Both the position numbers and the translations under genes were made by a program. Below the pieces are notes generated by a model that did not search any database, was not told where the DNA came from, and saw only the letters and a list, made by a program, of their open reading frames with translations. This document shows, in pieces, positions 1-64,000 of a stretch of 64,000 nucleotides of DNA. Location of the stretch: contig OX335644.1 in NCBI GenBank assembly GCA_946894095.1, positions 18,643,595 to 18,707,594 of the forward strand. The letters are read 5' to 3'. This DNA is from Incurvaria masculella. Its lineage: Eukaryota > Arthropoda > Insecta > Lepidoptera > Incurvariidae. Position 1 is the first letter of the stretch; each line of letters starts with the position of its first letter.

Positions 1-7
1 TTCTAAC

Positions 8-214
8 CTGAGCTTGCTTTTGCAGTAGTAAGGCGCACACGGATCCTAGAATGGATATTTGTCCGGTCTGCTGAGGCAAGTTGGCCTGGTTGAATAGCGG
101 TGGGTCTCCGATTAGATCTTGTTGATCATTTTGCAGATCAATAGTGTTCAACTCCCCTGCAAGAAGAGCATTTGAAACACCAGAGAAGGTGGCGATGAGA
201 CCATTATTCTTAAA
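8..214 (-). CDS. Internal exon of an unidentified gene, running off the left edge
   Basis: An open 69-codon stretch on the minus strand is bounded by an acceptor (gctgttaccag, just above 214) and a donor (CAG/gttaga, just below 8). It is phase 0 at both ends, and the other two frames contain stops. The peptide begins FKNNGLIATFSG and ends ALLLQKQAQ. It is mostly polar with a DLQNDQQDLIGD acidic stretch, and I see no domain I recognise. It may belong to the same gene as the minus-strand exons at 850-2244, because the phase-0 donor at 2056 would fit, or to a separate gene continuing to the left. Its product is unknown to me. Confidence 0.4.
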
Positions 215-849
215 CTGGTAACAGCAGGCAGGGTATGTTGGAAATCGAATCGAATTTAAAACAATACCGTTTTTAGAAGCTTTTATTTAACTTCACTTGT
301 ATGTAATCTTGCAAGTTAAATTTTACCCACTTCCAATGAAGATATCCGGCAAAAATTTCGGACAAACGATTGGTTCTCGTGACAATGCATGATTATTTAG
401 AAACATGCTTAGGTATGGCAAACTAAGAAATCATTAAAAATAACTTCTCTTTAAGGGTTCTAAATATTAGAAAATAAACTTTAAATTCAATCGAACCCAT
501 CAATTAATTAAATTATACAATATAGATGATAGAAATGCTTGAGGGGAGCTTTACCTGTGTAAATAAAGAAGAATGCAAACCAAGACAAGCCAAAATAAGA
601 CAAGCTTTCATATAACATAATTTGTATTATGGAATTAAATGTATTGATTTGATTTTAAAGTTTATTTTAGTTAAGTTTGGAAGCTTTTTTACTAATATTT
701 TTCCGTGCTCATAAAGGGCATTTACGTACCTCATAATAATAAGGCCTAGGTCTTGACACTGCACCTGTACGTCTTATCCGTCTAGGTCCAATTCCATAGG
801 AAAAAATGCGCTTGAAATTTCAAAAGCACATATAATCTAAAACATGATT

Positions 850-2244
850 TTATTTCCGTGAACCCTTCTTCTGAGCTTCCTCTCGTGTAGTCTGCGAAGG
901 CTGGATTATGGTGGTTTGGAGGACACTTTGCCAGCGCACAACAGAAACTATTTTCGTAATTAAATGCGGGATTTTACCAATGATGTCGGAGTCATGAGGG
1001 CAGGAGATCTGAGTCTGCTGGGCCGTAGTCCTGAGGTCAGCTCTCTCCCTCACGAGGGTCTGCAGGGAGGCGGTGCTGGCCCGCGACTCGGTCTCCATGG
1101 TGACGGTAGCCTGGCTGTCCGCGTGCACGTTGCATCCGCGCCAGAACGTCTGCACCGACTCGCTGTCTCCGGTCTCGGTGGGCTACACCAAGAAAATAAA
1201 ACGTTCGGTTCATATTCAGGCAAGTTCAGCTCCGTTTAGTTCCACACATTTAAATGTTGTACTTGGGTAAGCTCATATATGCGATTTAATATCCCCACGT
1301 AATGACAGAGTAATACAGACATGGTAATATCGATGGTGGAACGATGGTCGAAGTGGCAATTAAAATTGTCCGTGTTTTTCGTCCAGTCCAGCACCTAGTT
1401 CCAATGTGGTGTGTTCCAGGCTAATATCTCAGGTCAGTTTGATATCCATATCCAGTTATATAAAAAAAAACAAGCATATAGTTAGTCAACATAGCTATTT
1501 TAAAGTGAGGCCTTAGAAAATTGTACGTTTAATGTGGCCGTGCATTATAAGAATGGTACTATATGCCATTGCACCTATGTAGTTCTCGTGTGGTGTGTTG
1601 GGCTGTTGACAGCAGGTTTCCGCAATCCACGAGGTTGGAAAATGTTGCCGGCCTGAGCTCATCGAGCGAGAATGTCATTACCTGAGATAGGGACCTAGCT
1701 GGCTATAGAATTACCTTAGATAGGGAACCGCCTAACTATAGAATTACCCGAGATAGGGACCTTCCCGACTGAAGGACTACAAAGATAGGGACCTGCTTAA
1801 CTATAGAACTACCGGAACTACGGACCTTCCTGACTATAGAACTACAAAGATAGGGACCTGCCTAACTATAGAACTACCGGAGCTACGGACCTTCCTGACT
1901 ATAGAACTACAGAGATAGGGACCTGCCTAACTATAGAACTCCCGGAGAAAGGACATGCTTGACTATAGAACTACCAGAGGTAGGAACCTGCCTTTCTATA
2001 GAATTACCCGAGATAGGGACATGCCTGACTATAGAATTGGGTTAAAAATTATTACCACAGAGCAGATGTGGAAGTTGTTTTTGCGAATACTCTCAAGAAT
2101 GTGGGGCGGGTCGGCAGCCAGCGGCGGCGGCGGGCACGGGGCGAGGATCCAGTGAGTCAGGGGTCGTCGTTCGACATGGCCAGCGCGGTACGCGTCGCTA
2201 CTGGCTCGCTCCAACAGATATTCGGGGGTGAGGAATCTCTGCAT
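850..2244 (-). CDS. Unidentified two-exon gene (about 173 aa)
   Basis: Proposed model: exon 1 at 2056-2244 (63 codons, ATG at 2244, donor TCTGTG/gtaata) and exon 2 at 850-1182 (acceptor ttcttggtgtag/CCC, 110 codons plus TAA). Both junction ends are phase 0. The TAA overlaps an AATAAA signal, which supports a terminal exon. Exon 1 encodes MQRFLTPEYLLERASS and a proline run (PCPPPPL). Exon 2 encodes a Thr/Gln/Arg-rich probable helix (LQTLVRERADLRTTAQQTQ) and a basic tail ending QKKGSRK. GC-rich codon use matches other true exons here. I do not recognise the family. An alternative donor at 978 (ATTG/gtaaaat) would give a shorter exon 2. The intron holds a SINE fragment and a minisatellite. Confidence 0.45.
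1325..1472 (+). mobile_element. SINE 3' fragment
   Basis: This matches the body and 3' end of the SINE seen complete at 15722-16129: the 'gatggtcgaagtggcaat' block, the 'gtggtgtgttcc' block, then 'tatccatatccagtta' and a short A-run. The tRNA-like head is missing. Confidence 0.6.
1674..2038. repeat. Minisatellite of about 32-bp units
   Basis: About eleven head-to-tail degenerate copies of a roughly 32-bp unit: 'ctatagaactacc', then 'gagatagggacctgcc' or 'gctacggaccttcc', then 'taa' or 'tga'. Two unit types alternate in the middle of the array, so it also has a dimeric period near 64 bp. It lies in the intron of the unidentified minus-strand gene. Confidence 0.8.
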
Positions 2245-2482
2245 CGTTAGTGATGAGAGAGATCATTTTTTACAGTTTTTTTTTTGTTTGGCGTATTTAT
2301 GGATTTTTAGTAGATTTTTTTAGGAGTTTCACTACATTTTACTTCAATTCCATTTCGACATTGATTATGTTTGACATTTTCCTTTTTCTTTTATGGTTTT
2401 GGCCTCAGTTTTTGAAATTAAAAGACAACTATGGCTCTCTTATTTCCATACAAATATTTCTATCTCAATCTGTGAAAATTGT

Positions 2483-2870
2483 TGAGCTGCTAGTAGCTCA
2501 GGGGCGCGCGGAATTACTCCATGCCAAAGGTAACGGGTTGAAATCCTCTCCCCGTTCTTTCTTTTTTTTTGGTTGGATACATTTTTTCGTTACCAATATG
2601 AACTTTTCCATATCTTGTAATCCATTTTAAAACGTAGGTCCAACTAAGTGGTAGGGTTAAACCGGCCTGATTTGGCACTAACGCATTGAATGAACGATGG
2701 TCAAAACTGCAATTAAAATAATTCGTGTTTTCCATCCAGTTTAATGTAGTCGTTCAATATAAGGAAGGTCCTGGCATGGCACTTTCTATGAGGTGTGTTA
2801 GGCTAGTAAATCATGCCAGTAGGTGTGGTATAAGCCGCCCATATCCAGTCAAATAAAAAAGAATAAAAAC
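2483..2870 (+). mobile_element. tRNA-derived SINE, near full length
   Basis: The head has an A-box-like 'tagctcaggggcgc' and a B-box-like 'gggttgaaatcc'. The body is shared with the SINEs at 15722 and 32822 (tggtagggttaaaccgg, tggcatggcac, tatccagtca) and ends in an A-run. Pol III promoter boxes followed by a conserved body are the standard SINE layout. The head differs from the 15722 copy, so this may be a subfamily. Confidence 0.65.
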
Positions 2871-3249
2871 AACTGATTGTACTTCCGAGGACATGCATTT
2901 TTCAGCCACAAGTTTTCAGCGAAGTTGTTATCAGCTACCTCTGATGCAATTGCGTATATGTACTTATGCATATATATGCGTTATATACTTCGGGACTTTA
3001 TGAAGATAATTAATACACTTTAATTATGTAATACATTTCTTACGTAGGTAATAGATACCTTATACATTATACATACATGCATACATTTAAAAATGATAAA
3101 AGGCTCGTCATAATTATTATTTTTCTTGCTTATTGAATTTTTTTTTAAATTAAGGAAATACGGCAGCCATATTTGAATGTTCAGTATTGTTGAAAATATA
3201 TATCGGATCCACTAGAACTGATGATGATATGATATCCATCCGTCTACTA

Positions 3250-3499
3250 ATGAAAGCGAAAGCGCGAAGTTCTCGTGTTTGTATTTGTCAAACTCTATTT
3301 GTCGTATTCAGAGAGCACCTGTCAAAACTTAGTACGAGATTAGCACCGGAATAACAATACAAAAACATTTTAGTCCGGAGGATTAAAGTTAGTCCGCCCA
3401 CTCTTAATACGGCTGTATTAGAAAAAACCAAGGCTTATTTTTTTCTGCATAGACTTTGACAGAGGCGGACACGAGAACTTCTCGCTTTCGCTTTCATGT
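3250..3499. mobile_element. MITE with about 28-bp inverted ends, containing a second MITE
   Basis: The left end 'atgaaagcgaaagcgcgaag' followed by 'ttctcgtgt' recurs inverted at the right end as 'acacgagaacttctcg' followed by 'ctttcgctttcat'. No coding potential is visible. Element 3301-3415 sits inside it, so this is a nested insertion. Confidence 0.6.
3301..3415. mobile_element. Short MITE, 'CGTATTCAGAG' family
   Basis: About 115 bp, starting 'gtcgtattcagag' and ending in the imperfect complement 'ctcttaatacggc'. The internal 'ttagtacgagattagcaccgg' type block and 'ttaaagttagtccgcccac' block recur at 21914-22112, 24660-24942 and 35210-35338. It is a non-autonomous element with no ORF. Confidence 0.65.
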
Positions 3500-4368
3500 G
3501 TGTTACGTGTTTAGATTCATGGCGGAAGGATATATTGTTTGCATTAATTTTAACAGAATATTGGTTCAAAATTTTCGAGCTCGGCCTCTATGATTTAAAG
3601 AGATTTTTTATTATTTTATTTATTTCTTTATTTATTCACACACATATGTAACAACAAATAATATTCGCTACAACTTAAACTGGCCCAAAGGCTGTATTAT
3701 AAGTAGTAGGCTAGTTATGTTCAACATGTTCACCTACGCACTGCTTGTGTTTTACAAACATTACATCACAATCACATTTATATCGCTGGATTTGATTGTA
3801 TAATGGCTTTCTCGGCCAATCCAAATTTCATAGCATGGTGGCGGCGCTCTCCACGACAACGCGACGTGACGCCCGGCTTCGACGACACCAGGCTTCGAAC
3901 GATGGGTGGTATAGACACCTGGGCCGGCCCCGCGAGAGCCCCGCCTCCACTGAACTGCTGTAAAGAATTTCACATCGCATCAGCTGTTCGCCTTAGGATC
4001 TATTTAATTGATTTATTGTTATTATTCTAATTAGATACGATGACACAACATTAAAATTATCAGCGATGACGTCTGGAGAAAGCTAAGCGTAAATGTTAAT
4101 TTTTCATCTGTGAATAGAATTCCTATACGCTTCATGATTAAATGATATCCATAGACTAAATAGCTAAGCTACACACATATTATATCGATTATTTTTGAAC
4201 GCAGGTATCTATGGCAAAATGGCGCATGTCGAGTTTGACATATCGTCTGACAGCTGTTTGACAACTGACTGCGCCTCACAATTTTTCGCCGCTTGCACGT
4301 GCAGGTTCAGTGTTGTTCCTTGTTGTGAAATCCATCGTCAATCCGAAAAAACAGCCTGAAATACAAAA

Positions 4369-5106
4369 ATGGCGGTCCGCGTGCAATTTGAAAATAACAA
4401 CGAAGTAGGAGTATTCAGCAAACTCACAAATTCGTACTGTCTCGTCGCCATCGGCGGCTCAGAAAATTTCTACAGCGTGTTCGAAGCGGAGCTGGCGGAG
4501 ACGATCCCGGTCGTGCACGCAAGCATCGGCGGCTGCCGTATCATCGGACGCATGACGGTTGCCAACCGCCACGGGCTGCTCGTGCCCTCGTCCACCACCG
4601 ACACAGAGCTGCAGCACGTCCGCAACGCGCTGCCCGACGCCGTGAAGGTGCAGAGGGTGGAGGAGCGGCTATCGGCCTTGGGCAACGTAATCGCGTGCAA
4701 CGACTACGTCGCGCTCGTGCACCCCGACCTCGACCGCGACACGGAGGAGATCCTCGCCGACACCCTGAACGTGGAGGTGTTCCGGCAGACGGTCGCCAGC
4801 AACGTGCTCGTGGGCTCGTACGCGGCGCTCAGCAACCAGGGTGGCCTCCTGCACCCCAAGGCCACGGTGCAGGAGCAGGACGAGTTGTCATCTCTGCTGC
4901 AGGTGCCACTGGTGGCGGGAACGGTGAACCGCGGCTCGGAGGTGGTGGCGGCGGGCATGGTCGTTAACGACTGGTGTGCCTTCTGCGGTATGGACACTAC
5001 GTCGACGGAGATATCGGTGATAGAGAGCGTATTCAAGCTGAATGACGCCAAGCCAAGTGCCATTACGTCCACAATGCGAGCTTCTCTCATCGAGAGCATG
5101 TCTTAA
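4369..5106 (+). CDS. eIF6: Eukaryotic translation initiation factor 6 (eIF6)
   Basis: This is a complete, uninterrupted 245-codon ORF, the usual length of eukaryotic eIF6. It starts [20 protein letters not shown] and continues [20 protein letters not shown], the family's hallmark N-terminus. Later blocks typical of the family include [43 protein letters not shown] and the closing [10 protein letters not shown]. eIF6 is a pentein-fold anti-association factor. It binds the 60S subunit at the uL14 face, acts in pre-60S maturation, and blocks premature 40S joining until it is released by EFL1/SBDS. The ATG context (acaaaaATGG) is good. There is no intron. The strong coding GC content contrasts with the AT-rich flanks. 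The C-terminal Ser-rich tail is where phosphorylation is known in other animals. It is isolated between an unknown minus-strand gene and USP30. Confidence 0.97.
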
Positions 5107-8100
5107 CGTTTCCTCCTATCGAAAGCTAATCTTTGGTTAGTTGTGACACTGTAGGAGTTTTGATGTAATTTTTGTAGAAATAATATTTTTATCATGTTGC
5201 GCAATGTGTTGTCCCATATGCATCCTATGCCACAGGTGGCTGTATAAGTCTCATAATGGATCTTGGCACGTATTGCTTAATTATTTCCTAAGTGGTGTTC
5301 AAGATTTTTTTAAGCTTCAGCAGTATATATATATATGGAAATAGATATTTTTACGTTTCAACATAAATCCGACTACCATTCTATTACACAATATCGTTTT
5401 GGAACTACTTGCCCTATGAAAACTTTTCCATTTTGATGAGTATTGCGCCACCATTTCCGAAGACTCCTACAGTATCGTAAACTCGGTGATCTTTAAGAAA
5501 AGTGCTTACGAACAATATAATGACTTTATTATATAGTGGAATTTGTTGTAAATCAAATCTACTCCATGAAAAAAATATGGATAATTTTTCATTAAGAAAT
5601 GCATCAAACAAGGGTCTCACTTGATATATGTTTCATTTTGTTCCAGCCATGTCGGTGGGTGAAGCTGTTTGTGCATGTATATTACTTCTCTTGTAACAGT
5701 TACATCTTCTAGCAACTATCTGGGTGGATAGAAAGTGTGATTGAAGGAATTGGCAGAGGAAAAATGATTGTTAAGGAGATTACTCAATCTTAGGAAAAAA
5801 GTAATTTTATAAATTTTAATTATTAAAACCAACATGAAGTCCCCAACATGGACTAGTTAGGTCAAGGTTAATTTATATAACCTTGGGTTTTTGTGCACCA
5901 CTTCGGTGTACAAAAAACCTAGTGCAAGGAGGAAAAGGTGGTGCAAAAATACAATTTATATTTTTATTTCATTGTTTTCAATAACTTACCATCTCCGGTA
6001 AAAAGACTATGGGATAAGTACCTAGCAGAATCTTCGGGAATGCAAAGTGCTTAATGTTGGAAGAAAAATCCTTATCACGCAAATCGAAATCCCAAGGTGC
6101 TTTTTCGCCATGTACAAATTAGTCATGTGACTTTAACAAAATGTATGGGGGCGAACATAAAAATCTGAATTCAAAATAAGCATGGGAAGAAATGCTGTGG
6201 GATCACTTATATGCTTTGTAAGCGCCGGAACCCACACAGCCAAAAACTAACTGCACTTTTTTATAGTTGAGATAATGCACCAACATTTGCCCTATCCATT
6301 CAGTTACCTGCTTGAACATGTTAACAGATATCACAACCAAATTATTGTTTGTGAAGTAATTACTTTGCTGCATGTGCAAGGCAGCTATCCTGACAAAGAT
6401 GGTAGAAACGACATGACAAAAAAAGTGAAGTTTGACACGTAATGAGTTTTTTAACAGGGATGAACAGTGTGGTGCAATAAAAATGTTATAAACATTGTTA
6501 TTAAAACTAAGCTGCTCACATTATATGTATAATTTACAACCAATTGTTTTATTTTCTTATAGAAGAATCTAAGCTGTTAACTTATTTGCAGGGTTGCAAT
6601 GACCTGTGATTTTACCTGAAGGTGTGAGGTAAAACTGAGGAAGAAATCAAACAATGGCAATCAAAAATAAAATGTATTTAAAATGGTGCGACCAACATGG
6701 ATCTCTCCTAATCTTAATGTTATATCAATGTGTATGTGAATGCACGAAACTTTTGCTAGCATTCAGACAAATTTAACCCTTTCCCCGCCAGGAACGTATA
6801 TATCCGTCAGAGCAAGGCATTCTGCAGGCACCATCGTCGGATATATCCCCACTTCAAACATTAATAAAACTTTACTGATTACGAAATAATGTGTTTTATT
6901 TACATAATTGCACAGTACATACTAGCGTTCATTAGATTTCTACTGTTTCAACAGTGGAAACACACTATTTGCAACAAAACAAACAACAATTCAAGACTGT
7001 ATATTATCGAAATAATTGTAGTGTGGCATATTGAGAAGGATTATGCCAAAAAACCTTGGCGGTGAAAGGGTTAAACATGTAGACATATGCAGAACTTTAA
7101 ACATATTACTCGATCCGAAAGAGATTCAACAAGCTTAATTATTGCTTGATGTTGGAAGCAAGCAAGTCGCTGCATGTTAAAACAATGTCACGCTCAGTCT
7201 GAGCCACGTTCGGAAGGGGAAGCACGCAGCGTACTGAGTGTTTTCACTCCGAATTATAATGACCACCAAACACAAATTACGGGCCGTCTACGTCTCGAGA
7301 TCCCACCTGCGCATGTAGTACTGCAAACAATTTTCAAGCATTTGGTGAGTTCTTTTAGTGCTCGGTCCATTGAATCAACAATTTCAAGTAATTAAAATTT
7401 AGTTGACATGAGCCATGAGTTGAATAAACTTAAAATGTTCAACACTAAATACACAATTAATTCATAACGAAAACTTAAATGTAATAAAGCTCTATACCCA
7501 CAATAACATTAAACATATTTTTGCAAAACCAAATGCTCGAAAAAAAATTTTTTTATTCAATGCAATGAACAGACATTTCACCATAACTTTTTAAAAAATC
7601 TGTTCAAGAGCATCCTCATAACTAAACATTTTGGACCATTTTTTGCGATTTAAACGAGATAGCCAGAGCCCGACGTCGCTTAGTTAGAGCAGGTCGAAAT
7701 AATTCTTTCTAAATGTGACCAACCCGCATAACGCGTGAAACTGGTTTTTTTATTGTTTCGTTAAAGAAATTGGGAAAAGTTAAACATGTTCTTCGCTGAA
7801 TGGGTAGATAATGGCCGCAAAGTTGAAAAAAATTATATTTGAGACCTGACTTCAAAATTTTTTTTCATGCATAAAATATCAATTTCTGCAACATTTTTCT
7901 TTCTGTTTTGGTAGAACGTTAGAACATAATACATGTTTATTTTCCATGTTCTCATTCCATAGAGATCAGGAACTTAACGCAATCAAACCATTCGCATTGG
8001 CTAGTATAACCATCTTAAAATCTGTTAAAAAAAGACCAAATTCCAGAAAATCAAGCTTTAAGTCCTAGTACATAAGTATATTTGGTATTTATTAAGCTTC

Positions 8101-8730
8101 CAATAAAACAAAGATATCTCCGTTACCGCTGCTCGTTTATCAAAAAAAATATAAATTAAAAATACAAATTGTTTGGAAACACTCAACAAACTTTCTTTAC
8201 TTTTGATGGCACAACAACCTTACAAACCACTTAGGGTAAGTAACATTTTTACATTAAATCAACGAGAAAGCGTATTAGGACATATTGTTTTGAGCCATCA
8301 CACATTTTATACATCATCATCAGTCCTTTCACCAAAGTCCGAAAGTTTTACAAGAATATAAAAGGGACAAGAGTTCTTTTATTTCCAGGATATCTTGGCT
8401 TTCATTCAACCCATATAATTAGTATTTATGTATAAACCAAGTTTCATATACATATTTTTTTATATTATTAAATAATAATATAATCTTACTTATGCATCTA
8501 TTCCCAAATTCTTTATTTCGATAGACAGTCCAGTTCCAATCATCTCCAAAAATCTGAGGCCAACACAATACGATATGATAACACCTACTGAAATGCAAGA
8601 AGTGTGAAGTGCAAGCACTTAGGTTAAGTACCTTACATGTGATTGCGAATGTAAGATAACAAGTTTGATACCAATTATATTTACAGAATATTGATTGCAA
8701 TAGGTTTGCACAAATATTATTAGGTCCAAG
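5107..8730. other. Intergenic region between eIF6 and the USP30 3' end
   Basis: AT-rich with no convincing exon on either strand. The eIF6 3' UTR presumably occupies the first few hundred bases. The only structured item I can support is the TTAA-flanked MITE at 6777-7070. Short ORFs here (under 105 codons) have AT-driven composition and no recognisable motifs. Confidence 0.6.
6777..7070. mobile_element. MITE with TTAA target duplication (CCCTTTCCCCGCCA ends)
   Basis: TTAA at 6773-6776 and 7071-7074 flanks a 294-bp non-coding element. Its ends are CCCTTTCCCCGCCA on the left and the near-complement TGGCGGTGAAAGGG on the right. A TTAA duplication is the signature of piggyBac-type transposition. 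Confidence 0.7.
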
Positions 8731-8734
8731 CAAT

Positions 8735-9070
8735 TAATTGTATCTCTCAGCAGTACACACAATACCTCCTGAAGCCTCACCTCGTGTACTAGTGTAGCTC
8801 GTGTAGACTGTTGCGATGCGAGACGTGAGGTAAGTAGAACAATTAGCAAGGCAGCGCGAGGTGTTGGAAGAACATGTACGCTGAGCAGTGCATCACCTCT
8901 TGTCATTTGTGTGGAAGGCAGTGTGTGTGAGGATTTCAGTCCACGGGTACGGCGGGCGGAAGGTGGGAGCCCAGCGGAGCGTGCTGGTAGTACAGCATGT
9001 ACGCCGAGCAGTACAACACCTCCTGCAGCGTCACCTCATGTACTATAGTGCCGTACGTGTAGGTAGAACA
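8735..9070 (-). pseudogene. Decayed tandem copies of the terminal USP30 exon
   Basis: Immediately downstream of the real last exon (9094-9226) lie further copies of it. The copy at about 8936-9066 still encodes GTIVHEVTLQEVLYCSAYML, a variant tail and a stop. A fragment near 8860-8905 retains the CSAYM-like part. Another at 8755-8830 retains LVHEVRLQEVL before breaking up. The spacing is about 160 bp. None has a clear AG acceptor in the right phase, so I treat them as non-functional exon duplicates, although an alternative 3' end using the 8936 copy cannot be excluded. Confidence 0.75.
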
Positions 9071-9093
9071 TAGTGATGCGAGGCGTGAGGTGT

Positions 9094-12000
9094 TCAGTCG
9101 ACGGGTCCGGGGGGCAGGGCGTGGGGGCCCGGCGGCGCGCGCTGGTAGAAGAGCATGTATGCCGAGCAGTGCAGCACCTCTTGTAGCGTCACCTCGTGGA
9201 CTATGGTGTCGCTGGTGTAGAACCATCTGCAACATGCAAAATATCTTAGAGTCACATTAATGACATTCATATTCAATTGTAATCCACTCCCAATGCTGGG
9301 ACAAGCAAAGGGCCAGAATGGAAAAAAATGTCATAGTTTTTGGTCTGAAGCAGGACTGAAACCTGAGAGTGCTACTCTTACGTGAGCCAACGAATTTCTA
9401 GATCTTATTCCATTTGACAATACAATTCTTCCCCTATCTACTACTAGACGGTTGCTTCGCTTCAGAAAGACATTCAGTCAGGAAAACATTTTCTTATCAT
9501 TTTCATGATCTGATGATATTATTTTATGACCACGCACCCGCCAGGTGGGACGACGACATCAAGTGCACCGGCAGTGGTTCCGTACCGCTGAGAGCCGCGA
9601 GGACTGGAGGAAAATTAGAGAGGCGTATGTCCAGCAGTGGACGCAAAAACGTTGACTGACTGATGACAATGCTCCAATGTGGGTATGGTTGTATAACCTC
9701 TTCGCCTCGAAGCCGTTGCCCCGCCTGTAGGTGACGAAGTGGCCTGAGCGCGGACCGCCGACGTGCACCACGGCCGCCACCAGCTTGTAGAGCGCGCGCG
9801 CCTCCGCGCCCGCCGCGGCGCCCGCCAGCGCCGACCAGCCCGCCCGCAGCTCGCTCCCGCCGAGCAGCGTCGCAAGCTCCACCTGCCGCAACCCTCATTC
9901 AACAGTCGCAAAGCGAGCGCAACAAAGTTTGGCCGATTCTCTTTGCATTGGGTTAAGGTGATTCGAAACATGATTCGATTCATGGAATCTAGATGGCGCC
10001 ATTATCGGTAAAGTTGAAAACAATAAATTGTTGCTATGCATAAATGTAATTTTTCACAATTACTTTGGCGGCATCCTTCCACCGAGACGATTCCATTAAA
10101 TATTATTGCCAGAACCAATGTTTTCAGTTTCAATTGTTTCTTTATTTCCTCCATTAGATGTATATTACACACTCGGATTCGTCATTCTTTTTCCTGTTGG
10201 TTTGATTACTTCTGGCGAAGAGTCGTTAAGAATCTTCACCAGGTTTGTCACTATTCTTTTTTTTATTGATACCTTTCATCATGCGTTTGGCATTGATAAG
10301 TGTCGTTGACAAATATAAGACATATTTAAATAGGAAACATTTCGGTTTTTGCATGAGACTATTTTTATTTTGATGGCTTGCGATGTAGAAATACACATGT
10401 ATGTACTTGCAGCACCATCGGTTAACTGTTGTCGGTCCGCAGACAACAGCAGTAGCAGCAATTACGAGTAGTTGCGCCATTGCATCATAGATGGTGCGCT
10501 CCTAACAATATCAAAGAAAAGTTCCCCATGCAAGACTATGAGAAGACGAGTTCTGTAATGGGGTCTTTATCATAAAGTCATAAAATGTGCCCATTTTTTG
10601 GGGATCACCAGATGAAAACACATTGCCTCAGAAGGACATAAAATACAGTACCGGGCAAAAAATTATGCACATTGGACGTTGGAAGAAGACAATATGCCAA
10701 TGTCGTCTTATCGCTCTTTCCAACGTCCGATGTGCAATATTAATGCCGGGTACTGTACTATTATCAACTTAACTTGAGACTGAGGTTTGAGAATAAACAG
10801 TTCTGCTAATTATATTATATTATTATTATATTATTATTGATAGGCTAGCAGCTTTAAGCTGATGCGCCTATATCACAACACTTATTTATTTATTTATTAT
10901 AATTTTTTTAATTTTTTATTTTATATGATTGTCCAATTTATTTTTGAAGGAATTTACGGAGACAGCGTTTACAACTTCACTGGGAAGACTGTTCCAAGAT
11001 TCTACCACTCTGTTGGCAAGAAAGTGTCGTCGAGGGTTCTGCTTCGACCGATTGTGATACAGCTTTTTTGAGTGTCCTCTCAGGTTTTTAGTATTAGCAA
11101 GGGTGAACATATCTTGTAGATTGGTAGAGTTGTAAGAAGAGTTGAGAATTTTAAATGTTTCAATAAGATCTCCCCGTTCTCTTCGTTCTTGTAGAGTGGT
11201 GAGGCCAAGCTTGTCCAGCCGGGTTTCGTAACTTTGATTTTTCAGTGCAGTTGGCATTTTTGTAGCTCTACGTTGTACTCGTTCCAGCAGGTCAATATCT
11301 TTCTTGAAGTAGGGACTCCAGATCTGGTATGCATACTCCAACATAGGTCGCACATATGTTTTATAAAGCTTTAGGAAAAGCTCAGGGGTTATATGGGAGA
11401 AAGCTTTGTTTATGGTATACAGCAATGAGTTTGCTCTCTTCACTACAGTTATAACGTGTGCCTCCCATTTTAGATCTTCTGTGATTATGACACCCAAATC
11501 TCTTTGTGTATTCACACTTTTTAGAGTGTTACCCTGAATTGTGTATGTTTTCCTTGGGTTTTGCTTTCCTATATGAAGGACTGTACATTTGTCCACGTTG
11601 AGTGACATTAACCAGTCTTGCGTCCATGCAGTAATGCGGTTTAGATCAGTCAGTGTGCTGCGTGAGTGGGTTCCCAATGATTTTAGCGTCGTCAGCAAAC
11701 AGGGAGTACATCATCTGTAGGATAGCTTGAAAGTCCGTTAGGTAAATACCGAAGGCAACCGGCCCGATAACTGAGCCTTGGGGGACGCCGCTATGAACTG
11801 GTCTATCCTCGGAAAGTTCATCACCCACTCTCACTCTAAGTTTTCTGTTAGTCAGAAAATCAGAAAGCCAGGTGTGAAGTTTTCCTCGTATTCCAAAATG
11901 TTCCAGTTTTAACAAAAGTCTTCTTATGGGCACTCGGTCGAACGCTTTTTCATAGTCTAGGTAGACAATATCGGTAGGTTGCCGTTGGTCCCATTCTGCG

Positions 12001-15000
12001 GTCCAATGATTAACACATGTAAGTAAGTTGGTAACGACAGACCTACCGGGCACAAATCCGTGTTGTTCGTCTAAGATTATTTTTTCATTTTTGAGAAAGT
12101 CCTTTAGAGAGTTGGCAATAATTTTCTCCATAGTCTTGCAAATAATGCTAGTTAAGCTTATCGGTCGGTAGTTAATAGCTGAGAACTTGCTACCTTTTTT
12201 GTATACGGGCGTAACTATGGCTTGTTTCCAGTCGCTCGGCAACTCTCCATCTTCGAAGGATTTGGTCATTATTTGTGCTAAGAGGTTGCTGATAGATGGA
12301 GAGCATTTCTTTAAAAGAACAGCTGGGATTTCATCAAAGCCCATTGCAGTTTCATCTTTAAATGTACATAAAGTTTTTGCCACAGATGCCGATGTGAATA
12401 ATATATCAGTCAGAGAATTTTCAACTCTAGGAATATTGAGAGTTGGAAGAGGTCCAACGGGTTCTCGGATATAGGTATTTTCAAATTGGTCTGCAAAGAT
12501 ATCAGCCACTGCTCTGCTGCCGGTTACAAGATTTCCATTGTGTTTTAGTGCTAGTGGAACTCCAACTTTTGTAGATATTTGTTTGCGTATGTAGCTATAG
12601 AAGGATTTGGGTCCCGAATCTATTATACCAGACTCGTAGCTACGTCTTGTCTGTCTTGTAATTTCTACAATTGTATTGTTAATCTTTCTATATGTTGCAT
12701 AATTTCTTTCATTTTTATTCAATTGATACAATTTCCCCAGTTTTTTCTTTTCATTAATTAAAGCCAGAATATCCTTGTTTATCCAGGGTTTATTTTTGAA
12801 GCCAGTTCTGCGGTGTTTGTATGGTATGTGAAGGTTCACAGCATATTCTAATCTAGATTTGAAATCTTGCCATAAATCTTCAACATTATTATTATGGTTT
12901 GTACTCACGTACTGGTTGAGTGCGTATTCGACAGCAGTGTAGTCTGCTCTAAAGTAGTCTCGTTTCATTGTCTGCGGCTTCTTTGTGTTCTGAGACTCTA
13001 TGCTGAGCTGGGTTTTCGCCAACAACACAAAGTGGTCGCTCTTACCGATATTGGGAAGTATCTCTACCTCGGTCACAAAGCACTCATCGTTACAGAGAAC
13101 TAGATCAAGTAGTGATTCCTGGTCATTGTGCTTTCTAGTTATTCCAGTTACAAGTTGATTTAAATTACTGTTTGAGTACATTTCGACGAATTTATCATGC
13201 AACATATTGCAGCCGTCCAATTGTCGCAGTGGCCAAGTAATGCCGGGCAGGTTAAAATCACCCATTATAAGCGTGGTATGGTTTTCTGAGGCTTGCTGTA
13301 TTGTATCAAAAAGTATCTTATAATATTTTTTATAATTCCACAAATTCGACTATTTACCTCTACAACTTGTGGTGTTATACATACATAATCACGCCACTTG
13401 CCGAGAGGGGTATGCGCAAATTGTAATCGCAGCATACTTCTTTCGCTTCGTCAACGGAGATAGATCTTTATTGGGAGGACACATTAGATTGGGCACGCGG
13501 AGATCGGGTCACCTTGGGCGGCTGCGTGGAGGCGTAGGGCGCGAGCGAGAGCAGCTCCGGGAAGGAGACGAACTCGGTGCGCTTGGTGAGCCCCGTGGAG
13601 CCCCACTGCACGCGCGCCACGTGAAGACATAGGCACGTCGGAAGCTGCAACCCACCCACCCGACGTGTGAGCGTGCCACAACAGCACCAGTATTCAAGGA
13701 ATATTCATCCCATGTGAGACCGGAACTTTTGCAATAAAATGCTAATCGTTTTATTTCGTTATTTGTTGGCATGAAAGTTTAGTTTTATCATAAAACGGAT
13801 TATATTGTTTATTATTCAGAATCTCACAAGGAACGCTTGGAGTCGTCAAGATCTATTCCATGGCAAGAAGCTAAAATGAGAGTAAAAACTCACTATTACT
13901 ATACACAATTACAACTTAAGAACGGCCCGTAAGCTACGCTCCCCATGCAAACGTAGTTTACTAATCATTCGGAAACCGCTATTCCAATGAAATTTTTATT
14001 TAATATCTAATATCAGGTAACAAATATCTGTGTCTGCATGCTTTTATTTTTTTTGAAAAATCCAAACCGAATGAAATGAAAGCAAAAAGAAAATCTTCAT
14101 ACGAATTATGTTTTTTCACAGACTACATTTACCGAAAAAACAAAGACATGCAGACACAGATATTTGTAGCCTAATATTAGATACCAAAAATCAAGTAAGT
14201 TGGAAGAGTGGTTTTCAAATTATTAGTAAACTACGTTTGTATGGGAGGCGAAATTTTCTGATGCTTACGGGCCGACCTTAACAATTAATATTACCATATG
14301 CAGTACTGAAATCTAAGTTTAATTAATATTTATAAATTAATAACTAAATAAGTTAATTAAATCAAGTAATAATTATAAGAATACTAAACCAAATTTGAAT
14401 CAATAGAATTGTCAGGATACAAAATTAGATAGGAAATACAGAGCTTCAATAGAATTGTCGGCATTCAACATAAAATATGACATACAGAGCATCAATGGAA
14501 TTGTCAGAATACAAAATAAAATATGAATTTGAGAGAATCCATGGAATTGTCAATTACATAACCCAAATGCATAAGAAAATATTCCTATTTATGACTTGTT
14601 AAAAAATAATGATAAAGATAATTTAATAAAAAGTGCATCAAAAGAGGTATAAAATTGAATTTAAATTAACACAGGTCATCTAAGAATTTATTGATATGTT
14701 AAGAACCAAGATAAACAAGTAGCTTTTCAATGGAGAGTAGGTGAGCCTAAAAAAACACATTGTGTCATGTATGTTTAACAAAAAGTGTTATAGCTATCAA
14801 TTAAATAAATAAAAAGTATAAGCTGATATGTACATATCTTTAGTTATTTGCTTAATATAGTTTTCTATATAATGCTGCAGTCATGTTTTGTATTTTATTG
14901 TTTATTCATCATCCATAGACAGTCAACTGCACTCAGATTTGTCATATTTTATCATTGGTCAGCATTCACAGCAAAGAAGAACTAGCAACAAACTCTGTCA

Positions 15001-18000
15001 TTTCTTCTAAGTAGTAATCATTATAAAGCTAAACAAATATTCTTCCTTAGGATAAGATGAAGTGGTTCTAATTCTGCTTGCAATATTGTGAACTACCATC
15101 AGGACAAAAAACTCACAAAAACTAAAAGTGATAACCATACTTGAATATGATAACACACATCAACCTGAGCTAATTTGTAATTTATGTATTTAATGAATAC
15201 AACATTACCGTTAGCTCAGTTTCTATTTCAGCTATTTCAGTTTCAGCGACATCTACATTTGAAGCCTGCTTCCGACGAATGTCACGACCAAAAACTTTTT
15301 AGATTATTTTCAAAATCTGATTACAATCCTTCAAAAGTAGATGTCACTGAAACTGAAATAAATATTTGACCTAAACACCTATAATAATTACATACATACT
15401 TAAAAACATTGCAAGTTATATAAAATCTTTTAAAAAACACATTGTAGGTGCACAAAAGAAAAAAAAACACCAAAGAAATAGTAAGTTAATGAGGTGTAAC
15501 CTTGCCAAAGCTGACGGTCTTGATGTGCTGCGTGTAGGCGGCGGGCGGTGCGGGGGAGGCGGGGTCGGCGTGCGCGGGCGCCGTCGCGCACCTGCCGCAG
15601 CGCACGCCGCGCACCATCTCCGGCGCCGTGAACGCACGCAGCAAGCCTGACCACAGGGCACACTTTAGTACAGTAGAACGCTAATCATCAGGACTTATTA
15701 GGACCAAAGGTGATTTCGGTAAGCGACTCATAGCCTAGTGGCGAGGAGACTGGCCTAGCGTACCAGAGGTCTGGGTGCAATTCCGACATGCACCACTTTC
15801 TTTCTCTTTTTTCGAGTTCGATAAGTGCATTTCGTCACGGATGCGAGCTGCTCCATGTTTCGGAATCCATGTTAAACTGTAGGTCCCCTTCCCCTACTAG
15901 GTGGTAGGGTTTAAGCCAGCCCGGGTTGGTACCATCGCATTGGATGAAAAGATGGTCGAAGCGGCAATGAAAAATTGTCCGAGTTTTCCATCCAGTTCAA
16001 TGTAGCCGTGCTCATAAAGGGAAGGTCCTGGCATGGCACCTAATTCCTACGGGAATGTGGTGTATTGGGCTAATATCATAAAGGTAGTTGTGTGGTATTA
16101 GCCATCCATGTCAGGTCGCATAAAAAAAATCTAAGCTAATGCCATAATCCCTCAGTCAGATCGCCATCTCTATTTCATAAAGAAATTGAAAACAACTTGT
16201 AAGACAATCGTGAAACCTGTACACCTGGTTGATTGGTCGACTTTGTAATTATACCTACAAAGCATGATGCTTTTTACCCGACTCCGACGAAGCAAGGGTT
16301 TTGATTTTAGCAGTTTATTTAAGTATATTTGTATTTACATATGTTCCACCGTAGCACTTAAACTATTCAATAAGTTATCAATTGATCCGTTATTATTACC
16401 TAGGATTTAATCAAGTCTTGCAGAAGGTTTTTTTTTGATCAGGCAATACATTTAAGGTCGGCCCGTACGCACCTGAAAATTTCGCCTCCCATACAAACGT
16501 AGTTTACTAATAATTTGAAAACCACTGTTCCAACTTACTTGATATTTGGTATCTAATATTAGGCTACAAATATCTGTGTCTGCATGCCTTTGTTTTTTCG
16601 GTAAATGTATTCTGGGTCAGAGAAAACAAAATTCGTATGAAGATTTTCTTGTCTGCATGCAAAAGCATGCAGACACAGATATTTGTTACCTGATATTAGA
16701 TATTCAATATAAATTTAATTGGAATAGCGGTTTCCAAATGATTAGTAAACTACGTTTGTATGGGGAGCATAGCTTACGGGCCATTCTTAAGAAAGAAAAC
16801 CATTATAATGCTGTAGATTATAGAGAGCGGCTATACTTCTCATGCGTAGTATGGTTATTTCGTAGTAAATAATATGCACCTTTGCGGGCAGGAAAGCCGC
16901 GGAGCCAATCACATCGTTGGGCCAATAGCGTAACGTTTCCTACAGGCTAATCATCAAACATTGGCGTGCTTATTTATAATTAAACTGCAACAAAGTGAAG
17001 TTGGTACGAAACAAATGCTGAATGTCCAAATTTTTGCATTGCATTAGAAAGAAGACAAAAAAGGCAATTTATCCCTATGTATACGAATATAATATATATA
17101 TTTTATAATTAATAATAATATAATTAATATATATTAATATTTTCACGTCTGGGACATTTCACGTGAAGCGGACAGGGAAAAAAAAGTGAGGTTCTGAAAA
17201 TCGACCACATTGGGCCCATTTGTACTTCTAGTAGGTATGAATGTGTACGCAAAATATTTTTTTTGTGTAGTGTATATTTACCAAGTTATAGGTTTCAAAA
17301 GAATTGTCGTTGATTGGTACTACAATTTTTCGAAAGTAATTTTTCGAATATAACCAATCTACTATAAAATATTTTACATAGCGATACATATTAAAAATAT
17401 ACTGTTCTTTTTGACAGTAAAAAAAAATTAAAAAATTACAAAAAAATTAATGGCCAAAACCGGAAGTAAACTTTTCAAACCAGAATTACAGTCACTTCGA
17501 CCAATTTTTTTTAATTTTTTTTTCTTTCAAAATATAGCTTAAATGATAATGAAAGTACACTAGAAAATTTAAAATGGGATCTCTTTTGGTTTAGGAGATA
17601 CGTTGAATAATATACACCCGCGTTGCAAGGGGCATCATATGTAGCGCTTGCAAGGTTGAGCAGTTTGCGCGATATTGCAACTCTATTAATATTTTATATC
17701 GTTTTAGCGTATATTTAACCTCATTTAATGATATGAAATAATTTTTATTAATATAATATAATATAAATATAACTACATAGTACAAATATAAGTTAATAAT
17801 ATATTATAAAGAAAAAACGTTTTTGGAGCAGTAGAAAAGTTTTATTATTTGCGAAACGTGACTAATAGCGCCATCTGTTAGTAACGTGTAGTACTTTTTT
17901 GTCTTAGATAGAGTCAAACCTATCTACAAGAAAGAGATAGAAGTATGACGCCTAGCGGTTTCGTAACTTAAACTTTAGTGTTGCTTTAACCGCTCAGCGA

Positions 18001-21000
18001 CTTGTGCACGTTTTAATCTGTGACAGTTGTTATTATTAAGGTGGCCCAACCCGCTCAGCTCCCCATACAAAAGGGGAAAGAAGATCACTCCTATATTTCT
18101 TGTCAGAGATCCAAAACATTGCTCAAAATAGCTCTATTTGATTGAACTAGATGTCTGATGACCATTGGCATTGTAAAATTGTGTTTGGTTTCCAAGTTAT
18201 AACGTCCGAAAGTTCGGATTTTTCGCGCGTTTTATACAATAACTTTGGAGGTGGATTACGCAATGATAAAGTGAAAACATCTTAATAAGATTAGTCATCA
18301 GACATAGCTTATTTAAACAAGATTTATAATCTATTTGGTTTTTGTTAGATTTTTGACTACAGCGGTCGTGGTTTACTTTTAGCTATAAGTCGTTTTGAAA
18401 TTAAAATTTTCGTAAATCTTACCAAATCATACACTATGCACATTGTCTTTTTTGTGGACATGTTGCATCTTCCTCATCACGGAGCCTGTCTTATTCTTGG
18501 AAAGAGAGAAGGTCCCAGAGCGCAACAGCACGGTTTTGTACCGTGCCTGCAAATGAGTTGAGGCCGCCGGGTTGGGCCACCTTAATGGCGCCGTACGGTG
18601 ATCGATGTTTTAACCCATTTCACGGAGGAGATTCAGTCAAAAGTCGTTTCCTGCAGGAGGTATATACGTAAAGATCTTGTGAAAAACTCCACTTTTGAGC
18701 TAAACATTAAGATATTTTCCTTAAATTTTTAAATTTTCGATGAAGTACCAAGTGAAATGGGTTAAAACATCGATCACCGTACGGCGCCATTAAAAATAAC
18801 AACTGTCACAGATTAAAACGTGCACAAGTCGCTGAGCGGTTAAAGCAACACTAAAGTTTAAGTTACGAAACCGCTAGGCGTCATACTTCTATCTCTTTCT
18901 TGTAGATAGGTTTGACTCTATCTGAGACAAAAAAGTACTACACGTTACTAACAGATGGCGCTATTAGTCACGTTTCGCAAATAATAAAACTTTTCTACTG
19001 CTCCAAAAACGTTTTTTCTTTATAATATATTATTAACTTATATTTGTACTATGTAGTTATATTTATATTATATTATATTAATAAAAATTATTTCATATCA
19101 TTAAATGAGGTTAAATATACGCTAAAACGATATAAAATATTAATAAAGTTGCAATATCGCGCAAACTGCTCAACCTTGCAAGCGCTACATATGATGCCCC
19201 TTGCAACGCGGGTGTATATTATTCAACGTATCTCCTAAACCAAAAGAGATCCCATTTTAAATTTTCTAGTGTACTTTCATTATCATTTAAGCTATATTTT
19301 GAAAGAAAAAAAAATTAAAAAAAATTGGTCGAAGTGACTGTAATTCTGGTTTGAAAAGTTTACTTCCGGTTTTGGCCATTAATTTTTTTGTAATTTTTTA
19401 ATTTTTTTTTACTGTCAAAAAGAACAGTATATTTTTAATATGTATCGCTATGTAAAATATTTTATAGTAGATTTGTTATATTCGAAAAAATACTTTCGAA
19501 AAATTGTAGTACCAATCAACGACAATTCTTTTGAAACCTATAACTTGGTAAATATACACTATACAAAAAAAATATTTTGCGTACACATTCATACCTACTA
19601 GAAGTACAAATGGGCCGAATGTGGTCGATTTTCAGAACCTCACTTTTTTTTCCCTGTCCGCTTCACGTGAAATGTCCCGTCTACTACATCAATGACAGCG
19701 AGTCATTCGTGACATACCTTTTACCAATCTCCATCCACACACAATTGTTCGTTACCTGATAATGTCAGAGCGCTGCTCACGAGTGGGTTGGTGTTCCCCA
19801 TGGCCAGGGTTATGCTGTCAAACTTATCGTAGCGGATCGGCGTCTGCAAACAAGCATGGTCTTCGTTTGAACAAAAAGTTTGTTTGGAAAACTTATTTAC
19901 CTAACCTGAGACAATCACCATTCTATATTAACTTGACAGATTCTATTTCACTTTATTTTGCTTGGCTGCCTGGACTCGATACAGCGTCGGGCCGTGCGTC
20001 TCGTCGACGATCCCAAACTATCCCTCAATTTGGAGACCCTCCAACTCCGAAGTATTCTTTCTTTCTGTATTCTAATGTTTTTTCCATAGAGAATGCTCAT
20101 CAGAGCTGCATAACCCTGATCCTCTATCCCCTTTCTATCTACACTCAATGCAGAACAGGGAGACAATGCATAAATTCACAGTCGACATTCTAAAAATAAG
20201 AATCCCCTAGATCCTTTATCTATAGGGTCGGAAAACAATGGAATAAACTCCCTTCTGAGGTATTTCCCCCAAAGTACAACCTGAGCCCGCAGTCCCAGTT
20301 GTCACCTAAATTGGCGTATACGCCATACCGATCGACTGGCGTTTTCAAATGTATGGAGAAATTGAAGAGCGCGCGCATTGGGCGTTAAGCGAACTAACAT
20401 TTGCGAGTCCGAGCTTGATTTGACAGCTTACTCAACGTTGCCGTAAATATGTCGACGTTGCCGTTTACGTCCACTCTGCGTTTTCATACAAATCGGAAGT
20501 CCGCGTTTGACTTTGACGGCTTGAAGGACTAAAACCACAGAATATCTAGTAAAAACGTGTATGGAGTTTGACGTTTTTACGGAACTTCGAAGTTACGTAA
20601 ACGCCAATTTAGGTGAGAACTGAGACTACCGGCTCTGGGATCCTTCAAACATGTTGTGAAGAAGCACCTGACTGGCCGGCATGGTTTTCGCAGCCCCCTG
20701 TAAGTTCAAAATCCCATGGGCGTCGTCAGGCACCTTAAGAGGTTCTAGCGTATGCCATATGCCGCACATAGCATAAAAAAAACTTACATAATACTAGCTG
20801 CGGTACCTGGCTCCGCTAGGGACATAAAAATGAACTCACTTATTCTTTAATAATATTGCAACAATAAAGCCAGTCTTTAATATCAAAAGCGTTTAACCTT
20901 GTTCGAGCACACCGTGCATTGGAGACGCGTGGCGACAGTGCCGTGGAAGGGCGGCGGCGGCGGCGGTCGGCAAGGCGCCAGCGCCGGTCCCCAGCGCCGC

Positions 21001-24000
21001 CCCATCGCGTTCAGGTGGCAGAACGAGCGCGACACACCGCGCGCGAGCCCACCCCGGGACAGCGGCGCGATAGGACCTGCCGGGTACACCGGGCTGTAGT
21101 TTTTTTTATCTAACTGGCAAATACCGAACTGACCGTCAGATATTAGCCTAACCCTTCCTTATGTTGCTTTTTTATGTTTTAATGTAACTGGACATGGATA
21201 GCTAATACCAAACTGATTGTCAGATATCAACCTAACACACCACATGGGAACTATGTGCCATGACAGGACCTTCCTTATATTGCTCGACTACAATGAACTG
21301 GATGGAAAACATGGACAATTGTCATTGCCGCTTCGACCATCGTTCATTCAATGCAATGGGAGTGAACCAACCCGGGCCAGATTAACCCTACCAGTTTTAC
21401 ATGGAATCCGAACCACGGTCAGCCTCAATGGTTGAAAATGGTCACTCATCCAGAACCCAACCGCGCTCAGAGGTGCTTCACCAAGCTTATCGAATCGCAA
21501 GGCATCGCGCCACTGGGATACCGAGGCTGACAAGTAGTTACACAGGCGGCGACAGTGGCAGCGGAGGAGGGCACAGCCACCCCATCGCGTTCAGGTGGCA
21601 GAACGAGCTCGGCACACACGGTGGTAAAGCGCTGATGCTTCATTCATCAGATTCAGGTGGCAGAACTAGGGTGTCGATCGACACGCCACGCTGCCCAGAT
21701 AGCGATGCGATAAGAATCACTTGGCTATACATAGCTATTGACCCAGGCGCCACCCAATCGCGTACAAGCAGCATAAGCGCGAACCGACACAGATGAAGAA
21801 TCAAACAAATGAATCCATATATATTTTTTTAAAATACACCTAAACAAAGCCTCAAAGATGCGTGGTCATAGTCATCAATCAAGATCTAAAACGGACATCT
21901 TTCCTGTATTTTAACAGTAGTATTCAGATTGGGCAGACTAACTTAATACGGGGATAATCGCCGGACTAAATAGCATTTTTTTATGGTTAGTCTGGTGCTA
22001 CTCCACTACTGAATTTATACAGTCGTATTCAGAGAGCACCTGTCAAAACTTAGTATGAGATTACTCCGCCCACTCTGAATACATCTGTTACAGTTCACTC
22101 TGAATACGTCTTTAAAGTTTAAGGTGGCTCATCCCGCTCATCTCCCCATACAAACGGGGAAAGAAGATCACGCCCATATTTCTTGTCAGAGATCCCAAGT
22201 TTGGCTCAAAATAGCTTTATTTGATCAAACTAGATGTCTGATGACCGTTGGCATTGTAAAATTGTGTTTGGTTTCTAAGTTATAAGGTCCGAAAGTTCGA
22301 TTTTTCGCGCGTTTTATACAATAACTTTGGAGGTGGATTACGCAATGATAAAGTAAGAACATCTTAAAAAGATTAGTCATCAGACATAGCTTATTTAATC
22401 AAGATTTATAATCTATTTGGTTTTTGTTTGATTTTTTACTACACAGGTCGTGGTTAACTTTTAGCTATAAGTCGTTTTGTAATTAAAATTTTTGTAAATC
22501 TTATAAAATCATACACTAAGCACATTGTCTTTTTTGTGGGCATGTTGCATCTTGCTCATCACGGAGCCTGTCTTTTCTTTTTGAAACAGAGAGGGTCCCA
22601 GAGCACAACAGCACGGTTTTGCACCGTGCCCGCGAATGAGTTCGTCCCGCCGGGTTGGGCCACCTTAAAACAGGAACCAACAATTAGCCAATACATCGTT
22701 TAAATTATATACAAACTTTGCTTTGGCTCACAGTCATCGTGCACGAAGTCGGGCTCGTCGGCTGGCGCGGCGGAGGCGGCGCGCGCGGGTGGCGTGGAGT
22801 CGGCGCGCGGCGGCCGCGGCGGCGGCGACGACAGCGACGGCGGCGATGCGGGCGACGCCAGCTCCGAGTACGCGCGCCCGCCCGCCAGGCCCAGCGCATC
22901 CGAGAGGCAGCCCGGCTATGCAATGATAACCCACACTTTATCAATACAGTAGAAAGCCAATTATCCTGATCAATTGGGATTGAAGGCAATCGAAATAATC
23001 AAATATCCGGATAAATTGTTCTCTTAGAAAAACAGAAGAAAGTAATTACTTACTTATTATTCTCATCGATAACCTTCATTTATTTACCAAGCATACATAC
23101 TACCTTTAAAGGGTACTTTCATGTCTCTATCGTTCCGTTCATTATGAATTATTTGTGGTAGGTGACACAAACTTAGTATAATTCTGTGACCTCAAAATGG
23201 TGAAGATAATAATTAGTAAATTTCCAACTTTTACAGCTTAAGTAACCGCTACAAAATCAGCGAAAAAGTCATCCCAATATCTTTAAAACTGATTTATTTA
23301 TGAATTTAAAAGAATTGGAGGGAATAATCTATAGTTACGCCCGGTAAAATAAGTTGTGTTCAGCGCGTTTTGTATGTTGCATGACGTTAGCAGTATATCC
23401 CTACTATCATTTGTCTATGCTCCAATTGACCTTCCTAGCTGCAGCGGTGACCTCCTCTTCGACGCAGGAGAGCAGCACGTGCAGCAGCTCGTGTGCATCC
23501 TGCTGCTCCTCCGGGATGACCCAGCCAAGCGCCTTCAGGCAGTTGAAGACGCCGAGCGGACACACCGGCGTGCCGCGAGCCGCCTCGTGTGTGCCGTTCA
23601 CAACTGCAATCACAATATCATGTTATGAGAAAGACAGTAGAGTTTGTTAGTGGTACTGGAAACTTTAGAATGCGCTCTATTTACCTAACACCATTAACAC
23701 TACAAAGCCTATCAGGCTAAACTGGCGACTAGCCACTTAGTATGAAACGCAAGCGCAGTCCGTCTACGATGGTAGACAAATATAATTTGTACACAAAATA
23801 TTTAATAAAAAACATAAAAAATCTTAAACATTTGGCCAAAATTAAAAAATAAGCGAATCAAAAAATGTTTCAACTAAATTTTAACATTTAAGCAGCATAA
23901 ATGTTAGCCTTAGGTGCCTGGACTTGATAGTTATTGAAATACTTTTATTTCAATACACATATCCGACCAACTGCCTATTTCAAACTTGATTCAACATTTT

Positions 24001-24367
24001 ATCAAAAATGACATATTATTACCAATTTTGGCCAATTTTTATTCCTATATTCTATTACGAGCTCTTTCCACCGACTCATTATGGAGCCTCACTTACCCTC
24101 TATGACAGTGTGTAGAGTTGTGATCATGCTGCTGTCTTTGCCCGTGTTGGCGTACTTGCGCAGCCACTCGATGAAGGCGGGACTGGCGGCGAGCGCCTGC
24201 AGCAGCGTGTTGAGGAAGCACGTGCGGCCTAGATTCTGCAGGCCGGCAATCTGCCCGCGGCGCTTGCGAGTGCGCGGCGCTCCCCCGGGCCCCCAGTAAA
24301 CCAGTGCGCCCACAACCACGGCCGCTGTCAGCCCCGCCGCAACCAGAATGCGGTCCCCGCCGTCCAT
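9094..24367 (-). CDS. USP30: USP30-type mitochondrial outer-membrane ubiquitin-specific protease, 9 exons
   Basis: Exons in transcript order: 24367-24097, 23603-23431, 22915-22717, 21076-20898, 19843-19756, 15646-15501, 13644-13513, 9882-9698, 9226-9094. Phases agree at every junction (501 codons; human USP30 has 517). Residues 7-27 form a membrane anchor followed by RTRKRR, as in USP30. The Cys box NLGRTCFLNTLLQ has its nucleophile near residue 50. A zinc site is formed by CTVC and CGRC. The His box is SGHFVTYRR (near 444). The third catalytic position is Ser (WFYTSDTIV, near 463), the USP30-specific Cys-His-Ser triad rather than Asp/Asn. Known role: removes ubiquitin, preferring Lys6 chains, from mitochondrial proteins and opposes PINK1/Parkin mitophagy. 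Exon 2 could end at 23452 instead. An in-frame ATG at 24400 would add 11 residues. Exon 3 and the first part of exon 4 are a low-complexity linker. Confidence 0.92.
10646..10755. mobile_element. 110-bp palindromic MITE with TA target duplication
   Basis: The ends CAGTACCGGGCA and TGCCGGGTACTG are inverted and flanked by TA. The interior continues as one hairpin: gcacattggacgttggaa on the left arm and ttccaacgtccgatgtgc on the right. TA duplication and CAGT ends suggest Tc1/mariner-type mobilisation. It lies in USP30 intron 8. Confidence 0.75.
10850..13343 (-). mobile_element. 5'-truncated, frameshifted non-LTR retrotransposon (CR1/jockey type)
   Basis: Two minus-strand reading frames. The first (13343-11646) starts inside the AP endonuclease domain (LIMGDFNLPG; IGKSDHF) and runs into reverse transcriptase with VTPVYKKG, NYRPISL, DEQHGFVPGRS, VYLDYEKAFDRVP, GVPQGSVIGP and the catalytic FADDAKI, then stops. 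A second frame (11698-10916) supplies the remainder: NVDKCTVLHIG, DLGVIITEDLKW, RVQRRATK, GLTTLQERRERGDLIETFKIL and NSLPSEVVNA. The jump just after FADDAKI is a disabling frameshift. The 3' end is a short TTTA/AATA microsatellite tail near 10880-10900. The copy is dead: no 5' region and a broken RT. It lies in USP30 intron 7 in the same orientation as the gene. Confidence 0.9.
13920..14277. mobile_element. Foldback MITE, 'GGCCCGTAAGC' family, TTAA-flanked
   Basis: TTAA (13916-13919 and 14278-14281) flanks inverted ends (g)aacGGCCCGTAAGC and GCTTACGGGCCgacc. The interior is also palindromic: the 'caaatatctgtgtctgcatg' type block appears in both orientations, so the whole element can fold on itself. 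Sister copies are at 16456-16786 and, truncated, at about 37052-37330. Confidence 0.75.
15228..15361. repeat. Short inverted repeat (hairpin, MITE-like)
   Basis: The left arm 'tatttcagtttcagcgacat' is matched by the right arm 'atgtcactgaaactgaaata', with about 85 bases between. It is non-coding and lies in USP30 intron 6 (minus-strand order), about 140 bp from exon 6. Confidence 0.55.
15722..16129 (+). mobile_element. Full-length tRNA-derived SINE
   Basis: The head has an A box (tagcctagtggcg) and a degenerate B box (gggtgcaattcc) about 35 bp apart. A roughly 320-bp body (tttcgtcacggatgcgagct, tggtagggtttaagcc, tccatccagttcaatgtagc, ggtcctggcatggcacc) and an A-run follow. It is the same family as 32420-32822, 2483-2870 and several 3' fragments in the window. 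Its proximity to USP30 exon 6 (15501-15646) appears incidental. Confidence 0.8.
16456..16786. mobile_element. Foldback MITE, second copy of the GGCCCGTAAGC family
   Basis: TTAA at 16452-16455 and 16787-16790. The left end reads ggtcGGCCCGTACGC and the right end GCTTACGGGCCattc. The two internal 'gcagacacagatatttg' type blocks are inverted, giving a near-complete hairpin. It is the same family as 13920-14277. Confidence 0.75.
17151..19678. mobile_element. Large foldback element with about 927-bp inverted arms
   Basis: The termini GGGACATTTCACGTGAAGCG and its complement lie at 17151 and 19678. The 4-bp direct repeat GTCT flanks both ends (17147-17150 and 19679-19682). The left arm runs 17151-18035 and resumes at 18586-18623 after an inserted MITE. 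The right arm is 18752-19678, and the loop is about 128 bp (18624-18751). The arms are nearly identical by eye: each carries the same 64-codon ORF in mirror image with one amino-acid change. There is no transposase. It lies in USP30 intron 5, and its right end is only about 78 bp from exon 5. Confidence 0.85.
18040..18581. mobile_element. MITE, GGTGGCCCAACCCG family (copy 1), nested
   Basis: TTAA at 18036-18039 and 18582-18585. The ends are GGTGGCCCAACCCG and CGGGTTGGGCCACC. It is a 542-bp non-coding element. The other arm of the host foldback lacks it, so that arm is an internal 'empty site'. Sister copies are 22123-22664 and 34134-34664. Confidence 0.85.
19960..20790 (+). mobile_element. 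LINE 3'-end fragment split by a MITE
   Basis: Plus-strand translation in shifting frames gives the C-terminal part of a non-LTR retrotransposon ORF2: QRRAVRLVDDPKLS, then GKQWNKLPSEVFPPKYNL near 20280. The expected continuation [20 protein letters not shown] appears only after the MITE at 20291-20626. The same tail exists uninterrupted on the minus strand at 33868-34085. Frame changes make it a dead fragment. Confidence 0.7.
20291..20626. mobile_element. MITE with 'AGTCnCAGTTnTCACCTAAA' ends
   Basis: The left end is 'agtcccagttgtcacctaaa' and the right end is the complement 'tttaggtgagaactgagact'. It is about 336 bp, non-coding, and inserted in LINE sequence. A second copy begins at 36763 and is interrupted near 37040. 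Confidence 0.75.
21165..21412 (-). mobile_element. SINE 3' fragment, minus orientation
   Basis: Reads as the complement of the window's SINE body: 'ggacatggatagctaatacc', 'ctatgtgccatgacaggacc', 'ctggatggaaaacatggaca', 'cattgccgcttcgaccatcg'. The head is absent. Confidence 0.65.
21914..22112. mobile_element. 'CGTATTCAGAG' MITE copies, overlapping and rearranged
   Basis: Two partial copies of the element seen at 3301-3415 lie in opposite orientations. The first is near 21914-22020 (agtattcagattgggc...) and the second at about 22021-22112 (agtcgtattcagag ... tgaatacgtc). Confidence 0.55.
22123..22664. mobile_element. MITE, GGTGGCCCAACCCG family (copy 2)
   Basis: TTAA at 22119-22122 and 22665-22668. 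The left end is slightly mutated (GGTGGCTCATCCCG) and the right end intact (CGGGTTGGGCCACC). The interior matches the 18040 copy closely. It lies 53 bp from USP30 exon 3. Confidence 0.8.
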
Positions 24368-25371
24368 TGCGCCGCTTGTCACTCTCACGAAAGGGTGCAA
24401 ATGAATTTACATATTCGTGCAGCGCAACGGGCTTCGCTGCCAATCAAGTCTGCACCAGCGAGCCGATAGAACTCATCCTATACAACTTCGTTTGGATGAA
24501 CACAAAGAGAAAACTGTGGAAACGAACTGAAATCTTTTTTAAAGTACTTTTTCAAGATTTATGTAAGCCGAGGAAACTGAAAAGCTGGAAAACTGCTTGA
24601 AAATTGGGTCAAAACACAGATTACGAACAGGTCACAAATCACACGCAGATTTTTGACAATAGGAGATTAGCACCGGACTAACCATACAAAAACCGGTTTA
24701 TTCCGGCGTATTAAAGTTAGATCATACAAAAACCGGTGTAGTCCGGCGGATTAAAGTTAGTCCGCCCACTCTGAATGCAACAGGCACTAACAGCAGTATT
24801 CAGAGTGGGCGGACTAACTTTAGTACGCGTTTTAAGGTCGTTTAAAGGTTCTTCCAGTGCTAATCTCGTACTTAGTTTTGACAGATCCTCTCTGAATACC
24901 AATCTAACTTTTGACAGATTCTCTCTGAATACGACAGCCAGTTTGTGGAATATTTCCTATTTATTCTGTGCTCTATAGAGATATTACCTCTATATTCTGT
25001 GGACGAACCATCCTAAAAATCACAGATCATAAAAAATGCTAAAAATTCTGTGGGATATGAACGTTGTTTTTGTTGTGATAAAAAATGTTTTGTACAATAT
25101 TTACTTCAGCTTTTTGTCGATTGTGAAGATCTACGGTAAATACTATTGTATTAACTAAGTGATAATTTGAATTTGCCCAAGACTCTAGTTTTGTTTTTGG
25201 TTTGTTTTTTCAATCGGTACACCTAAAGCTGAGCTGCTTTGCATTTAAATGTGAGATTTTAAATTAAAAAGATTAAAAATTGAAACGAACCCAACAGAAC
25301 ACGGCCTGCTGCCTTATCGCACTGGTACCGCGATTAATAAGCGAACTACAATTTCCAAATTATAGGTTAGG
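24368..25371. promoter_or_regulatory. Shared divergent upstream region of USP30 and WDR24
   Basis: The start codons of USP30 (minus) and WDR24 (plus) are only about 1 kb apart, pointing away from each other, so both promoters must lie here or in upstream non-coding exons. No TATA box can be assigned with confidence. A rearranged 'CGTATTCAGAG' MITE at 24660-24942 occupies the middle. Co-regulation is an inference from the geometry only. Confidence 0.5.
24660..24942. mobile_element. 'CGTATTCAGAG' MITE, duplicated/inverted copy
   Basis: Contains the family's 'accggactaaccatacaaaa' and 'gtccgcccactctgaat' blocks, followed by the inverted copy 'attcagagtgggcggactaa', and ends 'ctctctgaatacgac'. 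It sits in the USP30-WDR24 intergenic space. Confidence 0.6.
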
Positions 25372-28300
25372 ATGGATGGTCCAAAGAAAATCTCTTCAAA
25401 CACCATCTGCGTGTCTCAGGAGGGGCCAGCGAACGCCTTGGCGCTCAACAAAGACTGCTCACAGGTCGTCATAGCAGGCAGAAATGGTGAGGTTTATTTT
25501 AGTTTTTTATTTATTTATTTATTTATAAGTTTTAGACAGGCAGCATTGTATTGTATTGTATTGTTTTTTTGTATTGTTTATTCATCATCCATAGACAGTA
25601 CACTGCACTCGGATTTGTCATATTTTAGCATTGGCTAGTTCAGCAAAACAAAACACAGCGAAGAAGAACTGGAAAGAAACTCCGCTGTTTTTTTTTTCAA
25701 CGTCCACTTAGTCTAAGTTTACAAAAGTGTTTGTCAATTATTTTAACAAAAACACTAAATTCACATGAATACACAAAAATTTACAATCCATGCCGTGTGC
25801 AACAGTTCATGACAAATATCATTTTATTTGCAAAGACAATCCCCTCCAACTAATATGTTGCCAATTGGAGCAGGCCAGTCCCCACAAACAGCACCCGTTC
25901 ACGTGCTGATGCGTCTAAATCCAGTGTTTAACTTGATAAATTTAGTTGCTAAGTGGTTTTTAATAAAAAAAACATTTTTTTTTTTTGTTATTTTTCTTTA
26001 CATTCGATTTTGTTTGACATGTTTATCCAGTCTATTTTTGAATTGGTTGCCTTTATTAATAAAAATAAACATTATATTTTTATGACAGCCCTCATAATAC
26101 GTGATTCTGAATAAAATTTGGACTGCGGAAATAAAGACGCTTTCATGGTTCGGGTCCAGCCTTGCAGTATATTCATAAAGTAGTCCTTTTGACAGGGATC
26201 TTTCTTTAATTAATGTTTCCTTGCTTCACATTCGAATATACATACATTGGAATAAGCGACGCACATGCTTAGTACGAAAGAGTATATTCACTTAAGTAAT
26301 ATGACTGCTTAGAAATCACCTATACAACTATTTTATCGCATCACATAAACATTCTTATTAGTCATTGAGACAGCAATAAAAATATTTGCAGTGTCCATTA
26401 CATTGTGAAACTCGCTATACTTTTTATGTATAAATTTTTTTTTTATCTTTGGCCCCATGTGATATGATTTTCCTGCAGTATTTGTTCATACGTGCACATT
26501 GTTCACCTGGACATGTCTTGCAGTGTTCAAGGTGTTCTCCATGGACAACGATGAGTTCCAGGAGGTATGCAACCTGCGAGTCGGCAAGAACCTCAACCTC
26601 AACTTCTCCTCCATTGACGTGGCGTGGAGCAGCATACAGGGTGGGGGTCCCTACAATCTAACTCACATACAGAGCGAGCTTTTCTACTTGCAACTTATGT
26701 GTAAGGGTGGGGAATCTACCTGCACACTCATAGTTCAGGAATAAGGTTGAAACTTTCAATCTGACAGGCGGATTACTAGTTTTTGCATGCGGCTTCTTGG
26801 CTCAAACTTGTAAACAAGTTAGGCAACTGACTTGCAGGTGAAGGTTTCTGAATGCAAACTGAAATACTATAGCCTGTATACAAACTCACATTGGGGAAGG
26901 CATCTTTGCTTCCAAACTGGCTTACAGGATAGTGGTCTCTACAATACATCTGATATGTACCGTAATCGCAGCATGTGACATCATATAAAACAGTCATCAT
27001 ATAAGTTATTGGGACAAGATTCAAATTTCGAGGTTTTTTTCTTGAAATAGTGTTATGGAGTGATGCTTTACTAAAAAATTTAATGTGACGTATGACTTTT
27101 AAAATTTCTTATTAAATTACCCACTGGATGAACATGTATTTGACCATTTACAAGTTTGTCTTACTTATTCTTAGATACCATTTAAAATTCTGTTAACTGC
27201 AACTCTGAGCTAGTCTGAGGAAAACTGCTATTCTTGACGATCCAACAATACATGAAAGGATTTTTAATTATGAATGCAATGGACCACAACACTTTGCACC
27301 ACTTGTGATATATTTTAAGAGTAGGACACAACACAAACCAGTGGCGTTCATTGTACAGAAAACACATTGGCGACGGCTGCCACCAATGGTGCCGTGGTGG
27401 TGTGGAACCTGGGCCGCTCCGGCCGCTCCAAGCAGGAGCACGTATTCTCGGACCATAAAAGGACAGTCAACAAGGTACACACTACAGTGTTGAGTTAATT
27501 CCCTAATTAATATGATTAATTAATTTATTTATTTCATTTTATTTTTCCTTAGACGGGTAGCCTAGACTGATGTGTCTAAATCATAGACCTAGCGTAGCGC
27601 GCTGTGCTTACAAGAAGAACAAAGCGTGGGAGTGAGACGTCAACTTAAGTACTACTACCGCGAGTTAGAGGGATATGGAACACATCTGCCCGATGAGACA
27701 ACTTCTGGAATCGTTACCAATACATTGGAGTCGCGCTCATGAAATGTAAAATGATTTTTTGTGAAATATTTATGATTTCTTTAGTTTTCCTTGAAGAAAG
27801 CATGGTGACCTGTGCTTTTATAGATTGTTTAGTGCACGGGAGTAAAAAAACCTGGACAAAAACCTTTTTTTGATGACAAATAAGCCCCTGATTTTTTTGT
27901 CCATCTAATTTATCAACTTTTCCTCAATATTTCAAAGTAAAACTTAAAACATAACATCATATCATTATTTTGAAGTTACACAGCGATTTACAAAATTTTT
28001 TGAGTGAACAAAGAAATTTCAGTACAATTTGTATGAAACAATTTTGGTCTCATCCATCAGTTGACTCTGTATGTCTTTACATACTAAGCCTATGGTGTAA
28101 ATCAAGTCCAAGGTTGTTTATCGGTGTTCATATATGTAATTGTTTTGTCTTGTTAGTAATTCTAACAAAGAAATATTTGACTATTAACAGTATTTAACAG
28201 TTCATAAATAAAAAAATAAATTTGTCGAGCGTCCAAATGGACTATTGAATTTTAATCTACTTGGGGCAAAGTGTCAATTTAGGCACATGTTGGGTTGACT

Positions 28301-31300
28301 TTTTCCAGGATTAATATCACCCTGTAGTTGATGTTTATCTGTTTTATTTATGTCAATAAACTCATATGCTCCCTACCGCACTATCTGATTCTGTCTAGAA
28401 TAACCATTGTTGTCTGGCCGCCGATACAACGATAGTGGAACATGAATGAGCTTGTTCCGCAGGTGAGCTTCCACTTGACGGAGCCCGCGTTGCTGATCTC
28501 GGGCTCGCAGGACGGCATGATGAAGTGTTTCGACCTGCGCATGAAGGAAGTCGCCAGGACGTTCCTGAGGTAAACATAAGGATATTTACCACTGTGTCTA
28601 CATTTTTTTATTGCATTGATTGCCAATCGCAGTTTTCCGGAGTTATGTAAGTTTTATCCTTATTGTTTTTTTTCACGTATCACATTATTTATTAACTCTG
28701 AATTATATTTTAAGTAATAATACTTTTTGTAGGCATGTCGCTGATTCCGCAATGTCCGCAACGCAGGTAAAGCTCGAACTCAATGTATGTAGGTATGATC
28801 TTAAACACTGTGTTAGTAGGAGGCGTTGATTACGGGAGGAGAGACTGTAAGAGAATTATAATAATATGGAAATAAGTAAATAGATAATTAAATAAATAGT
28901 TATAAAGAATTATAATAATATAATATTGGTATTTGGCGAAATTGGAAGACGCAATACCCGCGAATGGTATGTTTTGCTGGTTCGGGTCCAGCTTTGCAGT
29001 ATATTATATATAAAGTAGTTATTTTTAAAGGGTAAAGAAAGAGCCCTTTAAAGAGAACTAAAATATTAGAAATATTATTATTAAGAATTAATGTGTCCTA
29101 ACTTCACGATTGATTACACATACATACATTTCATATTCCTTTTAATAAAATTTTATTGTTAAAGTTATTTATCATTAGAAACTCTTCACGCATGGCTGGA
29201 AAATAATGTTAATGGTCTGTTTGTGTAGCAACACGGAGTCGGTGCGTGACGTGCAGTTCAGCCCTCACGCGGCGCACACGTTCGCCGCCGTCTCCGAGAA
29301 CGGCAACGTGCAGCTGTGGGACGTGCGGCGCGCCGAGCGCTGCTTCCACCAGTTCACGGCGCACTCGGGGCCCGTGTTCGCGTGCGACTGGCACCCGGAG
29401 CACCCGTGGCTCGCCACCGCCTCCCGGGACAAGACCATCAAGGTGAGATTGGTCTGGGACAGTTTTTGTTAAAGACGACGAGCCTTTCACGGCTACATCG
29501 AACTGGATTTCATTGTTCGTGGCATGGAAAGCAAGTACCCGCGCCCCTGAGCTGCAAGCTGCGCATGAAGGGAAGGTCCTGGCGTCGCGGCTATTTCTTT
29601 TGGGAATGTGATGGTGTGGATTAGCCAATCATGTCCAGTTACAAAATCTTTTTTTTATTTCTTTAAATCCTGTAGCCATATGTAAAAGTCATTTGATGCC
29701 TGTTTTTTGAGATAATGATTTCAACATCTTTAACTTGTTAAAAAACTTTTGAAAAACTATGCTCAAAATATATATTTTTTAATTTAATTCACATTTCTCA
29801 CATTTATTCGAAATGAATAAATGGAAATATAATTAAATTAGCTTCAACTTAACAATACAAAATTATGTATGTTATCAAAAAGTTTCTCATTCCAATAATA
29901 AAGCAATCACACAAGTTGATGCAGAACTCACCCGTGCATTATCTGTAACCGATTGTTTAATCTAGGTTAATAGACTGTTTGTGGGGCATCTGTCTGCATA
30001 TTCAAATTATTGCTTTGTTCAACATTACTGATTAGGATTTGTGTACCTTTCCCACGTGAATCATTGGACATGTTATTAATATCGAGTGTGTCTGATCGTA
30101 TCAAAAATATAAATGAAATTAAGTCGAATTATTTATTTCATCCCCAGATTAGTGCAGACTTCCACTCTATGACTATCTTTCTGAACCTGTATTTACTTTC
30201 TTTTAGCACGACAAGATTCAGCCTGCCTAACACAGTTATCGAGATAACGTCATTTTAAGGCTGATTTTTTGAGTTAAAATAAAAAAAACATAAGGTGTGG
30301 TACCTTATGTTTTTTTTATTTTATTTTAACCAAAACAAATATATGCTCATCCCCATCACAATTTTTGCATGCATGAAATTTCAAATTGGCAGTGCTTGTA
30401 TTTTCCATTAAGACAAAGCTGAGTATGGGGCACCTCAAATAATTTATACTAATATTATAAACGCGAAAGTAACTCTGTCTGTTGGGTTTTAACACCCAAA
30501 CCGCTGAATGCAGTTTGATCAATTTTGGTATAAAGATAGTCTGGACCTTGAAGAAGACTACCTTGAAGAAGGTACCTGAGGCTACCTTCTGCGGCGAAAA
30601 TTAAACTCGAAGGTGGTGAAATAGGGGAAAAAGAACTCTAGGATTTGTAGTGTTTTAAGCATTTTTAATTTTCACATGTTTTTTTTATGCAACCTGACAT
30701 GGATGGCTAATACCACACAACTACCATCTTGATATTAGCCCGATACACCACATTTCCAGAGGAATTAGGTGCCATGCCAGGACCTATCCCTTATGAGCAC
30801 GGCCACACTGACATTTAAAAACGGATGAATGGCACTTGTTTTCAGGTGTGGGATATTCACGGAAAGCCATCACTGGAGCACACCATCTACACTATAGCGT
30901 CAGTCGGCCACGTCAAGTGGAGACCCCAGAAGAAGTAAGTCTCACAATGGCGGACTAAAACCACACGAACATCCTTGTATATTCACGTAATGCCATCACT
31001 GGAGCCACGACGATCGACGATCGATCTCTGTGACTAAAACACACTATCTACTCTATAGCATCGGTCTGCCACATCAAGTGGAGTCTCTAGAAGAACAAAG
31101 TCACATAACTACACGAACTCCTTATATGTATTTATTCCTCATATTTCTAGCAATGACAATTGTTTGTTTTGTGATGTAGTTATCAATGTATGGATGACAC
31201 AATTATTATGTTATAATTATGTGGCTCACATGGGTTCGTACCATCGCCAAGGGATGGTCATAGCGGTAATCAAGCATTCTGTCCATGTTTTCTATCCTAT

Positions 31301-34300
31301 TTGATATAGCTGTAATCATGAAAGATAGGTCCATAAAATATCCGTATTCATAAGAGTTTGGGACGGTATGGATTTTGAAATTTGTGCTTTTTGGACCTTA
31401 TGATGCGTAACCTTACGACAGATACCACATAGCGTCGTGCGCGCTCGTGCTGGACTCGAGCGTGAACGTGTGGGACGTGCGGCGGCCGCACGTACCCTTC
31501 GCAACCTTCGACGAGCACCGCGACGTCACCACCGCCATCGGCTGGAAGGCGGACCCCGACGTCTTCCTCTCCACCAGCAGGGTGCGTTTCCTTTCTTGGT
31601 GGAGTAAAAACCTGAAGCCGCTCAATTTAAAATAGACCCGTAGTCATCATATGTTTCTTTTGTTTCCCATATTATGTGAATTGTTTAAGGGCGTGATACG
31701 AGCTGATTGTGTTAACTTATATGGGGTTAGTCCCACACAACCACATTTTATATATTTTTTAAATAAATTCGTCTAATTACTACTAAATAATTTTGAAATT
31801 TCAAAATGGTGAAATTTAAATTGATGGTCTACCTATATTTCAAACATGTAACTGTAAATATCTGACATTCTTATTCTTTCTTTTAACCTTTCTTGTGAAT
31901 TTGTCTGCATATTTTCCTAATGTGTGACACCAAAGCACCAGAGACTTCCAGATTTATCTTAAAATTATAGCTAGACCATCAATCTACTCTACTATTTTGA
32001 CTATCAAAATTTATTGTAATTATTTTTTTACTTCAAACTGAATGTCATTGGCTCTTATCACGCCCTTAAAGAGATGTAGGCAAAGTGATAAACATTTAAT
32101 GTAGTCTAAACCATCATTTAAACCAAAACCGGATGCAGACACCTGCAACAAAACAGCTAGACAGTCCATGATAACAAAACAATGTTACATCCAAAAACTA
32201 TGTCTATACACAATTTATTCCATACTCGGACAATTTTTTCACAACAGTTTACACATTTTTACAAAGTTGTTACTTTTGTGTACGTCCCTACATGCTGAGA
32301 ATACAGCATGTTATCTTAAAGTACGTAGTATACCTATCAATAGACAAAAACCACATTCAATTTGGACCAAAACTGCATTGGAAGAAAACCCAATGTTCCT
32401 TACAACAGTTTTTTTCTTTTTTATGCAACCTGACATGGATGGCTAATACCACACAACTACCGTTATGATATTAGCCCAATACACCACATTCCCGAAGGAA
32501 TTAGGTGCCATGCCAGGACCTTCCCTTTATGAGCACGGCTACATTGAACTGGATGGAAAACACGGACAATTTTTCATTGCCGCTTCGACCATCTTTTCAT
32601 CCAATGCGATGGTACCAACCCGGGCGGGCTTAAACCCTGCCACCTAGTAGGGGAAGGGGACCTACAGTTTTACATGATTTTCCGACCCCTTGAGCAGCTC
32701 GCATTCGTGACGAAATGCACTTATCGAACTCAGAAAGAGAAAGACAGTGGTGCAAGTTGGTATTGAACCCGGGCCTCTGGTACGCTAGGCCAGTCCCCGC
32801 GCCACTAGGCTACGAGCCGCTCAAAGCAAGCCGCAGTAAACATAATAACTTAGTGCATGTAGATGCCCCTTCCTCTCTTAATTTATTCTTTTTTTTTTAT
32901 TCTTAGGAAGTCAGCTTGAATATCTAATTTATTAGGACAAATGTTTTATTGATTGCATGCTAACCAATGGCAAGTGAGGGCTTACTAGGGGGACCTTAGT
33001 TAAAGTTCTTCTTTCGTGAAGCAGGTATTCCTCAAGGCTACATCCTTGGACCTGTACTCTTTTAATTTCTATAGCTAATTACTAGCTCATTTGAATTTTA
33101 CTTAGCATTTTTTGACAATTATGTAAACCAATTTTTTAAACTTAGTTAGGTTTGTAAAGATTATAATGTTAATTAATGCTTGAAGAGAGAGTGAATGCAT
33201 ATTTTGTTAAGTTTGAGAAACAAATTTGCAGCGATGTTGGAGTGTTGTTACAATTTTTTCAACCGTAATCTCAATGTTATCGGCTGATTAAAATGTACTG
33301 TCTCACCCGCCAGGACTGCACTCTGTACCGACACATGTTCCGCGACGCGTCACACCCGGTGCTGTGGGCGAACCCACACGGCGTGTGCGTGTCGGCGCGC
33401 GGCGAACTCACACTGGCCGCCTCCCGCCACCGCCACCCCTCCGCGCCCACCTCGCACGCCGAGCGGCTGCTCGGACTCATCGGGTACCTACTCTTTCACT
33501 GTCTCATTCGCCAGGACTGCACTCTACACCAGCAAATGTTCCGCAACGCGTCACACCCGGTGCTGTGGGCGAACCCACACGGCGTGTGCGTGTCGGCGCG
33601 CGGCGAACTCACACTGGCCGCCTCCCGCCACCGCCACCCCTCCGCGCCCACCTCGCACGCCGAGCGGCTGCTCGGACTCATCGGGTACCTACTCTTTCAC
33701 TGTCTCATTCGCCAGGACTGCACTCTACACCAGCAAATGTTCCGCAGCGCGTCACACCCGGTGCTGTGGGCGGACCCAATTATGTTTAAATTTGGTCATG
33801 AGCATCATTGTCGCCTGGAGTCTAAGCCACTAACCAAGATGTTCATTTTTTTATGTAAAGCGCGGCATATGGCGTACGCCAGGACCTCTTAAGGTGCCCG
33901 ACGACGCCCATGAGCTTTCGAACTTTTAACGGGGCTGCGAAAACCATGCCGGCCGGCCAGGTGCTTCTTCACACCATGTTTAAAGGATCCCAGGTTGTAC
34001 TTTGGGGGAAATAACTCGGCATGGATTGCATTCCATACTTTACCGACCCTACAGATAATATAAAATAAAATAAAAAATAAAATCATTGACTTGGACAGTT
34101 ATCAAGCTACTTAGCAGGCCTAAGGTGGCCCAACCCGGCGGGCCTAACTCATTCGCGGGCACTGTACAAAACCGTGCAGTTGCGCTCTGGGACCTTCTCT
34201 CTTTCAAAGAAAAAGACTGGCTCCGTGATCAGGAAGATGCAACATGTCCACAAAAAAGACAATGTGCATAGTGTATGATTTGGTAAATTTACGAAAATTT

Positions 34301-37300
34301 TAATTACAAAACGACTTATAGCTTAAAGTAAACCACGAACGCTGTAGTAAAAAATCTAACAAAAGCAAAATAGATTATAAATCTTGATTAAATAAGCTAT
34401 GTCTGATGACTAATCTTTTTAAGATTTTCTTACTTTATCATTCCGTAATAAACCACCAAAGTTATTGTATAAAACGCGCAAAAAATTCGAACTTTCGGAC
34501 CTTATAACTTAGAAACCAAACACAATTTTACAATGCCAACGGTCATCAGACAGCTAGTTTGATCAAATAAAGCTCTTTTGAGCAAAATTTGGGATCTCTG
34601 ATAAGAAATATGGGCGTGATCTTCTTTCCCCGTTTGTATGGGGAGTTGAGCGGGTTGGGCCACCTTAACTACTTCATTCTGAAACACTGAAAATAAATGC
34701 TTTCGCTAATAATTCTTTGTAGAGGAATGAGTGGACACCCATTTAGTTATATCATCCTGTTTATACTAGTAGTCCTGCTTCTGCCACTACCAGAAGTTTA
34801 GACAAATAGAATGAAATCAAATGATGTGGCTGCGATCAGCCGCAAGCAGTCGGCGGCGGGCGGGCTCGAGCGCGGGCAGCGGGCGGCGCTGGAGGCGCTG
34901 TTCCCGGCGGCGGCGGCGTCGCACGTGACGCGCTGGAGCCGCGCGGAGGACGCGTCGCCGCTGCTGAGCTGCGCGCACCGCTACCGGCTGCGCGGTGCGC
35001 CCGTGCACCAGCTGTGTGCCCACAACGCGGCCGTCGCGCGCGACGCAAACAAGTACATGGTGAGTGTGCAGCCGCAATCGGTCAGCAGGGTCGTCCTTGA
35101 CGTTCCAGAGCCGCGCAAAAGTTCGTGGAAATATAATATATCCTAGTAAGAGTTCTTAATTATATTTGTTTTGTTTTGTGAGGCAAGAGGAAAAAGAAAA
35201 TGCTTAACAGTCGTATTCAGAGAGGACCTGTCAATACTTAGTACGTGATTAGCATCTGACTAACCATACAAAAACCGGTTTAGTAGGACCTTAAAACGCG
35301 TACTAAAGTTAGACCGCCCATACAGAATAGTGCTGTTATAGTTTTAGATAGAATTTAGAGTTTCGTATTACTTTGCAAAGATCGTTAATTAATACAAGAA
35401 ATGATATAGGCCCAAGTATGACCTCTGCGACACACCAGAGCTAACATAAACGGTTTTGACTCATGACATGCTGTTATTTTCTGGCACCTTTCACTAAAAT
35501 ATGAATTAAACCAATCTATCAAATTACCCTGAGTGCCATAGTGGCCCAACTTCCGAATCAATTATTCATAATCTATCTTTTGCGTTTGAACGCCTTACTA
35601 ATTTAAGTGTGTAGATAGCATCAATTTGTTTCAATTAATCCATGCTATCAGCTAAATCATTTAAATAACATGTAAGGTTGAATGAGGTTGAAATCCTAAT
35701 ACGGAAACCATATTGTTGCATTATCAAAAAAAAAAAACAAGTGAATAGTAAGAATAGGAAAAAATCGGACATGGACCTCGAAAAATGTAGCAAACATAGA
35801 AATAATCAAAATCAAGCGGTAAGTTTTGTGCTCAGAGGAATCCAATATTCCTAATTGGAATTATGGCCAATGTGGCGGTAGTTGTGTGGTATTTGCCATC
35901 CATGTCAGGTTACATAACAATAGCTGTTTAAGATGTTTTTATTATTATAATTAATAGCTGTGGTGCCCGGCTCCGCTTGGGTCAATATCTCGACAACAGC
36001 ACCACCTACCGGGTCCAATTGTAAATCTAAACCACCCCAGTACTGAGGCGAACAAAATAAACATTATTCAAAGCGGTTGAGCCATTCTCGAGTTTTAGCT
36101 AGATTAACGCACGGCAATTGATTATTTTTTTAGATTTCTTCTTACATCGAGTATATTTATATATCTAGTACTGAATAAGTAGTTAAACTGTATAAGTAGT
36201 TTGTTGACAAAAACAAACAGTAAGGCTGTGTATGTGTACCGTGTAGGCAGAGCGCGTGTGGGAGGCAGCGGAGTGCGTGTACCGGCTGAAGGCGGAGGCG
36301 CGGCGCGGCGCGGTGGCGGGCGGCGGCGGCGTGGAGGGCGCGGCGGGCGCGGGCGCGGGCGAGGGCGGAGCCGCGCCCGCCCCGCCGCCGCCGCATGCAC
36401 CGCACCCCGCCGACGCGCGCATCGACACCAACCCCCCCTACAGGTGACAACCACCGCCCCTTTCCGAAGTTGATCTAATTCAATAAATAAATAATCTAAT
36501 TAATAATAATAAAATACATGGATTGCTAATACCAGGCTGACCGTCGCATATAAGCCCAATACACCACATTGGAACTAGGTGCTATGCCAGGGCCATCCTT
36601 ATATTGCTCGGCTACATTGACCTGGATGGAAAATATGAACAATTTTCATTGCCGCTTCGAACATCGTTCATTAAATGCGATGGTAGCAACCTGGGCGGGA
36701 TTAACCTTACCACCTATGTAGTAAGTAAGGAAGGGGGGTACCTACAGTTTCAAATCTGTCCCCGAAGTCTCAGTTGTCACCTAAATTGGCGTTACGGCAA
36801 ACCGATCGACTGGCGTTTTCAAATTGTATGGAGAAATTGAAGAGCGCGCGCAGTGGGCGTTAAGCGAACTAACATTTGCGAGTCCGAGTTTGATTTGACA
36901 GCTTACTCATCGTTGCCGTAAATACGTCGACGTTGCCGTTTAAGTCCGACTTTGACTTTGACAGCCTCAAGAATTAAAACCACAGAATATATAGTAAAAA
37001 CTAGTATGGAATTTGACGTTTTTACGGAAAATGCCAGTTGATCGTTTTGCCATAAGGTCGGCCCGTAAGCATCAGAAAATTTCGCCTCCCATACAAACTT
37101 TTGAAATCCACTGTTCTAATTTACTTTATATTTGGTATCTAATATTAGGCTACAAATATCTGTGTCTGCATGTCTTTGTTTTTTCGGTAAATGTATCCTG
37201 GGTCAAACCACAGAGAAAACAAAATTTGTATGAAGATTTTCTTTTTGCTTTCATTTGATTCGGTTTGGATTTTTCAAAAAAAGAAAAGCGTGCAGACACA

Positions 37301-40300
37301 CATATTGGTTACCCGATGTTAGATATTGCGATGCAAAACACTGTTCCTCATTTATATTTTTATACCTTTTCTTCAACAATTCAAATGTTTGTAGCAACTA
37401 CTTGGTGGATGACGAGCCAGAGCCCGAGGAGTGGCCAGAGAACCAGTTCCACAACAGTGGTGTCCTCGGCCTGCCCACGCAGACCATATACATACCTCCG
37501 CTCAGCGATCACGCCGGCTCACCTGACGGTAAACTGTCCTCCAACCTGCAACGAACTTTCTCTGGACGACGAGCTGGAGGACTAGTTCCGCAACTGTGCT
37601 GTCCTCAGGCTACTCACGCAGACCATCTACATACCTCCGCTCAGTGATCACGCCGGCTCACCTGACGGTAAACTGTCCTCCAACCTGCAACAAACATTCT
37701 CTGGTCTTTAGATTATCCAGCGAGTGGTCCCTTTGAAGCTTTTTCTATTCTATCTTAATATATTACCTATAAATATTATGTAAACTTAGGGCTGTAATTA
37801 TTCTAATAAATCTTCACGTTTGTCAGCTCTTTAAGCTCAATATATTGTTACGATTGTGCCATTTCTCATGGAATGATGCAACTGCTCGTTACAATACCGA
37901 GGCAAGGGCCGACAGTCATTATTTGGTAGCGATTAGAGAGCAAAGAAGTGTTACCAGTGATCTACTACTTTGGAGTTTTTTAGTGAAACAGTTTCCAAAC
38001 TACAGTGAGAATTTACTATTCGAGCGGCGAGTTCCTTACTTAAGGGCCTGGTACTAGCCAAATCGCAAAGTTAGACGAGGCACCCCAAGTAAACTAACTA
38101 AGTCTGACGATTATAAGTGTCATCCTTACAATATATGATTCCTTGTCTAGGAATCGAATGATTTTCGTTAATGTACAATATACATTTCTATACAAAATAC
38201 ATTGCGGAAACGGTGTCCATTTCCGAACTTTTTTGACTAAATGTAGAAATCTAAAAGCAAATGGAATTTTTTGTTTATGCATATATGCTGTTTTTGCTTA
38301 TATCTAGAAATCGAATGACTTTCAGATTTCTAATGAGAAAAATCAACTTTTTTTATTTTTATTATTATTTAAATAAATGATGGAATAAAAAAATATTAAC
38401 AATCCATTATCAGTCTGGAGTTCTATTTGGATTTGCTGAAGCGTTTCACTACATATTATTACATTTGTTAAAAAGTGCATTTGTATGGCGCGAGTAGTTG
38501 GCTAGTCCTAGCGCCTTAATATTGGGATCAAAGGAATATTGGAATACCGATTTAATAATTTAAATATAATTTTCATGGAAATAATTTGCAAAGATGTTGC
38601 ATTAAAGCATCCCACAAGTGTCGAACGCGGCATTATCATTGAATTATATATTAAAACCTTTTTATTTGTGCACGCTCGCTCGATTAATTGGTATTTTACT
38701 TAGGTGAGTGTACAGAGGAGAAATGCTGGGTGACCGCGGCGTCCGCGCACTACATCGACGTGGAGGCGGCGGACTGGACGCTGCCGCAGGAGGCGTTCCC
38801 GCTGCGCACGGCGCCGCCGTCCGCGCCGCCCCACGACGCCGAGCTACCAGCGCCGGCGCAAGCAGGTCAGTACAACCTGTCAGCACACAAAGTGTCAGTA
38901 CCTCGTGCGAGTCTCCCTCAAGTTCACATACCATTCAAACCCATTGAATCAGGCCACTGCAAATTTTCCAATATTCTGAAAGTTCCAATGCTTAAAATTT
39001 GAGAGAGAGAAGTTTAAGTTTGCTCCTCACCAATGTATATATAATGGTTTTTGTAAGCAGTAGTAATCTATCAACTACCAGAAAATGAAAATATTGACGA
39101 ATCCGAGTGTGAAATATATTGAGGAAATTAAGAAAATAAAGCTGAAATGAACGTTTCGACACTTTAAATCCCACGAAAGTCTGCGAATTGAGTTTACCAG
39201 ACAAGTTGTGTATTAGTTGAGTTAAAGAGCATTGTCGACTGTCATGAGAATTGAGTAGGTTATAGGTTAAGATGGTTTGGACTTGTGACTGTCATCCCTT
39301 GCATACTCCTCCGGTGAAGCAGTGTGATCCAAAAGTTTGGTTATGTGTCGCAGCGCCGTCTAGCCCGGAGTCGCGAGTGTTCGCTGACAGCAACTCGGGC
39401 AGCAGCAGCTCGGGCGGATCGCTGAGCGCGCGCTACGACACACTACCGCCGCTGCCGCCGCCGCAGCCCGCCGCCGACTACACCCGCCAGGAGTCCGTCA
39501 CCACCGTACGTAGCTGTGTCATTGTGTTGCATGTCCCTGCGCTGTCTATTTCGTAATGTAATAAATAACCTCAAGAAAATGAGACACTGGTTATGTTGTA
39601 TCCATTAAATGTTCAAGCAGGTGATAGCTTATCGACTGATGACGCACCCCAAGGCGCCGACGCATGAGAAAGGGCTCTACTCTACCCTGGATCCAGATCT
39701 AAAGAAATAGGGCGTCTTATTACACTCGACGCTCCTTGGTATTAGTGGCGCTTTACAATGATTAGCAGAATTGGTGGCATGCTGGCAGAATGCCACAATC
39801 CCGACACTTTCCCTTGCTAGCACATTCCTAGCAGCGAATTAGGATATGGATCGGTCACATACTTATAGCCCAATGCCAAAAAAAACTTTGTTATTTTGAC
39901 AATGTTTTGTCAGGAGGGTAGGCAAAGGACTTTTCCATGCAGTTTTTCTGCAAACTAAACAATCTGTGTTTATGTATATTATCATTAGAGATTGATGCAT
40001 ATGGTGTACGCCAGGACCTCTTAAGGTGCCGAATGACGCCCTTGGGATTTCTAATTTTTAGGGGGGCTGCGAAAACCATGTTGGCCGGCCAGGTGCCCGG
40101 CTGCGAGGGGAAATAGCTCGGAAGGGAGTTCATTCTATTGTTTACTGACCCTATAGATAAATGATCTAGAGAATCGGTGAGTTTTTATTTTTGGAATGTG
40201 CACTGTGATTTTGTCTCCCTGTTTCTTGTTGAGCGGAGGTTGAAAGGCGTCAGAGGGACAGCGTTATGCAGCTCCGACGGGCATTCTTCATGGCAAATAT

Positions 40301-43300
40301 GGTAGACCACAGAGAGAGACCTTGCATCCTTTCGGACCGTAATAACAAAGCAACAGTGAACTCAGACATGAACACATCAGCTAAGGCTGCTCGTTCATCA
40401 AATAAATAAATATAAGCAAGACTCACTAAGCAGCGGTCGCGGCAGGTGGAGGACGGTCCGGTGGGGCAGCTGCGCGTGCGCGGGTGGGCGGGTGCGGGCG
40501 GCGGCGGTGCGGGCGCGGCGGGCGCGGCGGCGGCGGGCGCGGGCGCGGCCGGCGAGTGGGACGCGGCGCCGCTGCTGGCGAGCGCGCTGCGGCTGCACGC
40601 GGAGCTCGGCGACGTGCAGACACCCGTCTGCGTCATGATGGTGCTTGGCGAGCATCGGTCAGTCATACCATATTATTATTATCATTATATACACTAGCAG
40701 CTGCAAGCTAATGCTTGTACTTCACTGATTGAGTGCACATTGTCTTTTTTTCATTTATTTATGAAGTGTTGATAATACGAATGGATTTTTAAATATGTTT
40801 TTACATGATTGTCCAAATAGTTTTTGAAACCAATACTTAATTTTTTTTTCCATTTGGTTTGGCGACGTAGACTTATTTGAAAACAATAGTTAGACAACAA
40901 AATACATTAAAATTATGATTCACAAAATTATTAAGCTAAGCAAACTTAGCTTAATCATTTTGCAAGAACTGATAAGGACTGACTGAAGGACCTTGGAGAA
41001 GGACGTAGACTACCTTTTATAGCTAAAATTAAACTCGAAGGAGGTTTTAATTTAATGTTTCTTGCTATCTGCTAATATTGTTTTGAAAACTTACGGTTTT
41101 CCGGTGTGCAATGCCGTGCTTGGCCGACATGTTTCGCTTCCCACGACGGAAGCATCGTCAGGGCCACTTCGTTGCCCCGGAGTTACGTCTGACAGCCCGG
41201 CTCGTCAAACGGTAACTGGCGGGCGTCGGCTGCGAAGATTGTAGGTGTGGGTAGGTTCGGGCTGCCTCGTGAATGCGGGTAGGTTGTCAATTTGCTGCAC
41301 CATAGACATATAGGGCTCCGTGCACACATAGCTAACGGTGTCAGCTGGTGCCACTGTGACGTGTGTGCCCTTCGGTCTATGCTGAGCAAGAAGAGGAGTC
41401 CAAGACGGCGAGAGTCTGATACTGTCGTCCCTGTTGAAGTTTGCATGTCTGGAGATTTCAATGGATTCTCGAACCAAGCGTGGCATATAGTACTTTTCTG
41501 CTGCTAGTGTGGTTACTTGGTCGAATCTAATCCAGTGATTACTCCCGCTCTCGAGGACATGCTCGCATATAGCTGACTTGTAACGTTCATTATTCTTCAC
41601 CGCCTTGATATGCTCCGTTACCCTTGTTTGGATACTCCGCTTGGTTTGCCCGATGTAGCTCTTGCCGCAACTACAAGGAATCTTGTACACACCTGGAGAC
41701 TGGAGTGGAATCTTGTCCTTGACTGACCTCAGCATTGAAGCAATCTTACGCATGGGTTTGAAAAATGTCTTGATATCAAACTTGCGTTTGAAGTGGCCCT
41801 GACGATGCTTCCGTCGTGGGAAGCGAAACATGTCGGCCAAGCACGGCATTGCACACCGGAAAACCGTAAGTTTTCGAAACATTATGTACAGCGACGGTGT
41901 AAATCTAAGAACATATCTGCTAATATATTGTCTAATATTAAGGAGAGAATCTCTGTTAGAGATTGCCTTTGGCAATAAGCTCGCCTTTGCATACTATGTA
42001 ATAATAGTTGTAAGCAATAAAGAATATCATTTCAAATAGGGTATGAAAGTTTGTATATGAAACTCATATAATATCCAGGAAACACTTCAACCCGACATCA
42101 ATCCAAAACTATGGACCTGAGCGGAGCTGGGTACATCAGCTAGTTTTTTCCTATTGTTTGCCGGCCAGGTGCCCGGCTGCGAGGGGAAATAGCTCGGAAG
42201 GGAGTTAATTCTATTGTTTACTGACCCTACAGATAAATGATCTAGAGAATCGGTAAGTTTTTATTTTTCATTCGAAACATTTAGCCTGTATAATTACAGC
42301 AGACTTATATTTGGTGCTATTTAATGCAGGAGCGACCTGGCGCCGTACATCGAGGAGGCGCTGCAGGAGCACTGGCTGCTCGGCTACCTGGAGTTGCTGC
42401 AGCGCCACAAGCTGTGGAACCTCTGCACAGAGGTACGTTGCCACCTCTCTGCACTCTAGTGCAACTGTTGGCTGCAGTAGCGATCTGGCGCCGTACATCG
42501 AGGAGGCGCTGCAGGAGCACTGGCTGCTCGGCTACCTGGAGCTGCTGCAGCGCCACAAGCTGTGGAACCTCTGCACAGAGGTACGTTGCCACCTCTCTGC
42601 ACTCTAGTGCAACTGTTGGCTGCAGTAGCGACCTGGCGCTGTACATAGAGGAGGCGCTGCAGGAGCACTGGCTGCTCGGCTACCTGGAGTTGCTGCAGCA
42701 CCACAAGCTGTGGAACCTCTGCACAGAGGTACGTTGCCACCTCTCTGCACTCTAGTGCAACTGTTGGCTGCAGTAGCGATCTGGCGCCGTACATCGAGGA
42801 GGCGCTGCAGGAGCACTGGCTGCTCGGCTACCTGGAGTTGCTGCAGCGCCACAAGCTGTGGAACCTCTGCACAGAGGTACGTTGCCACCTCTCTGCACTC
42901 TAGTGCAACTGTTGGCTGCAGTAGCGACCTGGCGCCGTACATAGAGGAGGCGCTGCAGGAGCACTGGCTGCTCGGCTACCTGGAGTTGCTGCAGCACCAC
43001 AAGCTGTGGAACCTCTGCACAGAGGTACGTTGCCACCTCTCTGCACTCTAGTGCAACTGTTGGCTGCAGTAGCGACCTGGCGCCGTACATAGAGGAGGCG
43101 CTGCAGGAGCACTGGCTGCTCGGCTACCTGGAGTTGCTACAGCACCACAAGCTGTGGAACCTCTGCACAGAGGTACGTTGCCACCTCTCTGCACTCTAGT
43201 GCAACTGTTGGCTGCAGTAGCGATCTGGCGCCGTACATCGAGGAGGCGCTGCAGGAGCACTGGCTGCTCGGCTACCTGGAGTTGCTGCAGCGCCACAAGC

Positions 43301-46300
43301 TGTGGAACCTCTGCACAGAGGTACGTTGCCACCTCTCTGCACTCTAGTGCAACTGTTGGCTGCAGTAGCGACCTGGCGCCGTACATAGAGGAGGCGCTGC
43401 AGGAGCACTGGCTGCTCGGCTACCTGGAGTTGCTGCAGCGCCACAAGCTGTGGAACCTCTGCACAGAGGTACGTTGCCACCTCTCTGCACTCTAGTGCAA
43501 CTGTTGGCTGCAGTAGCGACCTGGCGCCGTACATAGAGGAGGCGCTGCAGGAGCACTGGCTGCTCGGCTACCTGGAGTTGCTGCAGCGCCACAAGCTGTG
43601 GAACCTCTGCACAGAGGTACGTTGCCACCTCTCTGCACTCTAGTGCAACTGTTGGCTGCAGTAGCGACCTGGCGCCGTACATAGAGGAGGCGCTGCAGGA
43701 GCACTGGCTGCTCGGCTACCTGGAGTTGCTGCAGCACCACAAGCTGTGGAACCTCTGCACAGAGGTACGTTGCCACCTCTCTGCACTCTAGTGCAACTGT
43801 TGGCTGCAGTAGCGATCTGGCGCCGTACATCGAGGAGGCGCTGCAGGAGCACTGGCTGCTCGGCTACCTGGAGTTGCTGCAGCGCCACAAGCTGTGGAAC
43901 CTCTGCACAGAGGTACGTTGCCACCTCTCTGCACTCTAGTGCAACTGTTGGCTGCAGTAGCGATCTGGCGCCGTACATCGAGGAGGCGCTGCAGGAGCAC
44001 TGGCTGCTCGGCTACCTGGAGTTGCTGCAGCGCCACAAGCTGTGGAACCTCTGCACAGAGGTACGTTGCCACCTCTCTGCACTCTAGTGCAACTGTTGAC
44101 TGCAGTAGCGACCTGGCGCCGTACATAGATAGGCGCTGCAGGAGCACTGGCTGCTCGGCTACCTGGAGTTGCTGCAGCGCCACAAGCTGTGGAACCTCTG
44201 CACAGAGGTACGTTGCCACCTCTCTGCACTCTAGTGCAACTGTTGGCTGCAGTAGCGACCTGGCGCCGTACATAGAGGAGGCGCTGCAGGAGCACTGGCT
44301 GCTCGGCTACCTGGAGTTGCTGCAGCACCACAAGCTGTGGAACCTCTGCACAGAGGTACGTTGCCACCTCTCTGCACTCTAGTGCAACTGTTGGCTGCAG
44401 TAGCGATCTGGCGCCGTACATCGAGGAGGCGCTGCAGGAGCACTGGCTGCTCGGCTACCTGGAGTTGCTGCAGCGCCACAAGCTGTGGAACCTCTGCACA
44501 GAGGTACGTTGCCACCTCTCTGCACTCTAGTGCAACTGTTGGCTGCAGTAGCGATCTGGCGCCGTACATCGAGGAGGCGCTGCAGGAGCACTGGCTGCTC
44601 GGCTACCTGGAGTTGCTGCAGCGCCACAAGCTGTGGAACCTCTGCACAGAGGTACGTTGCCACCTCTCTGCACTCTAGTGCAACTGTTGGCTGCAGTAGC
44701 GACCTGGCGCCGTACATAGAGGAGGCGCTGCAGGAGCACTGGCTGCTCGGCTACCTGGAGTTGCTGCAGCGCCACAAGCTGTGGAACCTCTGCACAGAGG
44801 TACGTTGCCACCTCTCTGCACTCTAGTGCAACTGTTGGCTGCAGTAGCGACCTGGCGCCGTACATAGAGGAGGCGCTGCAGGAGCACTGGCTGCTCGGCT
44901 ACCTGGAGTTGCTGCAGCGCCACAAGCTGTGGAACCTCTGCACAGAGGTACGTTGCCACCTCTCTGCACTCTAGTGCAACTGTTGGCTGCAGTAGCGACC
45001 TGGCGCCGTACATAGAGGAGGCGCTGCAGGAGCACTGGCTGCTCGGCTACCTGGAGTTGCTGCAGCACCACAAGCTGTGGAACCTCTGCACAGAGGTACG
45101 TTGCCACCTCTCTGCACTCTAGTGCAACTGTTGGCTGCAGTAGCGATCTGGCGCCGTACATCGAGGAGGCGCTGCAGGAGCACTGGCTGCTCGGCTACCT
45201 GGAGTTGCTGCAGCGCCACAAGCTGTGGAACCTCTGCACAGAGGTACGTTGCCACCTCTCTGCACTCTAGTGCAACTGTTGGCTGCAGTAGCGATCTGGC
45301 GCCGTACATCGAGGAGGCGCTGCAGGAGCACTGGCTGCTCGGCTACCTGGAGTTGCTGCAGCGCCACAAGCTGTGGAACCTCTGCACAGAGGTACGTTGC
45401 CACCTCTCTGCACTCTAGTGCAACTGTTGACTGCAGTAGCGACCTGGCGCCGTACATAGAGAGGCGCTGCAGGAGCACTGGCTGCTCGGCTACCTGGAGT
45501 TGCTGCAGCGCCACAAGCTGTGGAACCTCTGCACAGAGGTACGTTGCCACCTCTCTGCACTCTAGTGCAACTGTTGGCTGCAGTAGCGACCTGGCGCCGT
45601 ACATAGAGGAGGCGCTGCAGGAGCACTGGCTGCTCGGCTACCTGGAGTTGCTGCAGCACCACAAGCTGTGGAACCTCTGCACAGAGGTACGTTGCCACCT
45701 CTCTGCACTCTAGTGCAACTGTTGGCTGCAGTAGCGATCTGGCGCCGTACATCGAGGAGGCGCTGCAGGAGCACTGGCTGCTCGGCTACCTGGAGTTGCT
45801 GCAGCGCCACAAGCTGTGGAACCTCTGCACAGAGGTACGTTGCCACCTCTCTGCACTCTAGTGCAACTGTTGGCTGCAGTAGCGACCTGGCGCCGTACAT
45901 AGAGGAGGCGCTGCAGGAGCACTGGCTGCTCGGCTACCTGGAGTTGCTGCAGCACCACAAGCTGTGGAACCTCTGCACAGAGGTACGTTGCCACCTCTCT
46001 GCACTCTAGTGCAACTGTTGGCTGCAGTAGCGACCTGGCGCCGTACATAGAGGAGGCGCTGCAGGAGCACTGGCTGCTCGGCTACCTGGAGTTGCTGCAG
46101 CACCACAAGCTGTGGAACCTCTGCACAGAGGTACGTTGCCACCTCTCTGCACTCTAGTGCAACTGTTGGCTGCAGTAGCGATCTGGCGCCGTACATCGAG
46201 GAGGCGCTGCAGTAGCACTGGCTGCTCGGCTACCTGGAGTTGCTGCAGCGCCACAAGCTGTGGAACCTCTGCACAGAGGTACGTTGCCACCTCTCTGCAC

Positions 46301-49300
46301 TCTAGTGCAACTGTTGGCTGCAGTAGCGACCTGGCGCCGTACATAGAGGAGGCGCTGCAGGAGCACTGGCTGCTCGGCTACCTGGAGTTGCTGCAGCGCC
46401 ACAAGCTGTGGAACCTCTGCACAGAGGTACGTTGCCACCTCTCTGCACTCTAGTGCAACTGTTGGCTGCAGTAGCGACCTGGCGCCGTACATAGAGGAGG
46501 CGCTGCAGGAGCACTGGCTGCTCGGCTACCTGGAGTTGCTGCAGCGCCACAAGCTGTGGAACCTCTGCACAGAGGTACGTTGCCACCTCTCTGCACTCTA
46601 GTGCAACTGTTGGCTGCAGTAGCGACCTGGCGCCGTACATAGAGGAGGCGCTGCAGGAGCACTGGCTGCTCGGCTACCTGGAGTTGCTGCAGCGCCACAA
46701 GCTGTGGAACCTCTGCACAGAGGTACGTTGCCACCTCTCTGCACTCTAGTGCAACTGTTGGCTGCAGTAGCGATCTGGCGCCGTACATCGAGGAGGCGCT
46801 GCAGGAGCACTGGCTGCTCGGCTACCTGGAGTTGCTGCAGCGCCACAAGCTGTGGAACCTCTGCACAGAGGTACGTTGCCACCTCTCTGCACTCTAGTGC
46901 AACTGTTGGCTGCAGTAGCGACCTGGCGCCGTACATAGAGAGGCGCTGCAGGAGCACTGGCTGCTCGGCTACCTGGAGTTGCTGCAGCGCCACAAGCTGT
47001 GGAACCTCTGCACAGAGGTACGTTGCCACCTCTCTGCACTCTAGTGCAACTGTTGGCTGCAGTAGCGACCTGGCGCCGTACATAGAGGAGGCGCTGCAGG
47101 AGCACTGGCTGCTCGGCTACCTGGAGTTGCTGCAGCGCCACAAGCTGTGGAACCTCTGCACAGAGGTACGTTGCCACCTCTCTGCACTCTAGTGCAACTG
47201 TTGGCTGCAGTAGCGACCTGGCGCCGTACATAGAGGAGGCGCTGCAGGAGCACTGGCTGCTCGGCTACCTGGAGCTGCTGCAGCGCCACAAGCTGTGGAA
47301 CCTCTGCACAGAGGTACGTTGCCACCTCTCTGCACTCTAGTGCAACTGTTGGCTGCAGTAGCGACCTGGCGCCGTACATAGAGGAGGCGCTGCAGGAGCA
47401 CTGGCTGCTCGGCTACCTGGAGTTGCTGCAGCGCCACAAGCTGTGGAACCTCTGCACAGAGGTACGTTGCCACCTCTCTGCACTCTAGTGCAACTGTTGG
47501 CTGCAGTAGCGACCTGGCGCCGTACATAGAGGAGGCGCTGCAGGAGCACTGGCTGCTCGGCTACCTGGAGTTGCTGCAGCACCACAAGCTGTGGAACCTC
47601 TGCACAGAGGTACGTTGCCACCTCTCTGCACTCTAGTGCAACTGTTGGCTGCAGTAGCGACCTGGCGCCGTACATAGAGGAGGCGCTGCAGGAGCACTGG
47701 CTGCTCGGCTACCTGGAGCTGCTGCAGCGCCACAAGCTGTGGAACCTCTGCACAGAGGTACGTTGCTACCTCTCTGCACTCTAGTGCAACTGTTGGCTGC
47801 AGTAGCGACCTGGCGCCGTACATAGAGGAGGCGCTGCAGGAGCACTGGCTGCTCGGCTACCTGGAGTTGCTGCAGCGCCACAAGCTGTGGAACCTCTGCA
47901 CAGAGGTACGTTGCCACCTCTCTGCACTCTAGTGCAACTGTTGGCTGCAGTAGCGACCTGGCGCCTGTAGCGTCCGCCGCGCCGCCTTATGACGTAACGA
48001 TACCAGGGGCGAGATTATCTTTTTGCATTGAGTGCGAGACAAGGACGCAACGGCATCGCTCCCAGCAAGGTGCGAGCGAGATGCTGCACCGGATCTCGGC
48101 ACTGGTGCACAAACAGCGCCGTTTGAGTTAAATTCGTTAGACACAAGACAAGGACGCAACAGCAGCGCTCCCAGCAAGGTGCAAGCGAGATGCTGCACCG
48201 GATCTCGCCACTGGGGCCTTAGCGACGCCGATTGGGAATGTCGAAACACGCGGCAATCCTCCGCCGCGCCGCCCGCGGGACACGGGCAGAAGCGGGCAGC
48301 ACCTTGAGACGCACGGTCGCGCCACGTGCTCCGACGAGTGCGGGTCCCGAGGCCGCGGAGTCAGGCGACATGAAAAAAATGTGAAAACTTTCGCTCCCAA
48401 AAGTTGGTTGAGCTGTCCGCGTACCACCCTTCGCGAATATCGGTGCGCCCGCCGTGCCGCCGTGTTCCGTATCCGTGTGAGCAGCCGGGCGTGATCTACT
48501 TCGAGGCCACACCCACGCCTTCCGATGTCTTCAGCCCGTGGACCAGCAGCCACAGCTTCCGCCGTGCCCTGTCACAGTCGCCGGTCCGACATCTTCAACA
48601 CGTAGACCCACCACCACAGCGTCGCCGTACGCCTGCTGGATCCCCGCACGGTACCTATACTCTAACGCCAGCCCCCCCCGGAGAAATCTACGATGAAACC
48701 GCAAAGAGCGTCTATCAGGACCACCCATTGAAGCAGGACACCGCCCATTCGACTACGCACGACCTCGGACCCACCCCGAGCTCCCGGCATGGAACCCCGG
48801 CCATTTGGATATTAGGTTAGGCTAAGGCCGTGTTAGAACACCGCCTTGATTGTTAATTATTTATAGTCTTCTTTGTGCTTCTAAATATAGGCTATTTTAG
48901 GTAGATGGTTAGATCGCCACAGCCCAATTTTCTTAATTTGTAGGTGTCTTAAATAGGACAATGCCAGGGTGTATTTTTGATTGTCTGTTTGTGTTTTGTG
49001 CCTCAAATGGTCTATAATTTATTACATCTTTTTTTGTACCTACTGTAGTCTGTTAATTCGCTATTCATCGATTCCCTACAAATTCACCCATTCCCAACCT
49101 GTGAACAGCCTCCCCCACACGCTGCAGAGCTGCCACCAAGTACATTCATGAGATCCCTCCTCTACACATCACACTTTATACACCGGCGTAACCACCTGGA
49201 TATCTTGTAGCCTAATTAGATTACAACGAACCAATCCCTGGGCCCTTGAAACCCTATATATGTCTGTCGGTCTGTCCGTGGCAACCACTCCTACTTACTC

Positions 49301-52300
49301 ATTTCTTCTAATGCATCACACCCTTTAAATTAACAAGGCTACAATTGGCACCCGAACTGGTTTATTTTAATTTCCTATTTGTATATATTAATTATATTTA
49401 TTTTATTATGGTACGCCTCACTTGTTTTATACACTACAAATTAACTCTCCATTTCAGCCCTGACGGTAAGCAAATAGCGAATTAACAAAACTGAATATTA
49501 AATGTGTCAATAACGAGTTGTGTCCACCAACGTAATAGGTATATAGGTACTTACGCACGTTATTTCATTCTAGAATATCGAGTCTTGCAATAGCGCACGA
49601 AGGCGGTAACTCTCGCTCTTATAGGTGTGCACTGTTTCCTTAGGTTTTTAGGTCATCATATATTGGAAGCCGAGAGCAGAGCATATTCTTTGTCTTTCTC
49701 TCATTTCTTATAAATATAGCTTATAGCACGTTGCGCGTGGACAAATCGCGAGCACGTGAGCACGCGACCGGCCAGTCCCGCGATCCGGAACTTCTTGGGT
49801 TAGTATGAAACAACGAAATATAAAAAACTGAAATGTGCTGTTTCATTTAAGTGTATAATTTTATGTGTTCTTGATGCTTATGTATTGTGTGTGTAAATAA
49901 CGTGTGTGAAATTTTTTTTTCTTCTCGCTTTATTCTCTTGCGTTGAACACGTAGGTTATATTTGGAAGTCAGGTTAACTACGTGCTTATTGTTAATCACT
50001 CGTTAAAACAAACCTTAATCTGTAGTTATCAGGCTTTCGTCTCGTTCGATCTAGTCGCGTGTCGCGTTAACGGAAATTTACGTAATTTTTTTTTAACTCA
50101 TTTTAAGTAAGTTATTATAGGTACTACAAAATGGAAAGCCAGGACCATTCCGTGTGCATTGACATGCCAGAGGACCAATTAATGATGTATGACAATCAAT
50201 CCATAAATTCACAGTCGGAGGTTAATGTTGTAACACGTAGTGGTGGTGATTATGGACCCAGTTTTTTTTCCTTGGATAACGATTCCAACCAGTCATCTTC
50301 AAGTACCGTGGTAAAACCAGAAGGTCTCCACGAAAATTGTGTGTTCAACAAACATTACTACAACTTATCGTCCTGGAATCTAAAATATAGTGGTGAAACA
50401 GATGTACGTGAATTCATTGCCCGTGTCGAAGAGCTTACTTATGCGCGGAAATCTAACTATGACATCGTACTGAGATGTTTCATTGATTTGTTGTCGGGCA
50501 CTGCTTTGAAATGGTTCCGTACCGTGAGGGATGGAGTTACGAATTGGGACCAGCTTAAGAAAGCCTTGTTAGAGGAGTACGATAATATCGACTACGTTTT
50601 CGACACGGAATCCCGTATTCGCTCGTTAAAACAAAAACCTAACCAGAAGTTGTCAGATTTTGTAACAGATGTGAATGATTTGGCAAATAAAATCAAGGGT
50701 CAAATTTCCGATATCATGCTTTTCGAAATAATAAAACGAAATATGTTACCTAAGTACAATCAATGTCTGATTTACGGTACGATTAAAAATACTTGCGACC
50801 TTCTGGCGTATGGTAAGAAAATTGAACGTTTTAATAATGAGGCCCCCTTCAGTAATATCAAATCAGAGGTGTCCAAAGTTAACAGTTATATTCCTAAAGC
50901 CGAGACAGTGTCGACTTCAAACGCAAACGCTTGTCTCAAATGTAAAAATACGGGCCATTCTTTTAAAAACTGCCCGAATATTTTAATACCTATCTGCTTT
51001 GACTGCGGCAAGCTAAATGTCACGTCCAAAAATTGTCCCACATGTGCCGCGAAAGGTAACCAAAATTCGAGGTCTACGCCTCAGCCCCACTCTCGGTTCA
51101 CATCTCGTGCTGAAGCGTCACACCAACGCAGCGGACAACAATACCCGCCGTGGTATAACAATAATGCAGGCCAATTTAGTGTTAGGCAACAGAATCCTCC
51201 AACTTATATTAACAACGCCAACAATAACAATTTTAATGGCGGTCAATATCCTCGTTTTAGGCCAGTCTATTCAGGCCAATACAATAACTCTTACCGCCCT
51301 AGGGGTCAGCAATACCGACCTTATTTTCCGAACGCGAGTCACCCCCCGGCGACTCACTTTCACTCATCGAACTACGCCGATAGCGCGCGCGAGCTGCCGC
51401 ATAACAATATTCGAGCGATCGAGGCCCCCCCATCCCCCCCTCAATCTTCCGCTTCTCATACAAAAAACGGGTAAACGCACCGGCGACTTATACCTCCTCG
51501 GAAGAATGGCATGACTGGTTAAAATTTGTTCATGACTTTCCGAAAGTTAGCCCGGTGCTATCAAACCAACATGGCGATAGGAGGCCTTACGTTCATTTCA
51601 AGTTAAATAATAAGGATTTTACAGCTCTATTAGATAGTGGAGCCGAGATAAATGTGTTTGGTAATAATTCACATCTTGAAATACTGAATATGGGATATAC
51701 TTTAGACAAGTCCAAAATTTGTTCCGCCTCTACGGCAGACGGGACTAAACAATTTAGTCCAGGCTCAATCCATTGTAATATCGTGGTCGACGGCATTGAA
51801 ATTCCACTTACTTTTGAAGTTATTCCAGAAATTAAATCTGATTGCATTTTAGGCACAGAATTTTGGGAAAAGTCCGGTCTATCAAAAAAAATTTCCGGCT
51901 GTATAAATAAAAAAATCACTTTCCCCATTCCGTCAGAATTTCAGATTTCTTCATTAAACATTGATGGGGCCATTAAAAAAATTAAAGATATTATTTCCAG
52001 CTTAGATATCATTAAAAGTAAAATTTCTAGCTTTAACAGCCCCCGTTCGAGCAAACATTATAAGTTGTTGGATGAATCACTTACTAAGTTATTGTTAGCT
52101 TTGGACGACATTCCGTCTAATAATAACCCGGACATTAAGTCGGCCCGCAAAATAGCCGTCGCTTCTGTGCAAGAGTCAATAGATGTCTTAGAACGCAAAG
52201 CGTATCGGCCGAATTCTCCCCCGCCCACCCTCCCTACGTACGTGCCGCTCGCGTCGGTCGGTGAAACCAAGCCTTCTTCCGGAGCGCTCAATGCCACACA

Positions 52301-55300
52301 TCGCGCTCAGAGCGCACAGCCCCCGCATTCTGTTTCTAACGCGCAACAGCTGCATTCTATTTCTAACTCGAGTAATTGTAAACTTTCTCCAGATGAACAA
52401 TTAATATTAAATAAAACGATAGAAAAGTTTGAGTCCATATCTTTTGAAAAATGTGGCCTAGGTCGAACGCATCTTCTTGAATATGAAATTGATACGGAAG
52501 GTCCTCCAATCAAACAAAGGTTCTATCGCATGTCACCCTACAAACAAAAGTTAGTGGACCAATTAATAGATGAAATGATAGACTTGGATGTTCTGGAACC
52601 ATCATCGTCACCCTGGGCCAGTCCTGTGTTAGTAGTACCCAAGAAGGACAACTCCTTCCGCCTTTGCATGGACTCTCGTAAACTAAACGCTGTTACAAAA
52701 AAATGTAGTTATCCTCTCCCTCGCATAGATAACATTCTTGATAATTTAAAGGACGCAAAATATATTTCTTCCATTGACTTATCTAAGGCATTTCTTCAGC
52801 TCCCTCTGGCAGAATCGGCTAAGGAAAAGACAGCGATTATCTCACAGGGCCGAGGCTTATTACAATTTAAGGTGGTCCCTTTTGGGCTATCTAACGCACC
52901 CCAGAATTTACAGCGCCTGGTCGATGCGTTACTACCAGGTGCAGAATTCGATGACCATGTGTTCGGTTATCTAGACGACCTAATTATAATTTCCAACAAT
53001 TTTGCAGACCATATTTCTTACCTTGACAAAGTTTACGAACGTTTACATTTCGCTAACCTAACAGTTAACCTAAAGAAGTGTGAATTTCTAAAATCTGAGC
53101 TGAAATATCTTGGTTACGTCATAAACGAGTTCGGCTTAAAGACTGACCCAGCCAAAGTGGAGGCAGTGAAAAACTTTCCAACACCCAAATGTGTCAAAGA
53201 TGTACGCAGTTTCTTAGGACTAGCTTCCTACTACCGCCGTTTCATCAAGAATTTCTCTACTATTGCGGCGCCCCTGTCCAATCTCACAAGTTCCATCTCT
53301 GAAAAATATTCAAAATTTAATTGGACACCTGAGGCAGAGGCAGCCTTCGTAAAATTAAAATCCGCCCTCACTTCAGCCCCAGTTTTATGTGTTCCCAATT
53401 TTGAAGCCCCCTTTTTCCTCCACTGTGATGCAAGTTTAGTGGGAATTGGTTCAGCAGTTGTACAAAAGGACGCAAATTTTCAGGAACACCCCGTAGCTTA
53501 CTATTCGAGAACGCTAACAAAACAAGAGCAAGGTTTTTCTACCACCGAAAGGGAATTACTTAGTATTGTGGAAGCTACCACACATTTTAGACATTACCTA
53601 GAAGGAACTCATTTCACGATTGTGACTGACCATGAAAGCTTGAAATGGTTATATAAACTCGAGAACCCCACGGGCAGGCTCGCCCGTTGGTCTACTAGGC
53701 TCTCGCAATTCTCCTTTGATATCGTCCACAAGAAAGGCAAACTCCATGTTGTCCCGGACGCGTTGTCACGTATTAAGATCGAAAGTGTAAACTCATCCAA
53801 CCCAAACGTTCCTATAACTGATGAGTGGTTTTTGAAAATAAAAAATAGTATACAAAAATCACCCGCTAGTTACCCGAACTTTAGGTTGGAAGACGATAAG
53901 CTCTTTCGTTTTTGCAAACCTAAATTCAATCTTTTAAATTCATTTTCATGGAAAGAAGTTATTCCCGCTGACCATATTAAACAGCTAGTAACTGCTACTC
54001 ACGAGAGCCCTCTATCGGCACACCTTGGCCCATTTAAATGTTTTAAAAAGTTACAACTGAATTATTACTGGCCCAACATGTTTCCTTCAATCAAATCAAT
54101 CTTAAGTTCGTGTGAAGTTTGTTTGGCATTTAAAGCTAATAATCAGCTACCCCATGGTAAAATGTTATTTCAGAAGAAGGTCTACGCTCCAATGCAAACA
54201 TTAAGTTGCGATCTCATTGGTCCTCTGCCGAGGTCTTATTCAGGACACGCATACTTGCTTACTGTAGTTGACATTTTCTCCAAATTTGTATGGTTATGCC
54301 CACTTAGAAAAGCCAATAGTAAGTCAATAATTAAATTCATTGAAAATGAGATTTTCCTAGTCTATGGCGTGCCATATTGTATGATAAGTGATAATGGCGT
54401 GCAGTTCGTCTCTAACGAGTTTCAGGCACTTTTAAAAAGGTATAATATCCCTAAATTTTTCAAAAATTGTGTCTATTTCCCACAAAACAATCCAGTGGAA
54501 AGACACAATCGTACCATTGAATTAGCCATTGCTTCTTATGTTGAGACAGACCATAGAAACTGGACTAAAAATTTACCTAAGATTCAGGCAGCTTTAAATA
54601 GCCATGTCAGCTTAGCCCATGGGTTTTCACCCAATTTTGTAATGACAGGTAGAGAACTCATCTTCGATGGTCGATTCCATAAATTTGCAGATTTCACTAA
54701 ATTAGAGGAGTTAATTATCGATGGTCGCGACGAATGGACCACTAGCTTAAAATCATTGGCAAGCGTTTTTCATCAAATCCAAGCGAACCTGACTCAAGCA
54801 TATCAAGCTAATGCCAAACGCTACAACCTTCGTCGTTCAGTGATACATTTCAATGTAGGTGACATAGTCTGGCGTCGATCCCATGTTCAATCGGACGCCG
54901 CTAAATTCTTTTCAAATAAATTAGCCCCTCGTTTTATTAAATCTGTGGTCCTTGAGAAAAAATCTGAAAATACATACATTTTGGGCAACATGGATGGTTC
55001 CAAGGCAGGCCTAATACATGTGAGTGATATTATTAAATACTAAAAAAAAAAATTAATTAAAACTTTTGTTGAACTGGTTTGCATTTCTTTGATATATTTG
55101 GTCATAAATTTAAACAATAACTTTAAGTAACAATAAGTTACAAAATTTTTAAATGGTTAAATTCTCTATTAAATTGTATCTTGTGTCACATGCCCTAAAA
55201 AGGAGCCAGGTGTCAAGGGATACATGGATGACGGTAATTCTTGGAGAAGTTTTTTTAGTAAAACAAGCTATACTCCAATAGTTAGGTTAGGGTCAGTCGT

Positions 55301-58300
55301 GCGCGGTTGTTTTTTTGGAATATTTTTCGAACGCACGTTAATATCTAAAGCCTTATTGAAAAAATATCCCGTGAACGGTATTGGCAAGGGAATTCACGTT
55401 AATAAATAAAAAGCCCTATCCTTGCTCACGGACGGTTACGTGGGAATCCGTGTTATAAATCTAAGCCTTATCCCGCATCTAGGTGTTCGGTCACAAATCA
55501 TGCCGACACACTACCTAGGTTAGATTCGTTTTGGTATGTTTATTTAAGTTTTAGTATATGTCTTGTTCTTGGAAAATTTTGTCTTTGGAAAAAAAATATA
55601 TTTTGTCTTTTAAAAAAAAATGTGCTTGTGTCACAATGTACTATTGGGTACACGTGTGTCCTGGGCGATATGGAACGCGGTCGAGTTAACGTTCTTTGTT
55701 ATAAATTAAAGCCTTATCGACTCACCGGTGCGCGGTTTTTTATGGTATTTTTGAAACGCACGTTAAACGCCCAAGCCTTATTCAAAATATCCCGCAGGAC
55801 GGTTGGTTGAGAATCCTGCGTAGCAAAAATAAAGCCTTATCTCTCAAACTTATGTGTACGGTCACTCTTGTGTCGTCACAGCTGGAGGCGGTTGTAGAAC
55901 CTCCATATAAATATAAGCCTTATCTACACTCCACATTGTTCGAATCCGTTAAAATCAGTTCGACAAATTCTTAGTTAGGTTAGGGTCTTTCACAGACGTC
56001 CGCGAAGCAAACCAGCCTCGCGTTCGTCGGGTTTTTTTTTTCTTCTCTCTCTTTCTTTTACCTCCACCTCACTTAACCTCACCCCTCACCCTATTCCCTA
56101 GCAAGCTTGCGCCCTCCCACCCTAACACCAACCACCTTACCCAACCCAGTATGATAGATAATTTAAAAGAAAGGATACGACAGGATAAGTGAATGATGAT
56201 GTAAGCAAGTGGTTCCTACCCTTTTCCCCATATCTGTCCTCTGTCACTAGTAAGTGGTCTCAACCGAGTCACTTACGTAGACAAGGCATACAGCGCATTC
56301 ACCGCGCTTTATTTTATGTTAGTTCTTTTGGTTATTCTCTATTTTTTTTTTCTCTTTTCTTTTTTTTTCTTTTAACAGCTATAGTGTACTGTAACGGGCA
56401 ACACGTCGCGTCAGACACGTTCAGCTGAAAACACATAATGGTGTATTTCGTGATAGATGCCGCCTCCCATGAGGGGGGCAAAATTCTATAGAATCTCTAG
56501 GTGCAGGCCATACCCCATTTAACGCTTCTCGACAGGCGGTGTACTAGGCACCTACCTAGGGCCAAGATGAGACACGAGACAGTTCGCGTGTCTTGATCTG
56601 AAGGGGTTTTACGAGTTCTCACTCTGAGGCTCACCAATTACAACCAGTTTTTTATGTTAAGTCGGCATAATAAGACTGGTTGGGTTGCATTATTTAGTTT
56701 TAAGTTCCAAACAACCATACCCTCCCAACACATGTTCTCTGTACATACCTGTATATAAAATACTTATAAGTCGTATTTAGATAAAATTTACTCTAGGTAA
56801 GAACAAGGATATGACATTTATAAAGCGTCCCTTATAAAAAGGCACTTATTATTTTGGATTTTGAGCGTCTACGGGTTAAATGTTAATGACGTTTCCCATA
56901 GGATTCTATTCGGTTAATGTAAACCATTTTGAAGACTGCTGAGTCTTATTTGCCAAATCATTTCATGTGTCTCAAAACGCGTTCGTGAGTGTTGGTAAAA
57001 CTTTCGTATTAATTGTACAATTGTAAATATTGCTAATTTTAGTTTAAACTTAAAATTAATTTATAGGCGCACAATAGCGACCAATAAGAGTAGGAACTCT
57101 AAATAAATATGGCATAGTGAGCCACTGAACATATAAACTCTCGGAAAGACAAAATTAAACACGGATTTTGAGAAAATTCAAATTGTATTAAGATATAAAC
57201 ATGCTAATTATATAAATACAATTAAAATACTTAAGCGTAGGTACTTAGTTAGTTAGTTAGTTCGCGTTCAGAGTGACACATCTTAAGTAGGATGTCGCTA
57301 GACACATTATAGTATTTAGAAAGTATACGGAATGTTAGAAATATAATGTCCGGAACACACAGTGGTTCCTACTATCGCTTTAATAATGCTGGTGGACACA
57401 ACTTCGCTTAATAATGTTTTCTCATACTTGTCTTAATCCTTATTATTGAAAATACACTCAAGGACAAAACTTCCTTTATTGATGTTTTTTTTTCTTAAAT
57501 TATTTGTCTTAATTCTTATTATCGAAAGTACACTCATAGATACAACTTCTTTAGTGATGTTTATTTTTATACGTATCTCAATTTTCCTTATTATTGAAAG
57601 TACACTCAAGGACACAACTTGTTCTCTTTATGCCTTGCTTTTCTTGTTTTTATTTAAAAAAAAAAGACATTCATGAATATAATTTCGGCTAGTAATGTTT
57701 CTTCTCATACTCGTCTTATACTTTTTATTAATAATGAAAGTCAACTTAAAGGATATAAGTCATTGGGCTGTGGCTTCCATAGGATTGTAAATATGTGTTA
57801 GCTTGTACATGTGTGTAAATATTTTACTGATTGATAAAAATGTTACTTATATGTTAATGTCATAACACTGTGTTCGATATTAATTCTATTTCTGTTGTCA
57901 TTTAGATGTTTTAGCATTCCATTGGGCTTGGCTTATAGTATTGTAAACCTGTTGAATGTCTAGAAATTTAAAACAGTTTTGCCAATCGATATCACATTGA
58001 TGTAAAGATTATCATTAGTAACATTTTGGTTAGCTTCAGTATTAATTATTACTTTTGCACTGTCAATTATAGTTCAGCAATTAATGTTATAGTCACTGTG
58101 ACATTCTGGTCACTTTGTTAAATGTCTAGGGTACTTAAATTCTTTTTTTTTTTGCTTGTTTTTTTTTTGTTTTTTAAGTAACCGGGTATTGTAGCGTCCG
58201 CCGCGCCGCCTTATGACGTAACGATACCAGGGGCGAGATTATCTTTTTGCATTGAGTGCGAGACAAGGACGCAACGGCATCGCTCCCAGCAAGGTGCGAG

Positions 58301-61300
58301 CGAGATGCTGCACCGGATCTCGGCACTGGTGCACAAACAGCGCCGTTTGAGTTAAATTCGTTAGACACAAGACAAGGACGCAACAGCAGCGCTCCCAGCA
58401 AGGTGCAAGCGAGATGCTGCACCGGATCTCGCCACTGGGGCCTTAGCGACGCCGATTGGGAATGTCGAAACACGCGGCAATCCTCCGCCGCGCCGCCCGC
58501 GGGACACGGGCAGAAGCGGGCAGCACCTTGAGACGCACGGTCGCGCCACGTGCTCCGACGAGTGCGGGTCCCGAGGCCGCGGAGTCAGGCGACATGAAAA
58601 AAATGTGAAAACTTTCGCTCCCAAAAGTTGGTTGAGCTGTCCGCGTACCACCCTTCGCGAATATCGGTGCGCCCGCCGTGCCGCCGTGTTCCGTATCCGT
58701 GTGAGCAGCCGGGCGTGATCTACTTCGAGGCCACACCCACGCCTTCCGATGTCTTCAGCCCGTGGACCAGCAGCCACAGCTTCCGCCGTGCCCTGTCACA
58801 GTCGCCGGTCCGACATCTTCAACACGTAGACCCACCACCACAGCGTCGCCGTACGCCTGCTGGATCCCCGCACGGTACCTATACTCTAACGCCAGCCCCC
58901 CCCGGAGAAATCTACGATGAAACCGCAAAGAGCGTCTATCAGGACCACCCATTGAAGCAGGACACCGCCCATTCGACTACGCACGACCTCGGACCCACCC
59001 CGAGCTCCCGGCATGGAACCCCGGCCATTTGGATATTAGGTTAGGCTAAGGCCGTGTTAGAACACCGCCTTGATTGTTAATTATTTATAGTCTTCTTTGT
59101 GCTTCTAAATATAGGCTATTTTAGGTAGATGGTTAGATCGCCACAGCCCAATTTTCTTAATTTGTAGGTGTCTTAAATAGGACAATGCCAGGGTGTATTT
59201 TTGATTGTCTGTTTGTGTTTTGTGCCTCAAATGGTCTATAATTTATTACATCTTTTTTTGTACCTACTGTAGTCTGTTAATTCGCTATTCATCGATTCCC
59301 TACAAATTCACCCATTCCCAACCTGTGAACAGCCTCCCCCACACGCTGCAGAGCTGCCACCAAGTACATTCATGAGATCCCTCCTCTACACATCACACTT
59401 TATACACCGGCGTAACCACCTGGATATCTTGTAGCCTAATTAGATTACAACGAACCAATCCCTGGGCCCTTGAAACCCTATATATGTCTGTCGGTCTGTC
59501 CGTGGCAACCACTCCTACTTACTCATTTCTTCTAATGCATCACACCCTTTAAATTAACAAGGCTACACGCCGTACATAGAGGAGGCGCTGCAGGAGCACT
59601 GGCTGCTCGGCTACCTGGAGTTGCTGCAGCGCCACAAGCTGTGGAACCTCTGCACAGAGGTACGTTGCCACCTCTCTGCACTCTAGTGCAACTGTTGGCT
59701 GCAGGAGCGACCTGGCGCCGTACGCCGAGGAGGTGCTGCAGGAGCGTTGGCTGCTCGGCTGTGGAACCTCTGCACAGAGGTACCTTTCCACCTCTCTGCA
59801 CTCTAATAATAATAATAATAAAAAATTAAATTATTTATTTTCCCACACAACAGTACAATAATTGGTAAACAGTGACAAATACAATTAAAAAGAAAAACAG
59901 TAGTGGGAACCAAGTAAAGAAATATCAATCATGCGATGTGTGATGTGTGAAAAATGGCTGTGGCTCAAGTGGATGTCAGCAAGGGCGAACCTGCTGGCCG
60001 CTTGTCTTCTGCTCCAGTTCCTTTCCGCTTCCTTTTCTCTAGTGCAACTGTTGGATGCAGGAGCGACCTGGCGCCGAACACTGTCTGCTCGGCTATCTGG
60101 AGCTCCTGCAGTGCCACAGGACCTCAAATGTCTGTATATGTCTCTCTGTATGACGCCACTTTTGAATTTATAGGCAACCTGGCCCCAGGAATCGAGGAGT
60201 TTTAAATACACCTACTCAGAAATTATGAAACTTCATTCAATCTTGTTGGTTTAAGTTGTCCCTTTGTTACTTCATTAAGTACACAAATGTACCCTACCTC
60301 TTTCCTGGTTAAAAAAAATTTTAGTCAAAGGAATTTGATGGGGTGCGTAAAGTTTGGAAAATGACCAAATACTTAAGATTATTAGATAAGGCTGACCGGA
60401 AAGTATTTCTGCAGATAATTCGTTGGTCGTGGGTGGGCAGCGTGTGGCAGCTGTCGCAGCAGTCGACATCGGTGCACGTAGCTTGCGGGCGCTGCGGGCG
60501 GCGGCTGCCCCGCGCCGGCCATGCGCCCTGCGACCGCTGCCAGGCGCAGCCCGCGCTCTGCGCCGTCTGCCACCAGGTGAGCCTCCCGCCGACTGAGGGC
60601 ACTACTGTCGGCACATCTAGCCACTAATGTTGCTTGTCCGGTGTTAGATGGTGCGCCGGCTGTTCGCGTGGTGCCAAGGAGGCGTGCACGGCGGCCACCT
60701 GCAGCACATGCAGCGCTGGATAGAGACAGGCAGTGTCCAGCCGGCTAGGGGCACTACTTGCTTATCCAGTGTCAGTTGGTTCGCGGGCTGTTCGCATGGT
60801 CTCAGGGATGTGCGCACGGCGGCAACCTGCCGCACATGCAGCGCTGGATAGAGACACAAGCAGTGTCCTGCCGGCTAGGGGCACTACTGTCGACACACGT
60901 AGCCACTAATGTTGCTTGTCCGGTGTCAGGTGGTTCGCGGGATGTTCGCGTGGTGTCAGTGATGCGCTCACGGCGGCCACCTGCAGCACATGCAGCGCTG
61001 GATAGAGACACAAGCAGTGTCCTGCTAGCTAGGGGCACTACTGTCGACACACGTAGCCCCTAATGTTGCTTGTCCGGTGTCAGGTGGTTCGCGGACTGTT
61101 CGCGTGGTGCCAAGGATGCGCGCACGGCGACCACCTGTAGAACATGCAGCGCTGGATGGAGACACACAAGTTGTGTCCGGCCGGCTGGGGGCACTTCTGT
61201 CTACACACGTAGCCACTAATGTTGCTTGTCCGGTGTCAGGTGGTGCGTGCGCTGTTCGTATGGTGCCAGGGATGCGCGCACGGCGGCCACCTGCAGCACA

Positions 61301-61524
61301 TGCAGCGCTGGATGGAGACACACAAGTAGTGTTCGGCCGGCTGGGGGCGCTACTGTCGACACACGTAGCCACTAATGTTGTTTTTCCGGTGTCAGGTGGT
61401 GCGCGGGCTGTTCGCGTGGTGCCAGGGCTGCGCTCACGGCGGCCACCTGCAGCACATGCAGCGCTGGATGGAGACCCACAAGCAGTGTCCGGCCGGCTGT
61501 GGGCACTACTGTCAGTACACGTAG
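25372..61524 (+). CDS. WDR24: WDR24, GATOR2 complex subunit, 17 exons
   Basis: Exons: 25372-25486, 26524-26640, 27359-27474, 28463-28569, 29229-29442, 30846-30934, 31422-31581, 33314-33483, 34840-35059, 36247-36443, 37395-37528, 38704-38865, 39354-39505, 40446-40657, 42330-42432, 60415-60576, 61396-61524. Phases agree throughout, giving 852 codons (human WDR24 has 790). Exons 1-8 encode the WD40 propeller: [87 protein letters not shown], then MFRDASHPV. Exons 9-13 encode a helical and low-complexity linker with the family motif LPQEAFPLR. Exons 14-15 encode [13 protein letters not shown] and HKLWNL. Exons 16-17 encode the C-terminal zinc/RING-like module ([39 protein letters not shown]). GATOR2 relieves GATOR1 inhibition of TORC1 at the lysosome. 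Exons 8, 15 and 17 are tandemly amplified. Confidence 0.94.
30440..30640 (+). repeat. Interspersed repeat, possibly Helitron-like 5' end
   Basis: Starts 'tactaatattataaacgcga' and runs through 'gtaactctgtctgttgggtt'. This type of sequence is common at the 5' end of lepidopteran Helitron-like and related repeats. Class assignment is from memory and unverified. A comparable 'tctgtctgttggactgtctg' segment lies at about 63690-63760. Confidence 0.35.
30690..30815 (-). mobile_element. SINE 3' fragment, minus orientation
   Basis: Complement of the SINE 3' body: 'cctgacatggatggctaata', 'gaattaggtgccatgccagg', 'ccttatgagcacggccacac'. It ends 30 bp before WDR24 exon 6. Confidence 0.65.
30975..31110 (+). 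pseudogene. Decayed duplicate of WDR24 exon 6
   Basis: About 130 bp after exon 6 the exon recurs in damaged form: 'atattcacgtaatgccatca' against 'atattcacggaaagccatca', then an inserted stretch, then 'ctctatagcatcggtctgcc' and 'cacatcaagtggagtctcta'. The donor (gtaagt) has become 'caaagt' and stops are present. The downstream intron block with 'actacacgaactcctta' is duplicated too. Confidence 0.75.
32420..32822 (-). mobile_element. Full-length tRNA-derived SINE, minus orientation
   Basis: On the minus strand the head reads 'gtagcctagtggcgcgggga' (A box) and 'cccgggttcaataccaac' (a good B box). It is followed by the common SINE body and a 3' A-run (T-run near 32410-32425 on plus). It is the best-preserved copy in the window and lies in WDR24 intron 7. 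Confidence 0.85.
33314..33777 (+). repeat. WDR24 exon 8 tandem repeat, 201-bp unit, about 2.3 copies
   Basis: Exon 8 (33314-33483) is followed by a second complete copy (33515-33684) and a truncated third (33716-33777), exactly 201 bp apart. Each complete copy has a 170-nt exon, acceptor (cgccag) and donor (gtacct), with only 31 bases between copies, too short for a normal intron. 201 is a multiple of three, and the three copies plus spacers form one open frame. Copy 1 has the ancestral-looking MFRDASHPV; copy 2 has [12 protein letters not shown]. Confidence 0.88.
33868..34085 (-). mobile_element. LINE 3'-end fragment
   Basis: The minus-strand frame encodes a non-LTR retrotransposon C-terminus: [20 protein letters not shown], then [18 protein letters not shown]. 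The element's 3' end is an AT-rich simple tail. It is the uninterrupted counterpart of the fragment at 19960-20790. Confidence 0.7.
34134..34664 (-). mobile_element. MITE, GGTGGCCCAACCCG family (copy 3)
   Basis: The ends GGTGGCCCAACCCG and CGGGTTGGGCCACC lie in the reverse orientation to the other two copies. The right target site is TTAA and the left has mutated to CTAA. The interior aligns with the copies at 18040 and 22123. It lies in WDR24 intron 8. Confidence 0.8.
35210..35338 (+). mobile_element. 'CGTATTCAGAG' MITE
   Basis: Starts 'cagtcgtattcagagaggac' and ends with a mutated inverted end 'cagaatagtgctgtt'. The internal 'ctaaccatacaaaaaccggt' block is as in the copy at 24660. It lies in WDR24 intron 9. 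Confidence 0.65.
36510..36757 (-). mobile_element. SINE 3' fragment, minus orientation
   Basis: Complement of the SINE body: 'tacatggattgctaatacca', 'gaactaggtgctatgccagg', 'tgacctggatggaaaatatg', 'cattgccgcttcgaacatcg'. It lies in WDR24 intron 10. Confidence 0.65.
36763..37330. mobile_element. Two adjoining truncated MITEs
   Basis: 36763-37040 matches the left and middle of the 20291-20626 element (gtctcagttgtcacctaaat onward) but lacks its right end. It is followed at about 37052 by the left end of the GGCCCGTAAGC foldback MITE, which itself loses its right end near 37330. One element probably inserted in, and partly deleted, the other. Confidence 0.55.
37572..37700 (+). pseudogene. Decayed duplicate of WDR24 exon 11
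   Basis: About 149 bp downstream of exon 11 the block 'cacgcagaccatctacatac' through 'gctcacctgacggtaaactg' and 'tcctccaacctgcaacaaac' repeats the exon's 3' half, its donor and the first intron bases. The exon's 5' half is degenerate and carries a TAG, so the copy could not be a coding exon. Confidence 0.8.
39995..40345 (-). mobile_element. LINE 3'-end fragment
   Basis: The complement of this region resembles the LINE tail at 33868-34085: 'gtacgccaggacctcttaag', 'ggctgcgaaaaccatg', 'ggccggccaggtgc'. A short matching block (ccggccaggtgcccggctgc) recurs at 42163-42260. Frames are broken. Confidence 0.6.
41121..41166 (-). ncRNA. Hammerhead-ribozyme-like motif (sense to the Penelope ORF)
   Basis: Read on the minus strand: helix I TGGCC, core CTGACGA, one extra T, helix II GCTTCC/GGAAGC closed by a 6-nt loop, core GAAA, a minimal helix III (CATG), then GTC at the expected cleavage position and GGCCA closing helix I. 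All invariant core positions (CUGANGA, GAAA, UH before cleavage) fit a type I minimal hammerhead, the kind known from Penelope-like pseudo-LTRs. The additional U between A9 and helix II is unusual. No activity was tested. Confidence 0.72.
41205..41792 (-). pseudogene. GIY-YIG endonuclease domain of a truncated Penelope-like ORF
   Basis: The minus-strand frame (open back to 41975, but the part above 41793 is pseudo-LTR read-through) contains [18 protein letters not shown], then [20 protein letters not shown] with GVY and YIG spaced as in GIY-YIG nucleases. R (near RVTEH), E, H and a late N/E-containing block ([19 protein letters not shown]) follow. In Penelope-like elements this domain nicks target DNA and follows the RT. 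Here the RT is missing, so it is a remnant. The frame is intact to its stop at 41205. Confidence 0.8.
41794..41839 (+). ncRNA. Hammerhead-ribozyme-like motif (second, inverted copy)
   Basis: Identical 46-nt motif on the plus strand: helix I TGGCC/GGCCA, core CTGACGA, extra T, helix II GCTTCC/GGAAGC, GAAA, CATG, GTC. It lies in the inverted pseudo-LTR. This copy is in the sense orientation of WDR24 transcription, so it would be present in WDR24 intron 14 RNA. Confidence 0.72.
42330..47965 (+). repeat. WDR24 exon-15 tandem array: 38 full units of 148 bp plus the start of unit 39
   Basis: Each unit is a 103-nt exon copy ([20 protein letters not shown]... HKLWNLCTE) plus a 45-nt spacer with a gtacgt donor and ggctgcag acceptor. 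The first copy (42330-42432) starts G/AGC; later copies start T/AGC. Donors run from 42432 to 47905: 5,473 bp, which equals 37 x 148 minus 3. That matches three units (near 44127, 45456 and 46936) with a 1-bp loss after 'catagag'. One unit (near 46212) has GAG to TAG. The remaining 34 encode intact exon with only minor changes (QRHK or QHHK). Units fall into two main types: gatctg...catcgag and gacctg...catagag. The minus-strand and alternative-frame ORFs here are by-products of the repeat. Confidence 0.95.
47966..49343 (+). repeat. 5' LTR
   Basis: TG...CA ends. A direct internal duplication of about 80 bp (near 48030-48113 and 48140-48220, each with 'gacaaggacgcaac' and 'gagatgctgcaccggatctc') lies in the U3 part. 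A TATA-like 'ccctatatatg' is near 49251-49261, so the transcription start and R region probably lie in the last 100 bp. ORFs in the LTR have no recognisable motif. Confidence 0.93.
49346..49360 (+). other. Primer binding site
   Basis: TGGCACCCGAACTGG begins two bases after the 5' LTR. It is one mismatch from TGGCGCCCGAAC, complementary to the 3' end of tRNA-Lys in many retroelements. The exact primer tRNA cannot be decided from the window. Confidence 0.7.
50131..51474 (+). CDS. Gag polyprotein of the LTR retrotransposon
   Basis: 447 codons. A Retrotrans_gag-like capsid domain lies at about residues 75-210 ([50 protein letters not shown]). The nucleocapsid region has one canonical zinc knuckle, [14 protein letters not shown] (CX2CX4HX4C). 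A second box, [14 protein letters not shown], has Val in place of His. The C-terminal quarter is rich in Asn, Gln, Tyr and Arg. Gag forms the particle and packages element RNA. The ATG follows a long leader. The stop (51472-51474) comes two codons after a slippery heptamer. Confidence 0.92.
   Translation: MESQDHSVCIDMPEDQLMMYDNQSINSQSEVNVVTRSGGDYGPSFFSLDNDSNQSSSSTVVKPEGLHENCVFNKHYYNLSSWNLKYSGETDVREFIARVEELTYARKSNYDIVLRCFIDLLSGTALKWFRTVRDGVTNWDQLKKALLEEYDNIDYVFDTESRIRSLKQKPNQKLSDFVTDVNDLANKIKGQISDIMLFEIIKRNMLPKYNQCLIYGTIKNTCDLLAYGKKIERFNNEAPFSNIKSEVSKVNSYIPKAETVSTSNANACLKCKNTGHSFKNCPNILIPICFDCGKLNVTSKNCPTCAAKGNQNSRSTPQPHSRFTSRAEASHQRSGQQYPPWYNNNAGQFSVRQQNPPTYINNANNNNFNGGQYPRFRPVYSGQYNNSYRPRGQQYRPYFPNASHPPATHFHSSNYADSARELPHNNIRAIEAPPSPPQSSASHTKNG
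51462..51468 (+). promoter_or_regulatory. Canonical -1 ribosomal frameshift heptamer (AAAAAAC)
   Basis: In the gag frame the codons read aca aaa aac ggg taa, so A_AAA_AAC is in the exact register for tandem -1 slippage. After slippage, reading continues from 51468 in the frame that is open through all of pol. The same heptamer is used at gag-pro junctions of several retroviruses. A downstream pseudoknot or stem was not clearly identified by eye. Confidence 0.85.
51468..55043 (+). CDS. Pol polyprotein (protease, RT, RNase H, integrase)
   Basis: The frame is open from the slippery site to TAA at 55043, with no needed ATG. An internal GTG at 51555 marks a 1,162-codon part. Domains counted from 51555: aspartic protease [13 protein letters not shown] (27-29 DSG); RT with [49 protein letters not shown] and YLDDLIII (near 472); RNase H with [27 protein letters not shown] and TDHESLKWL; integrase zinc region [18 protein letters not shown]...CEVC and catalytic core with CDLIGP, SDNGVQF and [11 protein letters not shown] (D, D, E); and a C-terminal [12 protein letters not shown] module. 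No chromodomain is seen. All catalytic residues are present, so it is probably functional. Confidence 0.95.
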   Translation, partial: RVNAPATYTSSEEWHDWLKFVHDFPKVSPVLSNQHGDRRPYVHFKLNNKDFTALLDSGAEINVFGNNSHLEILNMGYTLDKSKICSASTADGTKQFSPGSIHCNIVVDGIEIPLTFEVIPEIKSDCILGTEFWEKSGLSKKISGCINKKITFPIPSEFQISSLNIDGAIKKIKDIISSLDIIKSKISSFNSPRSSKHYKLLDESLTKLLLALDDIPSNNNPDIKSARKIAVASVQESIDVLERKAYRPNSPPPTLPTYVPLASVGETKPSSGALNATHRAQSAQPPHSVSNAQQLHSISNSSNCKLSPDEQLILNKTIEKFESISFEKCGLGRTHLLEYEIDTEGPPIKQRFYRMSPYKQKLVDQLIDEMIDLDVLEPSSSPWASPVLVVPKKDNSFRLCMDSRKLNAVTKKCSYPLPRIDNILDNLKDAKYISSIDLSKAFLQLPLAESAKEKTAIISQGRGLLQFKVVPFGLSNAPQNLQRLVDALLPGAEFDDHVFGYLDDLIIISNNFADHISYLDKVYERLHFANLTVNLKKCEFLKSELKYLGYVINEFGLKTDPAKVEAVKNFPTPKCVKDVRSFLGLASYYRRFIKNFSTIAAPLSNLTSSISEKYSKFNWTPEAEAAFVKLKSALTSAPVLCVPNFEAPFFLHCDASLVGIGSAVVQKDANFQEHPVAYYSRTLTKQEQGFSTTERELLSIVEATTHFRHYLEGTHFTIVTDHESLKWLYKLENPTGRLARWSTRLSQFSFDIVHKKGKLHVVPDALSRIKIESVNSSNPNVPITDEWFLKIKNSIQKSPASYPNFRLEDDKLFRFCKPKFNLLNSFSWKEVIPADHIKQLVTATHESPLSAHLGPFKCFKKLQLNYYWPNMFPSIKSILSSCEVCLAFKANNQLPHGKMLFQKKVYAPMQTLSCDLIGPLPRSYSGHAYLLTVVDIFSKFVWLCPLRKANSKSIIKFIENEIFLVYGVPYCMISDNGVQFVSNEFQALLKRYNIPKFFKNCVYFPQNNPVERHNRTIELAIASYVETDHRNWTKNLPKIQAALNSHVSLAHGFSPNFVMTGRELIFDGRFHKFADFTKLEELIIDGRDEWTTSLKSLASVFHQIQANLTQAYQANAKRYNLRRSVIHFNVGDIVWRRSHVQSDAAKFFSNKLAPRFIKSVVLEKKSENTYILGNMDGSKAGLIHVSDIIKY
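55298..55923 (+). other. Array of seven hairpin-plus-AAGCCTTAT units in the retrotransposon 3' UTR
   Basis: Stems by position: 55298-55303/55332-55337, 55370-55375/55393-55398, 55427-55432/55447-55452, 55673-55677/55690-55694, 55728-55732/55757-55761, 55793-55799/55814-55820, 55883-55888/55900-55905. The stem sequences differ (CGTGCG, CGTGAA, CACGGA, GAACG, GTGCG, CGCAGGA, TGGAGG) but each pairs perfectly. All seven loops begin CGGT and end AA. An A/T-rich spacer and AAGCCTTAT (AAGCCCTAT once) follow each. A separate long hairpin with CTAGGT/ACCTAG ends lies at 55479-55518 between units 3 and 4. I know no named family. The pattern suggests a conserved RNA structure in the element's transcript. 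Confidence 0.7.
57381..57745 (+). repeat. Degenerate tandem repeat in the retrotransposon 3' region
   Basis: About five imperfect copies of a 65-90-bp unit, each with 'taatgtt(t)', a T-rich stretch, 'cttattattgaaagtacact' (or close) and 'caaggacacaactt'. It is non-coding. Confidence 0.6.
58190..59567 (+). repeat. 3' LTR
   Basis: Same length as the 5' LTR at a constant offset of 10,224, and I see no differences between the two. The bases just before it are T-rich, then 'taagtaaccgggtat', rather than a plus-strand polypurine tract. Confidence 0.93.
59568..60125 (+). pseudogene. Remaining and decayed copies of WDR24 exon 15 beyond the LTR element
   Basis: 59568-59659 is the 3' part of unit 39, complete with donor gtacgt. 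59705-59779 is a copy that starts gcag/GAGCGACC like the founder exon but lacks about 27 nt and ends in a changed donor (gtacct). 60043-60125 is a more diverged fragment (gcaggagcgacctggcgccg, then drift). An (aat)n run and AT-rich insert separate the last two. Confidence 0.85.
60648..61524 (+). repeat. WDR24 terminal exon (exon 17) tandem array, six copies
   Basis: Copies start at 60648, 60776, 60930, 61084, 61240 and 61396. The spacings are 128, 154, 154, 156 and 156 bp. Each has the 'ccggtgtcag' type acceptor and the LFAWCQGC...[11 protein letters not shown] segment. Damage: copy 1 lacks a good core and runs to TAG; copy 2 has a 1-nt loss; copy 3 has TGA right after the CQ codons; copy 4 has TAG replacing CAG in the HLQ motif; copy 5 ends at HK-TAG before the last zinc ligands. 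Only copy 6 (61396-61524) encodes the full [12 protein letters not shown]...CPAGCGHYC end with TAG. Confidence 0.92.
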
Positions 61525-64000
61525 CGACAACTTATACATAAATCACTTTCATAATGATTATTTCTTTGTATATCTGAATCAAGTAGCTTCGGCTTTTCGG
61601 TTGTTTTGATATGACTAACTCCTGTTTTCACCACTTCCACCTAGCCGAAATCCCTTATTTAACTTTCGGTTAAATTCCATATTTACATCGTGTAGCCGAA
61701 AGATTACTTTGGGATATTTGTAGCTGAAGGTGGTGGAACCAGGCGTAAATCAAGTTGTATACTCTTGGTGCTAATAATTTTATACATTTTCTATGCATTT
61801 TGTGAAGAAAAGGAAGTCAAAATAAAAGAAACACATTCTCTTCTCATAAACCAAAGAAATTCAATAGATTTAAAAATGGAATTAAAATGGTCAGAAGATG
61901 AATTTAACGAGAGTTTTGAGTGTTAAAAATGTGTATCCATCTTGGATTATGCTCGTGAGTTTCGCGTCAAACTAATATCACTGTGGTCTCGTACACACCG
62001 ATCTATCAAATTATTGTCTTATGAGCCAAATGTATGAAGTTATAATGTAATTGTGATTGTGTGGTGCGGTTGTGACTAGAGGGAGGCCCTCTAGACACAA
62101 CCTAGAGCTACATCGTTATGAATTGAGCTGGACCTTTTAAGCAGTAATGCTGCAACCATCTGAAATGACCATATTTCGTGCTGTTACTATTTAATCATTT
62201 TTTATATTTAACCGATGCGACATTAACGTATGTTAATGATTTGAGGTTATTCAACGACATCTCCATCGATGCATTTTAATAAGATGTTGAAAATATTTAG
62301 AAAACGTTTTTGGTCATGACATTCAAAGCAGCATTCGAACCTGTGACGTTTGGATTATCCCAAAAATTACATCACCAACTAATACTATGAGAATATACTC
62401 AAATCTACAAAATGCTTGCCCTGTGAAGAATCCTTCGAATTCCAATCCTGATTCCGAAGAATGTCACAATTTTTTTTTCAGATTTGTTCAAAATTTGATG
62501 CTTCAATGTAAATGTCGTTGGATAATCTCAAATCAGTAACTATTTATTGCATCACCTAACATGTAATTCTGTGTGCTGGCAAGGTGCTGCAACATATGAA
62601 TATAATTTCTCAAATAAATTAAGCAATAGCTAGGTCTTCCTAATAGAAGATTGCTAGTTCGTGTATGATAAAGATGACTATATATGTCGCTGCCGGATTG
62701 TTATATAACTCAGCCACGTAATATAATTAGGCTTCTCACGAAAAAAGACACCATTATCTGTTGAGCTTATTATCATTCAGCCATTTTACAAAGGGGCCAA
62801 GAATGATTTAAGCAAACTCAATGATGAAACACATTCTGCAATACGACTAGCTAAGCAAATCTTGCTTTGTTTTGTAAGGATCGCTTAGCCACCTTATTTA
62901 GAAAAAATACTTGCTTGACCGTTCAAGGTCATTCTGCCACCGTCGCCTCCGTACACCCTCAACACTTGACAACGCTTTGTAAAAAAATAAAGAAGTGACG
63001 ATATTGGGGCCTTATTATTAATATTATTATTAGTAAACTGTTATATAAAATGGCTTATGGTTTCGAAATTCAGCTACAATCCAGCTTCGATATATTCAAC
63101 GACCAGTGTACAGTGTGCATTTTTATAGTAATTAATTCTATTTTAAATAAAGGAAATGTGATAAAATTTTAGAAGGATTAACCAAGTTCATATTTTTTAT
63201 GTTTTATACAATAAGTGAAATATTACAAAAAAAATAAATAAATGAGTATTGAAATCAAAATATGGTTTCATTTTATTGAGTGTCGTTGTCTTCTTCAGGA
63301 CATAAATGTGTTGACACGTACCCGGAGCAAGCAGACGGGGCCACCCCGGTTATATTGCTGGATATCCTGAAAATTCCATCTCAATCTACAGGCCAATTTA
63401 ATTTTTTTGTTATAGAGCGGGTATCGCAATTAGAAGACGCAACAGCCACGGAAGGCATGTTTACTGGTTCAAGTCCAGCCTTGCACTGTGTGTATATTTC
63501 CAAAGTTTTTGACAGTTTTCTTTCTTTTACATAATTACATATTACTTCACAGTCGATGTAATATGTATTAACTTTAGTTTATAAAAATCGACGTAGTGAG
63601 TGTATGCATATTTGTCTAATTTGAGAGCATAATATAAATATATAAAAATCACTATCACTATCACAACAACATCACTACATATTATAAACCAAAGTCCCCC
63701 TCCGCGTCTATCTGTCTGTTGGACTGTCTGAACGCGATAGACTCGAAAACTACCGAACGGATTTTCATAAGGTTTTCACCAATGGACGCAGTGATTCAAG
63801 TGGAAGTTTTATGTGCATAGGTAATTCATGTTTTGTGTAAATTGGTTGAAATATGATGACAATTGTTAACGATGTCGAAAAAAAACCGGCCAAGTGCGAG
63901 TCGGACTTGCACACGAAGGGTTCCGTACCATCAACACCAAAAAATCACGTTTTTTGTATGGGACCCCCCTTTAATTTTTATTATTTTTTTATTTTACCTA
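61525..64000. other. Downstream intergenic region
   Basis: AT-rich. It contains the presumed WDR24 3' UTR and no supportable exon. 63670-63850 resembles a common insect interspersed repeat (tctgtctgttggactgtctg, ctaccgaacggattttcata). 63880-63975 is another repeat start (ccggccaagtgcgagtcgga) of a type very common in lepidopteran DNA, whose class I cannot assign. Confidence 0.5.

What the first reader, a model, noticed from the sequence alone, without database searches (positions are those of the whole stretch)
55298..55923. Candidate new structured-RNA family: tandem CGGT-loop hairpins with a constant downstream motif
Seven units in about 630 bp have different stem sequences, each perfectly complementary, with invariant loop ends (CGGT at the 5' side, AA at the 3' side) and AAGCCTTAT-type motifs 7-13 nt downstream. 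Variable stems with conserved pairing are the signature of selection on RNA shape. The loop GGU(U) could pair with the (A)GCC of the downstream motif, giving a pseudoknot. Roles in packaging, RNA export or translation are possible. I know no named motif that matches.
Basis: partly seen in the sequence, partly recalled or inferred. Interest (0 to 1): 0.92.

Follow-up and report, generated by a model that had tools for sequence, protein, structure and literature searches.

The report
Tandem RNA pseudoknots in a retrotransposon
The tail of a young insect-type retrotransposon carries a row of seven small RNA knots whose pairing stems keep changing while staying complementary, a sign that the RNA shape itself is kept by selection for a still unproven task.

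Summary
Window 55298-55928 lies in the 3' UTR of a young Ty3/gypsy-type LTR element (LTRs 100% identical). Each of seven units has the reported variable hairpin (helix a, loop CGGT...AA, then AAGCCTTAT). The loop's 3' half also pairs with bases just after AAGCC (helix b): an H-type pseudoknot. In the seven units the own pairing is the best of 5,040 permutations for b and tied best for a. A model containing helix a but not b scored six further distinct units above 17 bits in related families; six of six carry helix b. In 14 units from five families, 0 of 200,000 permutations reach the observed pairing for either helix. Strict descriptor: 14 hits on sense strands, 0 antisense, 1 in 116 kb of control DNA. 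Rfam gives no match. Most likely a multivalent protein docking array for full-length element RNA (packaging or export); function is inferred. Against: nested folding energies are unremarkable, and 12 of 15 further families sampled lack strict units.

The parts
47966..49343 (+). 5' LTR (1378 bp), identical to the 3' LTR
   Evidence: self-BLAST 100%; CGCC on both outer sides of the element
50131..51474 (+). gag (Retrotrans_gag)
   Evidence: Pfam PF03732, E 7.5e-10
51555..55043 (+). pol (protease, RT, RNase H, integrase); in the -1 frame after A AAA AAC at 51462
   Evidence: Pfam; frame and slippery site
55226..55279 (+). decayed unit U0: CGGT 55232, helix b TTGGAG 55241-55246 / CTCCAA 55273-55278, helix a lost, AAGCT in place of AAGCC; resembles unit B4 of family B in its flanking text
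   Evidence: sequence by eye
55298..55363 (+). unit U1: helix a 55298-55303/55332-55337, CGGT 55304, helix b 55323-55330/55356-55363, AAGCC 55348 (T-rich; longer other registers for b exist)
55370..55426 (+). unit U2: helix a 55370-55375/55393-55398, CGGT 55376, helix b 55383-55390/55419-55426, AAGCCC 55411
55427..55476 (+). unit U3: helix a 55427-55432/55447-55452, CGGT 55433, helix b 55440-55445/55471-55476, AAGCC 55463
55480..55518 (+). plain hairpin between units (CTAGGTGTTCGG...CCGACACACTACCTAG), no helix b seen
   Evidence: sequence by eye
55672..55723 (+). unit U4: helix a 55672-55677/55690-55695, CGGT 55678, helix b 55683-55687/55719-55723 (starts 2 nt later than in U1-U3, U5, U7), AAGCC 55709
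   Evidence: not in the strict descriptor list
55728..55787 (+). unit U5: helix a 55728-55732/55757-55761, CGGT 55733, helix b 55749-55755/55781-55787, AAGCC 55773
55793..55847 (+). unit U6: helix a 55793-55799/55814-55820, CGGT 55800, helix b 55807-55812/55842-55847 (2 nt later, as in U4; a longer register overlapping a' exists), AAGCC 55832
   Evidence: not in the strict descriptor list
55883..55928 (+). unit U7: helix a 55883-55888/55900-55905, CGGT 55889, helix b 55893-55898/55923-55928, AAGCC 55915
58190..59567 (+). 3' LTR; the array lies in the 3.1-kb stretch between pol and this LTR

Best explanation
Each unit is an H-type RNA pseudoknot in the 3' UTR of the element's full-length RNA: helix a (5-7 bp), loop CGGN + 0-15 nt, helix b (5-8 bp), zero to two A, helix a', an A/U-rich linker ending AAGCC + 1-5 nt, helix b'. 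Shown by sequence: both helices, their covariation, the constant loop letters, the sense strand and the place after pol. Inferred: the constant letters CGGN and AAGCC(U)UA form one recognised surface at the helix junction. The array then works as a multivalent landing site for a protein that handles full-length element RNA, most likely the element's own Gag with its zinc knuckle during packaging, or a host export factor. [quoted passage not shown] Structure about 0.95 likely; the docking role about 0.4.
For: Own-partner pairing is the best of 5040 permutations for b and tied best for a in seven units. 0 of 200,000 permutations for a or b in 14 units from five families; the own partner is also the best single partner in 13 of 14 (a) and 9 of 14 (b). 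Two to five pair types at each of the first six positions of both helices in 15 units: 172 Watson-Crick, 9 G-U, 0 broken (helices were taken as paired stretches, so 'no broken pair' is by construction). Model R1, without helix b, scored B2, B3, B4, G1, M2, Q2 above 17 bits; 6 of 6 have helix b of at least 5 pairs ending within 2 nt of a'. M1 (6.9 bits, E 1.1) was recognised only with b in view, and Q1 only by the descriptor. Strict descriptor: 14 sense, 0 antisense, 1 in 116 kb x 2 strands. Pol of carrier families is as low as 41% identical over a 497-aa piece. Gag has one CCHC knuckle by eye. FMDV pseudoknots: at least one is needed to recover virus (PMC9203018, abstract). The zinc finger of Ty3 Gag is critical for packaging (PMC4974528, passages).
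Against: No test of function or binding. Nested folding of the region is not unusually stable, though crossing helices cannot both appear there. Outside families A and B, 3 of 15 families sampled (several of them close to each other) have strict units and 12 do not in the 1.1-2.3 kb read. Family N keeps a but has no clear b, family K has three 99-bp tandem copies with a but no b seen, O and P have a weak a. A second copy of B3 (L057) keeps b but has one broken pair in a. U4 and U6 start b' two letters later. Packaging signals of retroviruses are mostly 5' (recalled).
Confidence: 0.4

Rival explanations
1. Decay shield: the pseudoknots stall 5'-3' exonucleases or keep the UPF1 pathway off an mRNA with a long 3' UTR, like viral exonuclease-resistant RNAs or the stability element of Rous sarcoma virus.
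For: Pseudoknots whose first unit begins about 190-490 nt after the pol stop in A, B, G, M, Q; 3.1-kb 3' UTR; a stop between gag and pol. RSV stability element mentioned in passages of PMC10309623.
Against: No match to any Rfam family; no ring-forming three-way junction in the unit (resistant RNAs recalled to have one).
Confidence: 0.2
2. Constitutive export or localisation element for unspliced RNA, by a route other than direct protein docking as proposed above.
For: Sense-strand RNA element in the 3' UTR.
Against: No described transport element matched by Rfam search; whether the element's RNA is spliced was not tested.
Confidence: 0.15
3. Self-cleaving ribozymes.
For: Short pseudoknot with many constant unpaired letters.
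Against: Seven cutting units would destroy the element's own RNA template (reasoning); no match to any Rfam family.
Confidence: 0.05
4. Not an RNA element: decayed tandem DNA repeat with chance palindromes.
For: Some units arose by duplication (stretches of U1 and U5 76% identical over 55 nt); nested fold z-score not low.
Against: Two crossing helices covary in unrelated stem sequences over five families; strand bias 14 to 0; G-U pairs in the sense strand.
Confidence: 0.02

Closest known systems
Tandem pseudoknots of the foot-and-mouth disease virus 5' UTR (PMC9203018, abstract read)
   Same: Two to four small pseudoknots in tandem in a non-coding region of an RNA genome, variable copy number
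   Different: 5' UTR of a picornavirus, not the 3' UTR of an LTR element; loop letters not compared
Ty3 retrotransposon RNA (PMC11381356 and PMC4974528, passages read)
   Same: Same broad class of element (Ty3/gypsy); 3' UTR holds part of a bipartite primer site
   Different: The two predicted pseudoknots reported there lie in GAG and POL; no tandem array in the 3' UTR is described in the passages read
Viral exonuclease-resistant RNAs (recalled)
   Same: Pseudoknotted elements in 3' UTRs, sometimes in tandem
   Different: Those have a ring around a junction (recalled); no Rfam family matched here
Generic H-type pseudoknots (frameshift signals, preQ1 and SAM-II riboswitches; recalled)
   Same: Two crossing helices with an A-rich third loop
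   Different: No constant CGGN / AAGCC(U)UA pair of loops recalled; not at a frameshift site here

Membership tests
H-type pseudoknot | Hairpin stem whose loop pairs with bases downstream of the stem | tested here: met
   helices a and b cross in 7 of 7 units; permutation tests
H-type pseudoknot | Both helices form together in the molecule | not testable with these tools
   needs probing or a solved structure; nested folding picks a in some units and b in others
Any Rfam 15 family | Covariance-model score above the curated cut-off | tested here: not met
   0 matches in the window and in L056, L062, L071, L078; E up to 10 on 55040-56100 gives 2 matches far below their cut-offs, none over the units
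Ty3/gypsy LTR retrotransposon (host element) | LTRs, target-site duplication, gag, pol in order PR-RT-RH-INT | tested here: met
FMDV tandem pseudoknots | Located in a picornavirus 5' UTR | tested here: not met
   lies 3' of pol in an LTR element
Exonuclease-resistant RNA | Stops XRN1 in vitro | not testable with these tools
   no experiment possible
Retroelement packaging signal | Binds Gag/NC and directs RNA into particles | not testable with these tools
   no experiment possible

The most novel reading that the evidence does not exclude
At the junction of the two helices the first loop (CGGN, running away from the junction) and the end of the third loop (GCCN, running into it) lie side by side in the same direction and form a short parallel-stranded duplex C:G, G:C, G:C, N:N. 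The fourth letter covaries as an identical pair (U/U, A/A, G/G). This would be a pseudoknot locked by parallel loop-loop pairing. Basis: 13 of 14 units, plus A/A in family N. Exceptions: U2 (U/C, some copies U/A) and its relative B2 (U/C, not among the 14). Few independent changes, and CGG and GCC were required in part of the search.
Probability: 0.15. Interest if true: 0.88.

Novelty: new variant of a known kind. Interest (0 to 1): 0.7.

Why it matters
It would be a new RNA family, without a match in Rfam 15 as searched, carried by gypsy-type elements whose pol parts are as little as 41% identical. Outside yeast, cis-acting RNA signals of LTR retrotransposons are little mapped (my judgement, not searched). 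A compact, repeated pseudoknot with exact stem rules makes the question of which protein reads full-length retrotransposon RNA directly testable in vitro. The possible parallel loop-loop contact would interest structural biologists.

Tried and rejected
Rejected: known Rfam families. Rejected: a frameshift role (the array lies after pol; the slippery site is at 51462). Little gained: variation among 30 top-scoring copies of the window's family (0 of 176 helix sites vary, 3 of 222 other unit sites, 8 of 234 between units, 10 of 108 in the 5' flank; copies were chosen by similarity over this very stretch, so the contrast is biased). Led nowhere: relatives in viral contigs by pol, a pattern demanding a pyrimidine before CGGT (17 hits, 19 for the reversed pattern), MAFFT alignments that misplaced units (in the one used for the model, U4 and U7 are still shifted by a few columns), nested folding. 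Literature searches for such an array or contact: searches gave no listing whose title or shown start of abstract describes it; most of the listed papers were not opened.
Full report
What it lies in. The window is a stretch of a 552-Mb genome in 31 contigs. Two identical 1378-bp direct repeats at 47966-49343 and 58190-59567 bound an element that interrupts a 148-bp tandem array. The four letters CGCC stand on both outer sides. Between the LTRs are gag (50131-51474) and pol (51555-55043) with protease, RT, RNase H and integrase domains. Pol is in the -1 frame behind A AAA AAC. It is therefore a young Ty3/gypsy-type LTR retrotransposon. Among the 120 pol relatives listed, the only one shown with an organism is from the moth Plutella xylostella, 48% identical (P0035), so a moth-like host is likely but not proven. 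The finding lies in the 3.1 kb between pol and the 3' LTR, on the coding strand. Forty copies of this stretch were scored at 99-100% identity out of 161 candidates.

The observation. All seven units are as described: a stem of 5-7 unbroken pairs, CGGT opening the loop, AA closing it, and AAGCCTTAT (AAGCCCTAT once) 9-13 nt after the stem.

What was missed. In every unit 5-8 letters at the end of the loop, before the closing A or AA, are complementary to letters that begin 3 to 5 nt after AAGCC. For U1 and U6 longer alternative registers exist, and I took the one next to helix a'. Because unit stems are mostly unrelated, one can ask whether a loop pairs with its own tail rather than another unit's: the own pairing has the lowest total energy of all 5040 permutations for helix b, and ties for lowest in helix a. 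A stem whose loop pairs downstream is an H-type pseudoknot, so nested folding cannot show it. RNAfold chooses a in some units and b in others, and energies of units and region are ordinary.

Relatives. A covariance model of the seven units with helix a only (R1) was run on stretches 3' of pol in related families of the same genome, found by protein search. Family B: four units at 47.1, 34.3, 26.3 and 23.3 bits. B1 is U1 with one linker letter changed. B2 has a changed b' (CCTTTGC) that still pairs with GCAAGGG. B3 and B4 have other stems. In a second B copy (L057) B3 scores 17.9 bits, keeps b and has one broken pair in a. Family G: one unit, 35.4 bits, the same in three copies. Family M: 19.1 and 6.9 bits. 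Family Q: 17.4 bits, plus a second unit directly before it found by the descriptor only. The six distinct units above 17 bits outside the window's family (B2, B3, B4, G1, M2, Q2) all have helix b next to a' although the model had none. Lower R1 hits mostly do not: N 11.4-13.4 (a kept, b unclear), L061 12.7 and 9.8 (no), O/P 10.6 (weak a, 5-bp b by eye), K 7.8 (a kept, b not seen; three 99-bp tandem copies).

Descriptor and controls. A scan for helix a of at least 5, CGG, helix b of at least 5 ending 0-2 nt before a', and AAGCC with 1-3 letters before b' gave 14 hits on the sense strand of 20 stretches (30.8 kb): window 5 of its 7, B 4, G 1, M 2, Q 2. It gave 0 on the antisense strand and 1 in 116 kb of other DNA of this genome read on both strands (part of that control had been fetched with CGGT/AAGCC-type patterns, which makes it strict). 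A looser form gave 18 sense, 3 antisense, a mean of 1.55 in 20 shuffles (maximum 4), and 28 in the 116-kb control on both strands, that is about 3.7 per 30.8 kb. Outside families A and B, 5 hits among 250 CGG sites compare with 1 among 2237 in the control (Fisher 5.5e-5). Several of the later families were reached by following hits, and the requirements were set after seeing families A, B, G and M, so this figure is generous. Of 15 other families sampled (C to R without L; C/D, F/H and O/P are near relatives), 3 have strict units and 12 do not in the 1.1-2.3 kb read.

Covariation. In 14 different units of five families, 0 of 200,000 permutations reach the observed pairing energy for helix a (-92.8 against a mean of -26.0) or helix b (-104.2 against -47.2); the own partner is the best single partner in 13 of 14 (a) and 9 of 14 (b). 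Counting 15 units including B2, each of the first six positions of both helices shows two to five pair types. The pair next to CGG is purine-pyrimidine in 15 of 15. Carrier families differ widely: pol of A and Q is 41% identical over a 497-aa piece, M and Q 44%, G and Q 45%.

Third contact. But the fourth letter of CGGN equals the letter after GCC in 13 of 14 units (11 U/U, A/A in B4, G/G in Q1; U2 is U/C, and so is B2, which was not among the 14), and family N is also A/A. In an H-type pseudoknot the start of loop 1 and the end of loop 3 both lie at the junction and run the same way (established geometry, recalled). A parallel C:G, G:C, G:C, N:N contact is therefore possible. This rests on few changes and is put forward only as the novel case.

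Mechanism. Shown: two covarying helices, constant loop letters, sense strand, a place about 190-490 nt after the pol stop for the first unit in A, B, G, M and Q, and variable copy number. Inferred: a repeated binding surface. Gag, with a zinc knuckle, is the nearest candidate reader; the tandem pseudoknots of FMDV, at least one of which is needed to recover virus (PMC9203018, abstract), are the nearest analogue. Rivals are a decay shield, an export element and, unlikely for seven copies in one's own template, ribozymes.

Known or new. Rfam 15: nothing at gathering score in the window or in four relative stretches, and two matches far below their cut-offs at E up to 10 in 55040-56100. The Ty3 probing paper reports two predicted pseudoknots, in GAG and POL (PMC11381356, passages). 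Eight literature searches (listed in Tried and rejected) brought up no description of such an array in the listings seen. I place it as a new RNA family of a known fold class.

Noticed in passing
window 52011-52196 (pol residues 153-214): Pfam BAG domain (PF02179, E 3.4e-10) between protease and RT of pol, which seems unusual for a gypsy-type element.
   Followed up: no
window 42325-47965 and 59568-59760; 60758-61525: A 148-bp unit in about 38 tandem copies and a 156-bp unit in about 5; they look like tandemly duplicated exons of a host gene (GATOR2-like by recall; no Pfam match above cut-off). The element is inserted in the first array.
   Followed up: partly
window 51462-51468: A AAA AAC GGG TAA: likely -1 frameshift site between gag and pol.
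   Followed up: partly
window 17151-18039 and 18790-19678: Inverted repeat of 889 bp at 99.2% identity.
   Followed up: no
L080:918-1201: Family K has three 99-bp tandem copies with a CGGT hairpin and AAGCCT but a loop that by eye folds on itself rather than pairing downstream.
   Followed up: partly
L068 and L069, about 50-110: Families I and J share a different conserved hairpin with loop start CGG and a possible CGG/CCG pseudoknot just after pol, by eye.
   Followed up: no
window 55480-55518 and 55855-55880: Two plain hairpins with loop text GGTCAC lie inside the array, by eye.
   Followed up: no
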